NCBI RefSeq assembly: GCF_900163795.1
Contig: NZ_FWFD01000013.1
Coordinates: 124,001 to 188,000, forward strand
DNA length: 64,000 bases
Direction of reading: 5' to 3'
DNA from: Vagococcus fluvialis bH819
GTDB taxonomy: Bacteria > Bacillota > Bacilli > Lactobacillales > Vagococcaceae
Part shown: piece after piece, positions 1-64,000 of the stretch
Layout of the letters: every line of letters begins with the position of its first letter
Numbering within the stretch: the stretch's first letter is position 1
Translations under genes and position numbers: made by a program
Notes under the pieces: model-generated
What the model was told of the DNA's origin: nothing
The model's database searches: none
Seen by the model: only the letters and a program-made list of their open reading frames with translations

Positions 1-519
1 CTTAACGGTATTATCAATAGTGGTGCACTAGGGCAATTTCCACCAGCTCTTGAAGGGTTACAATCACCTGCAATTGCGGCCACAATTATTTCATTATATT
101 CATTGATTGGTATTGCCGGCAAATTAATTTTAGGTTGGGTTAATGATAAATGGGGTGTTATTGCCAGTTCAATTTTTGGCTGTTTAACATTTGGGTTAGC
201 ATTTATGTTTATGTTATTTGGTGAAAATCAGATTGCTCTTTATGCTTTAGCAATCACATTCGGATTAGGAATAGGTATTGGATCTGTTTCTCCACCATTA
301 GTAACTTCATCTATTTTTAGTACAGAACAATACGGAGAAGTTTATGGATATGTAAGTAGTGCTATGCAAGTAGGTATGTCGGTTGGCTCACTATTAGTTG
401 CTTCAATTTATGACAAATCAGGATCTTATCAAGTTGCTTGGATTTTATTATTAGTTTTAACAGTAGGAACTTTACTGAGTTGGATAGGATCTTATCTACA
501 ATCCAGAAAATATTGCTAA
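1..519 (+). CDS. MFS transporter, C-terminal part (5' end outside window)
   Basis: The reading frame is open from base 1 and ends at TAA 517-519. About 172 residues remain, made of hydrophobic helices separated by short loops, including the MFS-like loop with GKLILGWVNDKWG. The fragment ends with a short basic tail. This is the C-terminal half of a major facilitator superfamily permease, resembling the oxalate/formate antiporter-like group. The substrate cannot be read from the fragment. The M20 amidohydrolase follows 58 bp downstream on the same strand, so a peptide or N-acyl amino acid substrate is conceivable, but that is only inference from context. Confidence 0.75.
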   Translation, partial: LNGIINSGALGQFPPALEGLQSPAIAATIISLYSLIGIAGKLILGWVNDKWGVIASSIFGCLTFGLAFMFMLFGENQIALYALAITFGLGIGIGSVSPPLVTSSIFSTEQYGEVYGYVSSAMQVGMSVGSLLVASIYDKSGSYQVAWILLLVLTVGTLLSWIGSYLQSRKYC

Positions 520-577
520 AAGGTAGGTTAAAAAAGTAATAAGGTTGGTCTCACAAATTTGAAAGGAGAAATAAATC

Positions 578-1780
578 ATGAACGAATTACAAAAAAAATT
601 AAGCAAACGATTATCAGAAAGAGAAGATGAAATTATCAAGTTACGTCGTCACATGCATGAGTACCCAGAATTATCTTTCCAAGAGGAAAAGACAGCTCAA
701 TATATTGCTGATTTTTATCGTGGAAAAGATTGTGTTGTTCAAACAAATTTTGGTGATGGTTACGGTATATTAGTTGATATTCAAGGTGGTATGCCTGGTC
801 CAAGCTTAGCGATTCGTGCTGATTTTGATGCTCTTCCAATTCAAGAAGAAGCCGAGGTATCATTTGCTTCAAAAAATCCAGGCGTGATGCATGCGTGTGG
901 TCATGATGCTCATACAGCATATATGTTAGTATTGGCGGATACGTTGATAGAGCTAAAGAATGAGTTACCAGGTCGAGTGAGAATTATTCATCAACCAGCA
1001 GAAGAGACACCACCAGGCGGCGCTTTAGGAATGGTGAAAGCTGGTTGTCTAGAAGGTTATGACCATGTTATCGGGGCACATGTTCTTACGTCATTTGAGA
1101 CTGGAAAAGTTGCATACCGAGAAGGTGAAGTCATGAGTGGCAGAACAACCTTTAAAGTAGTTCTACATGGAAAAAGTGGGCACGGATCTATGCCCCATGA
1201 CGCCAATGATACGATTGTTGCTGCTTCACAATTTGTAACAGCTCTTCAAACGATTGTTAGTCGTCGAGTTAACCCATTTGATATGGTTGCTGTCACAATT
1301 GGTTCATTTGATGGTAAAGGATCAGCTAATGTGATTAAAGATACAGTTGAACTTGTTGGGGACGTTAGAATAATGACAGAAGATTCTCGTGAATTAGTAG
1401 ATCGTGAATTTAAGAAATTACTTGCAGGAATTTGTGATGCATTTGGAATAACATATGAATTAGACTATGTCCATGATTATCCAGTGTTGGTTAATGATTC
1501 AGCACTAACAGAAATGATAGCAAGAGCAACCAGAGAGGCTAATTTTGATAGAGTAACGGAAGTATTCCGCTGTGATCAGCTAACACCTTCTGAAGATTTT
1601 GCTTATTATGCAGAGGAAAAACCAAGTAGCTTTATTTTTATAGGAGCAACTAAAAAAGGAAATGATTTCTATCCACATCATCATCCAAAATTTGTCATAG
1701 ATGAAGAATGTTTATTGATTTCTGCCCAAGTTATGGGGAATGCAGCATTACATTATTTATTTAATGGTGTTGATAACTAA
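578..1780 (+). CDS. M20-family amidohydrolase (hippurate hydrolase / N-acyl-amino-acid amidohydrolase type)
   Basis: This 400-residue protein is the usual length for the M20D amidohydrolases. Family landmarks are visible: RRHMHEYPELSFQEE near the N-terminus, the metal-binding MHACGHDAHT motif at about residues 104-113, the general-base region PAEETPPGGALGM, the dimerisation-domain GKSGHGSMPH, and a late metal-binding histidine in YPHHHPKF. Such enzymes remove acyl groups from amino acids or cleave aromatic amides in the cytoplasm. A GAAAGGAG ribosome binding site lies just upstream of the ATG. The gene probably forms a transcript with the upstream permease and ends at the terminator at 1797-1838. 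The exact substrate is not evident. Confidence 0.85.
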   Translation: MNELQKKLSKRLSEREDEIIKLRRHMHEYPELSFQEEKTAQYIADFYRGKDCVVQTNFGDGYGILVDIQGGMPGPSLAIRADFDALPIQEEAEVSFASKNPGVMHACGHDAHTAYMLVLADTLIELKNELPGRVRIIHQPAEETPPGGALGMVKAGCLEGYDHVIGAHVLTSFETGKVAYREGEVMSGRTTFKVVLHGKSGHGSMPHDANDTIVAASQFVTALQTIVSRRVNPFDMVAVTIGSFDGKGSANVIKDTVELVGDVRIMTEDSRELVDREFKKLLAGICDAFGITYELDYVHDYPVLVNDSALTEMIARATREANFDRVTEVFRCDQLTPSEDFAYYAEEKPSSFIFIGATKKGNDFYPHHHPKFVIDEECLLISAQVMGNAALHYLFNGVDN

Positions 1781-1796
1781 TTAGTTAATAGTAAAA

Positions 1797-1838
1797 AAGG
1801 TTGTTATGACTTAATTTTGTCATAACAGCCTTTTTTAT
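1797..1838 (+). terminator. Rho-independent terminator after the amidohydrolase
   Basis: A 12-bp perfect stem (GGTTGTTATGAC / GTCATAACAGCC) encloses an 8-nt loop and is followed by six T residues. It ends the permease-amidohydrolase transcript. Confidence 0.9.
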
Positions 1839-1856
1839 TTATGGATTTTTAATAAC

Positions 1857-1890
1857 TTGTCACGTTTTTGTCACATTGTTTTTTTACACT
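1857..1890 (+). promoter_or_regulatory. Promoter with 11-bp-phased TTGTCAC direct repeats (site 1)
   Basis: TTGTCAC occurs at 1857-1863 and again at 1868-1874, exactly 11 bp apart. Ten nucleotides later comes TACACT (1885-1890), a plausible -10 box. The same layout recurs at 4057-4090 before the second operon of this island. Direct repeats one helical turn apart, overlapping the -35 position, are typical of OmpR/PhoB-family activators. The response regulator at 4998-5642 is the obvious candidate, which is inference. Confidence 0.65.
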
Positions 1891-1931
1891 TCATTTGTAA
1901 TTAAGAAAAGACAATAATGGAGGAAAAAAAT

Positions 1932-2903
1932 ATGAATAACAAAAATATATTAATAATTGGTGGAACTGGTTCTTTTGGAAAAGGCTTAATCAAAGAGTTA
2001 CTAAACAAAGAAGTTTCAAGTATTAAGGTATTTGCTAGAAATGAATTTAGGATGTTTTCCATGATCCAGCAATTTGAATCTAGTAAAATAAAAATGGTCA
2101 TTGGCGATATTAGAGATAAGGAAGCTATTTCTAAAGCATCTCGAGGAATAGATCTTGTTTTTCATTTAGCTGCTTTAAAGCATGTCCCAATATGTGAGAA
2201 AATGCCAAATGAGGTAATTGCTACTAATATTTTAGGAACTAAGCATGTGATAGATGCTGCGATTGAAAATAATGTCCAAAAAGTTATTTTTTCATCCACA
2301 GATAAGGCAGTTAATCCAGATTGTACGTATGGTACATCAAAATTGATGGGTGAAAAACTGATATTATCAGCAAATGAGCAACAAACAGCTACTAAATTTA
2401 TTGTTTTTAGAGGTGGTAATCTATTAAATAGTGCGGGCAGTGTTATCCCGATTTTTAATCAGCAAATTTCAGAAACAAGTCAGGTAACTTTGACAGATGA
2501 TAAAATGAATCGTTTTTTTGTTAGTATTGAAACGGCCGCTAAAATGCTAATTGAAATTGCTGAAAAAGCAGCTGGCAATGAAATATTTATACCAAAGATG
2601 CCATCTGTAAAAATTGAGTATATTGCAAAGTACTTATTAACAAAAAAACATTTATCTAACTCAAATATTTCTATTATTGGCTTACGTCCTGGAGAAAAAA
2701 TTAGTGAACAAATAATTTCCGAAAATGAACGTCAAAATTTGTTTGAATTTTCGGAAGAACTGTATGTTATTTTAAAAGATGATGCCCATAGCTGGCAAGC
2801 TAATAAAGTTGTTAAAGCTTTAGATAGTGTTCACTGTACATCTAATGAATATATATTGACTTACGACCAAACTGCTCAATTTTTAGAAGTAGCAGGCATT
2901 TAG
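1932..2903 (+). CDS. CapD/FlaA1-type nucleotide-sugar dehydratase/epimerase
   Basis: The protein has 323 residues from ATG 1932, chosen because GGAGG at 1919-1923 is correctly spaced; an in-frame ATG at 1917 overlaps this site. It is a short-chain dehydrogenase/reductase of the polysaccharide biosynthesis (CapD/FlaA1, PF02719) type. It shows a Rossmann GGTGSFG motif, HLAALKHVPICE, FSSTDKAVNP and the YGTSK catalytic Tyr/Lys pair. Relatives convert UDP-GlcNAc to 4-keto-6-deoxy sugars or epimerise it. It is shorter than membrane-bound CapD proteins and has no N-terminal transmembrane region. The stop is followed after 1 bp by the MurG-like gene, so the two are translationally coupled and may act on the same nucleotide sugar. 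Confidence 0.85.
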   Translation: MNNKNILIIGGTGSFGKGLIKELLNKEVSSIKVFARNEFRMFSMIQQFESSKIKMVIGDIRDKEAISKASRGIDLVFHLAALKHVPICEKMPNEVIATNILGTKHVIDAAIENNVQKVIFSSTDKAVNPDCTYGTSKLMGEKLILSANEQQTATKFIVFRGGNLLNSAGSVIPIFNQQISETSQVTLTDDKMNRFFVSIETAAKMLIEIAEKAAGNEIFIPKMPSVKIEYIAKYLLTKKHLSNSNISIIGLRPGEKISEQIISENERQNLFEFSEELYVILKDDAHSWQANKVVKALDSVHCTSNEYILTYDQTAQFLEVAGI

Positions 2904-2904
2904 G

Positions 2905-3951
2905 ATGAAAGTGATTTTTACAGGTGGTGGAACAGCAGGACATGCGATGGTTAATAGTATTTTGATTCCTTATATACAAAAAAAGGGAATGGAAGCAAGC
3001 TATGTTGGTTCAATTAATGGTATCGAAAAACAGATGATTGAAAAGCTGGATCAGGTGACTTATTTTCCTATTAAATCAGGAAAACTTAGACGTTATTTTA
3101 GTTTGAAAAATGTAACAGATTTATTTAATATCATATTTGGTTTTTTTCAAGTTTACTTTTTACTAAAAAAAGAAAAAGCTGATTTGGTTTATTCATCAGG
3201 TGGCTATGTATCAGTTCCAGTAGTCTGGGCAGCTTATTTTAGAAGAATTCCAGTCGTTATCAGAGAAACAGATTATAGTATTGGATTGGCTAATAAATTG
3301 TGTATACCCTTTGCGTCCGAGTTATTTTTAACTTTTCCAGAAACGGATACTAGTATCTATGAAATTCCTTGTCATTATGATGGTATGATTATTAGACCTG
3401 AATTGTTTGAAAAAGAAGAAAATGAGGAAGCTATATCTAAAGTTAAACCAGTTTGTTTAGTATTAGGTGGAAGTCAGGGAGCAGAACAAATAAATAAGCT
3501 GATTTGGAAAAATTTAGAGCAACTAACAAAAGAATATACAGTCATTCATGCAACGGGTAAAGGTAAAAAAAGAGAGCAAATTAAAAATACATCGTGTTAT
3601 CAACAAATCGAATTTATAGATGATATGAGGTATTACTATAATCAAGCGGATATTGTTATGACGAGATCTGGTTCAAATGTTGTTTCAGAATGCCTTTTAT
3701 TAGGGAAAAAAATGATTTGTATTCCTTTAACAGTATCTCAAAGCAGAGGAGAGCAAATGCTAAATGCTTTGTTTGCAAAAAAAAATGGGAATGCGATTAT
3801 TTTAGAAAATAGTAATATCCAACAAGACGAATTGTTGAATGCTCTATTAGAATTACAAGAGCAAAAAGTAAATTCGAGTTATCTAATTAATAAGGAAGAA
3901 GTTCTTAGAAGAATTGAAAATCAGGCTACTTTTATTAAAAACAAACATTAG
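2905..3951 (+). CDS. MurG-like UDP-GlcNAc glycosyltransferase (GT28 paralogue)
   Basis: The protein has 348 residues and the two-domain GT-B layout of MurG. The N-terminal acceptor-side loop is FTGGGTAGHA, a second glycine-rich stretch is SSGGYVSVP, and the nucleotide-sugar binding region contains LGGSQGAEQIN and RSGSNVVSE. MurG adds GlcNAc to lipid I on the inner face of the membrane to make lipid II. This copy is not in a division/cell-wall (dcw) context: it sits between a sugar dehydratase and a signalling cassette. It is therefore probably a specialised paralogue rather than the housekeeping enzyme. It begins 1 bp after the dehydratase stop. Confidence 0.8.
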   Translation: MKVIFTGGGTAGHAMVNSILIPYIQKKGMEASYVGSINGIEKQMIEKLDQVTYFPIKSGKLRRYFSLKNVTDLFNIIFGFFQVYFLLKKEKADLVYSSGGYVSVPVVWAAYFRRIPVVIRETDYSIGLANKLCIPFASELFLTFPETDTSIYEIPCHYDGMIIRPELFEKEENEEAISKVKPVCLVLGGSQGAEQINKLIWKNLEQLTKEYTVIHATGKGKKREQIKNTSCYQQIEFIDDMRYYYNQADIVMTRSGSNVVSECLLLGKKMICIPLTVSQSRGEQMLNALFAKKNGNAIILENSNIQQDELLNALLELQEQKVNSSYLINKEEVLRRIENQATFIKNKH

Positions 3952-3954
3952 GAA

Positions 3955-4024
3955 AATAGGCTGTGCATTCGTTTACTCAGATATAATAATTTGAAATAGG
4001 CAAATGTTACAGCTTATTTTTTTC
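3955..4024 (+). terminator. Possible terminator after the MurG-like gene
   Basis: AATAGGCTGT (3955-3964) can pair with ACAGCTTATT (4009-4018) with one G-T wobble, followed by a T-rich run. The loop is long (about 44 nt), which lowers confidence. Confidence 0.45.
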
Positions 4025-4056
4025 TTTTGACTTTAATGTGTACAAATTAAATTAAG

Positions 4057-4090
4057 TTGTCACATGAATGTCACAGGTGAAAATTATACT
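4057..4090 (+). promoter_or_regulatory. Promoter with 11-bp-phased TGTCAC direct repeats (site 2)
   Basis: TTGTCAC at 4057-4063 and ATGTCAC at 4068-4074 are 11 bp apart, then 10 nt, then TATACT at 4085-4090 as the -10 box. Spacing is identical to site 1 at 1857-1890. It drives the phosphoesterase and two-component genes, so the system may activate itself (inference). Confidence 0.65.
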
Positions 4091-4124
4091 CTTATTAAGA
4101 TAATAATTTCGGAGGAAATGAAAA

Positions 4125-4985
4125 ATGAAAAAAATGAATTTATTAAAAATAAGTATTTTTGTCATCATATTTTTGATTGGACTATTTGGTTTACTTGTCT
4201 TTTATGCAGTCAAGATAGAACCGTACCAATTAAAAGTGAAAGAGTATATTTCAGTTAAAAATAAAGATTCGGATACAGAGGTAAGAATTGTGCAATTTTC
4301 AGACGTCCATATTAAAGAAGAGTTTACTTTTAAGAATTTATCAAAAGTAGTCGAAAAAATAAATCAACAAAATCCTGATTTTGTAGTGTTTACAGGTGAT
4401 CTCTATGATAATTATTCGATTTATCATGATGATCAGAATATTATTAATGAATTGAGTAAAATAAAGGCTAATTATGGAAAAATTGCTATTTGGGGAAATC
4501 GTGATTATGGTGGCGGAGCGGGGCAGCATTACACTAGAATCGTCCAAGAAGCTGGATTTATGTTATTATCAAATCAAACAGAAATATATACAACAAATAA
4601 TGATAAAAGTATCGCCTTTACGGGAATTGATGATATGTTATTGGGAAATCCAAGTACTGAACTAGGACAAGAAAAAATAACCGCAGATTATTCAGTTTTT
4701 TTAACCCATGAACCGGATTATGTAAAGAATTATTCAGTAGAAGATTACGATATAATTTTATCAGGACATAGCCATGGAGGGCAAATAAATATTCCGTTTA
4801 TCCCGTCAATTAATGAAACGGGATTGTCTTTTCATTCTCATTCTAAAGATTATCGTAGTGGTTTTTATGATTTAGAAAAAGAAGATGACCGTAAAATTTA
4901 TGTTAATTCTGGCATTGGTACGACACATATTTCTGCAAGATTTGGTGTGACTCCAGAAATAACTTTATTCAGAATAGGAATTTAG
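4125..4985 (+). CDS. Membrane-anchored calcineurin-like metallophosphoesterase (YkuE-like)
   Basis: The protein has 286 residues with one N-terminal transmembrane helix (about residues 7-28) and then a metallophosphoesterase domain. Metal-ligand motifs run in order: FSDVH, FTGDLYDN, GNRD (in place of the usual GNHD), THEPD and GHSHGGQ. The basic N-terminus suggests an Nin-Cout anchor that would place the catalytic domain outside. Relatives such as YkuE act at the cell envelope. The start is set by GGAGG at 4111-4115. It is the first gene of the operon that continues into the response regulator and kinase, which suggests a role in envelope homeostasis. The substrate is unknown. Confidence 0.8.
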   Translation: MKKMNLLKISIFVIIFLIGLFGLLVFYAVKIEPYQLKVKEYISVKNKDSDTEVRIVQFSDVHIKEEFTFKNLSKVVEKINQQNPDFVVFTGDLYDNYSIYHDDQNIINELSKIKANYGKIAIWGNRDYGGGAGQHYTRIVQEAGFMLLSNQTEIYTTNNDKSIAFTGIDDMLLGNPSTELGQEKITADYSVFLTHEPDYVKNYSVEDYDIILSGHSHGGQINIPFIPSINETGLSFHSHSKDYRSGFYDLEKEDDRKIYVNSGIGTTHISARFGVTPEITLFRIGI

Positions 4986-4997
4986 GAGTGAAATAAA

Positions 4998-5642
4998 ATG
5001 AAGATTTTACTAGCCGAAGATGATAAGCAAATGCAAAAAATATTAAAAATATACTTGGAAAATGAAGGCTATGAGGTGAGAGTGGCTTCTAATGGAGAAG
5101 AAGGTCTCGGTTTTGTAACTGAAGAAGAATTTGATTTAGTTATTCTAGATTGGATGATGCCGAAGATGGATGGTGTAACATTATGTCGAGAGATTAGACA
5201 AATGAATTTACCAGTAAAAATTATCATGTTAACAGCAAAAAATTCATCCACAGATGAATTGCGTGGTTTGGTAGCTGGAGCAGATGATTACATCTCGAAA
5301 CCTTTTGATATAGCGGTTCTCTTAGTTAGAATTAAAAAAATGATTAAATCAGAAAAAATATTAGCTTTTGATCAACTAACACTAAATCCTGAAACTCATG
5401 AAGTTAAAGTAACCAGTGACCTCATTAGTCTGACTAAAAAAGAATATAATCTACTTTATTATTTTATGCAAAATAAAAATATTATCCTAAGTCGAGAGCA
5501 ATTATTAGCAAATGTTTGGGGAATGAATTATGAAGGGGATATACGAACTGTTGATACTCATGTGAAAAGACTTCGCCAAAAAATTGGGAATCATTATATA
5601 GCAACTAAGGTAGGGATTGGTTATCTGATGGGTGAAAAATAA
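4998..5642 (+). CDS. OmpR/PhoB-family response regulator
   Basis: The protein has 214 residues. The receiver domain carries the acidic pair in LLAEDD, the phospho-acceptor Asp51 in ILDWMMPKMDG, the conserved Thr in MLTAKNS and the Lys in YISKPFD. A winged-helix DNA-binding domain follows from about residue 120 (LTKKEYNLLYYF, RTVDTHVKRLRQKI). The stop overlaps the kinase start by one base (TAATG), so the pair is translationally coupled. The TTGTCAC direct repeats in front of both operons of this island are its likely targets. Confidence 0.92.
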   Translation: MKILLAEDDKQMQKILKIYLENEGYEVRVASNGEEGLGFVTEEEFDLVILDWMMPKMDGVTLCREIRQMNLPVKIIMLTAKNSSTDELRGLVAGADDYISKPFDIAVLLVRIKKMIKSEKILAFDQLTLNPETHEVKVTSDLISLTKKEYNLLYYFMQNKNIILSREQLLANVWGMNYEGDIRTVDTHVKRLRQKIGNHYIATKVGIGYLMGEK

Positions 5643-7009
5643 TGACTAAACTCTCGAAAAAATTTATGATTGGAATTGGTCTGATTTTAATAATTACAGG
5701 ATTATCAGCTGTTTTAATTAATAAAAACTATGTTGCGAAGTATTACGTTAATCAGAAAAAAAATGAATTGAATGAGGTATCTGATGAATTTGTTTCTAAA
5801 ATAGCAAAAACTAATGTAGCAGAGGCCATTCAAACAATCGAAAATGATGAAAAAGTGATTATTGTCGAAACAGTAAAAGATGATGATAACGAAAAAGTTA
5901 ATAATGAGATAAGAGACTTATTTAATAAAAAAGGTATTGGCTTTAAAAAATTATGGTTATGGGATCAAGATTATGAGGATGTTATTAGTGGGATTGATCG
6001 CATTAGGTTATATGAACAAGAGAAATTAAACTACAGCGTGCTAGTTAAGTATCTTTCTCTAGATGAAGAAATATACGCCATTGCCATGATTGTTCCGAAT
6101 ATTGAAGATTCTTTTAGTATTGTGAATACTTTTTTTGCGATAACCATTGGTATTATGCTGGTACTATCTATGATATTTATTATTATTTTAGTTAGAAGAA
6201 TAATTAAACCTTTAAATGAATTTGAACAATTTGCTAAAAATATGGGAAATGGTCATTTTATAGCATTAAACATAGAAACAAAAGATGAATTAGAAGAGGT
6301 TGCCAATACTTTAAACAAAATGGGACAAGATGTTGTTTCTTATCAGGAAGAATTAACAGAAAAGAAACAGCAAATGGAAGATCTTTTGAATAATGTCGCT
6401 CATGATTTAAAAACACCAGTATCTTTAATTAAATTATACTCTGAGGGGATAAAAGATAATTTAGATGATGGGACGTTTGTTGAGACGATCATTGATCAAA
6501 GTACAGAGATGAATACGATGATTGAAAAAATATTACTAATTTCAAAAGTTGAAAAAATGACGATTGAGAAAATCAATTTTAATTTTTCAGAACAAATTAA
6601 TAGAGTAGTGAAAGAACATCTCTTTTTAATGAATGAGCGTCAAATTACTTTGGTGAGTGACTTAGAAAAAAATATTATGATTAATAGTAATGAAGAATGG
6701 CTAAATTCAATTCTTTCTAATTTGATTTCTAATAGTATAAAATATACTTCAAAAGATGAAATAAGCATAAATTTAGTTCAAATTAAAAATAATGTTATTT
6801 TTGAGATTTCTAATGAAGTAGCAAATACTGATTTAGATTTAAAACGTATTTGGACTCCGTACTATGTAGGGGAACAGTCAAGAAGTAAGGAACTATCTGG
6901 AACAGGGCTAGGATTATACCAAGTCAAAAAAATGGTGGATCAGTTAGGTTTTGAGATTAATGTTAAACTTGAGGGAAATAAAATTACCTTTAGATTAATT
7001 ATTAGATAA
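5642..7009 (+). CDS. Sensor histidine kinase of the TTGTCAC island
   Basis: The protein has 455 residues. A first transmembrane helix (about 8-27) is followed by an extracytoplasmic domain of about 130 residues, a second helix (about 163-186) and a HAMP-like linker (RRIIKPLNEF onward). The HisKA motif has His254 in NNVAHDLKTPVS. The ATPase domain has its N box at NLISNSIKYT and a G box at GTGLGLYQVKKM. It partners the response regulator just upstream. The medium-sized external domain suggests it senses an envelope signal directly; the neighbouring MurG-like and phosphoesterase genes point the same way, but the ligand is not known. Confidence 0.92.
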   Translation: MTKLSKKFMIGIGLILIITGLSAVLINKNYVAKYYVNQKKNELNEVSDEFVSKIAKTNVAEAIQTIENDEKVIIVETVKDDDNEKVNNEIRDLFNKKGIGFKKLWLWDQDYEDVISGIDRIRLYEQEKLNYSVLVKYLSLDEEIYAIAMIVPNIEDSFSIVNTFFAITIGIMLVLSMIFIIILVRRIIKPLNEFEQFAKNMGNGHFIALNIETKDELEEVANTLNKMGQDVVSYQEELTEKKQQMEDLLNNVAHDLKTPVSLIKLYSEGIKDNLDDGTFVETIIDQSTEMNTMIEKILLISKVEKMTIEKINFNFSEQINRVVKEHLFLMNERQITLVSDLEKNIMINSNEEWLNSILSNLISNSIKYTSKDEISINLVQIKNNVIFEISNEVANTDLDLKRIWTPYYVGEQSRSKELSGTGLGLYQVKKMVDQLGFEINVKLEGNKITFRLIIR

Positions 7010-7028
7010 TACTGAGAGGATGAAAAAA

Positions 7029-7781
7029 ATGAAAATTTTAATAACAGGAGCAAGCGGAAATATTGGTTTAAATTTAACGAGCTATTTAGCACGACAACAT
7101 GAAGTGATTGCTACAGATATTAACTTAATGCCCTTAACAGAAATGTTTTCTCAAACTGAAAATATTGAAATCAAAAAATTAGATATTACTAATCAGGAAA
7201 GCTGTTTGTCTTTAATAGATGATACTGTGGATTGGGTGATTCATTTAGGCGGTATTCCACATCCAGATAGCGCATTTGAGGACTTACTAGATTTGAATAT
7301 AAAGGGTAGTTATCATGTTTTGAAATCGCTTGTGGGTAATAAAAAAACAAAAGTTATTGTGGCATCCAGTGCTCAAGTAAATGAAGGGCATCCTGTTGAT
7401 GTTCAAACAAATGAAAACATGTTAACTGCTCCTAAAAATTTGTATGGTGTTTCTAAAACTTATTTAGAGCAGCTAAGTCACTATTATGTTCATCAAAAAG
7501 GATTAACTGTTTTTGCTTTAAGAATAGGTGCATATGATGAAATTAAAAGAACAAATCAAAGTTTAAATCGCAGAGATTTGAGTGCGTATCTTGATCCAGA
7601 AGATTTTAATCATATGATAGATTGCTTACTGAATAATACAGTTGGTAAAAAATACGGTGTTTATAATTGTATTTCAGATAATACTTACAAACGCTTAGAT
7701 ATCACAAAAGCGCGAGAAGAACTTAATTATTCTCCAAAATTTGATGCGTTTAAATTAGCAAATTATCAATTTAGAGATTAA
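7029..7781 (+). CDS. NAD-dependent epimerase/dehydratase family protein
   Basis: The protein has 250 residues from ATG 7029, preferred over the in-frame ATG at 7020 because GAGAGG (7014-7019) directly abuts the latter. It has a Rossmann GASGNIG motif, HLGGIPHPD, SSAQVNEG and the YGVSK catalytic pair. Extended SDR enzymes of this type act on nucleotide sugars or uronates. It is the last gene of the phosphoesterase/two-component operon, starting 19 bp after the kinase stop. With the dehydratase at 1932 it is the second sugar-modifying enzyme of the island. The substrate is not defined. Confidence 0.8.
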   Translation: MKILITGASGNIGLNLTSYLARQHEVIATDINLMPLTEMFSQTENIEIKKLDITNQESCLSLIDDTVDWVIHLGGIPHPDSAFEDLLDLNIKGSYHVLKSLVGNKKTKVIVASSAQVNEGHPVDVQTNENMLTAPKNLYGVSKTYLEQLSHYYVHQKGLTVFALRIGAYDEIKRTNQSLNRRDLSAYLDPEDFNHMIDCLLNNTVGKKYGVYNCISDNTYKRLDITKAREELNYSPKFDAFKLANYQFRD

Positions 7782-7902
7782 TAAGATCACATCATATTTT
7801 CTAGATTTTGTTTCATTTTTTGAAGAATTAGATCATATGTAGTTAATAACTTTTTTGGATAAATTGTTTTAATATTTCCACCATATCCTAATAAATTATC
7901 GA

Positions 7903-7943
7903 GAAGAGGCTGACATTTTTTAGTCAGCCTCTTCTTTTTTTAT
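7903..7943 (+). terminator. Rho-independent terminator after the epimerase
   Basis: A perfect 12-bp stem (GAAGAGGCTGAC / GTCAGCCTCTTC) has an 8-nt loop and is followed by a T run. It closes the two-component operon. The preceding 120 bp (7782-7902) show nothing else recognisable. Confidence 0.92.
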
Positions 7944-7953
7944 TTCAAAAAAA

Positions 7954-7982
7954 TGTCCCTAAAACAGATGCTGAAACGTTAT
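7954..7982 (+). promoter_or_regulatory. Candidate ECF-type promoter upstream of the sigma factor gene
   Basis: TGTCCC (7954-7959) and CGTTAT (7977-7982) are separated by 17 bp, an arrangement like extracytoplasmic-function sigma promoters, which often end in a CGT-containing -10. No good sigma-A promoter is evident in the same interval. Autoregulation by the downstream sigma factor is inferred. Confidence 0.35.
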
Positions 7983-8014
7983 ATAGAGTATAGAGCAACG
8001 AAAGGATGTGTCAT

Positions 8015-8539
8015 ATGAAGAAAAAAAGGTTGTTTTTTGAGCGTCTCTATGAAGAGTACGAACAAAAAATATATCAAGTTGCTTTTTCAATTTTACATAA
8101 TGAAGAACAATCAGAGGATGCTACTCAAGATGTATTTGAAGAATTGTATATCTGTATTGATAAAATAATTAATTTTGAAGCAATCGATTTGAAAAAATTT
8201 ATTTTAAGAATATCAAAAAATAAGGCAATTGATATGTATAGAAAAAATAAAACACAAATAAAATATTTTAATGATTTTAAAGAACAAAAAGTAGAAGAGT
8301 ATTCAGAATCAAATGTTGAAGAAAAATTAGAGGAATTAATAACGAAGGATCAATTTAAGGAAATAGTAACATTACTTTCTAAAAAATCAGCGAAGTCATT
8401 TATTTATGTTGTTTATTATGGACTAACATTAAAAGAAGTAGCATTAATTTTAGATGAAAAAGAAGAAACAATAAAAAAAAGAGTCCAACGTGCAAAAGAA
8501 AAACTAAAAAATGTAATGGGAGGTTACTTAAGTGAGTAA
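8015..8539 (+). CDS. ECF-like RNA polymerase sigma factor
   Basis: The protein has 174 residues from ATG 8015, chosen because AAAGG at 8001-8005 is 9 nt upstream; the in-frame ATG at 8006 touches this site. Region 2 is visible in FERLYEEYEQKIYQVAFSILHNEEQSEDATQDVF. A region 4 helix-turn-helix follows in the last 50 residues (LTLKEVALILDEKEETIKKRVQRAKEKL). It lies in an operon with a membrane-spanning protein that starts within its last 8 bases, the usual arrangement of an ECF sigma factor with its anti-sigma factor. The inducing signal is unknown. Confidence 0.85.
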   Translation: MKKKRLFFERLYEEYEQKIYQVAFSILHNEEQSEDATQDVFEELYICIDKIINFEAIDLKKFILRISKNKAIDMYRKNKTQIKYFNDFKEQKVEEYSESNVEEKLEELITKDQFKEIVTLLSKKSAKSFIYVVYYGLTLKEVALILDEKEETIKKRVQRAKEKLKNVMGGYLSE

Positions 8540-9938
8540 AGATGATCAAAAAATAATAGAAGAATTTGCTGAAAAATTATCTTTAGAAGAATTTGATAAC
8601 GTACAAGACAGTCATCAGTTTTCAATAAAATACCAACATAAAAAAAATAAACTAAAAAAAAGAGTAGCTAAAAAAGGTCGTTTTACAGAATGGTCCACTC
8701 ACAAAATAGCGGTAGCTGCCATATTTATTATAGTTATTCCTACCACAGCCTATGGGGCGAAAAATTGGTATGAATGGTTAATTAATAAGAATAAACATGA
8801 GCTAACAATTAGTTTAAAAAATAATGTAGAGAAAAATAATGAAAAAAAATATTATCAATTGAGTTTACCAGTTATCCCTAAAGAGATGATACAAGAAGAT
8901 AACCATTTAAAGTATAAAAATAAAGCAAATGAAGATAGTATAATTTTTAATTTATGGAGAATTCGTAAAGAGATTAATTTTCAAGAGTTGTTCACTGAGT
9001 CTTATGAGAAAAAAAATATATCTGGACATAAAAGTATTATTCTCAAAAAGGCTGATGAGGAATTTAGTAATTTTAATCGAACGGTTTATATGGTATTTGA
9101 CAAGGAACAAATTTTAGTCGAAGCAACTGTTTCTAAAAATATGACAAATGACGAATTATTAAAAATATTAGAGAGTACTAGTCTGAAAGAAGTCTCAAAA
9201 GAAGAAAGTAACTATATATTTGATGAAGGTGATTTTGAAAAAAGAGTAGTAGATTCTAATTCAGTAAAAGAAGAATTAGTTAAGGGATTACCAAAAAGTA
9301 GTAAAAATTTATATCTATCTGATGAAAAAATTACTTATCATAATAAACAAAAGAAACAAAAACTATCATTTAAATTAAATAAAATAGAAGTGCTAGATAA
9401 TATTAAGCGTGTTTTAGATCAAAAACAGTTTAATCCAGAATCTCTAGAACACGTTAGAGCATTGAATATGCTAGATGAAAATGGTCAGTTAAATGAATAT
9501 AAACAAACAGTATATGAATTAGGTGATGGTGTAGACGAATTAAATAAAGTCGTAGAAGAAAAAGAAATTAAACCTAAATTTATTTACTTAACAGCGAGTG
9601 TGACTAATTTATCAAATAAAACAATAAAAGATTTATATATGACAGGACCTATTGTCTATTTTGAAGAAAAGATGAATAAATGGAACTATATAGATGATAA
9701 AAATAAAATGTTTCTGCCTCAATCTCAAACTTTAAACATTGACTATTTTGACGATGGTAAAGGCTCGTCACAAGAATTTTTAACTATAGAACCTAAAGAA
9801 ACAATAACTTACCGCTTTGGCTTTTTTGTGGATGAAGACAAGCTAGATAAAATGTTTTTACCTATAGTTCCGTATGACCATGAATATGATGCAATGAACT
9901 TAGATGACAATAGAATTTGGATGGATATAAGACAGTAA
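8532..9938 (+). CDS. Putative membrane-anchored anti-sigma factor (DUF4179-like)
   Basis: The protein has 468 residues from GTG 8532 with GGGAGG at 8518-8523, overlapping the sigma gene by 8 bp. A short cytoplasmic N-terminus of about 55 residues, rich in Lys and suitable for sigma binding, precedes a single transmembrane helix (about residues 57-75, IAVAAIFIIVIPTTAYGA). A large Lys/Glu-rich extracytoplasmic region of nearly 400 residues follows. The topology and position match anti-sigma factors of the DUF4179 type in Firmicutes. The external part is not otherwise recognised. The family assignment rests on architecture and context rather than a motif. Confidence 0.65.
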   Translation: MSKDDQKIIEEFAEKLSLEEFDNVQDSHQFSIKYQHKKNKLKKRVAKKGRFTEWSTHKIAVAAIFIIVIPTTAYGAKNWYEWLINKNKHELTISLKNNVEKNNEKKYYQLSLPVIPKEMIQEDNHLKYKNKANEDSIIFNLWRIRKEINFQELFTESYEKKNISGHKSIILKKADEEFSNFNRTVYMVFDKEQILVEATVSKNMTNDELLKILESTSLKEVSKEESNYIFDEGDFEKRVVDSNSVKEELVKGLPKSSKNLYLSDEKITYHNKQKKQKLSFKLNKIEVLDNIKRVLDQKQFNPESLEHVRALNMLDENGQLNEYKQTVYELGDGVDELNKVVEEKEIKPKFIYLTASVTNLSNKTIKDLYMTGPIVYFEEKMNKWNYIDDKNKMFLPQSQTLNIDYFDDGKGSSQEFLTIEPKETITYRFGFFVDEDKLDKMFLPIVPYDHEYDAMNLDDNRIWMDIRQ

Positions 9939-9963
9939 AGAAATATTTTAGGAGATGATAAAA

Positions 9964-10146
9964 ATGAAAATTATTTTATCTTTTATTAAAGAAAATGATG
10001 ATTACCTACTTGTTGCACTAATTTGTCTGAGTACTTTTTTCATGATTTCTGTAGATAGAGACTTACTAATTATTCTAATTTTTCTAAGCATTATTTTATT
10101 GCCGACTATTATTTTATGGAGTCTATTCAAATTCATAAAGAAATAA
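9964..10146 (+). CDS. Small membrane protein, unknown function
   Basis: This 60-residue protein starts at ATG 9964, with AGGAG 9 nt upstream; an in-frame ATG at 9955 is too close to this site. It is almost entirely hydrophobic, with two predicted helices (about residues 14-30 and 33-52), a DRD turn between them and a basic C-terminus. It begins 25 bp after the anti-sigma-like gene and probably belongs to the same transcript. No family was recognised. Confidence 0.6.
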   Translation: MKIILSFIKENDDYLLVALICLSTFFMISVDRDLLIILIFLSIILLPTIILWSLFKFIKK

Positions 10147-10211
10147 TTAGGAAAATTTTTCTATTGTTAATTATTGAGCTCATAATGATGGACGTAATAT
10201 TTTTTTGATCA

Positions 10212-10253
10212 GTTCAAAGATGTTTTTTTATTAAAATATCTTTGAACTTTTTT
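10212..10253 (+). terminator. Rho-independent terminator of the sigma-factor operon
   Basis: GTTCAAAGAT (10212-10221) pairs perfectly with ATCTTTGAAC (10238-10247), followed by six T residues. The next 180 bp (10254-10433) are AT-rich and show no gene. Confidence 0.85.
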
Positions 10254-10433
10254 AGGGATTGACGACTCAATAAGAAGTGAGTATGTTTTTATTTTAAGAT
10301 AAATATGAACAATTGACTCAAGTAATTAATTAATGTACTGAAAATAATAATTTTATTAAAATTTGACTTGAAAGTAGTTATTTTTTAAGAATATGAAGAG
10401 AATTTTTTAATAAAACTTTCTAACTCACGTAAT

Positions 10434-10469
10434 TGTGATAATATGAACATATAAAAGAAAACGATTACA
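10434..10469 (+). promoter_or_regulatory. Candidate extended -10 promoter and cre site for the glycine reductase operon
   Basis: TGTGATAAT at 10434-10442 reads as an extended -10 element, with only a weak -35. Just downstream, 10455-10469 (AAGAAAACGATTACA) matches the catabolite-responsive element consensus WTGNAANCGNWNNCW with one mismatch. A cre around the transcription start would give CcpA repression of glycine fermentation when sugar is present. The site is read from sequence; its use is inference. Confidence 0.45.
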
Positions 10470-10491
10470 TGAAAAGGGAGAGGTGATTATA

Positions 10492-10620
10492 ATGTGGACA
10501 TATTTTACATGACAAAGAACAAAAAAAGGACAAGGTTGTTCGATGGAACAATTAAATAGGATGAAACAGTCAGAGAAACAAGATGACTTTTTGTGCATTT
10601 TTACGTCAGTGAAAGCATGA
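10492..10620 (+). other. Leader mini-ORF with an in-frame UGA at codon 7
   Basis: A strong ribosome binding site (GGGAGAGG, 10476-10483) precedes ATG 10492. The frame runs MWTYFT, then TGA (10510-10512), then 35 more codons to TGA 10618. A hairpin (TTGTTC / GAACAA, loop GATG, 10536-10551) lies 23 nt after the UGA. If UGA is read as selenocysteine the product has 42 residues; otherwise only six residues are made. Genes downstream in this operon certainly use UGA as Sec, so a selenium-sensing leader or small selenoprotein is possible. It may equally be a six-codon leader peptide or chance. The hairpin is farther from the UGA than in known bacterial SECIS elements. Confidence 0.3.
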
Positions 10621-10663
10621 AAAGCCAATTTGTTTGTCTGACTATTTTTTTGGAGGTGAATGG

Positions 10664-11044
10664 ATGATTTTAATAACGAATAACCCAAAAGTAAACGAGA
10701 AAATAAAAGATGTTCCGATGAGTTATTTGGAAGTAGAGTATGGAGGGGTTTTTGAAGAAGTAAAACGTCTTATTATAGAGGAAAAGATGGTCCTGTTGAC
10801 ACATCCTTTAAGTGGAAGTATAAAACCCAATGAAACCTACTACAAATCAGTCGTATTAAAAAAAGGTCTGACAGGAGCTATTGATATAGAAAGTTTAGAT
10901 TATATTGATCAGGGTATTGAAGTCTATCAAAAGTTTATGAAAAACAAGATGCGACCTAATTGGACAGAAAAAGTCTTAGAGGATTTTGCTTTTGTTGACT
11001 ACTATTTGATTAAGGACACCTTAACAAGAATACCTGTTTATTAG
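10664..11044 (+). CDS. grdX: GrdX, glycine reductase operon protein
   Basis: This 126-residue protein starts at ATG 10664 (GGAGGTG at 10652-10658); an upstream in-frame extension to 10634 has no ribosome binding site. The N-terminus (ILITNNPKVNEKIKDVP) and the HPLSGSIKPNETYYKSVVL stretch match the GrdX family, which heads glycine/sarcosine/betaine reductase operons in clostridia. Its biochemical role is not established. It is followed by grdE after about 100 bp containing two palindromes. Confidence 0.8.
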   Translation: MILITNNPKVNEKIKDVPMSYLEVEYGGVFEEVKRLIIEEKMVLLTHPLSGSIKPNETYYKSVVLKKGLTGAIDIESLDYIDQGIEVYQKFMKNKMRPNWTEKVLEDFAFVDYYLIKDTLTRIPVY

Positions 11045-11055
11045 TTTATTAACTC

Positions 11056-11085
11056 CCACATATGTGGTTGTCATAAATATTTATG
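11056..11085. promoter_or_regulatory. Pair of perfect palindromes upstream of grdE
   Basis: CCACATATGTGG (11056-11067) and CATAAATATTTATG (11072-11085) are both perfect palindromes separated by 4 bp. A possible promoter (TTGTCG at about 11104, 18 bp, TACTAT) follows. They look like operator half-site pairs, but no regulator in the window is an obvious match. Confidence 0.35.
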
Positions 11086-11145
11086 GAAAGGAAGTGCCAT
11101 TTGTTGTCGTTGTTTTAACTAAATAAATACTATAGAGGTGAGAGA

Positions 11146-12432
11146 ATGAAGTTAGAATTAGGAAACATTAATATTAATAAAATTATTAAAAGTGATGAAA
11201 ATAAAATAGCTGATCATACTCTTTATATTAATGAACAAAAAATCATTGATTTTGTTTTAGAAGATGATCGTATCAGTAAATGTACTATCGAAATTGCTAA
11301 TCCTGGAGATAAAACACGAATCACACCAGTTAAAGATGTGATTGAACCTAGATGTAAAGTAGATTCAACAGCTGAAATTTTCCCAGGTGTGATAGGGAAA
11401 ATGAGTGGTGTTGGTGAAGGTCGTACTCATGTCTTAAAAGGATGTGCAGTGATGACAGTTGGTAAGATAGTTGGTTTCCAAGAAGGAATTGTAGATATGT
11501 CTGGACCTGGGGCAGAGCAAACACCCTTCTCAAAATTACATAATATTTGTTTAGTATTAGAACCTATAGAAGGATTAGATCCTCATATTTACGAAGAGGC
11601 CGCACGATTTGCTGGTCTTAAAGTGGGTAGTCTTTTAGGTAAATTAGGTGAAACAATTGAACCTGATGATATGACAACATATGAAACACAACCCTTATTA
11701 AAACAAATTGAACAATACCCAGATTTACCAAAAGTAGGCTATGTTTATATGCTACAAACACAAGGACTATTACATGATACCTACGTTTACGGAGCAGATG
11801 CGAAGCATATTATTCCAACGATCCTTTATCCAACTGAAGTAATGGATGGTGCTATTTTAAGCGGAAATTGTGTATCAGCGTGTGATAAAAATACAACGTA
11901 CCATCATTTAAATAATCCGGTTATTCATGATTTATATAGTCGTCACGGAAAAGACATTAACTTTATGGGCGTTATTATTACGAATGAAACCGTTTATTTA
12001 GCAGACAAAGTAAGATCAAGTGATTTCTCGTCTAAAATAGCAGAATATCTTGGTCTAGATGGTGTCATTATCACTCAAGAAGGTTTTGGAAATCCAGATA
12101 CAGACTTAATTATGAATTGTAAAAAAATTGAAGAAAAACAAATTAAAACAGTTATCGTGACGGATGAATACGCAGGACGTGATGGTGCTAGTCAGTCATT
12201 AGCGGATGCTGATCCATTAGCAGACGCAGTTGTAACTGGTGGAAATGCGAATGAAGTGATTGTCTTACCGCCAATGGAAAAATTAATTGGTCAATTAGAT
12301 TATGTAGATGTCATAGCTGGTGGTTTTGACGGTAGTTTACGTGAAGATGGCAGTATCGAAGTTGAACTTCAGGCAATTACAGGAGCGACAAATGAAATTG
12401 GTTTTAACTTAACATCAGCAAAAGGTTATTAA
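11146..12432 (+). CDS. grdE: Glycine reductase component B, alpha/beta proprotein GrdE
   Basis: The length, 428 residues, is standard for GrdE. Family landmarks include ITPVKDVIEPR, GRTHVLKGCAVMTVGKIVGFQEG and DMSGPGAEQTPFSK. The proprotein is known to be cleaved to give a pyruvoyl group from a Cys; here GNCVSACDKN places that residue at Cys242. With GrdB it forms the substrate-specific component B, which binds glycine as a Schiff base and passes it to the selenol of GrdA. The neighbours grdA, grdB, grdC and grdD confirm the assignment, and the GrdE/GrdB type indicates glycine rather than sarcosine or betaine. A GAGGTGAGAG ribosome binding site precedes the ATG. Confidence 0.93.
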   Translation: MKLELGNININKIIKSDENKIADHTLYINEQKIIDFVLEDDRISKCTIEIANPGDKTRITPVKDVIEPRCKVDSTAEIFPGVIGKMSGVGEGRTHVLKGCAVMTVGKIVGFQEGIVDMSGPGAEQTPFSKLHNICLVLEPIEGLDPHIYEEAARFAGLKVGSLLGKLGETIEPDDMTTYETQPLLKQIEQYPDLPKVGYVYMLQTQGLLHDTYVYGADAKHIIPTILYPTEVMDGAILSGNCVSACDKNTTYHHLNNPVIHDLYSRHGKDINFMGVIITNETVYLADKVRSSDFSSKIAEYLGLDGVIITQEGFGNPDTDLIMNCKKIEEKQIKTVIVTDEYAGRDGASQSLADADPLADAVVTGGNANEVIVLPPMEKLIGQLDYVDVIAGGFDGSLREDGSIEVELQAITGATNEIGFNLTSAKGY

Positions 12433-12445
12433 AAAATAAAATAAT

Positions 12446-12970
12446 AAGGAGGCAATACTATGTCTTTAGATAATAAAAAAATCGTGGTCATTGGTGACCG
12501 TGATGGCATCCCAGGACTTGCTATTGAAACCTGTTTAGAAGGCACAACGACTGAAGTCGTTTTCTCTTCAACAGAATGCTTTGTCTGAACGGCAGCAGGT
12601 GCAATGGACTTAGAGAATCAACGTCGAGTGAAAGAAGCAGCTGAAAAATATGGTGCAGAAAATGTCGCCGTATTAATCGGAGCAGCAGAAGGCGAAGCAG
12701 CAGGATTAGCTGCAGAAACTGTCACAAACGGAGATCCAACTTACGCAGGTCCATTAACCAATCAACAGCTAGGTTTAGCTGTATACCATGTAGTAGAACC
12801 AGAATTCAAAGCATTTGTAGACGAAACAATATACGAAGACCAAATCGGCATGATGGAAATGGTTTTAGATGTAGACGATATCATTGAAGAAGTATCGAGT
12901 ATTAGGAAAGAATATTCGAAATATTAATTAAAGTAGTGAAAAAATCGTTTTGCTCTGAGCAACTGGAGGA
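12446..12970 (+). repeat. grdA duplication, copy 1 (gene plus flanks)
   Basis: About 525 bp, from AAGGAGGCAATACTATG to CTGGAGGA, recurs at 15655-16179 in direct orientation with an offset of 3209 bp. Homology covers the ribosome binding site, the gene and about 43 bp of 3' flank. The middle is almost identical, while several differences cluster in the last 30 bp of the coding region. Confidence 0.9.
12460..12927 (+). CDS. grdA: Glycine reductase selenoprotein A, copy 1 (UGA = Sec43)
   Basis: The reading frame of 155 residues contains an in-frame TGA at 12586-12588. It decodes as selenocysteine in CFVU (Cys40, Sec43), the redox motif of protein A, followed by [13 protein letters not shown] as in clostridial GrdA. 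Ordinary gene calling would start only at Met12604. GrdA receives the carboxymethyl group from component B as a Se-carboxymethyl selenoether and delivers it to component C. AAGGAGG lies 7 nt before ATG 12460. The downstream flank shows only a weak 3-bp hairpin next to the UGA, so the SECIS is not clear by eye. A near-identical copy lies at 15669. Confidence 0.95.
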
Positions 12971-13010
12971 GCTAAATTTAAAAGAATTAAGATTTTTAAG
13001 GAGGAAGAAG

Positions 13011-14312
13011 ATGGCTAAATATAGAGTAGTTCATTATATCAATCAATTCTATGCTGGAATTGGTGGAGAAGAAAAAGCAGATATTAAACCAAGCACAAAA
13101 GCTGAAATCGTTGGACCTGGGATTGCTTTTAAAGGCGCTTTAGGTGAAGACGTAGAAATCGTTGGAACAGTTATTTGTGGGGATAGTTATTTTAATGAAA
13201 ATTTAGACTCAGCGTTAAAAGAAGTCATGGAAATGATTGCTTCATATAAACCAGATTTAGTAATTGCAGGGCCTGGATTTAATGCAGGTCGCTACGGAAT
13301 GGCTTGTGGAGCAGTTGCCAAAGCAGTCATGGAAGAGATGAATATTCCAGCTGTAACAGGTCTTTATGAAGAAAATCCTGGAACTGATATGTATAAAAAA
13401 GATGCGTACATCGTTCAAGTCGGAAATAGTGCGGCAACTATGCGGAAAGCTGTTCCAATTATCTCTAAATTAGGACTTAAATTATTAAATAAAGAAGCTG
13501 TGACTCCAGAAGAAGACAGCTATTTTGTACGTGGACGTAAAAATTATGAAACGTCATTCAGAGGATCTAAGCGTGCTGTAGATATGTTAGTAAGCAAACT
13601 AAAAGGTGAAGAGTTTGTGACAGAGTATCCGATGCCTGTTTTTGATAATGTTGAACCAGGTCAACCAGTTAAAGATATGAAACATGCCAAAATAGCTTTA
13701 GTAACATCTGGTGGTATTGTACCTAAAGGCAACCCGGATCATATTGAATCAAGTAGTGCTTCTAAATTTGGTAAGTATGACATTTCTAGTGTGACAGATT
13801 TAACAGAAAGTACCTACGAAACAGCACATGGTGGTTATGATCCAGTTTATGCGAATCAAAATGCAGACCGTGTTCTACCAGTAGACGTGTTACGTGAATT
13901 AGAACAAGCAGGCGAAATAGGTGAGATTTATCCATATTTCTATACAACTGTTGGTAATGGAACTTCTGTTGCCAATGCCAAAAAATATGCGGCTGAAATT
14001 GCAAAAGATTTAGTGGCAGACGGGGTAGATGCCGTTATATTAACATCCACCTGAGGTACCTGTACTCGTTGCGGTGCAACGATGGTAAAAGAGATTGAAA
14101 AAACAGGTATTCCAGTGGTTCATATTTGTACAGTCGTGCCAATTTCCCTAACAGTTGGAGCTAATAGAATTGTGCCAGCTATTGCGATTCCTCATCCACT
14201 TGGTAACCCAAGCCTGGATGAAAAAGAAGAGAAAAAACTTCGGATGAAATTGGTTAAAAAAGCTTTAAAAGCTTTAGAAACGCCAGTTGAAGAGCAAACT
14301 GTTTTTGAATAA
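13011..14312 (+). CDS. grdB: Glycine reductase component B gamma subunit GrdB (UGA = Sec348)
   Basis: The protein has 433 residues from ATG 13011 (GGAGG at 13000-13004); an upstream in-frame GTG extension lacks support. An in-frame TGA at 14052-14054 reads as Sec348 in the UGTCTRC motif, the selenocysteine-plus-CxxC signature of GrdB. Translation then continues 85 residues to TAA 14312. GrdB activates glycine bound to the GrdE pyruvoyl group and transfers the carboxymethyl group to GrdA. A compact hairpin 12 nt after the UGA is a good SECIS candidate. The gene is split in two if UGA is taken as stop. Confidence 0.95.
14066..14082 (+). promoter_or_regulatory. Candidate SECIS hairpin in grdB mRNA
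   Basis: CGTTGC (14067-14072) pairs with GCAACG (14076-14081) around a GGT loop, extended by one T-A pair, 11 nt after the Sec UGA. Position and size suit a bacterial selenocysteine insertion element recognised by SelB. Confidence 0.6.
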
Positions 14313-14345
14313 TTAGGCATTTGATAAGTTGAAGGAGTGATTATT

Positions 14346-15308
14346 TTGGAAGAAATCTATGATGTAGTGATTATTGGTGGTGGTCCATCTGGTTTAACGG
14401 CTGCTTTATACAATGCTCGTGCAAGATTAAAAGTTTTAGTTTTAGAAAAAACCAAATTAGGTGGGCAAATTGCTTTAACTCATGAAATTGCTAACTTCCC
14501 AGGCTCAGTTATGGGAGCAGATGATAAAGAGCCTTCTGGACCACAATTGATCAAACGAATGGCAGATCAAGCAACAACTTATGGTGCTGAGATTTTAATT
14601 GGAAAAGATGTCGTGTCTCTTGATTTAGAAGGAACAATTAAGCGCGTAATCTGTGGAGATGGAACAGCCTATGATGCACGAGCTGTAATTTGTTCTAATG
14701 GAGCAACTCCAAGACCGATTGGCTGTCATGGTGAAAAAGAACTTCAAGGTAAGGGCGTATCTTATTGTGCGACTTGTGATGGAGCCTTCTTCGAGGATTT
14801 GGAAGTTTATGTTGTTGGTGGCGGAAATTCTGCTGTAGAAGAAGCTGAATTTATTACAAGTTTTGCGAGAAAAGTAACGATTCTCCAAAATTTAGGTCAC
14901 TTAACAGCAGACGAAATTGCCATTGAACAGGCCAAGAAAAATTCAAAAATTGAGTATAAATTCAATACCGTTATTGAAGAAATTCATGGAGATGGATTGG
15001 TAGAATCAATGGTGATTAAAAATACTGAAACAGGAGAAACAACTGAAATTGTAGCAGATGAGGATGACGGAACATTTGGTATCTTTGTTTTTATTGGCTA
15101 TATTCCTAAAACAGACCTTTATAAAGGGGTGCTTGATTTAGATCAATGGGGTTATATCAAAACTAAAGAAGATATGTCAACGTCACTTACTGGCGTATTT
15201 GCAGCAGGCGACATTAGACCTAAAACTTTACGTCAAGTAATTACGGCAGCAGGTGATGGAGCAATTGCTGCTCACTCTGCTCAAAAATATATTGAATCAA
15301 TAAACTAA
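14346..15308 (+). CDS. trxB: Thioredoxin reductase of the glycine reductase system
   Basis: The protein has 320 residues from TTG 14346 (GGAG 8 nt upstream); an in-frame GTG at 14337 overlaps the ribosome binding site. It has the FAD-binding GGGPSGLTAAL, the redox-active CATC (Cys141/Cys144) in SYCATCDGAFF, the NADPH-binding VVGGGNSAVEEA, and FVFIGYIPKTDL and FAAGDIRPKTLRQ at the C-terminal FAD region. It delivers electrons from NADPH to the thioredoxin encoded next door, which reduces GrdA after each turnover. Its placement inside grd matches clostridial operons. Confidence 0.93.
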   Translation: MEEIYDVVIIGGGPSGLTAALYNARARLKVLVLEKTKLGGQIALTHEIANFPGSVMGADDKEPSGPQLIKRMADQATTYGAEILIGKDVVSLDLEGTIKRVICGDGTAYDARAVICSNGATPRPIGCHGEKELQGKGVSYCATCDGAFFEDLEVYVVGGGNSAVEEAEFITSFARKVTILQNLGHLTADEIAIEQAKKNSKIEYKFNTVIEEIHGDGLVESMVIKNTETGETTEIVADEDDGTFGIFVFIGYIPKTDLYKGVLDLDQWGYIKTKEDMSTSLTGVFAAGDIRPKTLRQVITAAGDGAIAAHSAQKYIESIN

Positions 15309-15328
15309 TAAGTAAAGGAGCTAGAAAA

Positions 15329-15652
15329 ATGATTGAATTGACTGTAGATAATTTCGAAGAAGAAGTGTTAAAAAAAGACAAACCAGTTCTTGTGGATTGG
15401 TGGGGGGAAACATGTGAAAACTGTTTAGCTATTATGCCAACAGTTGAAGAATTATCACAAACTTATGCTGATAAAATTTATTTCACCAAATTTAATACTT
15501 CTCAAAAGAAAGTACGCCGTTTCTGTATTCAACATAAAATAATGGGATTACCTGTTATTTCAATTTATCAAAATGGTGAAAAAATTGATGAAGTAGCTAA
15601 AGATGATTGTACAAAAGAAAATATCGAAGCAATGATTAAAAAATATATTTAA
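15329..15652 (+). CDS. trxA: Thioredoxin with CENC active site
   Basis: This 107-residue thioredoxin fold has the active site WWGETCENC (Cys29, Cys32) in place of the usual WCGPC. The cis-Pro region [10 protein letters not shown] is intact. Divergent CxxC sequences are a feature of thioredoxins in glycine reductase operons. It reduces the selenenylsulfide of GrdA using TrxB. It lies 20 bp after trxB and 16 bp before the second grdA copy. Confidence 0.9.
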
Positions 15653-15654
15653 TA

Positions 15655-16179
15655 AAGGAGGCAATACTATGTCTTTAGATAATAAAAAAATCGTGGTCAT
15701 CGGCGACCGTGATGGCATCCCAGGACTTGCTATTGAAACCTGTTTAGAAGGCACAACGACTGAAGTCATTTTCTCTTCAACAGAATGCTTTGTCTGAACG
15801 GCAGCAGGTGCAATGGACTTAGAGAATCAACGTCGAGTGAAAGAAGCAGCTGAAAAATACGGTGCAGAAAATGTCGCCGTATTAATCGGAGCAGCAGAAG
15901 GCGAAGCAGCAGGATTAGCTGCAGAAACTGTCACAAACGGAGATCCAACTTACGCAGGTCCATTAACCAATCAACAGCTAGGTTTAGCTGTATACCATGT
16001 AGTAGAACCAGAATTCAAAGCATTTGTAGACGAAACAATATACGAAGACCAAATCGGCATGATGGAAATGGTTTTAGATGTAGACGACATCATTGAAGAA
16101 GTATCAAGTATCAGAAAAGAATACACGAAATACTAAACATGGTAGTGAAAAAGTCGTTTTGCTCTGAGTAACTGGAGGA
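15655..16179 (+). repeat. grdA duplication, copy 2 (gene plus flanks)
   Basis: Direct repeat of 12446-12970. Homology includes the upstream AAGGAGGCAATACT and the 3' stretch TCGTTTTGCTCTGAG followed by AACTGGAGGA. At 16179 the sequence diverges into a large hairpin. Confidence 0.9.
15669..16136 (+). CDS. grdA: Glycine reductase selenoprotein A, copy 2 (UGA = Sec43)
   Basis: This is a second, nearly identical protein A of 155 residues with TGA (Sec43) at 15795-15797 in the same CFVU motif. It differs from copy 1 at only two residues that I can see: Val34 to Ile, and Ser to Thr in the C-terminal KEYSKY. Having one copy beside grdB and another beside grdC suggests a dosage benefit for the shuttle protein, which must be present in excess over components B and C. 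The shared flanks show recent duplication or ongoing gene conversion. Confidence 0.95.
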
Positions 16180-16219
16180 ATTCATAAACAATCCATAGTT
16201 TTCGGATTGATTATGAATT
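16179..16219 (+). other. Long hairpin between grdA copy 2 and grdC
   Basis: AATTCATAA/ACAATCC (16179-16194) pairs with GGATTGA/TTATGAATT (16204-16219), 15 of 16 positions, around a 9-nt loop. No T run follows, so it is not a standard terminator. It may be an mRNA processing or stabilising element that sets grdA levels above grdC/grdD. Two GTTACC direct repeats follow at about 16225-16242. Confidence 0.6.
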
Positions 16220-16270
16220 GTGAAGTTACCGAAGGAGTTACCTTTTGAACTCAAATTATAAAAAAATAAG

Positions 16271-16302
16271 AGAGGCTGACATGATAGTCAACCTCTTTCT
16301 TT
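16271..16302 (+). terminator. Weak terminator or attenuator before grdC
   Basis: AGAGGCTGAC (16271-16280) pairs with GTCAACCTCT (16287-16296) with one internal mismatch, followed by TTCTTT. As an imperfect terminator it may reduce but not stop read-through into grdC. Confidence 0.55.
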
Positions 16303-16321
16303 CAAGGAAGGAGCTTAAAGA

Positions 16322-17857
16322 ATGAACTTCCCAGTCTTAAAAGCAAGCAGTTATGTTCTAGTTCATACACCGGATATGATTGAACACAATGGGACAACTC
16401 AAACAACAGAAAAAATAACTAATCCAGAGAGTGAATATCTAAGAACACTCTACGATAATATGAGAACTTATGATGAGGTAGTGAATTATGGACCTAATCA
16501 AACATTTATTGGTAATTTAAATTATAAAGAATTAAAAGAGATGGAGCAACCTTGGATAAATAATAAAACGATTGAAGGGCAAAGATATAGTGATAAAGGC
16601 GAGATTATGCCTGAACTAGAATTTTACGGCTTATTACAGATTTGTGATGTTTTTGAATTAGTTCATTTAGAAAAAGACTTTGCCAATGATGTAAGAGAAT
16701 CGTTATCTAATCATAAGTTATTTAAAGAAGATGTAGCCAAAATTAAAGAAGGTACAACTCAAGACTGGCTACAAGAGCAACTAAATGAGCATGAAGCAGA
16801 AGGCTTATACTATAACCAAAAATTAGTAGGCTGTGTGACTCGTGCCCATGAAATTGATGTGAATTTGAACGCTCATGTAATGTTGGAAAATCTTTCAGTT
16901 AAAGCAAGTGGCGTTTTAGCATTACGTCATTTATTAAATGAAAAAGGAATGAATCCAAGCGATATTGATTATGTGATTGAATGTAGCGAAGAAGCTTGTG
17001 GAGATATGAATCAACGTGGTGGAGGCAACTTTGCTAAGTCAATTGCTGAAATGTGTGGCTGTGTGAATGCGACTGGTAGTGATTTAAGAAGTTTTTGTGC
17101 TGCGCCAACACATGCACTTATTTCAGCCTCTTCCTTAGTTAAGGCTGAGATATTTAAAAATGTAGTGATTGTAGCTGGTGGGGCAATTGCGAAATTAGGG
17201 ATGAATGGTAAATCCCATGTAGCAAAAGGATTGCCTATTATAGAAGATGTTCTGGGAGGATTTGCGACACTTATTAGTGAGAACGACGGCATACATCCAA
17301 TTATTCGAACAGATTACGTGGGTCGTCATACTGTTTCTAGTGGCTCTAGCCCTCAAGCAGTGACGAGTGCTTTAATTGCGGACCCATTATTAAAAGCAGG
17401 TTTAACAGTTAAGGACGTAGATGTATATTCTGTTGAGATGCAAAATCCAGATATTACCAAACCAGCCGGAGCAGGGGACGTACCTTTAGCCAATCTAAAA
17501 ATGATTGGTGCAATCGGCGTTTTGAAGAAACAATTAGAGAAAAAAGATTTAATGACTTTTGTGAATGAAAAATCAATTCCAGGATGGGCACCAACTCAAG
17601 GACACATTCCTAGTGGTGTACCTTATCTAGGATTTGCTGTGGAAGATTTAACAACTGGCGATAAGAATAGAGCGATGATTGTTGGTAAAGGTTCTTTATT
17701 CTTAGGTCGTATGACTAATTTATTTGATGGTGTATCGATTATTATAGAAAGAAATACTGGTAAAATTAACACAGATAATGGATCGATGAAAGAAACAGTA
17801 AAATCTGAAATCGCAGAAGTCTTACGAGATTTTGCTAAAAAATTATCAGAGGATTAG
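16322..17857 (+). CDS. grdC: Glycine reductase component C beta subunit GrdC
   Basis: The protein has 511 residues, the family's usual length. The N-terminus MNFPVLKASSYVLVHTPDMI and a FabH-like thiolase-fold region (YVIECSEEACGDMNQRGGGNFAKS, FCAAPTHALISASSLV) are typical. Component C accepts the carboxymethyl group from GrdA and releases acetyl phosphate with inorganic phosphate, so glycine reduction conserves energy. GAAGGAG precedes ATG 16322. grdD follows after 11 bp. Confidence 0.93.
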   Translation: MNFPVLKASSYVLVHTPDMIEHNGTTQTTEKITNPESEYLRTLYDNMRTYDEVVNYGPNQTFIGNLNYKELKEMEQPWINNKTIEGQRYSDKGEIMPELEFYGLLQICDVFELVHLEKDFANDVRESLSNHKLFKEDVAKIKEGTTQDWLQEQLNEHEAEGLYYNQKLVGCVTRAHEIDVNLNAHVMLENLSVKASGVLALRHLLNEKGMNPSDIDYVIECSEEACGDMNQRGGGNFAKSIAEMCGCVNATGSDLRSFCAAPTHALISASSLVKAEIFKNVVIVAGGAIAKLGMNGKSHVAKGLPIIEDVLGGFATLISENDGIHPIIRTDYVGRHTVSSGSSPQAVTSALIADPLLKAGLTVKDVDVYSVEMQNPDITKPAGAGDVPLANLKMIGAIGVLKKQLEKKDLMTFVNEKSIPGWAPTQGHIPSGVPYLGFAVEDLTTGDKNRAMIVGKGSLFLGRMTNLFDGVSIIIERNTGKINTDNGSMKETVKSEIAEVLRDFAKKLSED

Positions 17858-17868
17858 AGGTGAAGTGA

Positions 17869-19026
17869 GTGTCTAGTTCAGTAAAAGAAGTTATGAGTGA
17901 AATTTTAGTAGAAATGGCTGAAAAATTAGAATCTGATCGCTATTACGATGATATCAAGATTGGCTTAACTATCGATGGTAGTGAACATGGTTCAGCTGTC
18001 ATGAAAGAAGCACTTAGACTCATTCAAAATAAAGCAATGTTTAAAATCGTATTAATTGGAACGAAAGTAGATTGGGCTGGAAATTTTGAGTATTATGAAA
18101 CGAAATGTGACGCCGATAATCATCAGAAAATGGAAGAGCTATTATCTAATGGAACTATTCAAGGGTGTGTAACACTTCACTATAATTTTCCAATAGGTGT
18201 TTCAACAGTTGGACGAGTGATTGTACCAAGTACAGGTAAAGAGATGTATATTGCCACCACAACTGGAACGACCAGTTCTAATCGCATCGAAGCCATGGTG
18301 AAAAATACAGTTAATGGTGTTATTGCAGCAAAAACATGTGGCATTAAAGAACCAACAGTTGGTATTTTAAATATTGATGGCGCTAATTCTGTGGAACGAG
18401 TGCTGAAAGAGTTAAAAACTAATGGCTATGATTTAACTTTCTCTAAAAGTCAGCGGGCAGATGGTACGATTACCATGAGAGGGAATGATCTGTTAATGGG
18501 AACGCCTGATGTAATGGTTTGTGATAGCTTAACAGGGAATCTTTTGATGAAAATTTTTTCAGCGTATCAAACAGGTGGTAACTATGAAGCAGTTGGTTAT
18601 GGTTATGGACCAGGTATAGGAGATAGTGAGATCCAAAATGTTTGTATTATATCAAGGGCAAGTGGTGCTCCTGTTATTGCTAATGCTCTTCAATATGCTT
18701 ACGAGCTTGCTAAAGGTCATTTAAAAGATGTGACTAAAAAAGAATACACACAAGCTAAAAAAGCACAGTTATTAGAGTTATGTGACGAATTGAGTCAAAA
18801 ACAGAAAAATCCTATTTCAGAAGAACAAGTGAGTATTCCTAAAAAAGAAATTGTCACAAAAGAGATTTCGGGAATTGATGTTCTTGATTTAGATGATGCG
18901 TTGATTGTTTTGTGGAAAGAAAACATCTATGCTGAAAGCGGTATGGGGTGTACAGGACCGATTATTCTTGTAAATGAAAAGAATATTGAAAAGGCGAAGA
19001 CGTTATTAGTGAAAAAATATTTATAA
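17869..19026 (+). CDS. grdD: Glycine reductase component C alpha subunit GrdD
   Basis: The protein has 385 residues from GTG 17869 (GAGGTGAAG just upstream). It resembles PlsX/phosphotransacetylase-like GrdD proteins: LTIDGSEHGSAVMKEAL, GTTSSNRIEAMVKNTVNG and the C-terminal GMGCTGPIILVNE, with the Cys near the end that is conserved in the family. It forms acetyl phosphate together with GrdC. It is the last gene of the operon; tandem terminators follow. Confidence 0.92.
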   Translation: MSSSVKEVMSEILVEMAEKLESDRYYDDIKIGLTIDGSEHGSAVMKEALRLIQNKAMFKIVLIGTKVDWAGNFEYYETKCDADNHQKMEELLSNGTIQGCVTLHYNFPIGVSTVGRVIVPSTGKEMYIATTTGTTSSNRIEAMVKNTVNGVIAAKTCGIKEPTVGILNIDGANSVERVLKELKTNGYDLTFSKSQRADGTITMRGNDLLMGTPDVMVCDSLTGNLLMKIFSAYQTGGNYEAVGYGYGPGIGDSEIQNVCIISRASGAPVIANALQYAYELAKGHLKDVTKKEYTQAKKAQLLELCDELSQKQKNPISEEQVSIPKKEIVTKEISGIDVLDLDDALIVLWKENIYAESGMGCTGPIILVNEKNIEKAKTLLVKKYL

Positions 19027-19072
19027 ATATTCCTCTTTTGATTCAATAATGAAGAAAACATTTTAAATTAGA

Positions 19073-19113
19073 GAACTTATCAAAGTTTATGATGAAAATC
19101 ATTTGATGAGTTC
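19073..19113 (+). terminator. First hairpin after grdD
   Basis: GAACTTATCAAA (19073-19084) pairs with TTTGATGAGTTC (19102-19113) with one G-T wobble, followed by a T-rich stretch. It is the first of two closely spaced stem-loops. Confidence 0.65.
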
Positions 19114-19125
19114 TTCCATTTTTAT

Positions 19126-19192
19126 ACAATAAAAACGAGATAAAATGTATGGAAAACATGACATTTCATCTCGTTTTATTGTATCAAAGGTT
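19126..19192. terminator. Strong, probably bidirectional terminator
   Basis: Arms of about 22 bp (ACAATA plus AAAACGAGAT, then AAATGT, against their complement at about 19169-19192) pair with one mismatch and one bulge. A-rich and T-rich flanks suit both directions. It insulates the grd operon from the recombinase/pilus region. Confidence 0.8.
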
Positions 19193-19302
19193 GATGTTTA
19201 GCTAAAGTTAGTGGATAATAGTATATAATACTTTTAAATGTTAAAAAAACAATTAAAAGAACAGGAAAATCAATATATATGTGTACTATAAAAGATGGTT
19301 GT

Positions 19303-19327
19303 TTCTTGGAATATCTTATTCCAAGAA
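19303..19327 (+). repeat. 25-bp near-palindrome, left copy (TCT centre)
   Basis: TTCTTGGAATA and TATTCCAAGAA arms flank the central trinucleotide TCT. The copy at 20820-20844 has the same arms but AGA in the centre, so the two are exact reverse complements of each other, i.e. an inverted pair flanking the recombinase gene. Upstream (19193-19302) is AT-rich with a possible -10 (TATAAT, 19224-19229) but no gene. Confidence 0.85.
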
Positions 19328-19472
19328 AATAAACAAAAATCAATCCCTATTATGGATAATATACAATACAAAAATTTTTTTATCAACTAAATATGTATTT
19401 TTTATAAAAAATACATAACTATTTAATTGATATATGTTTAATAAACCTATGTTTGTGGTTGATAATCATAAT

Positions 19473-19501
19473 AATTATTGATTTTTGGTGAAAGCCGTCA
19501 A
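19473..19501 (-). promoter_or_regulatory. Candidate leftward promoter inside the recombinase segment
   Basis: On the minus strand TTGACG (19501-19496) is followed after 17 bp by ATAATT (19478-19473). It would read leftward across the left 25-bp site towards the terminator at 19126-19192. After inversion it would point into the pilus operon. The -10 match is moderate. A Fur-like sequence (GATAATCATAATAATTATT, 19460-19478) overlaps. Confidence 0.3.
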
Positions 19502-19515
19502 GAAAGCCGTCAAAT
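19494..19515 (+). repeat. CCGTCAA tandem repeat, copy A
   Basis: GCCGTCAA is followed after 4 nt by GCCGTCAAAT. A related pair with 3-nt spacing occurs in the same orientation at 20759-20779, after the recombinase gene. These could be arm-type binding sites for the recombinase N-terminal domain. Confidence 0.6.
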
Positions 19516-19538
19516 TTTATAAAAAAAGGATATTTTAT

Positions 19539-20672
19539 ATGTCAAGACGAGGGGAAAATATTTATAAAAGAAAAGATGGTAGATGGGAAGGTCGTTATAA
19601 AAAAGGAAGAAAAGATAATGGCAAATTAAAATACGGATATGTTTATGGTAAAACATATAAAGAAACAAAAATAAAATTAAATGAACTAAAATATAATTAT
19701 CAAAAAAATAATTATCAAAAAGATTATTATTATGGTACAGTCGAGAATTGGCTATCTTTATGGATGCTAGAAAATGTAGAGAACAGAGTTAAGTTATCAA
19801 CTTATGCAAGTTATCAGTATAAATTAAATAGATATATAATTCCTTATATTGGTACAAAAGAATTACTTGATTTAACAACAAATGATATTGAAAATTTAAT
19901 TAAAGTTTTAGAAAAAAAAGAGTTATCAGCTAGTACAATTAATGTAAGTATTGGGATTGTCAAAAAGAGTCTTAAACACGCATTTAATAATAATTATATT
20001 CCTAAAGATATTAGTTTGAATATTAGAAGTTTGAGCAACAAAATTAAAAAAATAAGGGCACTTTCAATGAGTGAACAAAAATTATTAGAAACCATAGCAA
20101 ATCATGATGAACATGGACTACCATGCTTAATTGCGTTATATACAGGATTAAGAATTGGTGAAATTTCAGGTTTGAAATGGTCGAATATTGATTTTGAAAA
20201 AAACATTATAAAAGTTCAATATACTTATCAAAGAGTACCTATTATGGGACTTGGTAGTAAATCAAAACTAGTCTTAAGTGATACTAAAACAATTGGCTCA
20301 AATCGTATTGTACCTATAGGAAAAGATACTAAAAAAAGATTACTAAAATGGTTCAAAATAAAAGGACATCAAAAATTTGTTTTTGAAGTTAATGGTCGAC
20401 CAGTGGAGCCAAGATTACTAGGATATCGCTTTAAAAGAATGATTGATAATACAGAATTGAAAAATGTTCATTTCCATCAACTCAGACATACTTTTGCAAC
20501 GAGATGTTTAGAGGCTCAAGAAAATATAAGTGTTATCTCTTCTATTTTGGGGCATCAGTCAGTGAAAATGACGTTAGATATTTATACTGATGCTTTGGTT
20601 GGACAAAAGAGAATAATGATCCATCAAATGGAAAAAAGACAAATGGAATACTATGAAAAAAAGATTATTTGA
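19539..20672 (+). CDS. Tyrosine recombinase / integrase (Tn916/phage type)
   Basis: The protein has 377 residues from ATG 19539, with AAAAGGA 8 nt upstream; an in-frame TTG at 19485 would extend through the CCGTCAA repeats. A small arm-binding N-terminal domain (ENIYKRKDGRWEGRYKKG) and a SAM-like core-binding domain lead to the catalytic domain. Its residues are Arg205 (TGLRIGE), His313-x-x-Arg316 (HQLRHTF), a His in GHQS and the nucleophile Tyr349 (DIYTDAL). No phage, excisionase or mobility gene lies nearby. It is flanked by an inverted pair of 25-bp sites and precedes the pilus operon, which suggests a DNA-inverting role. Confidence 0.88.
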   Translation: MSRRGENIYKRKDGRWEGRYKKGRKDNGKLKYGYVYGKTYKETKIKLNELKYNYQKNNYQKDYYYGTVENWLSLWMLENVENRVKLSTYASYQYKLNRYIIPYIGTKELLDLTTNDIENLIKVLEKKELSASTINVSIGIVKKSLKHAFNNNYIPKDISLNIRSLSNKIKKIRALSMSEQKLLETIANHDEHGLPCLIALYTGLRIGEISGLKWSNIDFEKNIIKVQYTYQRVPIMGLGSKSKLVLSDTKTIGSNRIVPIGKDTKKRLLKWFKIKGHQKFVFEVNGRPVEPRLLGYRFKRMIDNTELKNVHFHQLRHTFATRCLEAQENISVISSILGHQSVKMTLDIYTDALVGQKRIMIHQMEKRQMEYYEKKII

Positions 20673-20711
20673 TCTATTTAAATTGAAATATAGAATCAAT
20701 AAAAATAAAAA

Positions 20712-20757
20712 AACAATGCAAAATTAAACTTATTTTGCGTTGTTTTTTTATTTTTTA
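20712..20757 (+). terminator. Terminator after the recombinase
   Basis: AACAATGCAAAAT (20712-20724) pairs with ATTTTGCGTTGTT (20732-20744) with one wobble, followed by a long T run. Confidence 0.88.
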
Positions 20758-20758
20758 A

Positions 20759-20779
20759 GCCGTCAACTGACCGTCAAAT
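20759..20779 (+). repeat. CCGTCAA tandem repeat, copy B
   Basis: GCCGTCAA, CTG, ACCGTCAAAT: the same orientation as copy A at 19494 but with one base less between the units. Confidence 0.6.
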
Positions 20780-20819
20780 AGATTAATATATGTGATTAAG
20801 TCTTTGTTAAACAAGTGAT

Positions 20820-20844
20820 TTCTTGGAATAAGATATTCCAAGAA
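20820..20844 (-). repeat. 25-bp near-palindrome, right copy (AGA centre)
   Basis: Exact reverse complement of 19303-19327. It lies 180 bp upstream of the first pilus gene. The interval to that gene (20845-21010) holds no ORF; a possible promoter is TTGGAA inside the palindrome, 16 bp, GATAGT. Confidence 0.85.
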
Positions 20845-21024
20845 GATAGTCTTCACAGACTACTAAAAGATAATATCAAAAAAATATGAATTTTTATCGA
20901 TTTTTTGAAAAAAATTTAGTAGCAATCCTAAAAAAAGAAAGGAGGAAAAAAATTATTAAATTTCAATTTGTGATTCAATAATTGAAGAGAGAGTTAAAGA
21001 AGATCTAAAGAAAGGAGGATGACA

Positions 21025-24000
21025 TTGGCTAATAAAAGAATTAATTGGATGATCTTTCTTGTTATTTTTTTAACAATCACTACTCAATTTTTTGGAATCA
21101 AAAAAGTTAATGCTGTGAATAGTACTAGAGAAAATCAACAAACAATTGAAAGTCCCGAATTATATATGGAAACGAATGTTGAAAAAGTTAATGATCAGTA
21201 TACTTGGCATGTGTTTTTCAATAAAAAGAAGCAAGAAAAATCAAACGAATATCAAATGAAATTCAAAATAAAATCAGATGGAGAACACGTTGAATATAAT
21301 TCTGAACTACATTTTGATAGCAATTTTTATAAAGGTGATTTGAGTTTAATAGAAGTGAATAGTAGTGAGCCGGATGGTTCAGTTGATTTTATTACTGATA
21401 ATCCCAATATCAGTATTGAAATTCAAATGGACCATAAAAATATCGAAAGCGAAAGCATAAATAAAGATATTCTAAAAAAAAACATTGAAGGTCCACACTA
21501 CTTAACCTTTAATGACATTGATAATATAAAGGAACAGATTACGTTTCAAAAAGAAAACAAAAAAACAAACAAAATGGAAATAAATAATTTGAGAACTATT
21601 CAGGACCCCTTTGAGTATCAAAATAATCAATTAGGTAATTATATCAATCACTCTACGAACCAATATATTGGTGGTTTAACTAATCAACAATTAATTAATT
21701 TTAATTTTGGATTTGAAAATACTGAAGGTAATCAAAAAGTAACTAATGTCATAAATAAGGGGACTGGCTTTGATCGAGGCTATCACGACTACGGTAACGC
21801 GCTATTAAAAAAAACAGTGATGCCTTCTAATGAAGAAAATCAATTTAAGATTCAGTTAGATCTTCTAAGTGGCGTCGAAATAGAAAAAAAACCGCTTGAT
21901 ATTGTCTTAGTTTTAGATAAATCTTCTAGTATGAAAAATAATAATCGAAATAATAATATGATCGCTGCTGTAGAGGAATTTACAAAAGAACTATTTGAAG
22001 AAAAAGACGGCGATAATATCCGCGTTGCATTAGCGAACTACTGGGGAATGCCGGAGAGCGAACGAGGAACTACAAAAGAAATTCAATCTGAAGTATCCAA
22101 ATTTAAAAATGGAGCTTTTAGTTCCGATCCAAAAGAAATAAATTCGAGTAAGGTTTTAACAAGGGATCCAGTATCTGGGACACCGATAACAATGGGCTTG
22201 AAAGCTGGATCGGATGTTCTATACAATACTGATTTTGATTATGGAGCAAGACCGGAAGCAGAAAAAATTATGGTCGTTTTAACAGATGGTGCTCCTTATA
22301 CTGCAATTAAGGAAAAAAGAAATGATCATAAAGTTCAAGTTAATGAGAAGAGTAAAGACCACTATGTTTTAACTTATTCTCAAAAAAGCTATGAAAATAA
22401 AGATCGATTTTATGAAAATAAGGGCAGCCAAGAAGTAGCCGATGCAACAGTACATTATTCGAATAAATTAAAATCTGATTATCCAGATATCAGTGTTTAC
22501 TCAATTGGATTTGGTATAAAAGGTGTAACCAATGCTATCAATACGATGGAAAGAATTGCTTCTAGCGCGGATAAATTTTATTTAGCAGACGATGGGACCA
22601 GCGAAATTGTAGAAGTATTTAAAGATATTGCAATTTCTTTTACTAGGCCTTTGTTAAATGCAGAAGTCATTGATCCAATGAGTCAATATGTTGACTACAA
22701 AGGAAATTTAAAGTCTTATGCCTTAATGGTAAAAGATGGAGATATTAAAGTTATTTCTCCCAATGCAGCTAACTTCCCAAAATATGCTAAAAATATAATA
22801 ACTGAAGAAAATGATTCAGAACTTCATTTATCCAATATTACGATGGGAAATTCATTGAAACAATTAGATGGGTATCGTATCGAATATGAAGTTGAGTTGA
22901 AGCCAGAGTATAAAGACGGGAAATTTTACCCAACAAATGGGTCAACTTATGTTTTTAATAAGAGAAAAGATTATTATCACTATGCTGTGCCTTCAATAAA
23001 ACATCCAGTTTCTCAAATGAGTATTCCGTTTGAAAAAAAATGGATAGATGGCGAAAATCAGTGGAATTTAAGAAAAGATATAAGTTTTCAGCTCCAAAGA
23101 AAAAATAATCAAGGTATTTGGACAGATGTTCCAGGACAATTGAAGAACATAAAAAAAGAGTCCAGTGGTGAAAATCTAAAAGGGCAATTTGAAAAGGTAC
23201 CTATTGAAGAATTCGGAAAATTAATTTCTTACAGAATTATTGAAATATCGGATGGCAAGCAACATGTTTATGGCTATTCTAATCCCAAGATATCAAAAGA
23301 TAGTGTAGACGGAAGTATGAAGGATAAAAATATAGTAATCACTAATAAATTATTAACAACAGATTTAATGCTAGAAAAAGTAAATGAAGCTAATCAAGTA
23401 ATTCCAGGTGTTGAATTTACTTTATTTAGGAAAAATCCAGAAGAACAATTGATAGATAAAATAACTTCTGATCAGCAAGGAAAAATAAATTTTTTGAATC
23501 TCCCGGTAGGAAATTATGTATTAAAAGAGACAAAACCAGCCTTAGGATATAAGAAGCATAAAGAAATCACTTTCGAAATAGTCGAAAAAGAAATGAATAA
23601 GCTTAGTATTGAAGGATTACCAAAAGATAACAAAATAGTAAATGAGTTAGAAGATTTTAATTTAACTGTTGAAAAAATAGACAATTTCAATAGACCAGTT
23701 TCCAATGTCATATTCAAATTATCAGGTAAAAATTTTTTAGGTGAGTCTTATGAAGTTGAAAAAGAATCTGATAACCCAAATAGTAATATTTTTACTTTTA
23801 AAAATTTAAGGCCTGGAAATTATCAATTGGAAGAAACATTAAGTCCAAATGAGTATGTAGGTTTAGAAAAACCGATTAGTGTAGTAATAACTAAAGAAGG
23901 GATTGTAACTGTAGATGGAGAAGAACAATCTAAAGTTATAACAGAGATGGGGAACAATATATCGATTCAAGTAGTGAATCAAAGAAAAGGTATATTACCA

Positions 24001-24117
24001 CATACAGGTGGAACTAAAAACCCAATTCGTAGAAATTTAATATACGCTATTTCATTACTAGTTTTAATTTTGGGAGTTTTTTATTTGTATTATAATCGAA
24101 AGGAGAAGTTAGTATGA
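21025..24117 (+). CDS. Pilus tip adhesin: vWA domain, Cna-B repeats, LPHTG anchor
   Basis: The protein has 1030 residues from TTG 21025 (AAAGGAGG 6 nt upstream; the ATG at 21019 touches it). A signal peptide occupies about residues 1-30. A von Willebrand A domain has the MIDAS motif DKSSS (298-302) and the later TDGAP. Two or three Cna-B/SpaA domains follow (PGVEFTLFRK; GNYVLKETKPALGYKKH; GNYQLEETLSP), able to form isopeptide bonds. It ends with LPHTG (991-995), a hydrophobic helix and a basic tail. The order of domains matches Gram-positive pilus tip proteins such as RrgA or EbpA. It binds host or environmental ligands at the pilus tip. Confidence 0.92.
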   Translation: MANKRINWMIFLVIFLTITTQFFGIKKVNAVNSTRENQQTIESPELYMETNVEKVNDQYTWHVFFNKKKQEKSNEYQMKFKIKSDGEHVEYNSELHFDSNFYKGDLSLIEVNSSEPDGSVDFITDNPNISIEIQMDHKNIESESINKDILKKNIEGPHYLTFNDIDNIKEQITFQKENKKTNKMEINNLRTIQDPFEYQNNQLGNYINHSTNQYIGGLTNQQLINFNFGFENTEGNQKVTNVINKGTGFDRGYHDYGNALLKKTVMPSNEENQFKIQLDLLSGVEIEKKPLDIVLVLDKSSSMKNNNRNNNMIAAVEEFTKELFEEKDGDNIRVALANYWGMPESERGTTKEIQSEVSKFKNGAFSSDPKEINSSKVLTRDPVSGTPITMGLKAGSDVLYNTDFDYGARPEAEKIMVVLTDGAPYTAIKEKRNDHKVQVNEKSKDHYVLTYSQKSYENKDRFYENKGSQEVADATVHYSNKLKSDYPDISVYSIGFGIKGVTNAINTMERIASSADKFYLADDGTSEIVEVFKDIAISFTRPLLNAEVIDPMSQYVDYKGNLKSYALMVKDGDIKVISPNAANFPKYAKNIITEENDSELHLSNITMGNSLKQLDGYRIEYEVELKPEYKDGKFYPTNGSTYVFNKRKDYYHYAVPSIKHPVSQMSIPFEKKWIDGENQWNLRKDISFQLQRKNNQGIWTDVPGQLKNIKKESSGENLKGQFEKVPIEEFGKLISYRIIEISDGKQHVYGYSNPKISKDSVDGSMKDKNIVITNKLLTTDLMLEKVNEANQVIPGVEFTLFRKNPEEQLIDKITSDQQGKINFLNLPVGNYVLKETKPALGYKKHKEITFEIVEKEMNKLSIEGLPKDNKIVNELEDFNLTVEKIDNFNRPVSNVIFKLSGKNFLGESYEVEKESDNPNSNIFTFKNLRPGNYQLEETLSPNEYVGLEKPISVVITKEGIVTVDGEEQSKVITEMGNNISIQVVNQRKGILPHTGGTKNPIRRNLIYAISLLVLILGVFYLYYNRKEKLV

Positions 24118-24791
24118 AAATAAAAAAAAGATATTTTTTATTAATAATATTAGTTCTTTCTTTCACAATAGGTTTTTCAAATAAAAAAAATAGTTATGCA
24201 GAAAATAATTCCTCCAAAATACAATTTATCTTGCATAAGTCGACCTCTCAAGAAGAAAAAAATGAAATACAGCAAAAATTAGATGATATTAGTTTTGAGG
24301 TTTATGATGTAACACTATACGTAGAAAAGCAAAATAATAAAGAAAAAACGATGAGTCGTGTAATGAATATGCCAAAAGAGCAAATTCAAAAAGAAATATT
24401 AAGTGAAGCGAAGTTTATTAGAGAAATTAGAGCAGATGAATTTGCTGGTGAAACAGGTGTTGCAGAACTATCTTTGTCAAATACGTTTGATGGACAGTCT
24501 ATTTTATTTATTGAAAAAGGGAATCGAAAAATAAAATATTATCAAACAATGTTAGTTATACTACCAGTTGAGAATCCAGTAAAAGCCAATGAGTATCTTT
24601 CGACAATACACTTGTATCCTAAAAAAGTAAACGATGAAAAAGAAAAATTAAAAGAAAAAGATCCACCGACTTTAAAGAAAAACCATAAGAATCTCCCAAA
24701 AACTGGTGAAGAAAAATCAGTTTTTGTATTTTTAGGATTTTTATTAATGTCGTCTTCATTTTATTTTAAAATGAAAAAACAAAGTAATTAA
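24114..24791 (+). CDS. Small LPKTG pilin, likely basal/anchor subunit
   Basis: The protein has 225 residues and overlaps the tip gene by 4 bp (ATGA). A signal peptide (about 1-30, ending near SYAEN) leads to one Ig-like pilin domain with the YPK pilin motif (IHLYPKKV). A sorting signal LPKTG (194-198), helix and basic end follow. The size and single domain suggest the basal pilin that links the fibre to peptidoglycan; a minor shaft pilin is the alternative. The family is recognised from architecture and operon rather than specific residues. Confidence 0.8.
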   Translation: MKIKKRYFLLIILVLSFTIGFSNKKNSYAENNSSKIQFILHKSTSQEEKNEIQQKLDDISFEVYDVTLYVEKQNNKEKTMSRVMNMPKEQIQKEILSEAKFIREIRADEFAGETGVAELSLSNTFDGQSILFIEKGNRKIKYYQTMLVILPVENPVKANEYLSTIHLYPKKVNDEKEKLKEKDPPTLKKNHKNLPKTGEEKSVFVFLGFLLMSSSFYFKMKKQSN

Positions 24792-24820
24792 AAAAGTATC
24801 GGAAAGTTGAGGAATATGAA

Positions 24821-26410
24821 ATGAAAAAAATGAGAAAAGTTTGGAATTTAATTTTTTCAATGGTTGTCTTTTTACCATTATTAACAAGTCTATTTGGAGG
24901 TATAACGGCTAATGCTGCTGATATTCCTGACAACGTTGATGTAACAATACATAAGAGAATATACAAAGAAGGAGATACTAAACCAGAAGGAAAAGACGCT
25001 CAAAATACAGGTAATTTAATGGAGTTTGGTGGTAAGCCTTTTGAGGGAGTTGAATTTACTGTTTATGATATTTCAAAAGAATATTATGATTTAATGAAAG
25101 TTGAGAATGCTAATCAAGAAGATGTAAGTAAAGAATTAAGTAATAAGTATGTTACTCCAGATGCAGGTGCAACTAACAAAATCACATCAATTATAACTGA
25201 TGCTGAAGGCTTAGCTGTATTTTCTAAATTGCCAACAAAATCAGCGGAGCTATCTGATGATAAGCAAAAAATAGATGCTGTCTATGTTTTTGTAGAAACA
25301 AAAACTCCAGATTCAATTACAATCAGTAAAAAATCAGCACCAATCGTTTTATCAATGCCAGTTTTTGCATTTGAAAATGATACTTATGATACAGAAAATC
25401 CGTTAGAAAATGTTCATTTATATCCAAAAAATGAGACTACTACAGATAAAAAAACTGTTAGTAATTTAGATCAATTTGATAAAGTTGAAGTTGGTGGTAA
25501 AACATTTTGGAATTTAGTAACTGGATCAGTTATTGAATTTGATTTAGATTTAGCTTTACCAGCTGATATGACAAAAACAGAAAGTTATTCAGTATTAGAT
25601 ACACCTTCTGAAGGATTAGAGTTTATTGAAACACCATTTGTAGTATCAGGAATTAACAATGAAGGTGAGTCAAAAGACCTAATTGCTGGGACAGATTATA
25701 ATGTTAAAAAAGAAGGAAATGGTTTCCAATTTGATTTAATTATGACAAGTGATACAGTTAAAAGTTTAAATGGTGGTAAATTAAAAATTAGTTATAGCAT
25801 GAAATTAACTGCTGAAGTAAGACCAGATGAGCTTCAAAACAACAGCGCAACTGTTTCTGTTGACAATAAACCACAACCATCAATTACACCAAAAGATCCA
25901 GAAGTACCGGTTGTCTTTGGAACAGGTGGTAAGAAATTTATCAAAACAGATTCTCACAATGGTGATGGCTTAGAAGGCGCAGAATTTATCGTGAAAAAAG
26001 GTAATGAATTTGCTGAATTTGAAGTAAACAAAAAAGGCGAATATGCGTTTGTTAAATGGACAAATGAAAAAAATGAAGCTACAAAAATTGTTTCTGCAGC
26101 AAAAAATAACAAATATGATTTAACAGTTGGTAGTTTTTCAGTTATTGGTCTTAAACAGGGCGGATATCAATTGGAAGAGGTAAAAGCACCTTCTGATAAA
26201 TATGTTAAATTAACTAAAGATGTGACATTTGATGTTGTTCAAGGATCATATGAGGGAACTAAGAATTTAGGCGAAGTAAAAAATACACCTAAAGGAATCT
26301 TACCATCAACTGGTGGTAACGGAATTTATGCCTTTTTAGCAATTGGTTCATTAATGATGGCTTCAGCTTATTTTTGGTTCAAAAAAGCAAATAATACAAA
26401 AAGAGCATAG
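24821..26410 (+). CDS. Major pilin (SpaA/SpaH-type isopeptide pilin, LPSTG)
   Basis: The protein has 529 residues. A signal peptide runs to about residue 32. Its N-terminal domain contains the pilin motif VHLYPK (sortase nucleophile Lys), the middle is a D2-type fimbrial isopeptide domain, and a C-terminal Cna-B-like domain has the E-box YQLEEVKAP. LPSTG sits at 494-498 before a hydrophobic helix. Class C sortase joins the pilin-motif Lys of one subunit to the LPSTG Thr of the next. Length and motifs match major shaft pilins of enterococci and streptococci. It lies 29 bp after the small pilin. Confidence 0.92.
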   Translation: MKKMRKVWNLIFSMVVFLPLLTSLFGGITANAADIPDNVDVTIHKRIYKEGDTKPEGKDAQNTGNLMEFGGKPFEGVEFTVYDISKEYYDLMKVENANQEDVSKELSNKYVTPDAGATNKITSIITDAEGLAVFSKLPTKSAELSDDKQKIDAVYVFVETKTPDSITISKKSAPIVLSMPVFAFENDTYDTENPLENVHLYPKNETTTDKKTVSNLDQFDKVEVGGKTFWNLVTGSVIEFDLDLALPADMTKTESYSVLDTPSEGLEFIETPFVVSGINNEGESKDLIAGTDYNVKKEGNGFQFDLIMTSDTVKSLNGGKLKISYSMKLTAEVRPDELQNNSATVSVDNKPQPSITPKDPEVPVVFGTGGKKFIKTDSHNGDGLEGAEFIVKKGNEFAEFEVNKKGEYAFVKWTNEKNEATKIVSAAKNNKYDLTVGSFSVIGLKQGGYQLEEVKAPSDKYVKLTKDVTFDVVQGSYEGTKNLGEVKNTPKGILPSTGGNGIYAFLAIGSLMMASAYFWFKKANNTKRA

Positions 26411-26442
26411 AATAAACAAATAAATAAAAGTAAATAAAAAGA

Positions 26443-26487
26443 TGAGGGGCGATGACGATACTGTTGGTATTTATGTCATAGCCTCTT
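26443..26487 (+). terminator. Hairpin between pilin and sortase genes
   Basis: GAGG...GATGAC and GTCAT...GCCTC can form an imperfect stem around a loop of about 17 nt. T residues come only after a further gap. It may lower expression of the sortases relative to the major pilin. Confidence 0.4.
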
Positions 26488-26510
26488 AATTTATATTAGT
26501 TTTTTTTGAG

Positions 26511-27722
26511 GTGATTAAAATAATTAGGAAAAATAAAAATGAAAGAATTAATGTGGTTTTACAATCTTCAATGATGATATTATTTGTATTAGGAGCGATT
26601 ATATTTAGTTATCCTTTCATTGCAGATTCAATTAATAATTATTATGATCAAAAAAATCTAGAAAAATTTCAAGATGCAAATAATAAAGAATCAGATAATA
26701 TTAGAAAAGAGCGATTAAAAGAACTAGAAGAAGAAAATAAAAAAGAAAAATTAGAAAAAGGTATTTTAAAAGATCCTTTCAAAGAAATAAATTTAGAAGA
26801 AAAAAATATTGATAAAAACTATTTAAAAAAACATCAAATTGGAGCGATTTATATCCCCACTATTAATGTAAGTTTACCGCTTTTTGATGAAACGAATAGT
26901 GAATTATTAGAAGTAGGGGCAACGGTTCTTCAAGGCACCTCGTATCCAATTGGAGGTATGAATACTCACTCAGCAATTACTGGGCATAGTGGTTTGAGTA
27001 ATAAAAAGTTATTTACTGATGTTGAAAAATTAAAAAAGAAAAATGAATTCATAGTAGATGTTTATGGACAGAAAAACGCATATGAAATTTTTGATATAAA
27101 AGTTGTTAAGCCAGATGCTATTGATAAGTTAGATATTCAAAAGGGCAAAGAGTTAGTTACATTAGTTACGTGTACCCCTTATGCTGTTAATACTCATCGC
27201 CTGTTAGTCACTGGGAAAAGAGTACCTATTAAAAAAAATGAAATAAGTCAACAAATTAAAAAAGCTGAAAATTATCATAAACGAAAATTTTATTCTTTTT
27301 TTGTAGGGATACCAATTATTTTATCGTTAATCATTTATTGGTTTTGGTGGAAAATAAGATTTTATAAAAGTACAAAAAAATTGTATGAATTATCTTTTTA
27401 TATAATGGAAAATAAAAAACCTATTAAAGGTGTGGTCTTTCAATTGGTTCATAAAAACAATAAATATTCAGAAAAAAATCGTCAAGTAAAAAGTAATAAA
27501 AAAGGATTAGTCAAATTTAAAAAAGTATTTGGTGGAAAATATGACATTGTAGTAGTTAATGAAGAAAATATCCCTAAAATAAAAGCTAGAAGTTATAGGT
27601 TATCAGATAAAAATTTTGTTATTGTTTCACCTAAAAGTTTGCTATCTGTAAGAAAAAAAAGAAATAGAATTTATACTATTGACCTTAAATCAAAGGAGAA
27701 AAAATGGCTAAGAAGAATGTGA
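26511..27722 (+). CDS. Class C sortase 1 with C-terminal Cna-B-like tail
   Basis: The protein has about 403 residues. A basic N-terminus, a TM helix (about 20-42), a lid segment with the DPF motif (LKDPFKE) and a catalytic core with His159 (TGHSGL), Cys221 (TLVTCTPY) and Arg230 (NTHRLLVTGKRV) are the class C signature. A second TM (about 263-285) follows. Unusually, a tail of about 115 residues then continues; it resembles a Cna-B module (KPIKGVVFQL, KGLVKFKKVFGGKYDIVV) and by topology should be cytoplasmic. The start is uncertain: GTG 26511 abuts GAG, so a rare start near 26520 is possible. It polymerises the pilins upstream. Confidence 0.87.
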   Translation: MIKIIRKNKNERINVVLQSSMMILFVLGAIIFSYPFIADSINNYYDQKNLEKFQDANNKESDNIRKERLKELEEENKKEKLEKGILKDPFKEINLEEKNIDKNYLKKHQIGAIYIPTINVSLPLFDETNSELLEVGATVLQGTSYPIGGMNTHSAITGHSGLSNKKLFTDVEKLKKKNEFIVDVYGQKNAYEIFDIKVVKPDAIDKLDIQKGKELVTLVTCTPYAVNTHRLLVTGKRVPIKKNEISQQIKKAENYHKRKFYSFFVGIPIILSLIIYWFWWKIRFYKSTKKLYELSFYIMENKKPIKGVVFQLVHKNNKYSEKNRQVKSNKKGLVKFKKVFGGKYDIVVVNEENIPKIKARSYRLSDKNFVIVSPKSLLSVRKKRNRIYTIDLKSKEKKWLRRM

Positions 27723-28831
27723 AGTCACAACTATTAATTAGAATCATTTTTTTCACAGGAACGCTTGTTATGTTTTATCCATTTTATATTAATTCTTTAA
27801 ATAATTTTATTGATTCAATTAGAATCGAGAACTACCAAGAGAAAAGTAAACAAGAATTAAAAAAGCAAAGAGAGGAGTTAGTTGAGAAGAATAAAAAAAT
27901 TGCGGAGTCGGGAATGACAATGACAGAAGATGTTTTTAATCAGCCTAGTACTAAAAATGATAATCGAGATGACATATATTTGAAAAAGCATTACCTTGGA
28001 AAAGTAAATATACCAAAAATCAGAATAGAAGTACCTTTGTTTGATACAACAAACTCTAGAACACTTGATGTAGGAGCAACAGTTGTTGATGGAACATCCT
28101 ATCCTGTTGGAGAAAAAAATAACCATGCTGTTATTTCTGCACATAGAGGGCTACCTAATAGAGAATTATTTACGCATCTTCCTAAATTGAAAAAAAAGGA
28201 TATTTTTTTATTAGAACTTCCTGATGAAACCTTAGCATATGAGGTTAAAAATATTAGTGTGGTTGAACCAAATGAAACAAGCTCATTATTGATAGTTGAT
28301 AATCAAGATTTGGTTACATTAGTTACATGCACACCTTATATGATTAACTCTCATCGCTTACTTGTGACTGGTAAGAGGGTGCCATATCAAAATAAGGTTA
28401 AAAAAGATAAAAAAAAACAGGATAAATTTCGAAAGTTAAAAGAAATATTGATCATTATTTTGTCAATTGGTTTTATTTTATTTTTTATTTTTAATTTGGT
28501 TAATTTTTTTAAACGGATCAATTTGAGTAAAAGAAAATTTAAGCTGACTATTAAAGTAACTGGCGCTTGTTTAAATGACAAAGTAGATTTATATATAACT
28601 AATAAAAAAATAAAAAAGACTGGAAATAGAATAGGGAAAAATAATAAACGGATATTAAAGTATTCAAACTTGTCAAGTGATGAACTTGAATTAAATTTAA
28701 ATAATAGTTTACTTTTAAAGATAAGAGTAAAAAATAAAAAAGGTGATTTTAAAATATATAAAGTAGATCAAAAAGCTTTAAAATATAGTTACAATAATAA
28801 TAAAAATGAAATTAAAATAAATTTGCGATAA
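27704..28831 (+). CDS. Class C sortase 2 with C-terminal beta-rich tail
   Basis: The protein has 375 residues and overlaps sortase 1 by 19 bp (AAAGGAG before ATG 27704). Layout: TM1 (about 10-29), lid region with DVFNQPS in place of a DPF/DPW motif, His147 (SAHRGLPNRELF), Cys209 (TLVTCTPY), Arg218 (NSHRLLVTGKRV), and TM2 (about 245-268). A basic tail of about 100 residues with alternating hydrophobic strands follows, again predicted cytoplasmic. Two pilus sortases in tandem are common; one may polymerise and the other attach the tip or base. The missing lid motif suggests a different substrate gate from sortase 1. Confidence 0.87.
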   Translation: MAKKNVKSQLLIRIIFFTGTLVMFYPFYINSLNNFIDSIRIENYQEKSKQELKKQREELVEKNKKIAESGMTMTEDVFNQPSTKNDNRDDIYLKKHYLGKVNIPKIRIEVPLFDTTNSRTLDVGATVVDGTSYPVGEKNNHAVISAHRGLPNRELFTHLPKLKKKDIFLLELPDETLAYEVKNISVVEPNETSSLLIVDNQDLVTLVTCTPYMINSHRLLVTGKRVPYQNKVKKDKKKQDKFRKLKEILIIILSIGFILFFIFNLVNFFKRINLSKRKFKLTIKVTGACLNDKVDLYITNKKIKKTGNRIGKNNKRILKYSNLSSDELELNLNNSLLLKIRVKNKKGDFKIYKVDQKALKYSYNNNKNEIKINLR

Positions 28832-29056
28832 TTTTTACAATCTTTTTTGTCTGGGTATTTTCGTTTACCTAATAAGTTAATTAATTATTTAAGGTATCAG
28901 AGTACATTATATATATAAATAGTATGTTTATTATAACAAATGGATATATTTTAAAGAAAAGATACTGAAATAATTTTTTTTGGAAAATAAATTATATAAT
29001 TTTTATAATACACAAATAACTTGAAATATGTTTAATAATATAATTGGGAGACTAAT

Positions 29057-29094
29057 ATAGTGTTGATGTTCACAAGCGTTGACACTATTTTTTT
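29057..29094 (+). terminator. Terminator between the pilus operon and the flavoprotein gene
   Basis: ATAGTGTTGATG (29057-29068) pairs with CGTTGACACTAT (29077-29088) over 12 positions including three G-T wobbles, then a run of seven T. The preceding AT-rich 225 bp (28832-29056) contain no gene I can support. Confidence 0.8.
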
Positions 29095-29125
29095 ATGAGC
29101 AAAAATAATACGGTTACATCAAAGA

Positions 29126-29154
29126 TTGATTTTGTGAAATTTATAACTTATAAT
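29126..29154 (+). promoter_or_regulatory. Sigma-A promoter of the fumarate reductase-like gene
   Basis: TTGATT (29126-29131), 17-bp spacer, TATAAT (29149-29154). This is a near-consensus vegetative promoter 35 bp upstream of the ATG. Confidence 0.75.
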
Positions 29155-29188
29155 AGTCGAGTTAACAAATTTAGGAGGAAGATTTTTT

Positions 29189-30946
29189 ATGAGAAAGACG
29201 TTACAAAGGTTATTTGTCGGTATTCTTTTATTCACATTAGTGGCTTGCTCGTCTGGTAGTTCAAAGGATGGTAAGTTTGTTGGTGAAGCAAAAGGAGCTA
29301 ACGGTCCAATCAAAGTTGAAGTGACTGTTAAAAAAGACGCAATTGAGAACATTAAAGTCATTGAAAGTAGTGAGACCGATGGGGTTTCAGATTTGGCTTT
29401 AAAACAAATTCCTGATGCAATTATTAAAGATCAGGGATTAGACGTGGATGCTGTGACAGGAGCTTCGTCAACAAGTAAAGCAGTTGTTGATGCAGTAAAA
29501 AATGCTCTTGAAAAATCAAGTGTCGATATTGCGGCAATGTCAAAAGTGAAAGCTAACTTACCTAAAGCAAAAGAAGTTAGTAAAACAGATTATGATGTTG
29601 TAGTCATTGGTGGTGGTGGTGCGGGGCTTTCAGCTGCTATTACTGCTGCAGAAAAAGGAAGCGAAGTTGTATTACTAGAAAAACTACCAGTTCTCGGTGG
29701 AAACACGATGATTTCAGGCGGTGAAATGGCGGCTCCTGGTAACTGGTTACAAAAAGAACAAAATATTAAAGATAGTAATGATCAGTTTTATGAAGATATT
29801 ATCAAAGGTGGGGACGCTGAAAATGATCCTGAATTGGTTCGTGTTTTAGCGGATAATGCTTTATCAGCTGCAGAATGGCTAAGAGATGATGTAAAAGTTG
29901 AATTTGAAGATTATTTATTATTCTTTGGTGGTCATTCCGTTAAGAGAAGTTTAGTTCCAAAAAATGCTTCAGGTGCCGAATTAGTTAAGAAATTAGAGAA
30001 AAAAGCAAAAGATAGCGGTGTAACGTTATTAACTAACGCAGACGCTAAAAAAATTACTGCTAAAGACGGTAAAGATGATTTCAACCAAGTAGAAGCAAAA
30101 GTAAATGATAAAGATGTTACTTTCTCAGCTAAAAAGGGAATAGTTGTCGCTTCTGGTGGATTTGGTGCTAACTTAGAAATGCGTAAAAAATATAATAAAG
30201 ATATGGATGAAAAAATTCTGTCAACAACAAGTACAGGTAGTATGGGAGACGGGATTGTGATTGGTGAAGACATTGGTGCTGGTACAACAGATATGGAATA
30301 TATCCAAACATACCCAACCTGTGATCCTGAAACTGGTCGTTTATTATATGTGGGTGACGTTCGTATGGAAGGTTTATCAATTTTAGTTAACAAAGAAGGT
30401 AAACGTTTTGTGGAAGAATTAGAACGTCGTGATGTGATTTCAAAAGCTGTGACAAAACAATCTGACGGACATTCATATATGTTCTGGGATCAAGCAGCAA
30501 TGGATAAATCTAAAGTAGATAAAACACATAAAAAAGAATACGAAAGTTTAATCAATCGTGGTCTTTTAGTAAAAGCAGATACAGTTGAAGAAGCAGCAAA
30601 ACATTTTGAAATTGATGCTAAGGAACTACAAAAAACGGTAGATACTTACAATCAATATGCAAAAGATGGAAAAGATAAAGACTTCAACAAACGTGGTGAG
30701 TTAGTTGCCTTTGGTGAAGGTCCATACTATATCATGAAATCAATTCCAGCTGTTCACCATACAATGGGTGGATTAACAATTAATACTAAAGCGCAATTAG
30801 TTGATGGTGATAAAAAAGTGATTCCTCACGTTTATGCAGCAGGAGAAGTAACAGGTGACGTACATGGTACAAACCGTTTAGGCTCTGATGCAATTGCTGA
30901 TATTATTGTTTTTGGACGCATTGCAGGGGAAGAAGTAACAAAATAA
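29189..30946 (+). CDS. Flavinylated extracytosolic fumarate reductase-like lipoprotein
   Basis: The protein has 585 residues. A lipoprotein signal peptide ends in LVAC with Cys20. An FMN-binding domain (about 30-105) carries the ApbE flavinylation-type motif DAVTGASSTS. The FAD-binding fumarate reductase/succinate dehydrogenase flavoprotein domain follows (DYDVVVIGGGGAGLSAAITAAEKG; GGNTMISGGEM; GTNRLGSDAIADIIVFGR). Extracellular members reduce fumarate, urocanate or similar acceptors using electrons from the membrane quinone pool. Here the anchor is a lipid and there is no haem domain. It is transcribed alone from its own promoter. The substrate is uncertain; no ApbE gene is in the window. 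Confidence 0.88.
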   Translation: MRKTLQRLFVGILLFTLVACSSGSSKDGKFVGEAKGANGPIKVEVTVKKDAIENIKVIESSETDGVSDLALKQIPDAIIKDQGLDVDAVTGASSTSKAVVDAVKNALEKSSVDIAAMSKVKANLPKAKEVSKTDYDVVVIGGGGAGLSAAITAAEKGSEVVLLEKLPVLGGNTMISGGEMAAPGNWLQKEQNIKDSNDQFYEDIIKGGDAENDPELVRVLADNALSAAEWLRDDVKVEFEDYLLFFGGHSVKRSLVPKNASGAELVKKLEKKAKDSGVTLLTNADAKKITAKDGKDDFNQVEAKVNDKDVTFSAKKGIVVASGGFGANLEMRKKYNKDMDEKILSTTSTGSMGDGIVIGEDIGAGTTDMEYIQTYPTCDPETGRLLYVGDVRMEGLSILVNKEGKRFVEELERRDVISKAVTKQSDGHSYMFWDQAAMDKSKVDKTHKKEYESLINRGLLVKADTVEEAAKHFEIDAKELQKTVDTYNQYAKDGKDKDFNKRGELVAFGEGPYYIMKSIPAVHHTMGGLTINTKAQLVDGDKKVIPHVYAAGEVTGDVHGTNRLGSDAIADIIVFGRIAGEEVTK

Positions 30947-30956
30947 TAAATAGTTT

Positions 30957-30990
30957 AAGAGGGTGACCAAAAAGTCATCCTCTTTATTAT
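30957..30990 (+). terminator. Terminator after the fumarate reductase-like gene
   Basis: AAGAGGGTGAC pairs with GTCATCCTCTT (one wobble) around a short loop, then a T-rich end. Confidence 0.88.
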
Positions 30991-31108
30991 TTATACGAAT
31001 AATATTTGATAGTCAGGGGATAAAAAGTTGCTTGGAGCAAAACGACTTTTGACCCACCCTATTTCTATGTTAAACTGATAGTGTATAAATTCACGAGGAG
31101 GAGAAAAT

Positions 31109-31429
31109 ATGAGATTTGGTATTATTCTAGAAACAAAGGAGCATGAAAAAGCGTGGAATGCAGTACGTTTTTGTGTGACCTCTCTAAAACAAGGACACAA
31201 AGTTAAATTATTTCTAATGGGAGAAGCTGTTGAGATTGAATCAATTATAGATGAACAGTATGATGTTGTGGAGCAGTTGACAAAATTTACGGAATTAAAA
31301 GGTGAATTATTAGCTTGTGGTACATGTTTAATTTCACGTCATTTAGATAAAGAAACAGCTTGTCCAATTTCAACGATGATTGATTGTGTGGAGATGGTTG
31401 AGTGGGCAGATAAAGTCATTACTTTTTAG
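31109..31429 (+). CDS. DsrE/DsrF-like sulfur-relay family protein
   Basis: This 106-residue protein has the DsrE/TusD-like fold pattern: FGIILETKEHEKAWNAVRF, HKVKLFLMGEAVE and a Cys pair in LLACGTCLIS at about residues 70-73. Family members carry persulfide sulfur or are redox proteins of unknown role. A good AGGAGG lies before ATG 31109. It stands alone, and nothing in the neighbourhood defines its partner. The gap after it (31430-31628) is AT-rich with no gene seen. Confidence 0.7.
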   Translation: MRFGIILETKEHEKAWNAVRFCVTSLKQGHKVKLFLMGEAVEIESIIDEQYDVVEQLTKFTELKGELLACGTCLISRHLDKETACPISTMIDCVEMVEWADKVITF

Positions 31430-31628
31430 CATAATAAAAAGTTGCCTTTACAATGTAATTTCATTTTAGGATAGTAAAAAAGGAAATAACTAAAAGAATA
31501 AATTCACGATATTTTGATTTTTTATTGATAAAACACTAGGATAATTACGTTAATGCGAGTATAATGAAGCAGGATATTTTGAAAAAAATAGGCAACTAAA
31601 AAAGAATATAAGAAAGTGAAGTGAAATT

Positions 31629-32345
31629 ATGGGACGTAAATGGGCAAATATTGTCGCTAAGAAAACGGCTAAGGACGCTAATAACAGTAAAATTTATGCA
31701 AAATTCGGTATTGAGATTTATGCAGCAGCAAAATCAGGTGAACCTGATCCGCATTCTAACCAAAAATTACGTTTCGTTATTGAGCGTGCTAAAACTTATA
31801 ATGTACCAAAACACATTATTGATCGTGCAATCGAAAAAGCTAAGGGCTCTGGAGATGAAACTTATTCTGAATTACGTTATGAAGGGTTCGGTCCTAATGG
31901 TTCAATGGTTATCGTAGATACTTTAACCAATAACGTGAATCGTACTGTAGCAGATGTTCGCTCTGCCTTCAATAAAAATGGTGGTAATATGGGCGTTTCT
32001 GGAGCTGTTGCTTATATGTTTGATAACACAGCTATCTTTGGTTTTGCAGGAACTGACGTGGATGAAATTTTTGAATTCTTAATGGAAAAAGAAATTGATG
32101 TTCGTGATGTTTTTGAAGAAGAAGGTCAAATCATCGTTTATGGTGATTCTATAGATTTTCATGCGATTCAAGAAGCGTTAAAAGAAAAAGGGATTGAAGA
32201 ATTTTCAGTAGCTGAAATCCAAATGTTAGCCCAAAGTGAAGTTGAGTTAACTGGAGATGACTTAGCTAATTTTGAAAAAATGATGGATGCTTTAGATGAT
32301 TTAGAAGACGTACAAAGTATATATCATAATGTAGAACTAGACTAG
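31629..32345 (+). CDS. yebC: YebC/PmpR (TACO1) family protein
   Basis: The length, 238 residues, is standard for the family. The N-terminus [20 protein letters not shown] resembles the YeeN/YebC subgroup. It continues with [32 protein letters not shown] and [19 protein letters not shown]-like sequence typical of the three-domain fold. Family members are described as transcriptional regulators and, more recently, as factors that relieve ribosome stalling. It is monocistronic, followed by a strong terminator. An AGTGAAGTG stretch lies upstream of the ATG. Confidence 0.92.
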
Positions 32346-32354
32346 AACGAAAGG

Positions 32355-32391
32355 CGATTAGATTGGGGGTGACTCAATCTAATCGTTTTTT
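32355..32391 (+). terminator. Terminator after yebC
   Basis: A perfect 11-bp stem, CGATTAGATTG / CAATCTAATCG, is followed by six T. The same arms recur in the terminator at 32718-32751. Confidence 0.92.
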
Positions 32392-32538
32392 AACATAGTT
32401 CAATAAACGAAACTTAGTAATAAAATGATTATTCCATAATAATAGTTGTTCAAACTTAATATAAAATTAAAAATAAACATACTAATCTTACCAAGTTCTT
32501 AACCTTTAATTGATACAATGAAACAAAGGAGGGGTACT

Positions 32539-32688
32539 ATGGGATTTTGGATAATGATTTCTCTATTATGTTTAGGTTTAGTTTCATATTTTGTTGGAAA
32601 TAAAGTGAATAAACGGTTTAATGTATTTTTTAAATTGGCTGGTGGTCTTTGTTTGTTAGTTTCTTTATGGCTAGCACTTCCTAGGTAA
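32539..32688 (+). CDS. 49-residue membrane protein, unknown function
   Basis: ATG 32539 is preceded by AAAGGAGGGG, a strong ribosome binding site. The product starts MGFWIMISLLCLGLVSYFVG, then a short basic loop (NKVNKRFN) and a second hydrophobic helix ending in LALPR. Two transmembrane helices are predicted. It has its own terminator. No family was recognised, but the ribosome binding site and isolated transcription unit support it as a real gene. Confidence 0.65.
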   Translation: MGFWIMISLLCLGLVSYFVGNKVNKRFNVFFKLAGGLCLLVSLWLALPR

Positions 32689-32717
32689 GGTATAGTCCGT
32701 TTGTTGTAAATTTAAAG

Positions 32718-32751
32718 CGATTAGATGTAATCATTCAATCTAATCGTTTTT
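32718..32751 (+). terminator. Terminator after the 49-residue gene
   Basis: CGATTAGAT (32718-32726) pairs with ATCTAATCG (32738-32746), then TTTTT. Its arms repeat those of the yebC terminator 360 bp upstream. Confidence 0.85.
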
Positions 32752-32868
32752 CACTGCATGTTTATATTTAAATTAAGGCTAAAATTCTCTTCATGGCAAA
32801 TGTTCTCTTTCCATGTTTTCCCCTTGTTAGTATATAATAACCATATCAATTAAAAAAGGACGGATGAC

Positions 32869-33846
32869 ATGAAAGGTATTTTAGTTTCAGAATTTGGTAG
32901 TAGTGATGTTTTAACCTATACACAATTAGAAGAAGTCGCTGTTGGTGATAAAGAAGTAAAAATATCTTTAAGATCAATAGGAATTAATCCGGTTGAAACC
33001 TATATTCGCCAGGGTACCTATAGTCTTTTACCAGAGTTACCGTATACGCCAGGGAAAGATGGGGCAGGAATTATTGAGGAAGTCGGGAAAGAAGTCTCTA
33101 ATTTTAAAATCGGTGATCGAGTGTTTGTTTCAGTAAATGGAAATAACCGACGGGGTACATATGCTGAAGAAATTATTTGTAGTACTGACTTTATTTATCC
33201 ATTACCTGATAATTTAAATTTTGAAGAAGGGGCGGCACTTGGAACAACGGGAATGACTGCTGTTCATGCTCTTCATCAAAAAGGAAAAATAAAACCTGGG
33301 GAGTTTGTTTTAATCCACGGTGCAACTGGTGGTGTGGGAAATATAGCAGTTCAACTAGCCAAATTACATGGAGCGATTGTGATTGCAACAGCTGGAAGTA
33401 GTAACGGAATGGCGATGCTTAAAAAATTAGATGTGGACTTTGTACTGAATCATCGAGATGAAAACTATCTGTCAGTCATTGAAAAAATCACGAATCATCA
33501 TGGGATTGATGTGATTATTGAAATGTTGGCTAATGTCAATTTAGGTAAAGATTTAGAAGTCATGGCATTAAATGGACGAGTAGTCATTGTGGGGAATCGT
33601 GGTGAAGTAACGATTAACCCTCGATTGATGATGAGTAAAGATGTTCAGGTGATGGGCTTTATTTCAGCTAACATGACAGAAAAAGAACGTAAGGAAAATA
33701 GTTATCAACTTGTGGCAGCTTTAAAATCAGGAGTTAAACCAGTCATTGAACAGAGTTTTTCACTTAAAGAAGTTGACAAAGCACAAGATTTTGTTATGAG
33801 TGAGCGCCAAGCACTAGGTAAAATTGTGATGAAGGTGGATGAGTAA
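32869..33846 (+). CDS. Zinc-independent quinone oxidoreductase-like dehydrogenase (MDR family)
   Basis: The protein has 325 residues. It shows a GroES-like N-terminal domain (RSIGINPVETYIRQGTY, PYTPGKDGAGIIEEVG) and an NAD(P)-binding Rossmann domain (HGATGGVGNIAVQLAKLHGA). It lacks the Cys-rich structural zinc loop of alcohol dehydrogenases, so it belongs with the zeta-crystallin/quinone reductase group. Such enzymes reduce quinones or alpha,beta-unsaturated carbonyls with NADPH. It forms an operon with the unknown gene that starts 3 bp after its stop. Confidence 0.87.
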   Translation: MKGILVSEFGSSDVLTYTQLEEVAVGDKEVKISLRSIGINPVETYIRQGTYSLLPELPYTPGKDGAGIIEEVGKEVSNFKIGDRVFVSVNGNNRRGTYAEEIICSTDFIYPLPDNLNFEEGAALGTTGMTAVHALHQKGKIKPGEFVLIHGATGGVGNIAVQLAKLHGAIVIATAGSSNGMAMLKKLDVDFVLNHRDENYLSVIEKITNHHGIDVIIEMLANVNLGKDLEVMALNGRVVIVGNRGEVTINPRLMMSKDVQVMGFISANMTEKERKENSYQLVAALKSGVKPVIEQSFSLKEVDKAQDFVMSERQALGKIVMKVDE

Positions 33847-33849
33847 ACA

Positions 33850-34173
33850 ATGAAAGATAGTTTATTAAAGGAATTACAGCAACATATTACTTCTGATAAA
33901 ACCTATCTAGGTAATGGTTACTACCGAATCAGAGAATTATCGGACACAGAAGTTGAACTAGCTTTTCTTTTAATGGATCCTTGTGGTGGAAGTGTGGTCA
34001 ATCCTCAAATTACATTAAAAAAAGAAAATAATAATTGGCAACCAATCCAATTAATTGATTTAGGAGTTACTCCAACAGAAATGTATGAAGTAAGCGAGGA
34101 AACAGGCGAAAAAATTCAAGTAAGACTTAATGAATTGATTGGAAAATTTCAACAGGCAATTAGCTCCAAGTAA
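33850..34173 (+). CDS. Conserved-looking protein of unknown function
   Basis: This 107-residue soluble protein begins MKDSLLKELQQHITSDKTYLG and contains FLLMDPCGGSVVNPQITL. It has no transmembrane segment or signal peptide and a mixed alpha/beta composition. It starts 3 bp after the oxidoreductase and shares its terminator, so the two are likely co-expressed. I do not recognise the family. Confidence 0.6.
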   Translation: MKDSLLKELQQHITSDKTYLGNGYYRIRELSDTEVELAFLLMDPCGGSVVNPQITLKKENNNWQPIQLIDLGVTPTEMYEVSEETGEKIQVRLNELIGKFQQAISSK

Positions 34174-34194
34174 TAGATGACTAGTTAAAATAAA

Positions 34195-34243
34195 GACTCA
34201 GAAAAACAGGAGATGTTGATCTTGTTTTTCTGAGTCCTTTTTT
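34195..34243. terminator. Bidirectional terminator between convergent genes
   Basis: GACTCAGAAAAACA (34195-34208) pairs perfectly with TGTTTTTCTGAGTC (34223-34236). T and A runs on the two sides suit termination in both directions; it separates the plus-strand oxidoreductase pair from the minus-strand ABC gene. Confidence 0.9.
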
Positions 34244-35981
34244 AGGTAAACTGAGCATCATAAAGCTTTTGATATCTACCGGATTTGTTTAATAATGTTT
34301 CGTGAGTCCCAATTTCAACAACTTGTCCATCTTCCATGACAATAATTTGATCCGCTTTTTGAATCGTTGACAAACGGTGGGCGATGACTAAAGAGGTTCG
34401 ATGACTTAATAAAGAATCCAATGAAGCCTGGATATAGCGTTCTGATTCATTATCTAACGAAGCGGTTGCCTCATCTAAGATAAGCAGGGGGGCATTTTTC
34501 AAAAAGGTTCTAGCAATGGCAATTCGTTGTTTTTGCCCACCAGAAAGTTTAATGCCTCGCTCTCCAACTTCAGTATGAATGTTATCTGGTAGAGAACTAA
34601 TAAAATCTGCTAATTTCGCAGCTTTTACGGCATGTTCCACCTCAATTTCTGTTTTTCCTTCTGATCCATAAAGAATGTTTTCTAAAATAGTACCGTCAAT
34701 AAGCTCAATGTCTTGGGTGACTAGACTAATATGTTGCCTAAGAGAAGTCAAAGTATAGTCTTGAATAGGCTGACTATCAATTAGAATACAACCACTGGTC
34801 ACATCATATAATCTTTCAATCAGTTTAGTAATTGTTGTTTTTCCTGATCCAGATACGCCAACAAGAGCCGTCATTTTTCCTTGTTTGATTTCAAAAGAAA
34901 CATTTTTTAAAATAGGTTGTCCGTTTGAATAGCTGAAATTAACTTGATCAAATATAATGCCTTCTTTTATTTGAGATAAGCGCAAAGGTGATTTGGTCTC
35001 AATTACAGTTGGCTTTACGTCATAGAGCTCGACAATTCTGTTATAAGAGACTACAGCTTGTTGAAAACGACTGACCATTTGAGTAAATGAGCGAATAGGT
35101 GTTTGAAGCATTTTTAAATAGGCTAGATAAGCCACTAATTCACCAATTGTTTGTTTACCTTGTGTTATGGAATATCCTGAGTATAGTAGGACAATTGCCA
35201 TTCCTAGATAGTTAACTAAATCAATACTTGGAGCAAAAATAGTTTGATAAGACATTGCCTCTATATAATTGTCCTTATTTCTATCATTTAATTCTTTAAA
35301 TGTTTGGCTTTCGTTTTTTTCGTTAACAAAGGTTTTAATTAATAAAATAGAAGTTAAACTATTTTGTAAATGATTATTGATTTCTGAAGTTGATGCTCTG
35401 ACTTTGCGAAAGGCTTGCTTAATGTGTTTACTAAAAAATAAATTTAACAGGTAGAGTAGTGGAAAAGTTATGGTAATCAGTAATGTTAAGATGACATCTT
35501 GAAACAACATAAATCCGTAAATAAAAATAAATGTGAATAAATTAGAAATTAATTTTAAACTTTGAGGTGAAATTAAATCCTGAAGTGTTTTAACATCACT
35601 CGTTAATCGAGTCATTAAGTCTCCAGTTTTAGCATTTTCAAAAAAAGAAAAATCCAGACGTAATAAATGTTGATATAAATCATTGCGTAATTGTGTGATC
35701 ATGCTTTGACTTAAACGACTCATGATCATAGTTGAAGCATAAGTAAGACAGCTTAGGAAAAAAGCACAAATTAATAATAATCCGACTTGATAACCAATGA
35801 GTGACATCGATTTTTGTGGAATGGCCTGATCAATAATCTTTTGAGTAATTTGAGGAATATTGAATTCAAAAAAAGAAATACCTAATAGTAAAATGAAGCT
35901 GATAAAAAGTTTCATTTTATCTTCTTTTAATGAGCGAGCTAAAAAACGAAGCATGCTTAAAATATTATCATTTTTATCCAT
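34242..35981 (-). CDS. ABC exporter half-transporter (fused permease and ATPase)
   Basis: The protein has 579 residues. An N-terminal six-helix type I exporter domain (about 20-310) is followed by an ATPase domain with Walker A GVSGSGKTT, signature LSGGQKQR, Walker B LLILDEATAS and the H-loop AHR. It resembles MsbA/multidrug half-transporters, which act as dimers to expel lipids, drugs or peptides. ATG at 35981 is preceded on its strand by AAGGAGGCG. It is monocistronic; with no partner gene, a homodimer is likely. The substrate is unknown. Confidence 0.9.
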   Translation of the reverse strand: MDKNDNILSMLRFLARSLKEDKMKLFISFILLLGISFFEFNIPQITQKIIDQAIPQKSMSLIGYQVGLLLICAFFLSCLTYASTMIMSRLSQSMITQLRNDLYQHLLRLDFSFFENAKTGDLMTRLTSDVKTLQDLISPQSLKLISNLFTFIFIYGFMLFQDVILTLLITITFPLLYLLNLFFSKHIKQAFRKVRASTSEINNHLQNSLTSILLIKTFVNEKNESQTFKELNDRNKDNYIEAMSYQTIFAPSIDLVNYLGMAIVLLYSGYSITQGKQTIGELVAYLAYLKMLQTPIRSFTQMVSRFQQAVVSYNRIVELYDVKPTVIETKSPLRLSQIKEGIIFDQVNFSYSNGQPILKNVSFEIKQGKMTALVGVSGSGKTTITKLIERLYDVTSGCILIDSQPIQDYTLTSLRQHISLVTQDIELIDGTILENILYGSEGKTEIEVEHAVKAAKLADFISSLPDNIHTEVGERGIKLSGGQKQRIAIARTFLKNAPLLILDEATASLDNESERYIQASLDSLLSHRTSLVIAHRLSTIQKADQIIVMEDGQVVEIGTHETLLNKSGRYQKLYDAQFT

Positions 35982-36062
35982 AAAGTTCGCCTCCTTCTAG
36001 TAAGAGTTTCTCATTAAAATAACCATATTCTCGTTTCATCAAAAAGTCAATTTAATCCATAA

Positions 36063-36115
36063 AAAACACTCTTAAAGTTAAGGGTATTTTCTTACTTTAA
36101 GAGTGTTTTAGTTTT
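36063..36115 (-). terminator. Terminator after pduT
   Basis: AAAACACTCTTAAAGT and its complement form a long stem with a one-base bulge around GGGTATTTT. Terminal A and T runs support termination of the minus-strand pduS-pduT transcript. Confidence 0.85.
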
Positions 36116-36122
36116 TAGTTAA

Positions 36123-36677
36123 TTAAAATACTAGACTATTAATTAATTCTTTTCTTGGATTAGGTAAAACAATATGGTTGATAATCATAGCCTCATCCTT
36201 AGCGCCTTCAATTCCAGCTTCAACAGCAGCTTTAACAGCATCCACATCACCTGTTATAACAACAAATGATTTTCCAGCAATTCCTGTAGCGAGCTGTAAA
36301 CTAATTAAATCAACATTAGCTGCCTTTACAGCGAAATCAGCAGCCACAATTGAGCCGGCTGCAGAGTAATACTCAATCGCACCAATGGCTTTTGTATTTT
36401 CAGGGATATGAGTCATATTAATCGCACGAATAACTTGTGGATCAATTCTAGGTATGATTAATTTACCAACCACGTGCATTCCACCAATCCTAGCGCCTTC
36501 TTCGATAGACTGACTAATAGAGTCAACTCGTCCGGAGATTAAAATATAATATTTACCAGGACAACTTGCTTTGGCAGAAATTAACTCACATTCGGCAGCT
36601 TTTAACATATAATCAACTGCTTCAATTCCTTTAGCAATACTATTTAATTCTAAAAAACCTAATGTATCAATTGCCAT
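36123..36677 (-). CDS. pduT: PduT-like tandem-BMC shell protein with Fe-S site
   Basis: The length, 184 residues, equals that of PduT. Two BMC domains are in tandem (LGFLELNSIAKGIEAVDYML and IGAIEYYSAAGSIVAADFAVK), each with the lysine/glycine pattern of shell proteins. Cys39 in ASCPGKYY corresponds to the cysteine that binds a [4Fe-4S] cluster at the pore of the PduT trimer. With PduS it could carry electrons across the microcompartment shell. The gene lies 2 bp after pduS. In the present locus all other enzymes are of the eut type, so it serves a hybrid compartment. Confidence 0.9.
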   Translation of the reverse strand: MAIDTLGFLELNSIAKGIEAVDYMLKAAECELISAKASCPGKYYILISGRVDSISQSIEEGARIGGMHVVGKLIIPRIDPQVIRAINMTHIPENTKAIGAIEYYSAAGSIVAADFAVKAANVDLISLQLATGIAGKSFVVITGDVDAVKAAVEAGIEGAKDEAMIINHIVLPNPRKELINSLVF

Positions 36678-36679
36678 AA

Positions 36680-38032
36680 CTAAGCCACATCCTTTTTAAT
36701 TTGAATTAATGAGTCACTTGTACAAATAATCGTACCTGAAATACTGGCATGGATAGGTGCACCTAATTTGCCGTCTTCCATTTCAGCAATTAATTGTCCT
36801 TTAATTACTTGGTCACCTTTTTTTACAAGTGGCTGACAAGGAGCACCAATATGCATTTTTAATGGGATAAAGACTTCATCAGGTTCAAATGTAATCAACT
36901 GACTTAAATCATTATCAACATATTGTTCTAAGCCCATTTTCAAAAGAATATTTTTAGGTGGTGTTTTTTGATACTCACGCATTGGTTGAGGAATTAATTC
37001 TTCACCGTTGTACTCATAACGAATGCCTTTTTCAGCAAGTCGTTGCTTAACATAAATATTAACTTGTCTTGGAGAAAGAGCCATTGGACAAGCAATCACT
37101 TCACAAATACCACACTCACAACAAAGAATTGCTTGCTTCCAAACCGGATCATCATCGATATCATCTGGAACATCACTAGTAGCGAGATGTCTCATGACTT
37201 GATGGGGATGTAAAGGAATCCCTATCTGAAAACGAGGACATAATTGTGTACATAATCGACACTGGATACATGCAGCTTTTGCTTGGGTAATGATTTGACT
37301 CATTTGACGTTCATGTAAAGAGTAGAGATATTCTTTTTCTTCCAAAATAATAATACCAGAAGTTGTTTTTGTGACGACTTGATCATGAAAGTTGTTATGA
37401 TTGCCAATTTTTCCCATCATTGGTCCACCATTTAAAAAGATAAACTGTTTAAGTGGTGTGCCACCAGCTAATTCAAGACAAGTGGAAAAAGAGGTGCCAA
37501 TTGGAACAAGAATCATGGTAGGTTTATTAACAGCCCCAGTGATAGTAACTAGTTTTTCAGTTACTGGTTTTTCATGCTCCATTGCTTCATAAATATTTAG
37601 CATTGTTGTAATGTTTGAAACGATACAACCAACTTGTAAAGGAATCCCAGTTGGTGGAACAGTCCGTCCAGTGACTTCGAAAACCATAACTTGTTCGTCT
37701 CCAGCAGGATAAAAATTTTCCATTTTATGAATGGTGATGGGAGCGTTTTGTTCTGAAATTGCTGCTTCTAAACAGGCAATTTCTTCATGATAATAATTTT
37801 TTGTTGCAATGACGATATTTTCACATTCTACAATTTTTCCGACTTCTGTAATGGCTTGGATACATTCTTTGGCAAAATGCTTCATCACATAGTGGTCAGT
37901 TTTAAGGAGAGGCTCACATTCAGCGGCATTGATGATGAGATACTCAGCTTTAGCATTTAATTTTTTAGAAGTTGGAAAGCCAGCACCACCAGCACCGACA
38001 ATTCCAGAATTGTGAATTTTTTCTAATAGCAT
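36680..38032 (-). CDS. pduS: PduS-like cobalamin reductase / electron carrier
   Basis: The protein has 450 residues of the RnfC-like type. The N-terminal flavin/NAD loop is GIVGAGGAGFPTSKK, a SLBB-like region follows, and two ferredoxin-type cluster motifs are CIQCRLCTQLCPRF and CCECGICEVIACP. A C-terminal biotinyl-like/barrel-sandwich part closes the protein. PduS reduces cob(III/II)alamin and binds PduT, feeding the PduO adenosyltransferase encoded on the other strand at 40282. It is the first gene of the minus-strand pair and is divergent from the eut operon across a region with a Fur-like box. Confidence 0.9.
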   Translation of the reverse strand: MLLEKIHNSGIVGAGGAGFPTSKKLNAKAEYLIINAAECEPLLKTDHYVMKHFAKECIQAITEVGKIVECENIVIATKNYYHEEIACLEAAISEQNAPITIHKMENFYPAGDEQVMVFEVTGRTVPPTGIPLQVGCIVSNITTMLNIYEAMEHEKPVTEKLVTITGAVNKPTMILVPIGTSFSTCLELAGGTPLKQFIFLNGGPMMGKIGNHNNFHDQVVTKTTSGIIILEEKEYLYSLHERQMSQIITQAKAACIQCRLCTQLCPRFQIGIPLHPHQVMRHLATSDVPDDIDDDPVWKQAILCCECGICEVIACPMALSPRQVNIYVKQRLAEKGIRYEYNGEELIPQPMREYQKTPPKNILLKMGLEQYVDNDLSQLITFEPDEVFIPLKMHIGAPCQPLVKKGDQVIKGQLIAEMEDGKLGAPIHASISGTIICTSDSLIQIKKDVA

Positions 38033-38143
38033 TTAATCACCTACACTTTTTATTTTTTATGTAGAGGTCGTTGTCACGTTCAATTGTAAGCTCTTAACTT
38101 TTTAAAATCAATCTTAATTAATAAAAATGTCTATAACTGAAAA

Positions 38144-38158
38144 TGATAATCATAATCA
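38144..38158. promoter_or_regulatory. Fur-type 7-1-7 box between pduS and the Old Yellow Enzyme gene
   Basis: TGATAATCATAATCA matches the 7-1-7 Fur-family consensus TGATAATNATTATCA at all but one base. It lies about 110 bp upstream of pduS (minus) and about 40 bp above the eut promoter. Iron control of Fe-S proteins PduS/PduT would make sense, but this is inference. Confidence 0.45.
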
Positions 38159-38180
38159 TTTTGTGAAAACTTCTCTAAGG

Positions 38181-38209
38181 TAGACGCATTATTTAAATTT
38201 TGCTATAAT
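38181..38209 (+). promoter_or_regulatory. Promoter of the OYE-eutS1-eutP-pduO operon
   Basis: Extended -10 TGCTATAAT ends at 38209, with a weak -35 (TAGACG, 38181-38186) at 17 bp. The leader downstream contains a regulated terminator. Confidence 0.6.
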
Positions 38210-38237
38210 GATGACAATAATTAGTACAAATAGGAAT

Positions 38238-38306
38238 GGATTTACGAAGAAGTAAATTCGACTTGCAAAGGCGCAAAAAGATGAAAGTTCTTTTTGCGTC
38301 TTTTTT
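38238..38306 (+). promoter_or_regulatory. EutV (ANTAR) antitermination leader 1
   Basis: A first hairpin GGATTTAC / GTAAATTC has the hexaloop GAAGAA. A second, TTGC / GCAA, has the hexaloop AAAGGC (A at position 1, G at 4), as ANTAR proteins require. The second overlaps the terminator stem CGCAAAAAG / CTTTTTGCG (38272-38298), followed by six T. EutV binding should stabilise the paired hairpins and stop terminator formation. The first loop has G rather than A at position 1. Confidence 0.7.
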
Positions 38307-38321
38307 GTTAGGAGGAAAAGC

Positions 38322-39434
38322 ATGAAGGTAGTAGAAAAATATAAGTTACCATCAGGAGTTGAGTTGAAAAACAGACTTTTTTTTGCACCAATTTCAACGA
38401 TGGAGGATGCCTTAGATGGAAAAATAACAGAAAATGAATTGGCCTTTTTTAGACAAAGAACGGGTAAAGTTGGTGCGATAGTCGTGGCATCAGCTTATGT
38501 ATCACAAAATGGTCGTGGCTATGGAAATAATATTAGTATCAGCCATGATCGGTTTATTCCAAGTTTAAGTAAAATTGCTCAGACTATCCAAAAAAATGAA
38601 ACGAAGGCCATTTTACAAATTTATCATGGAGGAGCCAATGCTAAAAGAAGAGATAATACGGATCTTCTTTACTGTGTAAGTCATCAATCAACTTATTTAG
38701 AAGGAAGTAATGACTATCATGAATTGACTGAGACGGAGATTCAAAAAAATATTTCTGATTACTCTAAGGCAATTCTAAGAGCAGTAAAAGCAGGTTTTGA
38801 CGGTGTTGAACTTCACGTTGCTAATTCTTATCTACCTAATCAGTTTTTATTACCAAATTGGAATTTACGGAATGATCAATGGGGTGGGAGTCTTAGAAAA
38901 AGAGTGAAATTTACTGAAGAGATTATCAAAGCATCACTCAGGGTTATTCAAGAGAATAAAGAGACACCTTTTGCATTAGGTATTCGTTTTTCACTTGAAG
39001 ATACGATGTTAATGGAGGATAATGAAAGAGAGAAATCTTTTAAAGAATCATTAGCCATTTTAAAAATCCTTGATCAACTAGGGTTAGACTACATTCATTT
39101 GACGAGTTCTGATTGTTTAGCCAAAAAAGAGTTAAATAATAATTCCTTTGATTTGTTAGAAATTATCAAACAAGTAGTAATCAAGACGCCTGTAATTAGC
39201 TCTGGAAATTTACTGCAATCAGAATCAGTTGAGCAAGCTTTACAGCATACCGAATTAGCATCAGCATGTAGACCCTTTATTTTTGTTCCGAATTGGGCTG
39301 AAAAAATTGTGAATCAAGAAGAAGTTATATTACCAGAAAAATTATTAACTGGAGAAACCAGGCAAACTTACAATATTCCAAGAAACTTATGGCGAGGTAT
39401 TTTAGAAACACCAGATTGGTATTTATATCGCTAA
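38322..39434 (+). CDS. Old Yellow Enzyme-family flavin oxidoreductase
   Basis: The protein is 370 residues long and has the FMN-binding TIM-barrel of NADH:flavin oxidoreductases: KNRLFFAPISTMED, LQIYHGGANAKR, GFDGVELHVANSYLPNQFL, NLRNDQWGGSLRKR. It lacks the C-terminal Fe-S and NADH domains of the long 2,4-dienoyl-CoA reductases. It is placed first behind a EutV-controlled leader, ahead of eutS1, eutP and pduO. That suggests a function during ethanolamine or B12 metabolism, perhaps flavin-based reduction, but no such role is known to me. Confidence 0.82.
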   Translation: MKVVEKYKLPSGVELKNRLFFAPISTMEDALDGKITENELAFFRQRTGKVGAIVVASAYVSQNGRGYGNNISISHDRFIPSLSKIAQTIQKNETKAILQIYHGGANAKRRDNTDLLYCVSHQSTYLEGSNDYHELTETEIQKNISDYSKAILRAVKAGFDGVELHVANSYLPNQFLLPNWNLRNDQWGGSLRKRVKFTEEIIKASLRVIQENKETPFALGIRFSLEDTMLMEDNEREKSFKESLAILKILDQLGLDYIHLTSSDCLAKKELNNNSFDLLEIIKQVVIKTPVISSGNLLQSESVEQALQHTELASACRPFIFVPNWAEKIVNQEEVILPEKLLTGETRQTYNIPRNLWRGILETPDWYLYR

Positions 39435-39474
39435 AGTAGATAAAAAATAGAAATGAAGTTAAGAGGAAATTAAA

Positions 39475-39819
39475 ATGTCAGAAAAAATGAGAGTTATTCA
39501 AGAATCAGTACCAGGTCGTCAAATAACCATCGCGCATGTAATCGCTAGTCCAGACCAAAGAGTCTATGAAAAAATAGGCCTTTTTGATTGTGAAAGAGAA
39601 GCTTTAGGTATTTTAACTATAACGCCAGGAGAAGCAGCTATTGTCGCAGCAGATGTGGCTTCAAAGGCAGCTGCAGTTAAGGTAGCTTTTATGGATCGAT
39701 TTAGCGGGACGGTTGTCTTAGCAGGTGATGTGACTGCAGTTGAAGCAAGTATGGAAATGGTCAATCAAACATTGAATGAGTTGTTACACATTTCAAGTAC
39801 ACCTGTTACAAAATCATAA
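39475..39819 (+). CDS. eutS: EutS-type BMC shell protein, copy 1
   Basis: This 114-residue protein is a circularly permuted BMC domain of the EutS/PduU type. It begins MSEKMRVIQESVPGRQITIAHVIASP and continues LGILTITPGEAAIVAADVASKAAAV and FMDRFSGTVVLAGDV. EutS forms hexamers in the microcompartment shell. AGAGGAAAT lies before the ATG. A second EutS (42512) has the same length and aligns throughout, which is unusual for a eut locus. Confidence 0.92.
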   Translation: MSEKMRVIQESVPGRQITIAHVIASPDQRVYEKIGLFDCEREALGILTITPGEAAIVAADVASKAAAVKVAFMDRFSGTVVLAGDVTAVEASMEMVNQTLNELLHISSTPVTKS

Positions 39820-39838
39820 AAAGTAAGTGGGACTAATC

Positions 39839-40279
39839 ATGAAAAAAATTATGTTTATAGGTGCGGTTGGCACAGGAAAAACAACTTTGACCCAAAGAAT
39901 CCAAGGTCATGATATTACATATCAGAAAACCCAAGCAATTGAAGCAAGTAAGTTTATAGTGGATACACCAGGTGAGTTCGTTCAAAGAAGACAATTTTAT
40001 AGTGCACTACAAGTAACATCAAGTAGTGTGGATTGTATCGGAATTCTCCAAAGTGTAGATGAAAAATTTAATACTTTTCCACCGGGTTTTGGCTCAATGT
40101 TTTCAAAACCGGTTATTGGAATCATTACTAAAATGGATAAAACAGATGATCCAGAGTTAATCAAAAGAGCGGAACAATCGCTAAGAAATTCAGGAGCAAG
40201 ACAAATTTTTAGAGTGTCTTCTGTTGAGGACGAAGGTATGGAGGAACTCTTAGCTTATTTGGAATATGAGGAGGAATAG
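39839..40279 (+). CDS. eutP: EutP, P-loop GTPase/acetate kinase-like protein
   Basis: The protein has 146 residues from ATG 39839; a GTG 12 bp upstream is less likely. It has P-loop GAVGTGKTT, a DTPGEF switch region and the TKMDKTDDPE specificity motif of small Ras-like GTPases. EutP/PduV proteins associate with microcompartments, and EutP from Salmonella has been described as an acetate kinase. It lies 19 bp after eutS1 and 2 bp before the adenosyltransferase. Confidence 0.9.
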   Translation: MKKIMFIGAVGTGKTTLTQRIQGHDITYQKTQAIEASKFIVDTPGEFVQRRQFYSALQVTSSSVDCIGILQSVDEKFNTFPPGFGSMFSKPVIGIITKMDKTDDPELIKRAEQSLRNSGARQIFRVSSVEDEGMEELLAYLEYEEE

Positions 40280-40281
40280 GA

Positions 40282-40845
40282 ATGGCTAAAATATATACTA
40301 AAACTGGTGACAAAGGTGAAACTAGCATTATAGGTGGCGAAAAGATGGCTAAATGCTCTAACAGAGTAGAAGCATATGGAACGATTGATGAACTTAATTC
40401 CTTTATTGGCATTGTTGTCAGTCACATGAAAAATAGCCAAGACGTAAAGAAAGATTTAGCTGAAATTCAACAAATTTTATTTGATTGTGGTACAGATATG
40501 GCCACACCTAATAGTACAAAAGGTTATCGAACAGCAAAAGAATCAACAACTTGGTTAGAAGAATGTATTGATAAGTATCTAATCTCACCACCACCAATTA
40601 CTGAATTTATTATCCCAGGAGGAGATCCAGTAGCAAGTGAACTTCATTTTGCTAGAACGATTGCCCGAAGAGCTGAAAGAATCGTTGTTGCAACAAGTTT
40701 AGAAGCAGAAATTAACCCAGAAGTTTTAAAATTTTTAAATCGTCTATCAGATTATTTCTTTGCAGCAGCTCGCTTAATTAATTATCGAGAAAATCGTTCA
40801 GATGTTAGTTATCGAAGAAATAGCCAAGTATTTTATAATGATTAA
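40282..40845 (+). CDS. pduO: PduO-type ATP:cob(I)alamin adenosyltransferase
   Basis: The protein has 187 residues. The N-terminal ATP-binding motif KIYTKTGDKGETSIIGG, the RVEAYGTIDELNSFIG segment and the later ARTIARRAERI/LSDYFFAAAR helices are those of PduO/CobO-like trimeric enzymes. It makes adenosylcobalamin, the cofactor of EutBC, from cob(I)alamin that PduS can supply. It lacks the C-terminal PduO domain. A EutT-like protein at 51882 may be a second adenosyltransferase. Confidence 0.92.
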   Translation: MAKIYTKTGDKGETSIIGGEKMAKCSNRVEAYGTIDELNSFIGIVVSHMKNSQDVKKDLAEIQQILFDCGTDMATPNSTKGYRTAKESTTWLEECIDKYLISPPPITEFIIPGGDPVASELHFARTIARRAERIVVATSLEAEINPEVLKFLNRLSDYFFAAARLINYRENRSDVSYRRNSQVFYND

Positions 40846-40875
40846 TGAATCGGTTACATTTTTACTTCAAAAGTA

Positions 40876-40904
40876 TTGTCACGAGTAGAGTAATATGTTA
40901 ATAT
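40876..40904 (+). promoter_or_regulatory. Promoter upstream of the cobalamin riboswitch (EutX-like RNA)
   Basis: TTGTCA (40876-40881), 17 bp, TAATAT (40899-40904). It gives a long leader ahead of eutG. Confidence 0.7.
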
Positions 40905-40911
40905 CTACACA

Positions 40912-41157
40912 TAGATTAAAATTTTCCTCTCTAAATGGAACTTTGGTGAAAATCCAAGACGGTCCCGCCACTGTAATAAGCATAATGCTTTAAGTCAGGT
41001 CTTTTTAGAAAGTTAAAAATTGGTACTTACTGTTTCGTGGTAGAACAGTGGGAGTTAGAAGACCAAAACGTAACGTATTCTAACATTTAGCCGCTTGTTT
41101 TATTGACAGTGCGTACCAATAGTCGATACTGAAAAAAACACAATGAATCGTGTTTTT
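40912..41157 (+). ncRNA. Cobalamin (B12) riboswitch of a EutX/Rli55-like leader RNA
   Basis: The conserved core GGAAC...GGTGAAAATCC...GGTCCCGCCACTGTAAT (about 40937-40976) and a B12-box-like AAGTCAGG identify the aptamer. The expression platform is an AAAAACAC / GTGTTTTT hairpin (41134-41157) ending in T. In Enterococcus and Listeria the riboswitch in this position, before eutG, controls a small RNA that sequesters EutV unless adenosylcobalamin is present. The arrangement here is the same, including an ANTAR-type hairpin downstream. The 3' boundary is approximate. Confidence 0.88.
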
Positions 41158-41168
41158 AATAAAACAGC

Positions 41169-41233
41169 AGGCAAATGGAGAAACTTACTTCTGGTAGGTT
41201 GTAGCACAAAGGGGTGCTATCCTTGCCTTTTTT
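41169..41233 (+). promoter_or_regulatory. EutV-binding hairpin and terminator upstream of eutG
   Basis: TAGCAC / GTGCTA (41202-41219) closes the hexaloop AAAGGG, with A at position 1 and G at 4. It lies inside a terminator formed by AGGCAA (41169-41174) and TTGCCT (41223-41228) plus T run. A first hairpin is likely at AACTTAC / GTAGGTT, but its loop does not fit the AnnGnn rule. When the riboswitch lets RNA polymerase through, this element can titrate EutV. Confidence 0.65.
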
Positions 41234-41332
41234 GTTTTCTAATTAATATAATAGTTGGCAATGATGCTACCGAAAACTCCTTGTTAAGAAGGTATTTTTC
41301 TGGTGGTTTTTTTTATTATCGGAGGTGGAAAT

Positions 41333-42445
41333 ATGAAACAGATAAAATTTGGAACAGAGATTTATATTGGTAGTGATGCACTAAGCTTCTTGCAAACATT
41401 TGAAAATGAACGCTTATGTATCGTAACAGATAAGTTTATGGTTGAATCTGATATCATTAAATATGTAACAAATGAAATCAATGATACCAATACTTATGAA
41501 ATTTTTACAGATATTGTACCAGATCCAACAATTGAAAACGTCGTGAGTGGTGTTGAAAAATTAGCACAGTTTAAACCAAGCCAAGTGATAGCGTTTGGTG
41601 GCGGATCAGCTATTGATGCAGCTAAAGCAATTAAATTAATGGGGATTGAGTTAAACCTGATTAACGCTGCTAAATTAATCATTATTCCAACAACAAGTGG
41701 GACAGGCTCAGAAGTGACTAATTTCTCAGTAATTACTAACAAAAAAGAAAATTTGAAGTACCCTTTAGTGGATGAGAGACTTCAACCGGATGTGGCAATA
41801 CTAGATCCGCGCCTAGTAAAAACAGCTCCCCCAGTGATTACAGCAGATACTGGTATGGATGTCTTAACACATGCTCTAGAAGCTTATGTTTCCACAGAAG
41901 CGACTGTTTTCTCAGATGCTTTAGCAGAAAAAGCTGTAGAATTGATTTTCGATTACTTAGTCCGAGCTTATAAAAATGGTGACGATTTGGAAGCTAGAGA
42001 GCAAGTTCATTATGCGTCATGTTTGGCAGGACTTGCGTTTAATCAAGCCTCATTAGGTTTATGCCATGGAATTGCTCATACAATTGGTGGAAAATTGCAT
42101 CTAGCTCACGGTCGAATCAATGGCGTGTTATTACCGTCAATTGTTCAATACAATGGTAATGAAAGTCAAAGAGCGTTAGAAAGATATGCTCATTTAGCCA
42201 AAAAACAAGGGCTGTCTAATTCAAAAGGTAAAATGGGTGTTAGAAACTTAATAAACGAAATTGTTGATTTGAGATCTAAGCTAAATATGCCTAGTAACTT
42301 TATTGAAGCAGGACTTACAAAAGAAGATATTGCACCAATTATAGGTCAAGTGAGTGAGCAAGCATTATTGGACCCAACAACTAAAACAAATCCAAAAGCA
42401 CCAACAGCAGAAGATGTTAGAAAGATTGTAACAAATTTATTTTGA
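41333..42445 (+). CDS. eutG: EutG, iron-dependent alcohol dehydrogenase
   Basis: The protein has 370 residues from ATG 41333 (GGAGGTGG upstream). It is a group III iron-containing dehydrogenase: AFGGGSAIDAAKAIK, PTTSGTGSEVTNFSVI, and metal ligands in DVLTHALEAYVS, LGLCHGIAHTIGG and HGRINGVLLP. In the compartment it reduces acetaldehyde to ethanol, recycling the NADH made by EutE. It follows the riboswitch leader. Confidence 0.9.
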   Translation: MKQIKFGTEIYIGSDALSFLQTFENERLCIVTDKFMVESDIIKYVTNEINDTNTYEIFTDIVPDPTIENVVSGVEKLAQFKPSQVIAFGGGSAIDAAKAIKLMGIELNLINAAKLIIIPTTSGTGSEVTNFSVITNKKENLKYPLVDERLQPDVAILDPRLVKTAPPVITADTGMDVLTHALEAYVSTEATVFSDALAEKAVELIFDYLVRAYKNGDDLEAREQVHYASCLAGLAFNQASLGLCHGIAHTIGGKLHLAHGRINGVLLPSIVQYNGNESQRALERYAHLAKKQGLSNSKGKMGVRNLINEIVDLRSKLNMPSNFIEAGLTKEDIAPIIGQVSEQALLDPTTKTNPKAPTAEDVRKIVTNLF

Positions 42446-42471
42446 TAATTAGGTGATTTTGGGGGTATAAT
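42442..42471 (+). promoter_or_regulatory. Promoter of eutS2-eutV-eutW
   Basis: TTGATA (42442-42447), 18-bp spacer, TATAAT (42466-42471), overlapping the end of eutG. An ACTTTTA / TAAAAGT hairpin (42472-42495) follows in the leader. It gives the regulators a transcript of their own. Confidence 0.7.
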
Positions 42472-42511
42472 ACTTTTATAGAGAGAAGTAAAAGTAGAAA
42501 GGATGAGCGGC

Positions 42512-42856
42512 TTGGAAGAAAAACAACGATTGATTCAAGAATATGTTCCGGGTAAACAGATAACGATGGCTCATATTATCGCTAATCCAACTCAAGATAG
42601 TTATGATAAGCTAGGTTTGGCTAATGAAGGCTACAGCTCAATTGGTATTTTAACCATTTCACCAAGCGAGGCTACCATTATAGCAGTTGATTGTGCTTTA
42701 AAATCAGGAGATGTTGAGATTGGTTTTATCGATCGATTTAGTGGAACGGTTATTCTAACAGGAGATTTGTCTTCAATGGAATCCGCGTTCTCTGATACTC
42801 TTAGATTTTTAGAAGAAACTTTAGATTTTGCTAGTACTGTTGTCACCAAAACATAG
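42512..42856 (+). CDS. eutS: EutS-type BMC shell protein, copy 2
   Basis: The protein has 114 residues from TTG 42512. The start is favoured because AAAGG (42498-42502) is 9 nt away and because the N-terminus then aligns with EutS1 ([21 protein letters not shown] against MSEKMRVIQESVPGRQITIAH). It has the same permuted BMC fold ([17 protein letters not shown]). It shares a transcript with eutV and eutW. Two EutS paralogues could give mixed hexamers or different pore properties. Confidence 0.9.
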
Positions 42857-42900
42857 ATGTTTTGATAAAAGTAAAATGATAAAAGCTAGGAGTGAAGCTC

Positions 42901-43473
42901 GTGAAAGGAAAAATTATCATTGTCGATGATGAACCTCTTACAAGAGTAGACTTAAGAGACATGTTAGAAATAGAAAACTATGATGTTGTCGGTGAGGCTG
43001 CAGATGGTTTTGAGGCAATTGAATTAGCGAAGAAATATCGCCCTGATTTAATTATTATGGATGTTCAAATGCCTTTACTTGATGGCTTAAGTGCTGGGAA
43101 AAAAATTATGACAGAAAGATTAGCTAGCTCCATATTAATGTTAACTGCCTACAGCGATGTCAATAATCGTCAAAAAGCAATGGCATTTGGTGCAGCCGGA
43201 TATCTAGTAAAACCGCTAGATGAAAAGTCATTTATACCGATGGTTGAGATGGCTATCACTAAGGGAAATCAAGTTGAAAGACTTGAAAAAAATGTCGATA
43301 AACTATCTGAAAAATTAGAACAGCGTAAGTTGATTGAAAAAGCTAAAGGTATTTTGATGGCCAAGCAATCACTTAGTGAAGAAGATGCGTATCAACAAAT
43401 ACGTAAATTAAGTATGGATAAAAGATGTCCAATGATCGATGTAGCAGAGATGCTTGTGCTAGCTAATGATTGA
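42901..43473 (+). CDS. eutV: EutV, ANTAR antitermination response regulator
   Basis: The protein has 190 residues from GTG 42901 (AGGAG 8 nt upstream). The receiver domain has IIIVDDEP, phospho-acceptor Asp54 (LIIMDVQMP), a TAYSD Thr region and the KPLDEKS Lys. A coiled-coil linker leads to the ANTAR RNA-binding domain (LIEKAKGILMAKQSLSEEDAYQQIRKLSMDKR). Phosphorylated EutV dimers bind paired hairpins and prevent termination in the leaders at 38238, 41169 and 44889. It overlaps eutW by 8 bp. Confidence 0.95.
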   Translation: MKGKIIIVDDEPLTRVDLRDMLEIENYDVVGEAADGFEAIELAKKYRPDLIIMDVQMPLLDGLSAGKKIMTERLASSILMLTAYSDVNNRQKAMAFGAAGYLVKPLDEKSFIPMVEMAITKGNQVERLEKNVDKLSEKLEQRKLIEKAKGILMAKQSLSEEDAYQQIRKLSMDKRCPMIDVAEMLVLAND

Positions 43474-44881
43474 ATCAAGAATTCGTGAATTAAGCCAAAA
43501 ATACTCTAGTCTAAGCGAATCAGATATTGATGAGTTAATCAAAGAAGCCAATCGAATTGAAGAAACGATGAAATATCGTGAAGAGGATGTTTTTATTGAT
43601 ATATTGTCTGATGTAACGGATGAAGCGGTCGTTGTCTACCATCGCAAACCATGTGTAAACGAGTCAATATACAGTGAAGATGTTGTTGGAAAAATCGCAA
43701 AAAGACTTAATGAACCTGGGGTATATCGTACCTTTGAAACAGCTCTAATCACAGAAGGACTTCTTGCAAAGACGCAAGAGAATCATTGGATTAGACAAAA
43801 AGTTTTTCCTTTACGTAATAATAAAGAAACAATTGGTGTTCTGATCGTAGAATTTCCAGTCAAGGAAATCAGAGGTGAGACTATCACTGAAAATTCTCAA
43901 AAAAGTCTGGGATGTGTAGATGCTAGTACATTGTTTTACAAATCATTAATGGATAATTTAGATGAAGCTATTTTGATATTTGACGCGAATGGTTATCTAG
44001 AGATGAATAATGAAGTAGCTAATAGCTATTATTTTCACTTTGGTTATATGGAAAAAATAATTGGACTTCATTATGATAATTTATCCTTAGATACCTCTAC
44101 TTTTGAACAACTAATTTATTTAAAGGGAACAGATAAATGGAATAGTATTTCAAAAAAAGAGATAGTTTTTGGTAGTTCACATTTTCAAATGAAACGATTT
44201 TTTGATGAAAAATCCGGCATGTTCACAATGATTTTACACGATAAGACAGAAATTTATAACCGTGAAGTTGAAATTGTGGAAAAATCAGTGGCGATTAAAG
44301 AAATTCATCACCGAGTAAAAAATAACTTACAAAGTGTTGTATCACTTTTGAGGATTCAATCAAGAAGATCGGATAATCAAGAAGTTGTTAAGGTACTTAG
44401 AGAGAGTGAGTACCGAATATTAGCTATTGCTGCGACTCATGAGTTACTGTCAAAAAAAATTGATAATGATATCAGTTTAGCAGAAGTATTAGACGTAACT
44501 ATTTCTAATTGTTATCGTGCATTTTTAGACAACAAAAAAGTGATTATTGAAAAAAAAATTGACCCAAGTGTTATTCTAGATAGTGATAAGACGGTAACTG
44601 TGGCACTGATAACAAATGAGTTATTACAAAATAGTTTTGAACATGGTTTTCTAACAGAAAATAAAACAAATAAAATTAAAGTTGAAGTTACTCGATTGGG
44701 TGACAATATGGTGTCTGTATCTGTGAAAGATAATGGTGTAGGATATCATACTGGTACTAATAATAAAAGTAGCTTAGGACTAAAAATTGTCACAAGTTAT
44801 GTCAAAGATAAATTAAGAGGTAAGTTAAAAATTGTTTCTAGCCATGCTGGAACTTCAACTTACTTTAGTTTTAAAATTTAA
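43466..44881 (+). CDS. eutW: EutW, ethanolamine-sensing histidine kinase
   Basis: The protein has 471 residues and no transmembrane helix. An N-terminal sensor region (about 1-145, EutW-type) is followed by a PAS-like segment and the HisKA_2 phospho-acceptor His281 in KEIHHRVKNNLQSVVSLLRIQ. The ATPase domain has TNELLQNSFEHGF and SVKDNGVGYH. It phosphorylates EutV when ethanolamine is present in the cytosol. Confidence 0.95.
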   Translation: MIESRIRELSQKYSSLSESDIDELIKEANRIEETMKYREEDVFIDILSDVTDEAVVVYHRKPCVNESIYSEDVVGKIAKRLNEPGVYRTFETALITEGLLAKTQENHWIRQKVFPLRNNKETIGVLIVEFPVKEIRGETITENSQKSLGCVDASTLFYKSLMDNLDEAILIFDANGYLEMNNEVANSYYFHFGYMEKIIGLHYDNLSLDTSTFEQLIYLKGTDKWNSISKKEIVFGSSHFQMKRFFDEKSGMFTMILHDKTEIYNREVEIVEKSVAIKEIHHRVKNNLQSVVSLLRIQSRRSDNQEVVKVLRESEYRILAIAATHELLSKKIDNDISLAEVLDVTISNCYRAFLDNKKVIIEKKIDPSVILDSDKTVTVALITNELLQNSFEHGFLTENKTNKIKVEVTRLGDNMVSVSVKDNGVGYHTGTNNKSSLGLKIVTSYVKDKLRGKLKIVSSHAGTSTYFSFKI

Positions 44882-44888
44882 TATACTT

Positions 44889-44966
44889 TAAACAATGTTG
44901 TTTGGAGATAAAGCAAAGGTGCTTAAGATAATTCTAATTTAATTAGGGTTATTTTGAGCACTTTTA
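44889..44966 (+). promoter_or_regulatory. EutV (ANTAR) antitermination leader before eutA
   Basis: Hairpin 1 is AAAC-AATGTT-GTTT (44890-44903) and hairpin 2 is AAGC-AAAGGT-GCTT (44911-44924). Both hexaloops have A at position 1 and G at position 4, the rule for EutV. Hairpin 2 overlaps the 5' arm (44915-44931) of a 17-bp terminator whose 3' arm is 44949-44965. This is the clearest dual-hairpin element in the window. Confidence 0.85.
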
Positions 44967-44998
44967 GTTTATAAAAAAATATAGGGAGGAGGAATAAA

Positions 44999-46432
44999 GT
45001 GTCAGAAGAAATAGTATTAAGTGTTGGGATTGATTTAGGGACGTCAACGACGCAAATGATCATTTCAAAACTGTATATCAAGAATATGGCATCTTCATTT
45101 ACAATTCCAAGAATTACCATCACGGATAAAGAAGTCGTCTTTAAAAGTGATATTATGTTCACTCCTATTTTAGAAAATAATTTAATAGATGCTAAAGCAA
45201 TTGAAAAATTTGTTAAAACTCAGTATGAACGAGCCAATATAAGTAAAGATGACATTCAAATTGGTGCTGTTATCATAACTGGAGAAACAGCCAGAAAAGA
45301 GAATTCGAGCAATGTTCTACAAGCATTGAGTGGTTATGCTGGTGATTTTGTAGTCGCAACTGCTGGTCCTGATTTAGAAAGTATTATTGCAGGACGAGGT
45401 GCTGGCGCCCAAACGTATTCAAAAGAGAAACACACAACTGTAGTCAATTTAGATATTGGTGGCGGTACAACAAATTTAGCCCTGTTTTATGATGATGAAG
45501 TTTTTGATACTGGATGTTTAGATATTGGTGGACGTTTAATCAAAGTCAATAAACAAACACAAGAAATCCAGTATATTGCCCCAAAAATTAAAGAAATTAT
45601 ATCCAAAGAAAAATTAGGTATAACAGTTGGCCAAAAGACATCACCAGAAAAATTACAACCGATTATTAAAATAATGGTGAATGTATTAGAGAACAGTGTT
45701 GATATTGGAACCAAAAGCCCATACTATGACAGGATTATTACTAACAAAGGGTTATCCTTTGGTCGAAAAATAGAATCTATTTCATTTTCTGGAGGAGTTG
45801 CAGATTGCATCACGAAAGAAAAATTACAGGATCCATTTAGATATGGAGATATTGGCTTACTACTGGGACAAGAAATAGCAAATTCAGTTCTTATGACTGA
45901 ATTTGAGGTAATCGAATCTGTTGAAACAATTAGAGCGACTGTTGTTGGTGCAGGGTCACATACAGCTGACATAAGTGGTAGCACGATTACTTATAAGAAA
46001 GAGATTCTACCAATTAAAAACATGCCTATTTTGAAACTTTCTAGTCAGGATGAAAAAGGTCAAAAATCCGATATAGCTGATTCTATTAGGCAGAAAATGA
46101 AATGGTATCAGCTAGAAAATGAATTCCAAACAATCGCATTAGGAATTGAAGGAGAACAAAATCCAACATTCCAAAGAGTGTTAGATTATGCAGAAGCGAT
46201 TGTTGAAGGTTTAGATGCAATTATTCAAAGACGAGAACCACTTGTTATAAGTGTTCAACAAGATATGGCTAAAGCGCTAGGACAATGTTTATTCAGTACT
46301 TTGCCAAAGGATTATCCTTTTGTTTGTATTGATAGCGTCAAAGTTGAAAACGGTGATTATATTGATATCGGAATGCCTGTAGCTAATGGAAATGTGTTAC
46401 CAGTAGTAGTAAAAACATTGATTTTTAATTAG
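44999..46432 (+). CDS. eutA: EutA, ethanolamine ammonia-lyase reactivase
   Basis: The protein has 477 residues from GTG 44999 (GGGAGGAGG upstream). It is an actin-fold ATPase with phosphate 1 loop GIDLGTSTTQM, phosphate 2 loop VNLDIGGGTTNLALF and adenosine region SFSGGVADCI. It exchanges damaged cofactor bound to EutBC for fresh adenosylcobalamin. It is the first structural gene after the antitermination leader. Confidence 0.93.
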   Translation: MSEEIVLSVGIDLGTSTTQMIISKLYIKNMASSFTIPRITITDKEVVFKSDIMFTPILENNLIDAKAIEKFVKTQYERANISKDDIQIGAVIITGETARKENSSNVLQALSGYAGDFVVATAGPDLESIIAGRGAGAQTYSKEKHTTVVNLDIGGGTTNLALFYDDEVFDTGCLDIGGRLIKVNKQTQEIQYIAPKIKEIISKEKLGITVGQKTSPEKLQPIIKIMVNVLENSVDIGTKSPYYDRIITNKGLSFGRKIESISFSGGVADCITKEKLQDPFRYGDIGLLLGQEIANSVLMTEFEVIESVETIRATVVGAGSHTADISGSTITYKKEILPIKNMPILKLSSQDEKGQKSDIADSIRQKMKWYQLENEFQTIALGIEGEQNPTFQRVLDYAEAIVEGLDAIIQRREPLVISVQQDMAKALGQCLFSTLPKDYPFVCIDSVKVENGDYIDIGMPVANGNVLPVVVKTLIFN

Positions 46433-46482
46433 TTCAAAAGAACTAAATGAAATAAATAGTTAAATGAGGAGGAAATTAAAAG

Positions 46483-47850
46483 ATGATTTTAAAAACTAGA
46501 CTTTTTGGCAAGACGTATGCATTTAACTCAGTTAAAGAAGTGCTTGCTAAAGCTAATGAAGTAAAATCAGGAGATACCTTAGCGAGAGTAGCGGCTGGTT
46601 CTGCTGAAGAAAGAGTAGCAGCTAAGGTTGTTTTAGCTCAATTACAATTAAAAGATTTATTCAATAACCCTGTGGTACCTTATGAAGATGATGAGGTGAC
46701 ACGTATTATCATCGATGATGTAAACAAGAGAATGTACGAGCAAATTAAACATTGGACAGTAGAAGAACTAAGAGAATATATTTTAGATTTCAAAACAAAC
46801 GATTATGAAATTAAACAAATCGCTCGTGGATTGACTTCAGAAATGGTTGCTGCGGTAACAAAATTAATGTCAAATATGGATTTGGTTTATGCAGCACAAA
46901 AAATTGTTGTTATCAAAACTGCTAACACAACAATCGGTGAACCTGGTCGTTTGTCGGCTCGTTTACAACCAAATCATACAACAGATGATATTGATGGTAT
47001 TACAGCGTCGTTATTAGAAGGTTTGTCATATGGTATTGGAGATGCAGTATTAGGACTTAATCCAGTTGATGATTCAACTGAAAGTGTTGTTCGTATCTTA
47101 AATAAATTTGAAGAAATAAAAAATGAATGGGAAATCCCAACACAAACTTGTGTACTAGCTCATGTTAAAACACAAATGGAAGCTATGCGAAAAGGTGCAC
47201 CTACAGGCCTGGTTTTCCAATCAATTGCAGGTTCTCAAAAAGGAAATACAGCCTTTGGTTTTGATGCTAATGACTTAGCAGAAGCAAAAGCTTTAGCATT
47301 AGAAACAGGAGCCGTAGCTGGGCCAAATGTGATGTATTTTGAAACGGGTCAAGGATCTGAACTATCATCAGACGCTCATTACGGAGCCGATCAAGTAACA
47401 ATGGAAGCTCGTTGTTATGGATTTGCAAAACGTTATGATCCGTTTATCGTAAATACTGTAGTAGGATTCATTGGACCTGAGTATCTATATGACTCTAAAC
47501 AAGTTATCAGAGCTGGTTTAGAAGATCATTTTATGGGTAAACTTTCAGGTATCTCAATGGGCTGTGACGTATGTTACACCAACCATATGAAAGCTGACCA
47601 AAATGATGCAGAAAACTTAGCAGTTCTTTTAAATCAAGCAAATGTTAACTTCATTATGGGAATTCCTCATGCTGATGATATTATGTTAAATTATCAAACA
47701 ACAGGTTACCATGAAACAGCAACATTACGTCATTTAATGAACAAACGTCCAACACGTGAATTTGAAACTTGGATGGAAAAAATGGGACTTATGGAAGATG
47801 GTCGTCTTACAGAAATCGCTGGTGACGCATCAATTTTCTTGAAAAAGTAA
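46483..47850 (+). CDS. eutB: EutB, ethanolamine ammonia-lyase large subunit
   Basis: The protein has 455 residues, the standard length. Family stretches include AAGSAEERVAAKVVLAQLQL, TIGEPGRLSARLQPNHTTDD, the catalytic barrel segment IAGSQKGNTAFGFD and GCDVCYTNHMKADQND. With EutC it converts ethanolamine to acetaldehyde and ammonia by an adenosylcobalamin radical mechanism inside the compartment. AGGAGG precedes the ATG. Confidence 0.96.
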   Translation: MILKTRLFGKTYAFNSVKEVLAKANEVKSGDTLARVAAGSAEERVAAKVVLAQLQLKDLFNNPVVPYEDDEVTRIIIDDVNKRMYEQIKHWTVEELREYILDFKTNDYEIKQIARGLTSEMVAAVTKLMSNMDLVYAAQKIVVIKTANTTIGEPGRLSARLQPNHTTDDIDGITASLLEGLSYGIGDAVLGLNPVDDSTESVVRILNKFEEIKNEWEIPTQTCVLAHVKTQMEAMRKGAPTGLVFQSIAGSQKGNTAFGFDANDLAEAKALALETGAVAGPNVMYFETGQGSELSSDAHYGADQVTMEARCYGFAKRYDPFIVNTVVGFIGPEYLYDSKQVIRAGLEDHFMGKLSGISMGCDVCYTNHMKADQNDAENLAVLLNQANVNFIMGIPHADDIMLNYQTTGYHETATLRHLMNKRPTREFETWMEKMGLMEDGRLTEIAGDASIFLKK

Positions 47851-47868
47851 AGGAGGTCAAACAATACA

Positions 47869-48777
47869 ATGGTAGATGAAAAAAATCTAAAAGCACTAAT
47901 TGAAACAATTTTGGCTGAAATGTCAGGTCAAGAAGGTCAAACAACGACAGAAGAAGTTGTTTCTAGTGTTCAAAGTCAATTATCACAAGAATCTTCAGAT
48001 GTTGAAGAGGGATGTATTCCAGATATTACCGAAGTCGATATTAGAAAACAATTTTTAGTACCAAACGCACATGATGAAGAAGGGTACTTGAGAATGAAGT
48101 CATTCACGCCAGCTCGTCTTGGATTATGGCGCTCAGGTCCACGTTATAAAACACAATCAATGTTACGTTTTAGAGCAGACCATGCAGCCGCTCAAGATGC
48201 AGTGTTCTCTGATGTGTCAGAAGACTTAGTTAAAGAAATGGGATTTGTTTCGGTTATTACTAAATGCCAAGATAAAGATGAGTACGTAACTCGTCCGGAT
48301 TTAGGCCGTCAATTTGACGCTGAAAATCAAGAAATCATCAAAAGCAATACAACTAAAGGCGCTAAAGTTCAAATCGTTATAGGTGATGGCTTAAGTTCAG
48401 CAGCTGTTGAAGCGAATGTAAAAGAAATTTTACCATCAATCAAACAAGGGTTGAAAATGTTTAACCTTGATTTTGATACACCTGTTTTTGTTAAATACTC
48501 ACGTGTTGGGGCAATGGATGAAATTGGTGAATTAACGGATGCTGACTGTGTTTGTATGTTGATTGGTGAAAGACCTGGATTAGTAACAGCAGAATCAATG
48601 AGTGCTTATTTAGCTTATAAGCCAACTATAGGCATGCCTGAAGCAAGACGTACAGTCATTTCAAACATTCATAGAGGTGGAACGCCAGCCGTTGAAGCTG
48701 GGGCGTATATTGCTGAAATTATTAAAAATATTGTAGATAAGAAAAAATCAGGTATTGATTTAAAAGAATCAGAATAA
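47869..48777 (+). CDS. eutC: EutC, ethanolamine ammonia-lyase small subunit
   Basis: The protein has 302 residues. An N-terminal amphipathic helix ([15 protein letters not shown]) and a linker precede the catalytic region ([67 protein letters not shown]). EutC binds the cobalamin together with EutB. The N-terminal helix is the known type of targeting signal for the microcompartment. It lies 18 bp after eutB. Confidence 0.95.
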
Positions 48778-48807
48778 CCTTTTAAAACAAACGAGGAGGA
48801 AATGTTA

Positions 48808-49464
48808 ATGATTAATGATTCATTAGGAGCTAACGTATTAAGCTCGAAAATTATTTCTAATATTGATCCAGGACTAGCAAAAGCATTAAACTTGGATCCA
48901 GTTAAACATCGTAGTTTAGGTTTAGTTACTGGAGATTGTGATGATGTCACTTATGTTGCATTAGATGAAGCAACAAAAAAAGCAATGGTTGATGTTGTCT
49001 ATGCTCGCAGTCTTTACGCTGGTGCGGGAAGTGCTAGCACAAAACTTGCTGGTGAGGTTATTGGAATTATTGCCGGACCTAATCCTGCTGAAGTTAAAAG
49101 CGGCCTAGATGTTGTTGTTTATGAAATTGAAAATAGCCCAGGATTTGTAAGTGCTAATGAGGATGATAGTATTCCTTACTACGCTCATTTAGTATCTCGT
49201 ACTGGAACTCATTTATCTAAAGAAGCAGGTATCAAAGAAGGTGAATCTTTGGCTTACTTAATAGCTCCACCGATTGAAGCCATGTATGCTTTAGATGCAG
49301 CAATTAAAGCAGCAGACGTTGAAGTAGCAGCCTTTTATGGGCCACCATCTGAAACAAACTTCGCAGGTGGGTTATTGACAGGTAGTCAATCAGCCTGTCA
49401 AGCAGCTTGTGATGCTTTTGCTCAAGCAGTTCAATCAGTAGCGGCTAATCCAAAATCATATTAA
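48808..49464 (+). CDS. eutL: EutL, trimeric tandem-BMC shell protein
   Basis: The protein has 218 residues from ATG 48808; GAGGAGG at 48793-48799 is 8 nt from it but only 2 nt from the upstream ATG 48802. It contains two permuted BMC domains typical of EutL (KALNLDPVKHRSLGLVTGDCDDVTYVALDEATK; AFYGPPSETNFAGGLLTGSQSACQAACDAF). EutL trimers form gated pores in the shell. Confidence 0.94.
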   Translation: MINDSLGANVLSSKIISNIDPGLAKALNLDPVKHRSLGLVTGDCDDVTYVALDEATKKAMVDVVYARSLYAGAGSASTKLAGEVIGIIAGPNPAEVKSGLDVVVYEIENSPGFVSANEDDSIPYYAHLVSRTGTHLSKEAGIKEGESLAYLIAPPIEAMYALDAAIKAADVEVAAFYGPPSETNFAGGLLTGSQSACQAACDAFAQAVQSVAANPKSY

Positions 49465-49497
49465 GCGTTTAATTAATAATAAAGGGAGGTAGCCACT

Positions 49498-49959
49498 TTG
49501 AAAATAGAATCACTAGGTTTAATTGAAGTTAAAGGATTTTTAGGTGCAATCGCAGCAGCGGATGCTGCTTTAAAAACAGCAGATGTAGCACTTTTAAATG
49601 CAGAAGTAATTAAAGGTGGACAAACAACAATTCAGTTAGCTGGAGATGTAGCAGCAGTAAAAGTTGCTGTAGAAGCAGGTAGTTTATCAGCAGAAAGTTT
49701 AAATTGTTTAATCTCTAGCCATGTTATACCAAGAATGGCAGAAGATACAGCTAAAATGGTAATGGCAAGCATTGAAGAAAAAAAACAAAAAAATAAAGTT
49801 GAAAAAGAACTTGTTGAAGCTGTCGTTGTAGAAGAAGTTGTTCTTAAAGAAGAACCTAAAGTGGTAACGACAACTGCTAAAAAAATACCTAAAATTGATT
49901 TGAAAAAATCAGAAAATACATCAAAAGATACAAAAACAACAAAACCAAAAAAGAAATAA
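49498..49959 (+). CDS. EutK-like BMC protein with charged C-terminal tail
   Basis: The protein has 153 residues from TTG 49498 (GGGAGG upstream). One canonical BMC domain (residues 1-90, LGLIEVKGFLGAIAAADAALKTADV, ISSHVIPRMAED) is followed by about 60 residues rich in Lys, Glu, Val and Thr, ending KPKKK. E. coli EutK has a C-terminal helix-turn-helix nucleic-acid-binding module, but this tail looks disordered instead. It may bind cargo, nucleic acid or other shell proteins; the role is not known. Confidence 0.82.
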   Translation: MKIESLGLIEVKGFLGAIAAADAALKTADVALLNAEVIKGGQTTIQLAGDVAAVKVAVEAGSLSAESLNCLISSHVIPRMAEDTAKMVMASIEEKKQKNKVEKELVEAVVVEEVVLKEEPKVVTTTAKKIPKIDLKKSENTSKDTKTTKPKKK

Positions 49960-49973
49960 GGAGGGAATAAATT

Positions 49974-51452
49974 TTGGTAAACGTAATAGATAAAGATTTA
50001 GTATCAATTCAAGAAGTACGTAATCTCCTTAAAGATGCGACAGAAGCGCAAAAAGAATTAGCTACTTTTTCACAAGAAAAGATAGATAATATCTGTAAAG
50101 CAATGACAATGGCAGCATATGATAATCGAGTGAAATTAGCTAAAATGGCCAATGAAGAAACCGGCTTTGGTATTTGGCAAGACAAAGTAGTTAAAAATTC
50201 ATTCGCTTCTAAAGCTGTTTGGGAAAACATGAAAGACATGAAAACAGTTGGCGTGATTAATGAAGATAAAATGAATAAAGTCATGGACATTGCAGTTCCA
50301 GTAGGAGTTGTTGCAGGTTTAATTCCATCAACTAACCCAACATCAACTGTAATCTACAAAGCACTTATTTCATTAAAAGCAGGTAATAGTATCGTCTTTT
50401 CACCACACCCAACTGCTCTAAAATGTATTACTGAAACAGTAGATATTATTAGAAATGCAGCTGTAAGAGAAGGCTGTCCAGCCGGTGCAATTAGTGTGAT
50501 GACAACACCAACTATGCAAGGTACTGCTGAATTAATGAAACATGATTTAACTAAACTGATCTTAGCAACAGGTGGGTCAGCAATGGTTAAAGCAGCGTAT
50601 TCATCAGGAACACCTGCAATCGGTGTTGGACCAGGTAATGGCCCTGCTTTTATCGAAAAAACAGCTAATATTCCTTTAGCAGTTAAACACATTATGGATT
50701 CAAAAACATTTGATAATGGTACAATTTGTGCTTCTGAACAATCAGTTGTTGTTGAAGAAGTAAGTAAACAAGCAGTGATGAATGAATTCAAAAAACAAGG
50801 AGCTTACTTCTTAACTAAAGAAGAAGCTGCTCAATTAGAAAAATTCATCATGCGCGCTAATGGCACAATGAATCCACAGATTGTAGGGAAATCGATTGAT
50901 ACAATCAGTAAATTAACTGGTTTAACTTTCCCACAAGGGACACGTGTCTTAATTGCTGAAGAAAATAGAGTGGGAATGAAAGTTCCATATTCTAGAGAAA
51001 AATTAGCACCAATTTTAGCTTTTTATACAACAAAAGACTGGGAAGATGCTTGTCAGTTATGTATTGAAATCTTAACTAATGAAGGTGCAGGACACACAAT
51101 GGTGATCCATACCGAAGATGATAACGTTGTAAGAGAATTTGGCTTGAAAAAACCTGTCTCTCGTTTATTAGTTAATACTCCAGGAACTTTAGGCGGTATT
51201 GGCGCATCAACAAATATTAATCCAGCTTTAACATTAGGTTGTGGTGCTGTAGGTGGAAGTTCAACTTCAGACAATATCAGCCCAGAAAACTTATTCAACT
51301 TAAGAAAAGTCGCTTACGGAGTTCGTGAATTAGATGAATTACGTGGTGAGGATCTTAATCTAGTTGATAGTAAAGTTGAAACATGTTCAACTACAGATTC
51401 AAAAGATGAACTAATCAACAAGATTGTGGCAGCAGTGCTAGAAAAACTTTAA
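49974..51452 (+). CDS. eutE: EutE, CoA-acylating acetaldehyde dehydrogenase
   Basis: The protein has 492 residues from TTG 49974 (AAGGAGG 9 nt upstream). It is an aldehyde dehydrogenase fold with GVVAGLIPSTNPTSTVIYKAL, LATGGSAMVKAAYSSGTPAIGVGPGN and the catalytic Cys in FDNGTICASEQSVV. It converts acetaldehyde plus CoA and NAD to acetyl-CoA. Its C-terminal 15 residues (DELINKIVAAVLEKL) form an amphipathic helix like an encapsulation peptide, whereas the family more often carries it at the N-terminus. Confidence 0.94.
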   Translation: MVNVIDKDLVSIQEVRNLLKDATEAQKELATFSQEKIDNICKAMTMAAYDNRVKLAKMANEETGFGIWQDKVVKNSFASKAVWENMKDMKTVGVINEDKMNKVMDIAVPVGVVAGLIPSTNPTSTVIYKALISLKAGNSIVFSPHPTALKCITETVDIIRNAAVREGCPAGAISVMTTPTMQGTAELMKHDLTKLILATGGSAMVKAAYSSGTPAIGVGPGNGPAFIEKTANIPLAVKHIMDSKTFDNGTICASEQSVVVEEVSKQAVMNEFKKQGAYFLTKEEAAQLEKFIMRANGTMNPQIVGKSIDTISKLTGLTFPQGTRVLIAEENRVGMKVPYSREKLAPILAFYTTKDWEDACQLCIEILTNEGAGHTMVIHTEDDNVVREFGLKKPVSRLLVNTPGTLGGIGASTNINPALTLGCGAVGGSSTSDNISPENLFNLRKVAYGVRELDELRGEDLNLVDSKVETCSTTDSKDELINKIVAAVLEKL

Positions 51453-51510
51453 ATTTGGTTTTAATTATATTAAAATAAATTATACATAAAATATTAGGAG
51501 GAACATTATT

Positions 51511-51789
51511 ATGAACGCAAACGCATTAGGAATGATCGAAACAAAAGGTTTAGTAGGAGCTATTGAAGCAGCAGACGCAATGGTGAAAGCAGCTAACGTA
51601 ACATTGATTGGTAAAGAACAAGTAGGTGGCGGATTAGTAACAGTTATGGTTCGTGGTGACGTAGGTGCTGTTAAAGCAGCAACTGACGCTGGAGCAGCAG
51701 CAGCTGAACGTGTAGGAGAATTATTATCAGTTCACGTAATTCCTCGTCCACATTCAGAAGTTGACGAAATTTTACCAAAAATGGGTTAA
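51511..51789 (+). CDS. eutM: EutM, major hexameric BMC shell protein
   Basis: The protein has 92 residues and a single canonical BMC domain: [26 protein letters not shown], then [29 protein letters not shown] and VIPRPH. Codon use is strongly biased to frequent codons and the ribosome binding site is AGGAGG, as expected for an abundant shell protein. It follows eutE after 58 bp. Confidence 0.95.
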
Positions 51790-51828
51790 TTCTTTAACTT
51801 AAAATAAGAAAAAAATAAAGAGTCTGAA

Positions 51829-51872
51829 GGGTATATGTCTATATGAATATACCCTTTTCTCAAAGAGAAGGG
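51829..51872 (+). promoter_or_regulatory. Overlapping hairpins covering the ribosome binding site of the EutT-like gene
   Basis: GGGTATA (51829-51835) can pair with TATACCC (51848-51854). Alternatively the same CCC, within CCCTTTTCTC (51852-51861), pairs with GAGAAGGG (51865-51872), which contains the AAGGG of the likely ribosome binding site. The two stems exclude each other, so translation may be switched or damped. Read from sequence only. Confidence 0.45.
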
Positions 51873-51881
51873 TGTGTTATC

Positions 51882-52499
51882 GTGGCCGTTTTAACTGAAT
51901 CTGACGTTCGAAATAGATTAAAAAAAGAACGTCTAACGGAAATGATAATAACAAAAGGAACCATTGTAACGCCTTCAGCTAAAAGTTTTTTGAATGATAA
52001 GGGAATATCTGTAGTCTTTGAATCAGAAGAAATAAAAATAGACGAATCGGTTGAAAGAGAATCAGCTAAAAAAATTGAAGTGAAAGAAACTGATATAGTT
52101 AATGAGCCAAGTTTTATATTGAAAAAAAATAGAATTCAGTGGTCATTATTAAAAGTAGAATTTATTAAGTTTCAACAAAATTTAACAGAAGAAAAAGCAG
52201 TTGATTTCCAAGATTCTTTAAGCTTGATTTTAAAAATAATAGATGATGTCATATTAGGCATTGGTCAAACAAACTGGATTAATACCGGCTATTTATCTTG
52301 TGAAGAGCAGACAAAAGAGCTTGAAGTTTCCGTTGAAATGAGTGACTATCAGTTGGATTTATATCGGTTAATGTTACTCTGTGAAGATGCTTGTTGTGAG
52401 TTAGTAGAGTCTTATAGGGATCGTTTTGGTATTTGTACAAGAGAAGATTTACTTGAACTAGAAGTAAAATTCCCTCTATTTATTAAGTCATTAATATAG
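51882..52499 (+). CDS. EutT-like putative corrinoid adenosyltransferase
   Basis: The protein has 205 residues from GTG 51882, preferred because AAGGGTG is 7 nt upstream and because the N-terminus then reads MAVLTESDVRNRL; an in-frame ATG at 51843 lies in a hairpin. VLTESDVRNRLKKERL...TIVTPSAKSFLNDKGI resembles the N-terminus of EutT. The C-terminal helical part (FQDSLSLILKIIDDVILGIGQTN) is compatible with that fold but I see no HxxxCxxC-like metal motif. It occupies the slot of the adenosyltransferase-annotated gene in the Listeria eut cluster. Function is uncertain, since a clear PduO enzyme is also present. Confidence 0.6.
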   Translation: MAVLTESDVRNRLKKERLTEMIITKGTIVTPSAKSFLNDKGISVVFESEEIKIDESVERESAKKIEVKETDIVNEPSFILKKNRIQWSLLKVEFIKFQQNLTEEKAVDFQDSLSLILKIIDDVILGIGQTNWINTGYLSCEEQTKELEVSVEMSDYQLDLYRLMLLCEDACCELVESYRDRFGICTREDLLELEVKFPLFIKSLI

Positions 52500-52535
52500 T
52501 CATCTTTTATTCTAAATGAAGGAGGTTATAAAACA

Positions 52536-53189
52536 GTGGAAATAACAAATGAGAATATTGATGAAATAATTAAAGAAGTTGTCTCAAGATTACAGCCTAA
52601 ACGTGATTTTGAAGTGGAAGCAAGTGGTCGTCACGTCCATTTATCTCGCAAAGATATTGATACATTATTTGGAAAAGGCTATCAATTAACTAAATTAAAA
52701 GATCTTTCTCAGCCAGGTCAATTTGCGTGTAAGGAACGAATTAATTTAGTTGGTCCCAAAGGTGTATTAAAAAATGTTGTCATTTTAGGACCTGAACGAA
52801 AAGAGTCTCAAGCTGAAATATCAGGAACAGATGCCTTAACATTGGGTGTGAAAGTACCTGTTAGAGAAAGTGGCGATATTGTCGGAACACCAGGAATTTT
52901 ATTAATGAGTGGTATGACAAGTCTACAATTATCTAAAGGATTAATTATTGCTAAACGTCACGTCCATTTAACTGAGGAAGATGCTTGGCGCTTTAAAGTG
53001 AAACAAGGTGAAATCGTTCAAGTTAAGATTGATGGTGAGCGACCACTTATTTTCGACGATGTGGTAATCCGTGTTAGTCCTAAGTTTGCAACATATATGC
53101 ATATTGATTATGATGAAGCCAATGCTTGTGGCTTTAAAAAAGGGACTAGAGGAACGATCATCAAGAAATTAGGTAATTGGAATGGATAA
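52536..53189 (+). CDS. pduL: PduL-type phosphate acyltransferase (EutD analogue)
   Basis: The protein has 217 residues from GTG 52536 (AAGGAGG upstream). Two PduL domains each have a zinc-binding His pair: EASGRHVHLSRKD near residue 30 and IAKRHVHLTEED near residue 140. It converts acetyl-CoA and phosphate to acetyl phosphate and CoA, recycling CoA within the compartment. The N-terminal helix (NIDEIIKEVVSRLQP) is a typical encapsulation peptide. It overlaps the next gene by 8 bp. Confidence 0.94.
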   Translation: MEITNENIDEIIKEVVSRLQPKRDFEVEASGRHVHLSRKDIDTLFGKGYQLTKLKDLSQPGQFACKERINLVGPKGVLKNVVILGPERKESQAEISGTDALTLGVKVPVRESGDIVGTPGILLMSGMTSLQLSKGLIIAKRHVHLTEEDAWRFKVKQGEIVQVKIDGERPLIFDDVVIRVSPKFATYMHIDYDEANACGFKKGTRGTIIKKLGNWNG

Positions 53190-53787
53190 TTTCGAAGAAT
53201 TAGTACAGATTGTGACACAAAAAGTGTTAGAAGCTTTAGGGAAAGAAAGTGGCATTTATCAGGATACTTCTAATAGATTAGGTGTATATGGTGAAAAAAC
53301 AGCCGATTTGGCACAATTTTTTAAAGACACTGACTACTCTGGTGATAAATTAGATGGTTCATCTCAAGGGGTGGTTGTTTCACAATTATCTTTAGAAAGT
53401 TTAATGAGAATATCGGAAATGTTACCTTCAACTGAAGGAGAAAAGCACATATTTGAAGCATTAATGACTAAGAAAAAAGTTTATGTTCTAAATAGTGGTA
53501 AAGAATATACGTCACTTATGAAGAAAAGTCCTTATAGTGCCAAAGCACATGTTTTAAAAGCTGAAAATCAGTGGGAAAAATATGGGGCTGAGTTTATCAA
53601 TGTTAAAGCGAATGTGTCTAAAAACAAGACAACATCCAGAGTATGGACAAAAGAATTATTACAAAAAGAAATGAATCAAGGTATTACAGAATGGACAGTA
53701 ACAGAGTCAACGATTGTAACTCCTTTAGCAAAAGATTTTATTAGAGAAAAACAATTAAAGCTTAATTATGTAAGAGAAGAGGAATAA
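53182..53787 (+). CDS. Eut-associated protein of unknown function (eut_hyp type)
   Basis: The protein has 201 residues. It occupies the position of the uncharacterised gene between pduL and eutN in Firmicute eut operons. An N-terminal amphipathic helix (FEELVQIVTQKVLEALG) is a candidate encapsulation peptide. The middle (ALMTKKKVYVLNSGKEYTSL) is a flavoprotein-like alpha/beta segment. The C-terminus (VTESTIVTPLAKDFIREKQLKL) shares the TIVTP-AK-F motif with the EutT-like protein at 51882. Its function has not been established. Confidence 0.65.
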   Translation: MDNFEELVQIVTQKVLEALGKESGIYQDTSNRLGVYGEKTADLAQFFKDTDYSGDKLDGSSQGVVVSQLSLESLMRISEMLPSTEGEKHIFEALMTKKKVYVLNSGKEYTSLMKKSPYSAKAHVLKAENQWEKYGAEFINVKANVSKNKTTSRVWTKELLQKEMNQGITEWTVTESTIVTPLAKDFIREKQLKLNYVREEE

Positions 53788-53789
53788 TC

Positions 53790-54059
53790 ATGTTAATTGG
53801 AACAGTATCAGGGAGTCTATGGGCAACTCGAAAAAATGAACATTTAAATGGTTTAAAATTTTTATTAGTGGACATTGAAGAAACGTCTCAAGAAACGCCT
53901 AAAAGAACAATCGTAGCAGCTGATAATGAAGGTGCTGGATTTGGAGACGTGGTTTTGGTGACAACAGGTGGTTCTGCTAGAGTAGCACTGGGCTCTTCTG
54001 AAGTTCCGGTTGATGCAACGATTGTTGGTATTATTGATTCTGTTGAAAGAAATCAATAA
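53790..54059 (+). CDS. eutN: EutN, pentameric shell vertex protein
   Basis: The protein has 89 residues of the EutN/CcmL family: MLIGTVSGSLWATRKNEHLNGLKFLLV, ADNEGAGFGDVVLVTTGGSARVAL and DATIVGIID. Pentamers cap the vertices of the polyhedral shell. It starts 2 bp after the preceding stop. Confidence 0.95.
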   Translation: MLIGTVSGSLWATRKNEHLNGLKFLLVDIEETSQETPKRTIVAADNEGAGFGDVVLVTTGGSARVALGSSEVPVDATIVGIIDSVERNQ

Positions 54060-54100
54060 TATTATTATAAGTAAAAAAGGATATTAGGAGGTAGCAATCA

Positions 54101-55207
54101 ATGAGTATTAATGAAATTATTATGTATATTATCGCTTTCTTTATGGTTGTAGGTGGAATTGATTATATTTTAGGTAATAAATTTAATTTAGGTAATCAAT
54201 TTGAAGAAGGTATTATGGCAATGGGGTCTCTTACGTTATCAATGGTAGGGATTATCACACTTGCCCCAATTTTAGCCAATATATTAAAACCAATTGTTGT
54301 TCCAATTTATACAGCTTTAGGAGCAGATCCAGCAATGTTTGCAACAACTCTTTTGGCAAATGATATGGGTGGTTATACATTAGCAATGGAAATGGCTCAA
54401 ACACCGGAAGCTGGTCTTTTTGCAGGAACAATTCTAGGAGCTATGATGGGTCCTACGATTGTATTTACAATTCCAGTTGCATTAGGAATTATCAAAAAAG
54501 AAGATCAAAAATATTTAGCAACAGGTGTTTTATCAGGAATGGTAACTATTCCGATTGGTGCATTTGTTGGCGGTTTAGTAGCAGGATTTGACGTTATGAT
54601 GATTATTAAAAATTTAATTCCAATCGTTATCGTAGCAGCGTTAGTTATGGTGGGATTACTATTAATTCCAGATGGCATGATTAAAGGCTTTACTTATTTT
54701 GGTAAAGGCGTTGTTGTTATTGCTATTATTGGTTTAATTTTAGGTGCTTTACAACAACTAGTTGGAATTACAGTAATTGAAGGAATTGCGCCAGTCTCTG
54801 AAGGGATTGAAGTAGTTGGTGGTATTGCTCTAACATTAGCAGGAGCGTTTGTATTAGTTCAAGTGATTACTCGAGTATTTAAGAAACCATTATTAGGCTT
54901 AGGTAAAATCTTAGGCATGAATGAAACATCAGCAGCTGGTTTAGTAGCAACTTTAGCTAACAATATCGCTATGTTCCAAACAATGAAAGACATGGACGAA
55001 CGTGGAAAAATTATTAACGTTGCCTTTGCAGTATCAGCTTCATTTGTTTTAGGAGACCACTTAGGCTTTACAGCAGGAGTAGAAAAAGCAATGATTTTCC
55101 CAATGATCGTTGGAAAATTAGTTGGTGGTATTACTGCAATTTTAGTGGCAATTTTTGTTGCTAATAAAACAATGAAAAAAGCAGAATCAGTTAAAGAGGT
55201 GGCATAA
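54101..55207 (+). CDS. eutH: EutH, ethanolamine transporter
   Basis: The protein has 368 residues and about ten transmembrane helices, with the family segments GNQFEEGIMAMGSLTLSMVGIITLAP, LLANDMGGYTLAMEMA and ALGIIKKEDQKYLATGVLSG. It imports ethanolamine, which matters when diffusion of the neutral form is limiting at low pH. It starts 41 bp after eutN with AGGAGG. Confidence 0.95.
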   Translation: MSINEIIMYIIAFFMVVGGIDYILGNKFNLGNQFEEGIMAMGSLTLSMVGIITLAPILANILKPIVVPIYTALGADPAMFATTLLANDMGGYTLAMEMAQTPEAGLFAGTILGAMMGPTIVFTIPVALGIIKKEDQKYLATGVLSGMVTIPIGAFVGGLVAGFDVMMIIKNLIPIVIVAALVMVGLLLIPDGMIKGFTYFGKGVVVIAIIGLILGALQQLVGITVIEGIAPVSEGIEVVGGIALTLAGAFVLVQVITRVFKKPLLGLGKILGMNETSAAGLVATLANNIAMFQTMKDMDERGKIINVAFAVSASFVLGDHLGFTAGVEKAMIFPMIVGKLVGGITAILVAIFVANKTMKKAESVKEVA

Positions 55208-55209
55208 TC

Positions 55210-55665
55210 ATGGATGATAATCAAAAAAGTATTATTGAAAATGTTGTTCGCCAAGTGCTAATGGAAAAAATGAGCGGATTGTCTCAATTAACAAAAACAG
55301 TAGATCCGAGTGGTGTTTTATCTGTAAAATTACCTCTTCTAGAAGTGGATGAAAATGATCGACTAGATACAGGTGTTGCAGGAGATGTTGTTTATTGCAA
55401 AGATTTAGTTACTTTAGAAGAAAGTCCTCGTCTAGGCTGTGGATTAATGGTTATGAAGGACACAACATTTGATTGGACTCTTGAGTATGATGAAGTAGAT
55501 TACATTATTGAAGGAACATTAACTGTCATTGTTGATGGTCGAAGAATTAGTGCGGGACCAGGAGAAATTATATTTGTTCCTAAGAGTAGCAGCATTCAAT
55601 TCTCAGTAGAAGGTGATGCTCGATTTGTTTATGTCACTTATCCAGCAGACTGGGCGTCACAATAA
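55210..55665 (+). CDS. eutQ: EutQ, cupin-fold protein
   Basis: The protein has 151 residues. A C-terminal cupin domain (LGCGLMVMKDTTFDWTLEYDEVDYIIEGTLTVIVDGRRISAGPGEIIFVPKSS) is preceded by an N-terminal amphipathic helix (SIIENVVRQVLMEKM). EutQ of Salmonella has been reported to have acetate kinase activity and to help compartment assembly. It begins 2 bp after eutH. Confidence 0.92.
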   Translation: MDDNQKSIIENVVRQVLMEKMSGLSQLTKTVDPSGVLSVKLPLLEVDENDRLDTGVAGDVVYCKDLVTLEESPRLGCGLMVMKDTTFDWTLEYDEVDYIIEGTLTVIVDGRRISAGPGEIIFVPKSSSIQFSVEGDARFVYVTYPADWASQ

Positions 55666-55682
55666 TTTTTTAGGAGGATATT

Positions 55683-56516
55683 ATGGTTGATTTAAAGCAA
55701 GTGAATAACATATTACAAGAATTTAATGAAATCGTAAATACTAAAAAATGTCGTTCTTTTGCGAAGGATGAACAATTGAAGGTAGGAGTCGATTTAGGAA
55801 CTTCTTCCATCGTTTTAGCTATTCTAGATGAAAGCAATAAACCAATCTATGGTAGTTTTGAATACGCTGAAGTTGTTCGTGACGGGCTTGTGGTAAATTA
55901 TATAGAAGCTGTTCAAATCGTCTCTAAATTAGTTAAAGAAGCAGAAGAAATCCTTGGAGTAGAATTAACTGATGCTGCAACAGCAGTACCACCAGGAACT
56001 TTAGGTAATGACTATAAAGTTGTTTCTAATGTATTAGAATCTGCAGGTTTAAATGTAACGACTATTGTTGATGAACCATCAGCAGCAGCTCGTTTATTAG
56101 AACTAGAAAAAGGTGCTGTAATTGATGTTGGTGGTGGAACGACAGGGATTAGTATTATTGAAGATTACACCGTAGTTAAGACGATTGATGAGCCGACTGG
56201 AGGCACTCATATGTCTTTAGTTTTAGCTGGTTATCATAAAATATCTGTTCCAGAAGCTGAATTAATAAAACGTGATAAAGAACAAGAACAAGAAACCTTT
56301 ATGATTATTAAACCAGTTATTGATAAAATGGCAAACATTACAAAACAGTTTCTTGAGGCGTATCCAATAGAACCGTTATTTGTGGTTGGGGGAGCTAGTT
56401 ATTTTGAAGATTTTGCTAAGGTATTTTCTAAGTATCTTGGAAAAGATGTGGCAAGACCAGATTATCCTCAATTTGTAACACCTTTAGGAATTGCTATTGC
56501 AAGTGTAAAAGAGTAA
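55683..56516 (+). CDS. eutJ: EutJ, actin/Hsp70-fold chaperone-like protein
   Basis: The protein has 277 residues with an ATPase fold: GVDLGTSSIVLAILDE, AATAVPPGT, DEPSAAARLLELEKGAVIDVGGGTTGISII, FVVGGASYFEDFA. It is annotated as a chaperone in ethanolamine utilisation; the client is not firmly known. AGGAGG lies before ATG 55683. It is the last clear eut gene. Confidence 0.92.
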   Translation: MVDLKQVNNILQEFNEIVNTKKCRSFAKDEQLKVGVDLGTSSIVLAILDESNKPIYGSFEYAEVVRDGLVVNYIEAVQIVSKLVKEAEEILGVELTDAATAVPPGTLGNDYKVVSNVLESAGLNVTTIVDEPSAAARLLELEKGAVIDVGGGTTGISIIEDYTVVKTIDEPTGGTHMSLVLAGYHKISVPEAELIKRDKEQEQETFMIIKPVIDKMANITKQFLEAYPIEPLFVVGGASYFEDFAKVFSKYLGKDVARPDYPQFVTPLGIAIASVKE

Positions 56517-56532
56517 AAAAGGCGTGAATATC

Positions 56533-56994
56533 ATGATTTCAGAGGTAAATAAATTATTAAAATCTGATTTAAATGAATGTATGGAAACTTTTAGAGAATC
56601 GTCGTTAAATCAAGCATATGATGGACAAGTTCTAGACTGGATAAAAACTGGATTACAGCGTAATGAATTATGGGGGGCTAAAACCAGTTCAGGAGAAATT
56701 GTCGCAATCATGTGGGTTGAAGAAAATGGCTTTTTTCATGAATACCCATACCTTGCATTAATTTGTGTTAAAAACACTTATCAAGGTCAAGGTATAGGCA
56801 CATTTTTATTAACTATTTATGAAGCGATTGCTAGATCATTAGGTAAGAAAAAAATAACGCTTATGGTTGGTGATTTCAATATAAATGCTAAAAAGTTGTA
56901 TGAACGTATGGGTTACAAAGAAGTTGGTAAAGTAGAAGCAGCATACATGCCTGAAATAGCAGAATATATTATGTTAAAAGAATTAGCTGATTAA
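56533..56994 (+). CDS. GNAT-family N-acetyltransferase
   Basis: The protein has 153 residues from ATG 56533; the in-frame GTG at 56524 is too close to the AAAAGG site. The acetyl-CoA loop is GQGIGTFLL, preceded by YPYLALICVKNTYQ, with NINAKKLYERMGYKEVG near the end as in RimI-like GNAT enzymes. It is 16 bp from eutJ and may be co-transcribed. The acetyl acceptor is unknown. Confidence 0.85.
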   Translation: MISEVNKLLKSDLNECMETFRESSLNQAYDGQVLDWIKTGLQRNELWGAKTSSGEIVAIMWVEENGFFHEYPYLALICVKNTYQGQGIGTFLLTIYEAIARSLGKKKITLMVGDFNINAKKLYERMGYKEVGKVEAAYMPEIAEYIMLKELAD

Positions 56995-57061
56995 AACTAA
57001 TCATGATTAATTAAGTTCAAATTAGTGAATGATTAAACTTTCACAATATAGTCAAAAGCTA

Positions 57062-57090
57062 TTGAAAATGAGGCACAGGTGTTATATTAT
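57062..57090 (+). promoter_or_regulatory. Promoter of the cobalamin biosynthesis operon
   Basis: TTGAAA (57062-57067), 17-bp spacer, TATTAT (57085-57090), each one mismatch from consensus, just ahead of the riboswitch. Confidence 0.75.
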
Positions 57091-57099
57091 TAAAAATGA

Positions 57100-57327
57100 A
57101 GCAATAATGACAATTTAATAAAAACATTCTAGTGATGGGAAATGAGGTGTGACTCCTCAACAGACCCTTTCTACTGTAATGCGGACGAAATTCTTAATAA
57201 ACCACTGTCGAAAGATTTGGAAGGTGAGAAAAGTAGGAAGAGGCTAAGTCAGGATATCCAAGCTAAGATGAGAAAAAATAATTCTATCGGGAAGTTGTTT
57301 TTTTTGGTCTGTTAGCAACTTCTTTTT
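57100..57327 (+). ncRNA. Cobalamin (B12) riboswitch controlling the cbi operon
   Basis: The aptamer core is GGGAAATGAGGTGTGACTCC, then ACAGACCC...CTACTGTAAT (from 57137), with the B12-box region AAGTCAGGATATCC at about 57246. The expression platform is a terminator with GAAGTTG (57291-57297) and CAACTTC (57316-57322) plus T run. Adenosylcobalamin binding should favour termination and so repress synthesis when cofactor is plentiful. The 5' end is approximate. Confidence 0.9.
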
Positions 57328-57365
57328 ACTAAAAAAGATTTCTGACAAAGGATACTATACAAAAA

Positions 57366-57406
57366 AAACAAACTATCGTTCTGATTGAATGATGGTTTGT
57401 TTTTTT
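57366..57406 (+). terminator. Second terminator in the cbi leader
   Basis: AAACAAACTATC (57366-57377) pairs with GATGGTTTGTTT (57391-57402) with one wobble, followed by T residues. It lies only 27 bp before the first gene, so read-through must occur or be regulated. Confidence 0.75.
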
Positions 57407-57433
57407 ATATAAAAATTAAGAAGGAGAGAAAAA

Positions 57434-57949
57434 ATGAACCAAAAAACAAAAGAAATAACACTAGTAGCTTTAATGATAGCCCTGAGTGTATTAGGCGCTA
57501 ACATCAAACTGTTAGGATCAATTGCATTAGACTCGTTTCCAGCATTTATTTCAACAATTATTCTAGGTCCAGGTGTCGGTATATTAGTTGCATTTTTTGG
57601 TCACATGGTTTCAGCAATGTTATCTGGCTTTCCTAATACATTGCCTATCCATTTGATGATAGCAACCTTGATGATGGTTTGTGTATTTGTATACGGTTTC
57701 ATAAGACGGAAATATAATAAATACCCTGTACTATCAAAAATTATTTCAATAGTTGTGGCATTTATAATTAACGTTCCTTTAGATTTGCTTTTATTGTATC
57801 CATTCTTGGGAGATGTTGTTTTTGTTTTATTTGTCCCATTAACTATAGCAACATTGGCTAATTTATTCTTAACAGAAGTAGTATACGCTTGTTTACCTTC
57901 AAAAATAAAAAATTATTCTAAAATTCAACAGGATATGAAAGGACACTAA
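57434..57949 (+). CDS. ECF transporter S component, probably for a cobalamin precursor
   Basis: The protein has 171 residues with five to six transmembrane helices. The N-terminus MNQKTKEITLVALMIALSVLGANIK carries an ALMIALSVLGA helix that resembles the ECF-module contact motif. GVGILVAFFGHMVSAMLSGFP and FIINVPLDLLLLYPFLG are typical of the S-component class. Placement behind a B12 riboswitch and before cobD suggests uptake of cobalamin, cobinamide or a precursor through a shared ECF energising module encoded elsewhere. Confidence 0.8.
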   Translation: MNQKTKEITLVALMIALSVLGANIKLLGSIALDSFPAFISTIILGPGVGILVAFFGHMVSAMLSGFPNTLPIHLMIATLMMVCVFVYGFIRRKYNKYPVLSKIISIVVAFIINVPLDLLLLYPFLGDVVFVLFVPLTIATLANLFLTEVVYACLPSKIKNYSKIQQDMKGH

Positions 57950-57951
57950 AA

Positions 57952-59034
57952 ATGGTAGGAACTCATGGTGGGAATATTAAAGAGTTAACAGAGTTGTACC
58001 AGTTATCAGAAAAAAAGATAGTTGATTTTAGTGCCAATATTAATCCATTGGGAGTCTCTAAACGTCTCAAAGCAGAGCTTTACAATAATTTTGACCAAAT
58101 TCTTCATTATCCTGATTTAAGATATAAAAATTTAAAGCACGACATAGCAAACTATCATAAATTAAATGAGAACTATGTCTTTTTGGGAAATGGTGCAGCA
58201 GAAGTGATTTATGGATTAGCTAGCGTATTAGAAGTGGAAAAGTTATTAGTGTTAGCTCCCACATTCTCTGAATACGAAGACGCTTTTGCTCATAAATTAA
58301 CAGGTATTTATTACTTTGAAATAGAATCTTCAGCTTTTGAAGTAAATATCAATGAATTAATATTAGCTGTGGAAAAAAATAATGTGGACACCATTTGTTT
58401 GTGTAACCCTAATAATCCTACAGGAAAAATAGTGAAAAAAAATGAAATGAAGCAGTTATTAGCTTATTGTCAAGCAAAAAAAATTCGTTTAATTGTTGAT
58501 GAAGCTTTCATGGACTTTTTACCTCAAGAGGAGTCTTTGGATACGGAAATAGTAGCTAATAAAAATTTATTTATTGTTCGGTCATTGACTAAAATATTTG
58601 CTATTCCAGGCTTAAGACTAGGTTACTTGTTAACAAGCAATCAAGAAGTAATGCTAGAGCTCAATAAGAGAGCTGTTCCTTGGAGAATAAATTGCTTTGC
58701 TGAAATAGCGGGGAAAGTATCCTTGCAAGATTCGGAATATTTAACTGAGAGTATTGCTAATATTGAAATAGAACGAATCTTTCTAGAAAAGAAGCTAAAT
58801 GAAATTTCAGCATTAAAATTATTTAGCAGTACTGTTAATTTTATTTTTTTTAGTTGTTCAAGTCCTAAAAATATTCAAAAAGAGTTATTAGAAAAAGGGA
58901 TTCTAATCCGAGATTGTTCTAATTATAAAGGTTTATCTGGGAATTATTACCGAATTGCGGTCAGAAGCCATACTGAAAATGAAATGTTAATAAAAGTATT
59001 CGAGGAGTATTTTAATGGAGGAAATTACAGTTAG
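57952..59034 (+). CDS. cobD: CobD, L-threonine-O-3-phosphate decarboxylase
   Basis: The protein has 360 residues of the HisC-like class I aminotransferase fold: HGGNIKELTELYQ at the start, NPNNPTGKIV, DEAFMDF and the PLP lysine in RSLTKIFAIPGLRLGY. It makes (R)-1-amino-2-propanol phosphate, the linker between corrin and lower ligand. It starts 2 bp after the S component and overlaps pduX by 20 bp; the next gene supplies its substrate. Confidence 0.9.
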   Translation: MVGTHGGNIKELTELYQLSEKKIVDFSANINPLGVSKRLKAELYNNFDQILHYPDLRYKNLKHDIANYHKLNENYVFLGNGAAEVIYGLASVLEVEKLLVLAPTFSEYEDAFAHKLTGIYYFEIESSAFEVNINELILAVEKNNVDTICLCNPNNPTGKIVKKNEMKQLLAYCQAKKIRLIVDEAFMDFLPQEESLDTEIVANKNLFIVRSLTKIFAIPGLRLGYLLTSNQEVMLELNKRAVPWRINCFAEIAGKVSLQDSEYLTESIANIEIERIFLEKKLNEISALKLFSSTVNFIFFSCSSPKNIQKELLEKGILIRDCSNYKGLSGNYYRIAVRSHTENEMLIKVFEEYFNGGNYS

Positions 59035-59902
59035 TTGTCCTGGTAGTTGTGGTGAGCTGATTCAAGGATATGTAAATGACATACCCTATCTAGTTAGTTG
59101 TGGCATTCGGTTGTTTTCCTATGTGACTGTTCAACCTTATTCAAGTAAAAAAAAACTAGTCGGTCAAAAAGCAAGACGTGCCATAAAATTAGTTGAAGAT
59201 TATTTAAATATTCCAAATGAGTATCGAAATATGTTGGAAATAGATATACAGTCTGAATTGTCTTTGTCAAAAGGAATGGCGAGTAGTACAGCTGATGTAG
59301 CGGCAACTATATACGGGATAGCTTTATATTATGGTAAAAATCTCACTGAAAAAGAAATCGCTTTCCTATGTGTTCAAATTGAGCCGACAGATAGTGTGTT
59401 TTTTAACTCAATGACTGAATTTGATTTAAAATCAGCAACGGTTGCAAAAAAATCTTTTTGGTATCCTCATTTTTTTGTTCTAATGTTAGAACCAGAAACT
59501 AATATAGAAACGCAAAAATATCATACAAAAGAAAATGAAACGTTAGCTAAAGAACAAGCGGGCTTATTTAAAGGAGTATACGAAGAGTATAGTCATGCAG
59601 TTAGTGAAAAAAATTTGGATAAATTAGGGGAAGCGGCAACTAAAAGTGCTTGTCTAAGTCAAAAAATATTACCAAAAGTTCATTTTGAAGAAATACTTCT
59701 ATTAAAGGAAAATCATCAATCAATATTTGGCGTCAATGTTGCCCACAGTGGAACTGTAATAGGTATTCTATTGAAAAATTTAACAGAAGTAAAAGAGATT
59801 CAAAAAAAAGTTTCTAAGTTGGACGTTAATGATTTTTATAAAAAATCAGGAGTCTATCAATCTTATTTTGAAGGATTAAAGCAAGTAGTAGGCGAGGGAT
59901 AA
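59015..59902 (+). CDS. pduX: PduX-like L-threonine kinase (GHMP kinase)
   Basis: The protein has 295 residues. The N-terminal CPGSCGELIQGY is the PduX signature and the GHMP ATP-binding motif is LSKGMASSTADVAAT. It phosphorylates L-threonine to feed CobD, which overlaps it by 20 bp, consistent with coupled synthesis of the aminopropanol linker. AATGGAGG precedes the ATG inside cobD. Confidence 0.9.
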   Translation: MEEITVSCPGSCGELIQGYVNDIPYLVSCGIRLFSYVTVQPYSSKKKLVGQKARRAIKLVEDYLNIPNEYRNMLEIDIQSELSLSKGMASSTADVAATIYGIALYYGKNLTEKEIAFLCVQIEPTDSVFFNSMTEFDLKSATVAKKSFWYPHFFVLMLEPETNIETQKYHTKENETLAKEQAGLFKGVYEEYSHAVSEKNLDKLGEAATKSACLSQKILPKVHFEEILLLKENHQSIFGVNVAHSGTVIGILLKNLTEVKEIQKKVSKLDVNDFYKKSGVYQSYFEGLKQVVGEG

Positions 59903-59905
59903 AAA

Positions 59906-61279
59906 ATGAAAAAAATGATGATTAGTGCAGCTTCTAGTGGATCTGGGAAAACGACAGTTACGTTAGGATTATTAGAAGTTTTAAAGCGAAAAAAAATAGT
60001 TGTCCAGCCATTTAAAGTCGGACCTGATTATGTGGATACCAAATATCATAGTCGAATTACTCAAAAAACATCAAGGAACTTGGATTCTTTTTTAGTCCCA
60101 AATCAAGAAACTATCCAATATTTATTTAATAAGAATGCTATTAATTCTGATATAGCAATTATTGAAGGTGTTATGGGGTTATTTGACGGTTTTGGAATAG
60201 ATAAAGATTCTTGCTCAAGTTCAGCTATGGCTAAACAATTAAATTGTCCTGTATTACTTGTTGTAGATGGAAAGTCAGCTTCTACTTCAATTGCGGCTAT
60301 TGTTAAGGGATTTGCAGAATTTGATACTGATTTAACCATTCAAGGTGTCATTATTAATAACATTGCTTCTGACAATCACTTTAATCTTGTAAGGGGAGCA
60401 ATAGAGAAGTATACGAATACAACTGTATATGGTTATTTAGGTAAAAATCCAGCTTTTTCTTTGCCGTCTAGGCAGTTAGGTTTAGTACCAGATAATGAAA
60501 TTGATAATGTAATGGAGATTATCAGTTTAATCGCTGATAGCTTAGAGAAAACCGTTGATATTGATCGCTTACTTTCAGATTTGAAAGATGAGGCCTTAAA
60601 TCAATCAGAACTAGCTTTCATAGCGTCACCAACATACAGAAATGTAAAAATTGCGATTGCTAAAGATGCTGCTTTTCATTTTTATTATCCAGATAACATA
60701 GAATTATTAGAGGCCTTAGGAGCTAAAATTATCGAATTTAGTCCGATGACGGACACCTCACTGCCAGAAGCTGATTTGTATTATTTTGGTGGAGGTTATC
60801 CGGAAGAATTTGCTGTGGAATTGTCTGGAAATCAAGAGATGTTGGCTTCTGTTTTATCAGCGCATAAAAAAAGAAAGCATATTCTTGCTGAATGTGGCGG
60901 CTTAATGTATCTGGGTTCTTCGTTAAAGATAGCAGATGAAGTATTTCCGATGGTTGGGATTTTTGAAGGTGAAAGCCACATGACTTCACGGTTGAAACGG
61001 TTTGGATATTGCTATGGCATTCTAAAAAAAGATAGCTTAATTGGTAAAGCCGGTACTAAAGTATTTGGGCACGAATTTCATCATTCGATTTTTGAGACGA
61101 CAGAAAAAACGATGATGTTGATGGAAAAAAACAGAGATGGTGTTATTGTTTCAACTTGGGAGGGTGGTTACCAAAAGGAAAATACGTTTGCTAGTTATTT
61201 ACATTTACATTTCTTTCAAAATGAGAATTTTATCCATCAATTAATGAGTAAATTAACCACACAGGAGGCTAAGGGATGA
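59906..61279 (+). CDS. cbiA: CbiA, cobyrinate a,c-diamide synthase
   Basis: The protein has 457 residues. The N-terminal ATPase part has SAASSGSGKTTVTLG and FKVGPDYVDTKYHS, and the glutamine amidotransferase part has the catalytic Cys in ILAECGGLMYLG and the His in GHEFHHS. It amidates the a and c side chains of cobyrinate. It overlaps cbiB by 4 bp (ATGA). Confidence 0.94.
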   Translation: MKKMMISAASSGSGKTTVTLGLLEVLKRKKIVVQPFKVGPDYVDTKYHSRITQKTSRNLDSFLVPNQETIQYLFNKNAINSDIAIIEGVMGLFDGFGIDKDSCSSSAMAKQLNCPVLLVVDGKSASTSIAAIVKGFAEFDTDLTIQGVIINNIASDNHFNLVRGAIEKYTNTTVYGYLGKNPAFSLPSRQLGLVPDNEIDNVMEIISLIADSLEKTVDIDRLLSDLKDEALNQSELAFIASPTYRNVKIAIAKDAAFHFYYPDNIELLEALGAKIIEFSPMTDTSLPEADLYYFGGGYPEEFAVELSGNQEMLASVLSAHKKRKHILAECGGLMYLGSSLKIADEVFPMVGIFEGESHMTSRLKRFGYCYGILKKDSLIGKAGTKVFGHEFHHSIFETTEKTMMLMEKNRDGVIVSTWEGGYQKENTFASYLHLHFFQNENFIHQLMSKLTTQEAKG

Positions 61280-62226
61280 CGATCACTTTGTTATTTTCGG
61301 CATTTATTTTGGATTTAATATTAGGCGATCCTTATACTTGGCCCCATCCTGTGAAAGTCATCGGAAACTATATTAGTTTTTTTCAAAAACATCTCATAAA
61401 GCCTTTATTTTCTATCAAAATGAACTATTTTATGGGAGGGATTTTATGGCTCAGCACCGTGATAATATCTTATGTGTTTACTTGGTTAATACTTTTTATA
61501 GCATTTAGAATTAATAATTATCTAGGATATGCAGTTTTCATTTATTTAGCTTATACGACATTAGCAACAAAAAGCTTAGCCAAAGAAGGTAAAAAAATAG
61601 CAGAAATACTGGAAACTGGAACAATAGAGGAAGCAAGGCAGCAAGTCGCGATGATTGTTGGAAGGGATACAAGCCAACTAACAAAAGAAGAGATTACAAA
61701 AGCGACAGTGGAAACAATAGCTGAAAATACCTCTGATGGTGTTATTGCTCCGATGATTTACTTGTTTATTGGCGGACCACCCCTTGCTATGGCATATAAA
61801 GCAGTTAATACTCTGGATTCAATGGTTGGTTACTTGACACCTAAATATAAAGAAATTGGTTATGTTTCAGCCAAAATGGATGATTTATGGAATTTGATTC
61901 CTGCCAGAATTAGTTTTTTGCTTTTGTGTTTAAGCAGTCTCTTACTTAATATGAATCCTAAAAATACATTTAAAATTGGCATTAGAGATCGTAAAAATCA
62001 CAAAAGTCCTAATGGTGGCTACTTAGAAGCCCCATCATCTGGAGCTTTAGGAATTCAGCTTGGGGGAAGTCATAGCTATCACGGTGTTGAAATTTATAAA
62101 CCAACAATCGGAGATTCACTTAAAGTGGCAGATAGTCGTGATATTTTAAAGATGAACTCACTATTATATTGTTCTTCTTGTCTAGGTCTGATTTTATTTT
62201 CAATCATTTTATTTATGATTCAATAA
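61276..62226 (+). CDS. cbiB: CbiB, adenosylcobinamide-phosphate synthase
   Basis: The protein has 316 residues with several membrane helices. Family stretches are LILGDPYTWPHPVKVIG, AKEGKKIAEILETG, ETIAENTSDGVIAPM and NGGYLEAPSSGALGIQLGG. It attaches aminopropanol (phosphate) to cobyric acid. Its start overlaps the cbiA stop. Confidence 0.94.
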   Translation: MTITLLFSAFILDLILGDPYTWPHPVKVIGNYISFFQKHLIKPLFSIKMNYFMGGILWLSTVIISYVFTWLILFIAFRINNYLGYAVFIYLAYTTLATKSLAKEGKKIAEILETGTIEEARQQVAMIVGRDTSQLTKEEITKATVETIAENTSDGVIAPMIYLFIGGPPLAMAYKAVNTLDSMVGYLTPKYKEIGYVSAKMDDLWNLIPARISFLLLCLSSLLLNMNPKNTFKIGIRDRKNHKSPNGGYLEAPSSGALGIQLGGSHSYHGVEIYKPTIGDSLKVADSRDILKMNSLLYCSSCLGLILFSIILFMIQ

Positions 62227-62256
62227 TATAAAAAAACAAAAAAGGAATGTGAAGCC

Positions 62257-62904
62257 ATGATGAATTATATGAAAGATCCAAAAGGAATTGAAGTTGAAAG
62301 CTTTGTTATTATTCAAGATACGATTGATGAGATTAATCCAGGATATCAATTTAATAATAAAATGGAAGAAATGATTATTAAGCGAGCAATTCATACGAGT
62401 GCGGATTTTGATTATCTAGAAAATTTACAATTTACTCATGATGTTGTTGAAAAAATGAAAGAATTTTTTATACAAGGTAATGGAACTATTTATACGGATA
62501 CAACCATGGCGTTGAGCGGAATTAACAAACGTGTTTTAGATAAACTAAATATTTCTTATAAATGTTTTATTTCTGATCCTGAAATCGTAAAAATTGCAAA
62601 AGAAAAACAAATAACTCGCTCAATGGCAGCTATTGAACATGCTAGTACACTTAGCGGGGATAAAATTTTTGTTATCGGTAATGCACCAACTGCTATTTAT
62701 AAAATTTTAGAAATGGTTCATTCGAAAGATCTAAATGTTAAAGCAGTTGTTGGTGCACCAGTTGGTTTTGTAGGAGCTGCAGAATCTAAAGAAGCTTTAT
62801 TTGAGAGTGATATTCCAGCAATCGTTGCTAGAGGCCGAAAAGGTGGGAGTAATGTAGCTGCTGCAATTATTAATGCTATTATTTATCAATTGGACGTGGA
62901 ATAA
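62257..62904 (+). CDS. cbiC: CbiC, cobalt-precorrin-8 methylmutase
   Basis: The protein has 215 residues: KDPKGIEVESFVIIQ, RAIHTSADFDYLENLQF with the catalytic His, TDTTMALSGINK, and GAPVGFVGAAESKEAL near the end. It moves the C11 methyl to C12 to give cobyrinate. AAAAGGA lies about 12 nt before ATG 62257. Confidence 0.94.
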   Translation: MMNYMKDPKGIEVESFVIIQDTIDEINPGYQFNNKMEEMIIKRAIHTSADFDYLENLQFTHDVVEKMKEFFIQGNGTIYTDTTMALSGINKRVLDKLNISYKCFISDPEIVKIAKEKQITRSMAAIEHASTLSGDKIFVIGNAPTAIYKILEMVHSKDLNVKAVVGAPVGFVGAAESKEALFESDIPAIVARGRKGGSNVAAAIINAIIYQLDVE

Positions 62905-62906
62905 AC

Positions 62907-64000
62907 ATGGAAGAATTTGTTTATGTTAATGGAAAAAAGTTGAAAAAAGGTTACACAACAGGTTCTTGTGCAACAGCGGCTTCAGTTGCAGCTGCTCATC
63001 TTTTATTAAACTCTGAAGAGTGTGAAGAAGTAGTGGTTATATCTCCAGTGGATAAAGAAATACGAATTCCAATTGTTTCCTTAAAAAGAACGGATGAAAA
63101 GACAGTAATCGCCGCAGTGAGAAAAAATGGTGGTGATGATGCTGATGCTACTCATGGTATGTTGATCTATTCTAAAGTTATTTTGCGAGAAGATTCTGAA
63201 ATAATCATAGAAGGTGGGGAAGGTATAGGCCGAGTGACTCAAGAAGGACTCCTTGTTCCGATTGGGCAACCGGCAATTAACCCTAAGCCAAGAAAAATGA
63301 TTCAAGATAATGTGAGGAAAATAATCGGTGATAATCAGGGAGCTGATATTCAGATTTTTGCACCTGAAGGGTATGAAATAGCCAAACAAACAATGAATCG
63401 TAACTTAGGAATTATTGGTGGAATTTCAATATTAGGAACAACTGGAATTGTAACACCTATGTCAGAAGACAGTTGGAAGGCAGCCATTTCGATTGAACTT
63501 GAGATGAAGAAGAAACAAGGTTTTGAGAGAATTATTTTAAGTCCGGGAAACTACGGGGAAGATTTTGCGGTTAATAAAATGATGCTTGATGAAAATAAGA
63601 TTGTCTCTATGAGTAATTTTGTTGGATATGTTTTAAAAGAAGTTCAGCGAATCGGTTTTAAAGAAGTCTTGATGATTGGCCATTTAGGTAAGTTAATCAA
63701 AGTTTCTGCGGGAATTTTTTCTACGCATAGTAAGGATGCGGATGCTAGAGCTGAAATATTAGTAGCCAATTTAGCTTTAATGGGGATGTCAGTACCAGAT
63801 TTAGAAAGGATTTCTAATTGCCTCACAACAGAGGCTGCTGGTGATATTATTAGTGAAACGGGTTACGAAGGTGTGTATAAAATTATTGCCGATAAAATTA
63901 AGTTTCGTAGTGAAAAATTATTGAAATTTAGAGAGCCAAAAGTGAAAGTTGATGTCGTTATTTTTTCATCTAAAACGGGATTACTATCTTCTACAAAACC
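62907..64000 (+). CDS. cbiD: CbiD, cobalt-precorrin-5B C1-methyltransferase (runs off the window)
   Basis: The frame is open from ATG 62907, 2 bp after cbiC, to the last base. It gives 364 residues, nearly the full expected length. KLKKGYTTGSCATAASVAAAHLL is the CbiD N-terminal motif, followed by KNGGDDADATHG, GGEGIGRVTQEGL, NPKPRKMI and the LMIGHLGKLIKVSAGIFSTHSKDADAR region. It is the anaerobic-pathway enzyme, so synthesis here follows the early-cobalt route. The stop codon lies beyond 64000. Confidence 0.93.
   Translation, partial: MEEFVYVNGKKLKKGYTTGSCATAASVAAAHLLLNSEECEEVVVISPVDKEIRIPIVSLKRTDEKTVIAAVRKNGGDDADATHGMLIYSKVILREDSEIIIEGGEGIGRVTQEGLLVPIGQPAINPKPRKMIQDNVRKIIGDNQGADIQIFAPEGYEIAKQTMNRNLGIIGGISILGTTGIVTPMSEDSWKAAISIELEMKKKQGFERIILSPGNYGEDFAVNKMMLDENKIVSMSNFVGYVLKEVQRIGFKEVLMIGHLGKLIKVSAGIFSTHSKDADARAEILVANLALMGMSVPDLERISNCLTTEAAGDIISETGYEGVYKIIADKIKFRSEKLLKFREPKVKVDVVIFSSKTGLLSSTK

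Follow-up and report, generated by a model that had tools for sequence, protein, structure and literature searches.

A candidate self-contained invertible promoter, built around a Tn916-type integrase, upstream of a sortase-pilus operon in Vagococcus fluvialis

The window analyzed here, a stretch of 64,000 nucleotides from V. fluvialis bH819, contains a recombinase gene that is framed by inverted repeats and lies directly in front of a pilus operon. The features of the recombinase segment, hereafter called the cassette, and of the operon are as follows (positions are those of the window).

19303 to 19328, no strand assigned: left inverted core site, TTCTTGGAATA TCT TATTCCAAGAA(A)
19358 to 19386, minus strand: outward promoter-like sequence TTGATA-17-TATATT, from a consensus scan and family enrichment
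19494 to 19513, plus strand: left arm-type pair, GCCGTCAA twice, 12 nt apart, just 5' of the recombinase start
19539 to 20672, plus strand: tyrosine recombinase, 377 aa, Int_Tn916-like, from Pfam domains, catalytic residues, a structure match and a model
20705 to 20751, plus strand: terminator-like hairpin with a T-run, 3' of the recombinase gene (1 found, 0.4 expected)
20760 to 20777, plus strand: right arm-type pair, CCGTCAA twice
20819 to 20844, no strand assigned: right inverted core site, (T)TTCTTGGAATA AGA TATTCCAAGAA
21019 to 24117, plus strand: pilus tip protein, 1032 aa, VWA and GBS104-like Ig domains, LPxTG
24114 to 24791, plus strand: minor pilin, 225 aa, LPxTG, GramPos_pilinD1
24821 to 26410, plus strand: backbone pilin, 529 aa, LPxTG, with GramPos_pilinD1, SpaA and Gram_pos_anchor domains
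26511 to 27722, plus strand: sortase 1, Sortase domain (2e-22)
27704 to 28831, plus strand: sortase 2, Sortase domain (8.8e-23)

The two inverted repeats are 26 nt long, 100% complementary and separated by 1490 nt. Each consists of the arms TTCTTGGAATA and TATTCCAAGAA around three nucleotides, which read TCT in the left site and AGA in the right site. The sequence-only reading of this DNA had described exact inverted copies at 19303 and 20820 with an asymmetric 3-nt core, and both points hold, the perfect match extending over 26 nt at 19303-19328 and 20819-20844. With three mismatches allowed, the site pattern has two matches in the window (0 expected, from 100 shuffles); with at most two mismatches, no further copy was found in the genome or in 59 relatives. 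The recombinase is the only open reading frame of at least 60 aa between the repeats. The ~1.5-kb segment thus encloses one intact tyrosine recombinase and, as had been claimed, no phage or conjugative cargo. No tRNA was found in the window.

The right site ends 174 nt upstream of the operon, which spans positions 21019-28831. Domain searches identify its products as the tip protein, the minor pilin, the backbone pilin and the two sortases, so that the earlier placing of the site pair upstream of a pilus operon is borne out. Five other pilus operons of the same genus (L035, L036, L037, L038 and L039) have no adjoining recombinase in the stretch examined, which indicates that such operons do not as a rule include the switch. 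An empty site was not found: the two same-genus relatives in which the neighboring grdD is present carry other genes after grdD. Elsewhere in the window there is a glycine reductase cluster, in which the reading frames of GrdA and GrdB (at ~12460-12927 and ~13020-14312) continue through in-frame TGA codons, and the contexts of these codons, CFVU and UGTCTRCG, are the expected ones. The genome also has a tRNA-Sec match above the Rfam cut-off, pointing to selenoproteins in a Lactobacillales genome. The C-terminal reading frame of GrdA occurs in this one cluster as two nearly identical copies (12604-12927 and 15813-16136).

The recombinase, starting at the ATG at 19539, matches the Pfam families Phage_integrase (6.8e-25) and SAM_3 (3e-11). 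The residues expected of a tyrosine recombinase are all present (Arg-205, Lys-250, His-313, Arg-316, His-339 and Tyr-349), and they are kept in 83-85 of 85 copies of the protein. Both by sequence and by fold, the closest solved structure is the Tn1549 Int. The arm-binding domain at the N terminus of Int_Tn916 subgroup members is made up of three strands and a helix, and Pfam sometimes misses it (PMC8138268). The AlphaFold2 model of the recombinase has this arrangement at its N terminus, with strands at residues 8-10, 16-24 and 30-37 and a helix at residues 40-58. Judged by these best hits, the recombinase resembles the integrases of Tn916 and Tn1549.

A search of 395 genomes of the order gave 27 with close homologues, mostly from one genus in another family. 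In that genus the recombinase is present in many copies: 58 in six genomes and ~122 in fifteen others, or 6-13 per genome, which amounts to ~180 cassette copies across 21 genomes of one order. Named homologues are carried by megaplasmids of E. gilvus and of E. raffinosus and by one plasmid that is recorded as E. faecalis. The comparative set consisted of 162 homologous loci, and many of the family loci occupy matching positions in different species.

The recombinase is framed by inverted repeats in 136 of the 162 loci. The repeat score, defined as matches minus twice the mismatches with a threshold of 17, ranges from 17 to 37 in these loci, compared with a mean of 10.8 and a maximum of 15 in 60 dinucleotide-shuffled controls. 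Flanking inverted recombination sites, as found in invertons, are thus present in the window (26 nt, 100%) and in most homologues. Over 25 nt of the sites, the inverted match is better than the direct match in all 136 loci. The two copies of a site differ in only one of 952 cells at the seven central positions, and mismatches increase outwards. A theme TTTCTTG...CAAGAAA is common to many sites, and most cassettes have their own sequence. Among cassettes with recombinases that are 72-98% identical, 279 of 341 differing site columns are altered in both copies, a count taken over cassette pairs that share ancestry and are not independent. This paired change is the pattern that would be expected from strand exchange between the two sites.

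A second set of repeats lies inside the sites. Of the 136 cassettes, 131 have CCGTCA on the 5' side of the recombinase and 123 have it on the 3' side. Its positions are fixed: the 5' copies lie ~44 and ~32 nt ahead of the recombinase start, and the 3' copies ~45-62 nt ahead of the right site. The motif is often paired, with a spacing of 11-12 nt, and has a single orientation, the reverse complement being found in 6 of the 136 cassettes only. Paired repeats inside both ends resemble the arm-type sites of lambda-type integrases. The 26 homologues without inverted repeats provide a natural negative control, as 14 of them lack CCGTCA at either end. Nine have it at both ends, and among those of the nine that were examined, one (L134) has a good repeat slightly beyond the search range.

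Some individual homologues are of interest in their own right. In eight loci (L188, L192, L196, L199, L200, L201, L251 and L256), representing a gene context conserved in many genomes, the recombinase homologue has neither inverted repeats nor CCGTCA. A distant Ruminococcus homologue (L010) is flanked by exact inverted copies of TTTCGTCAATTTCGTCCAT at 1830-1848 and 3194-3212 and is perhaps a related switch with a different layout. On a mobilizable plasmid recorded as E. faecalis (L088, LR962555.1), both sites and the arm repeats are present at ~7750-9250, followed by disrupted sequence and then by a gene for a 1554-aa LPXTG protein of Ig-like domains.

The sequence-only reading had also pointed to a leftward promoter inside the segment. 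The sequence TTGATA-17-TATATT is indeed present ~30 nt inside the left site, and it faces away from the pilus operon as assembled, but the scan of the window alone is not above chance (the region has 15 such sites, against an expectation of 16.5). What supports this part of the reading is the family. Between the left site and the recombinase, 55 non-redundant cassettes have a mean outward promoter score of 9.34, compared with 6.46 in shuffled sequence (p 8e-18), and 29 of the 55 match a strict outward-promoter consensus, compared with 9% in shuffles. In several of the family promoters a perfect TTGACA is situated 17 nt from a good -10 box. Four control regions of the same 55 cassettes (the same region reversed, the inner 3' region and both outer flanks) show no such enrichment, nor was the recombinase gene found to have an enriched promoter of its own. 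The analogous position of the family promoters supports the weaker candidate promoter of the window. Across these cassettes, as in invertons, a promoter within the segment would face the flanking operon in one of the two orientations. For the window, the predicted ON state places the -10 box ~229 nt upstream of the start codon of the tip gene.

In most loci, a surface operon is situated 3' of the cassette. Within the multi-copy genus, the first downstream gene usually codes for a protein of 220-260 aa with an OmpR-type C-terminal DNA-binding domain; when the first and second downstream proteins were scanned, 28 of 57 contained this domain. Genes for large secreted proteins come next; the domains of some of these are WxL, Ig-like or of an adhesive, pectate-lyase-like type. 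An assignment of the first downstream genes as WxL proteins was considered and rejected, most of the products being OmpR-type winged-helix proteins. The copies in E. gilvus and E. raffinosus adjoin WxL and SipW-type matrix genes. The cassette of the window precedes its sortase-pilus operon without an OmpR-type regulator.

In 127 of the 136 loci, including the window, the recombinase faces the operon and the promoter faces away from it; three loci appear flipped and six are ambiguous. On this basis, the 127 loci are predicted to be in the OFF state. Synteny reveals opposite orientations at two homologous loci, so that both orientations occur between species. L205 is inverted relative to L193 and L252, and L154 relative to L158, L253 and L179; in both cases the breakpoints are at the repeats and the recombinases are intact. 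Both flanks are retained, in exchanged positions with respect to the inner segment, whose alignment stops at the repeats: for instance, positions 4010-5500 of L205 align to 4563-6048 of L193, with the repeats at 4011-5500 and 4561-6051. A suspicion that the L154 recombinase was broken by a stop codon and the segment locked was rejected, since the stop is the natural C terminus. The third apparent flip (L073) was assigned by gene similarity alone and has a broken recombinase gene. The strains of E. raffinosus showed no orientation difference at two loci. Together with the single orientation of 127 of the 136 loci, this indicates that inversion is rare or seldom fixed.

The third apparent flip is found in the nearest same-genus relative (L009/L073), in which the recombinase gene is frameshifted, yet framed by inverted sites of 26-28 nt. 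The decayed copy occupies positions 9719-11305 of L073 with both sites intact, and a resolvase-like gene and a gene for a 1096-aa adhesin-like protein are situated on its left side. This copy is possibly stuck in the flipped state.

Taken together, the segment 19303-20844 is very probably a self-contained invertible promoter that is inverted by the integrase it encloses, OFF as assembled and ON after inversion. The inversion by a resident recombinase that the sequence-only reading proposed remains the best-supported reading, given the repeats, the concerted sites, the arm repeats, the promoter enrichment and the two natural flips. From the nucleotide data we infer that the enclosed integrase is the inverting enzyme, which state is ON and which OFF, what the arm repeats do and how the pili are affected. 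In the proposed mechanism, the enclosed Tn916/Tn1549-type integrase would recombine the two inverted core sites and thereby invert the segment, and its N-terminal domain would bind the CCGTCA pairs inside both ends to aid recombination. In the assembled orientation the promoter would face away from the operon, and the hairpin at 20705-20751 after the recombinase gene would shield the operon from recombinase transcripts, leaving the pili OFF. After inversion, the same promoter would read across the right site into the tip-backbone-sortase operon. Because the arm sites move with the segment, both states would have equivalent sites. The excess of predicted OFF loci is therefore more likely to reflect infrequent switching, or selection against a costly ON state, than directional arms; infrequent switching is suggested by the recombinase gene having no promoter enrichment.

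A real inversion with reversed polarity is unlikely. In that case the operon would be ON as assembled, transcribed either by read-through of the recombinase transcript or from a promoter near the right site, and inversion would silence it. The recombinase faces the operon in 127 of the 136 loci, which is compatible with co-transcription, but neither the inner 3' region nor the region outside the right site is enriched for operon-facing promoters, the window recombinase gene is followed by the terminator-like hairpin, and the sole enriched promoter faces the opposite way.

Less probable still is a mobile element, miniature or relic, that consists of a Tn916-like integrase and its two transposon ends and excises instead of inverting. 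Conjugative transposons have arm repeats inside both ends, as the cassette does, and the enzyme resembles the Tn1549 Int. However, a small mobile element was rejected on the sites, which are inverted in 136 of 136 loci; in place of the direct ends and the excision or transfer genes of an integrative or conjugative element, there is a single gene between inverted ends. The many loci at the same position across species and the two natural inversions also argue against it, as does the identity of the crossover sequences at the two ends, which Tn1549 does not require (PMC5871717). It is scarcely credible that the repeats are operators, bound by a protein that regulates its own gene and the operon without recombination. 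The near-palindromic sites do adjoin a promoter, and the start of the recombinase gene is closely preceded by arm repeats, but nearly every copy of the enzyme retains the catalytic residues, the two members of each private site pair evolve together, and the orientation differences break at the sites.

For the family as a whole, we regard it as somewhat better than an even chance that a domesticated Tn916-type integrase has multiplied into independent switches, each with a private site pair, at 6-13 per genome and mostly in front of an OmpR-like regulator and adhesins. If so, a clonal population could explore many combinations of surface coat. The cassette would pack enzyme, promoter and sites into 1.5 kb, with a transposon-type integrase turned regulator. 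The orientations suggest that pili and adhesins are mostly OFF in sequenced cultures and that phenotype tests could therefore easily overlook them. A literature search among openly accessible journal articles turned up no description of the family.

Switches that work by inversion are familiar from Bacteroidota and Clostridia. Like the gut invertons identified with PhaseFinder, the cassette has a candidate promoter between inverted repeats near surface and integrase genes; that survey of a defined gut community reported a median of zero invertons per genome in its Bacillus-like Firmicutes and does not mention Enterococcus (PMC11892184). As in fimS of Escherichia coli, a tyrosine recombinase would flip a promoter ahead of a pilus operon, but fimS is ~0.3 kb with the FimB and FimE genes outside and controls chaperone-usher pili, whereas the cassette is 1.5 kb with the gene inside and the pili of the window are sortase-assembled. 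The cwpV and flagellar switches of Clostridioides difficile also involve a tyrosine recombinase (RecV), inversion at ~21-bp repeats and Gram-positive surface genes. The gene for RecV, however, is at another locus, and the promoter of cwpV is outside a segment that acts by terminator control (PMC2784873). With Tn916 and Tn1549 the cassette shares the closest structure, the N-terminal fold, arm-type repeats inside the ends and 11-bp AT-rich core arms; in contrast to these elements, it has no conjugation genes or cargo, its crossover sequences are identical, and it would invert rather than transpose. Like Hin of Salmonella, it has a recombinase gene and a candidate outward promoter inside the invertible segment (PMC2784873). 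Hin is a serine recombinase, whereas the cassette has a Phage_integrase domain and arm-type repeats and targets pili and adhesins; with a tyrosine enzyme, it would work like Hin without being a member of the Hin family. What we rate as new here is the combination: a putative invertible promoter that carries its own recombinase, as in the Hin system, with a Tn916-type integrase as that enzyme.
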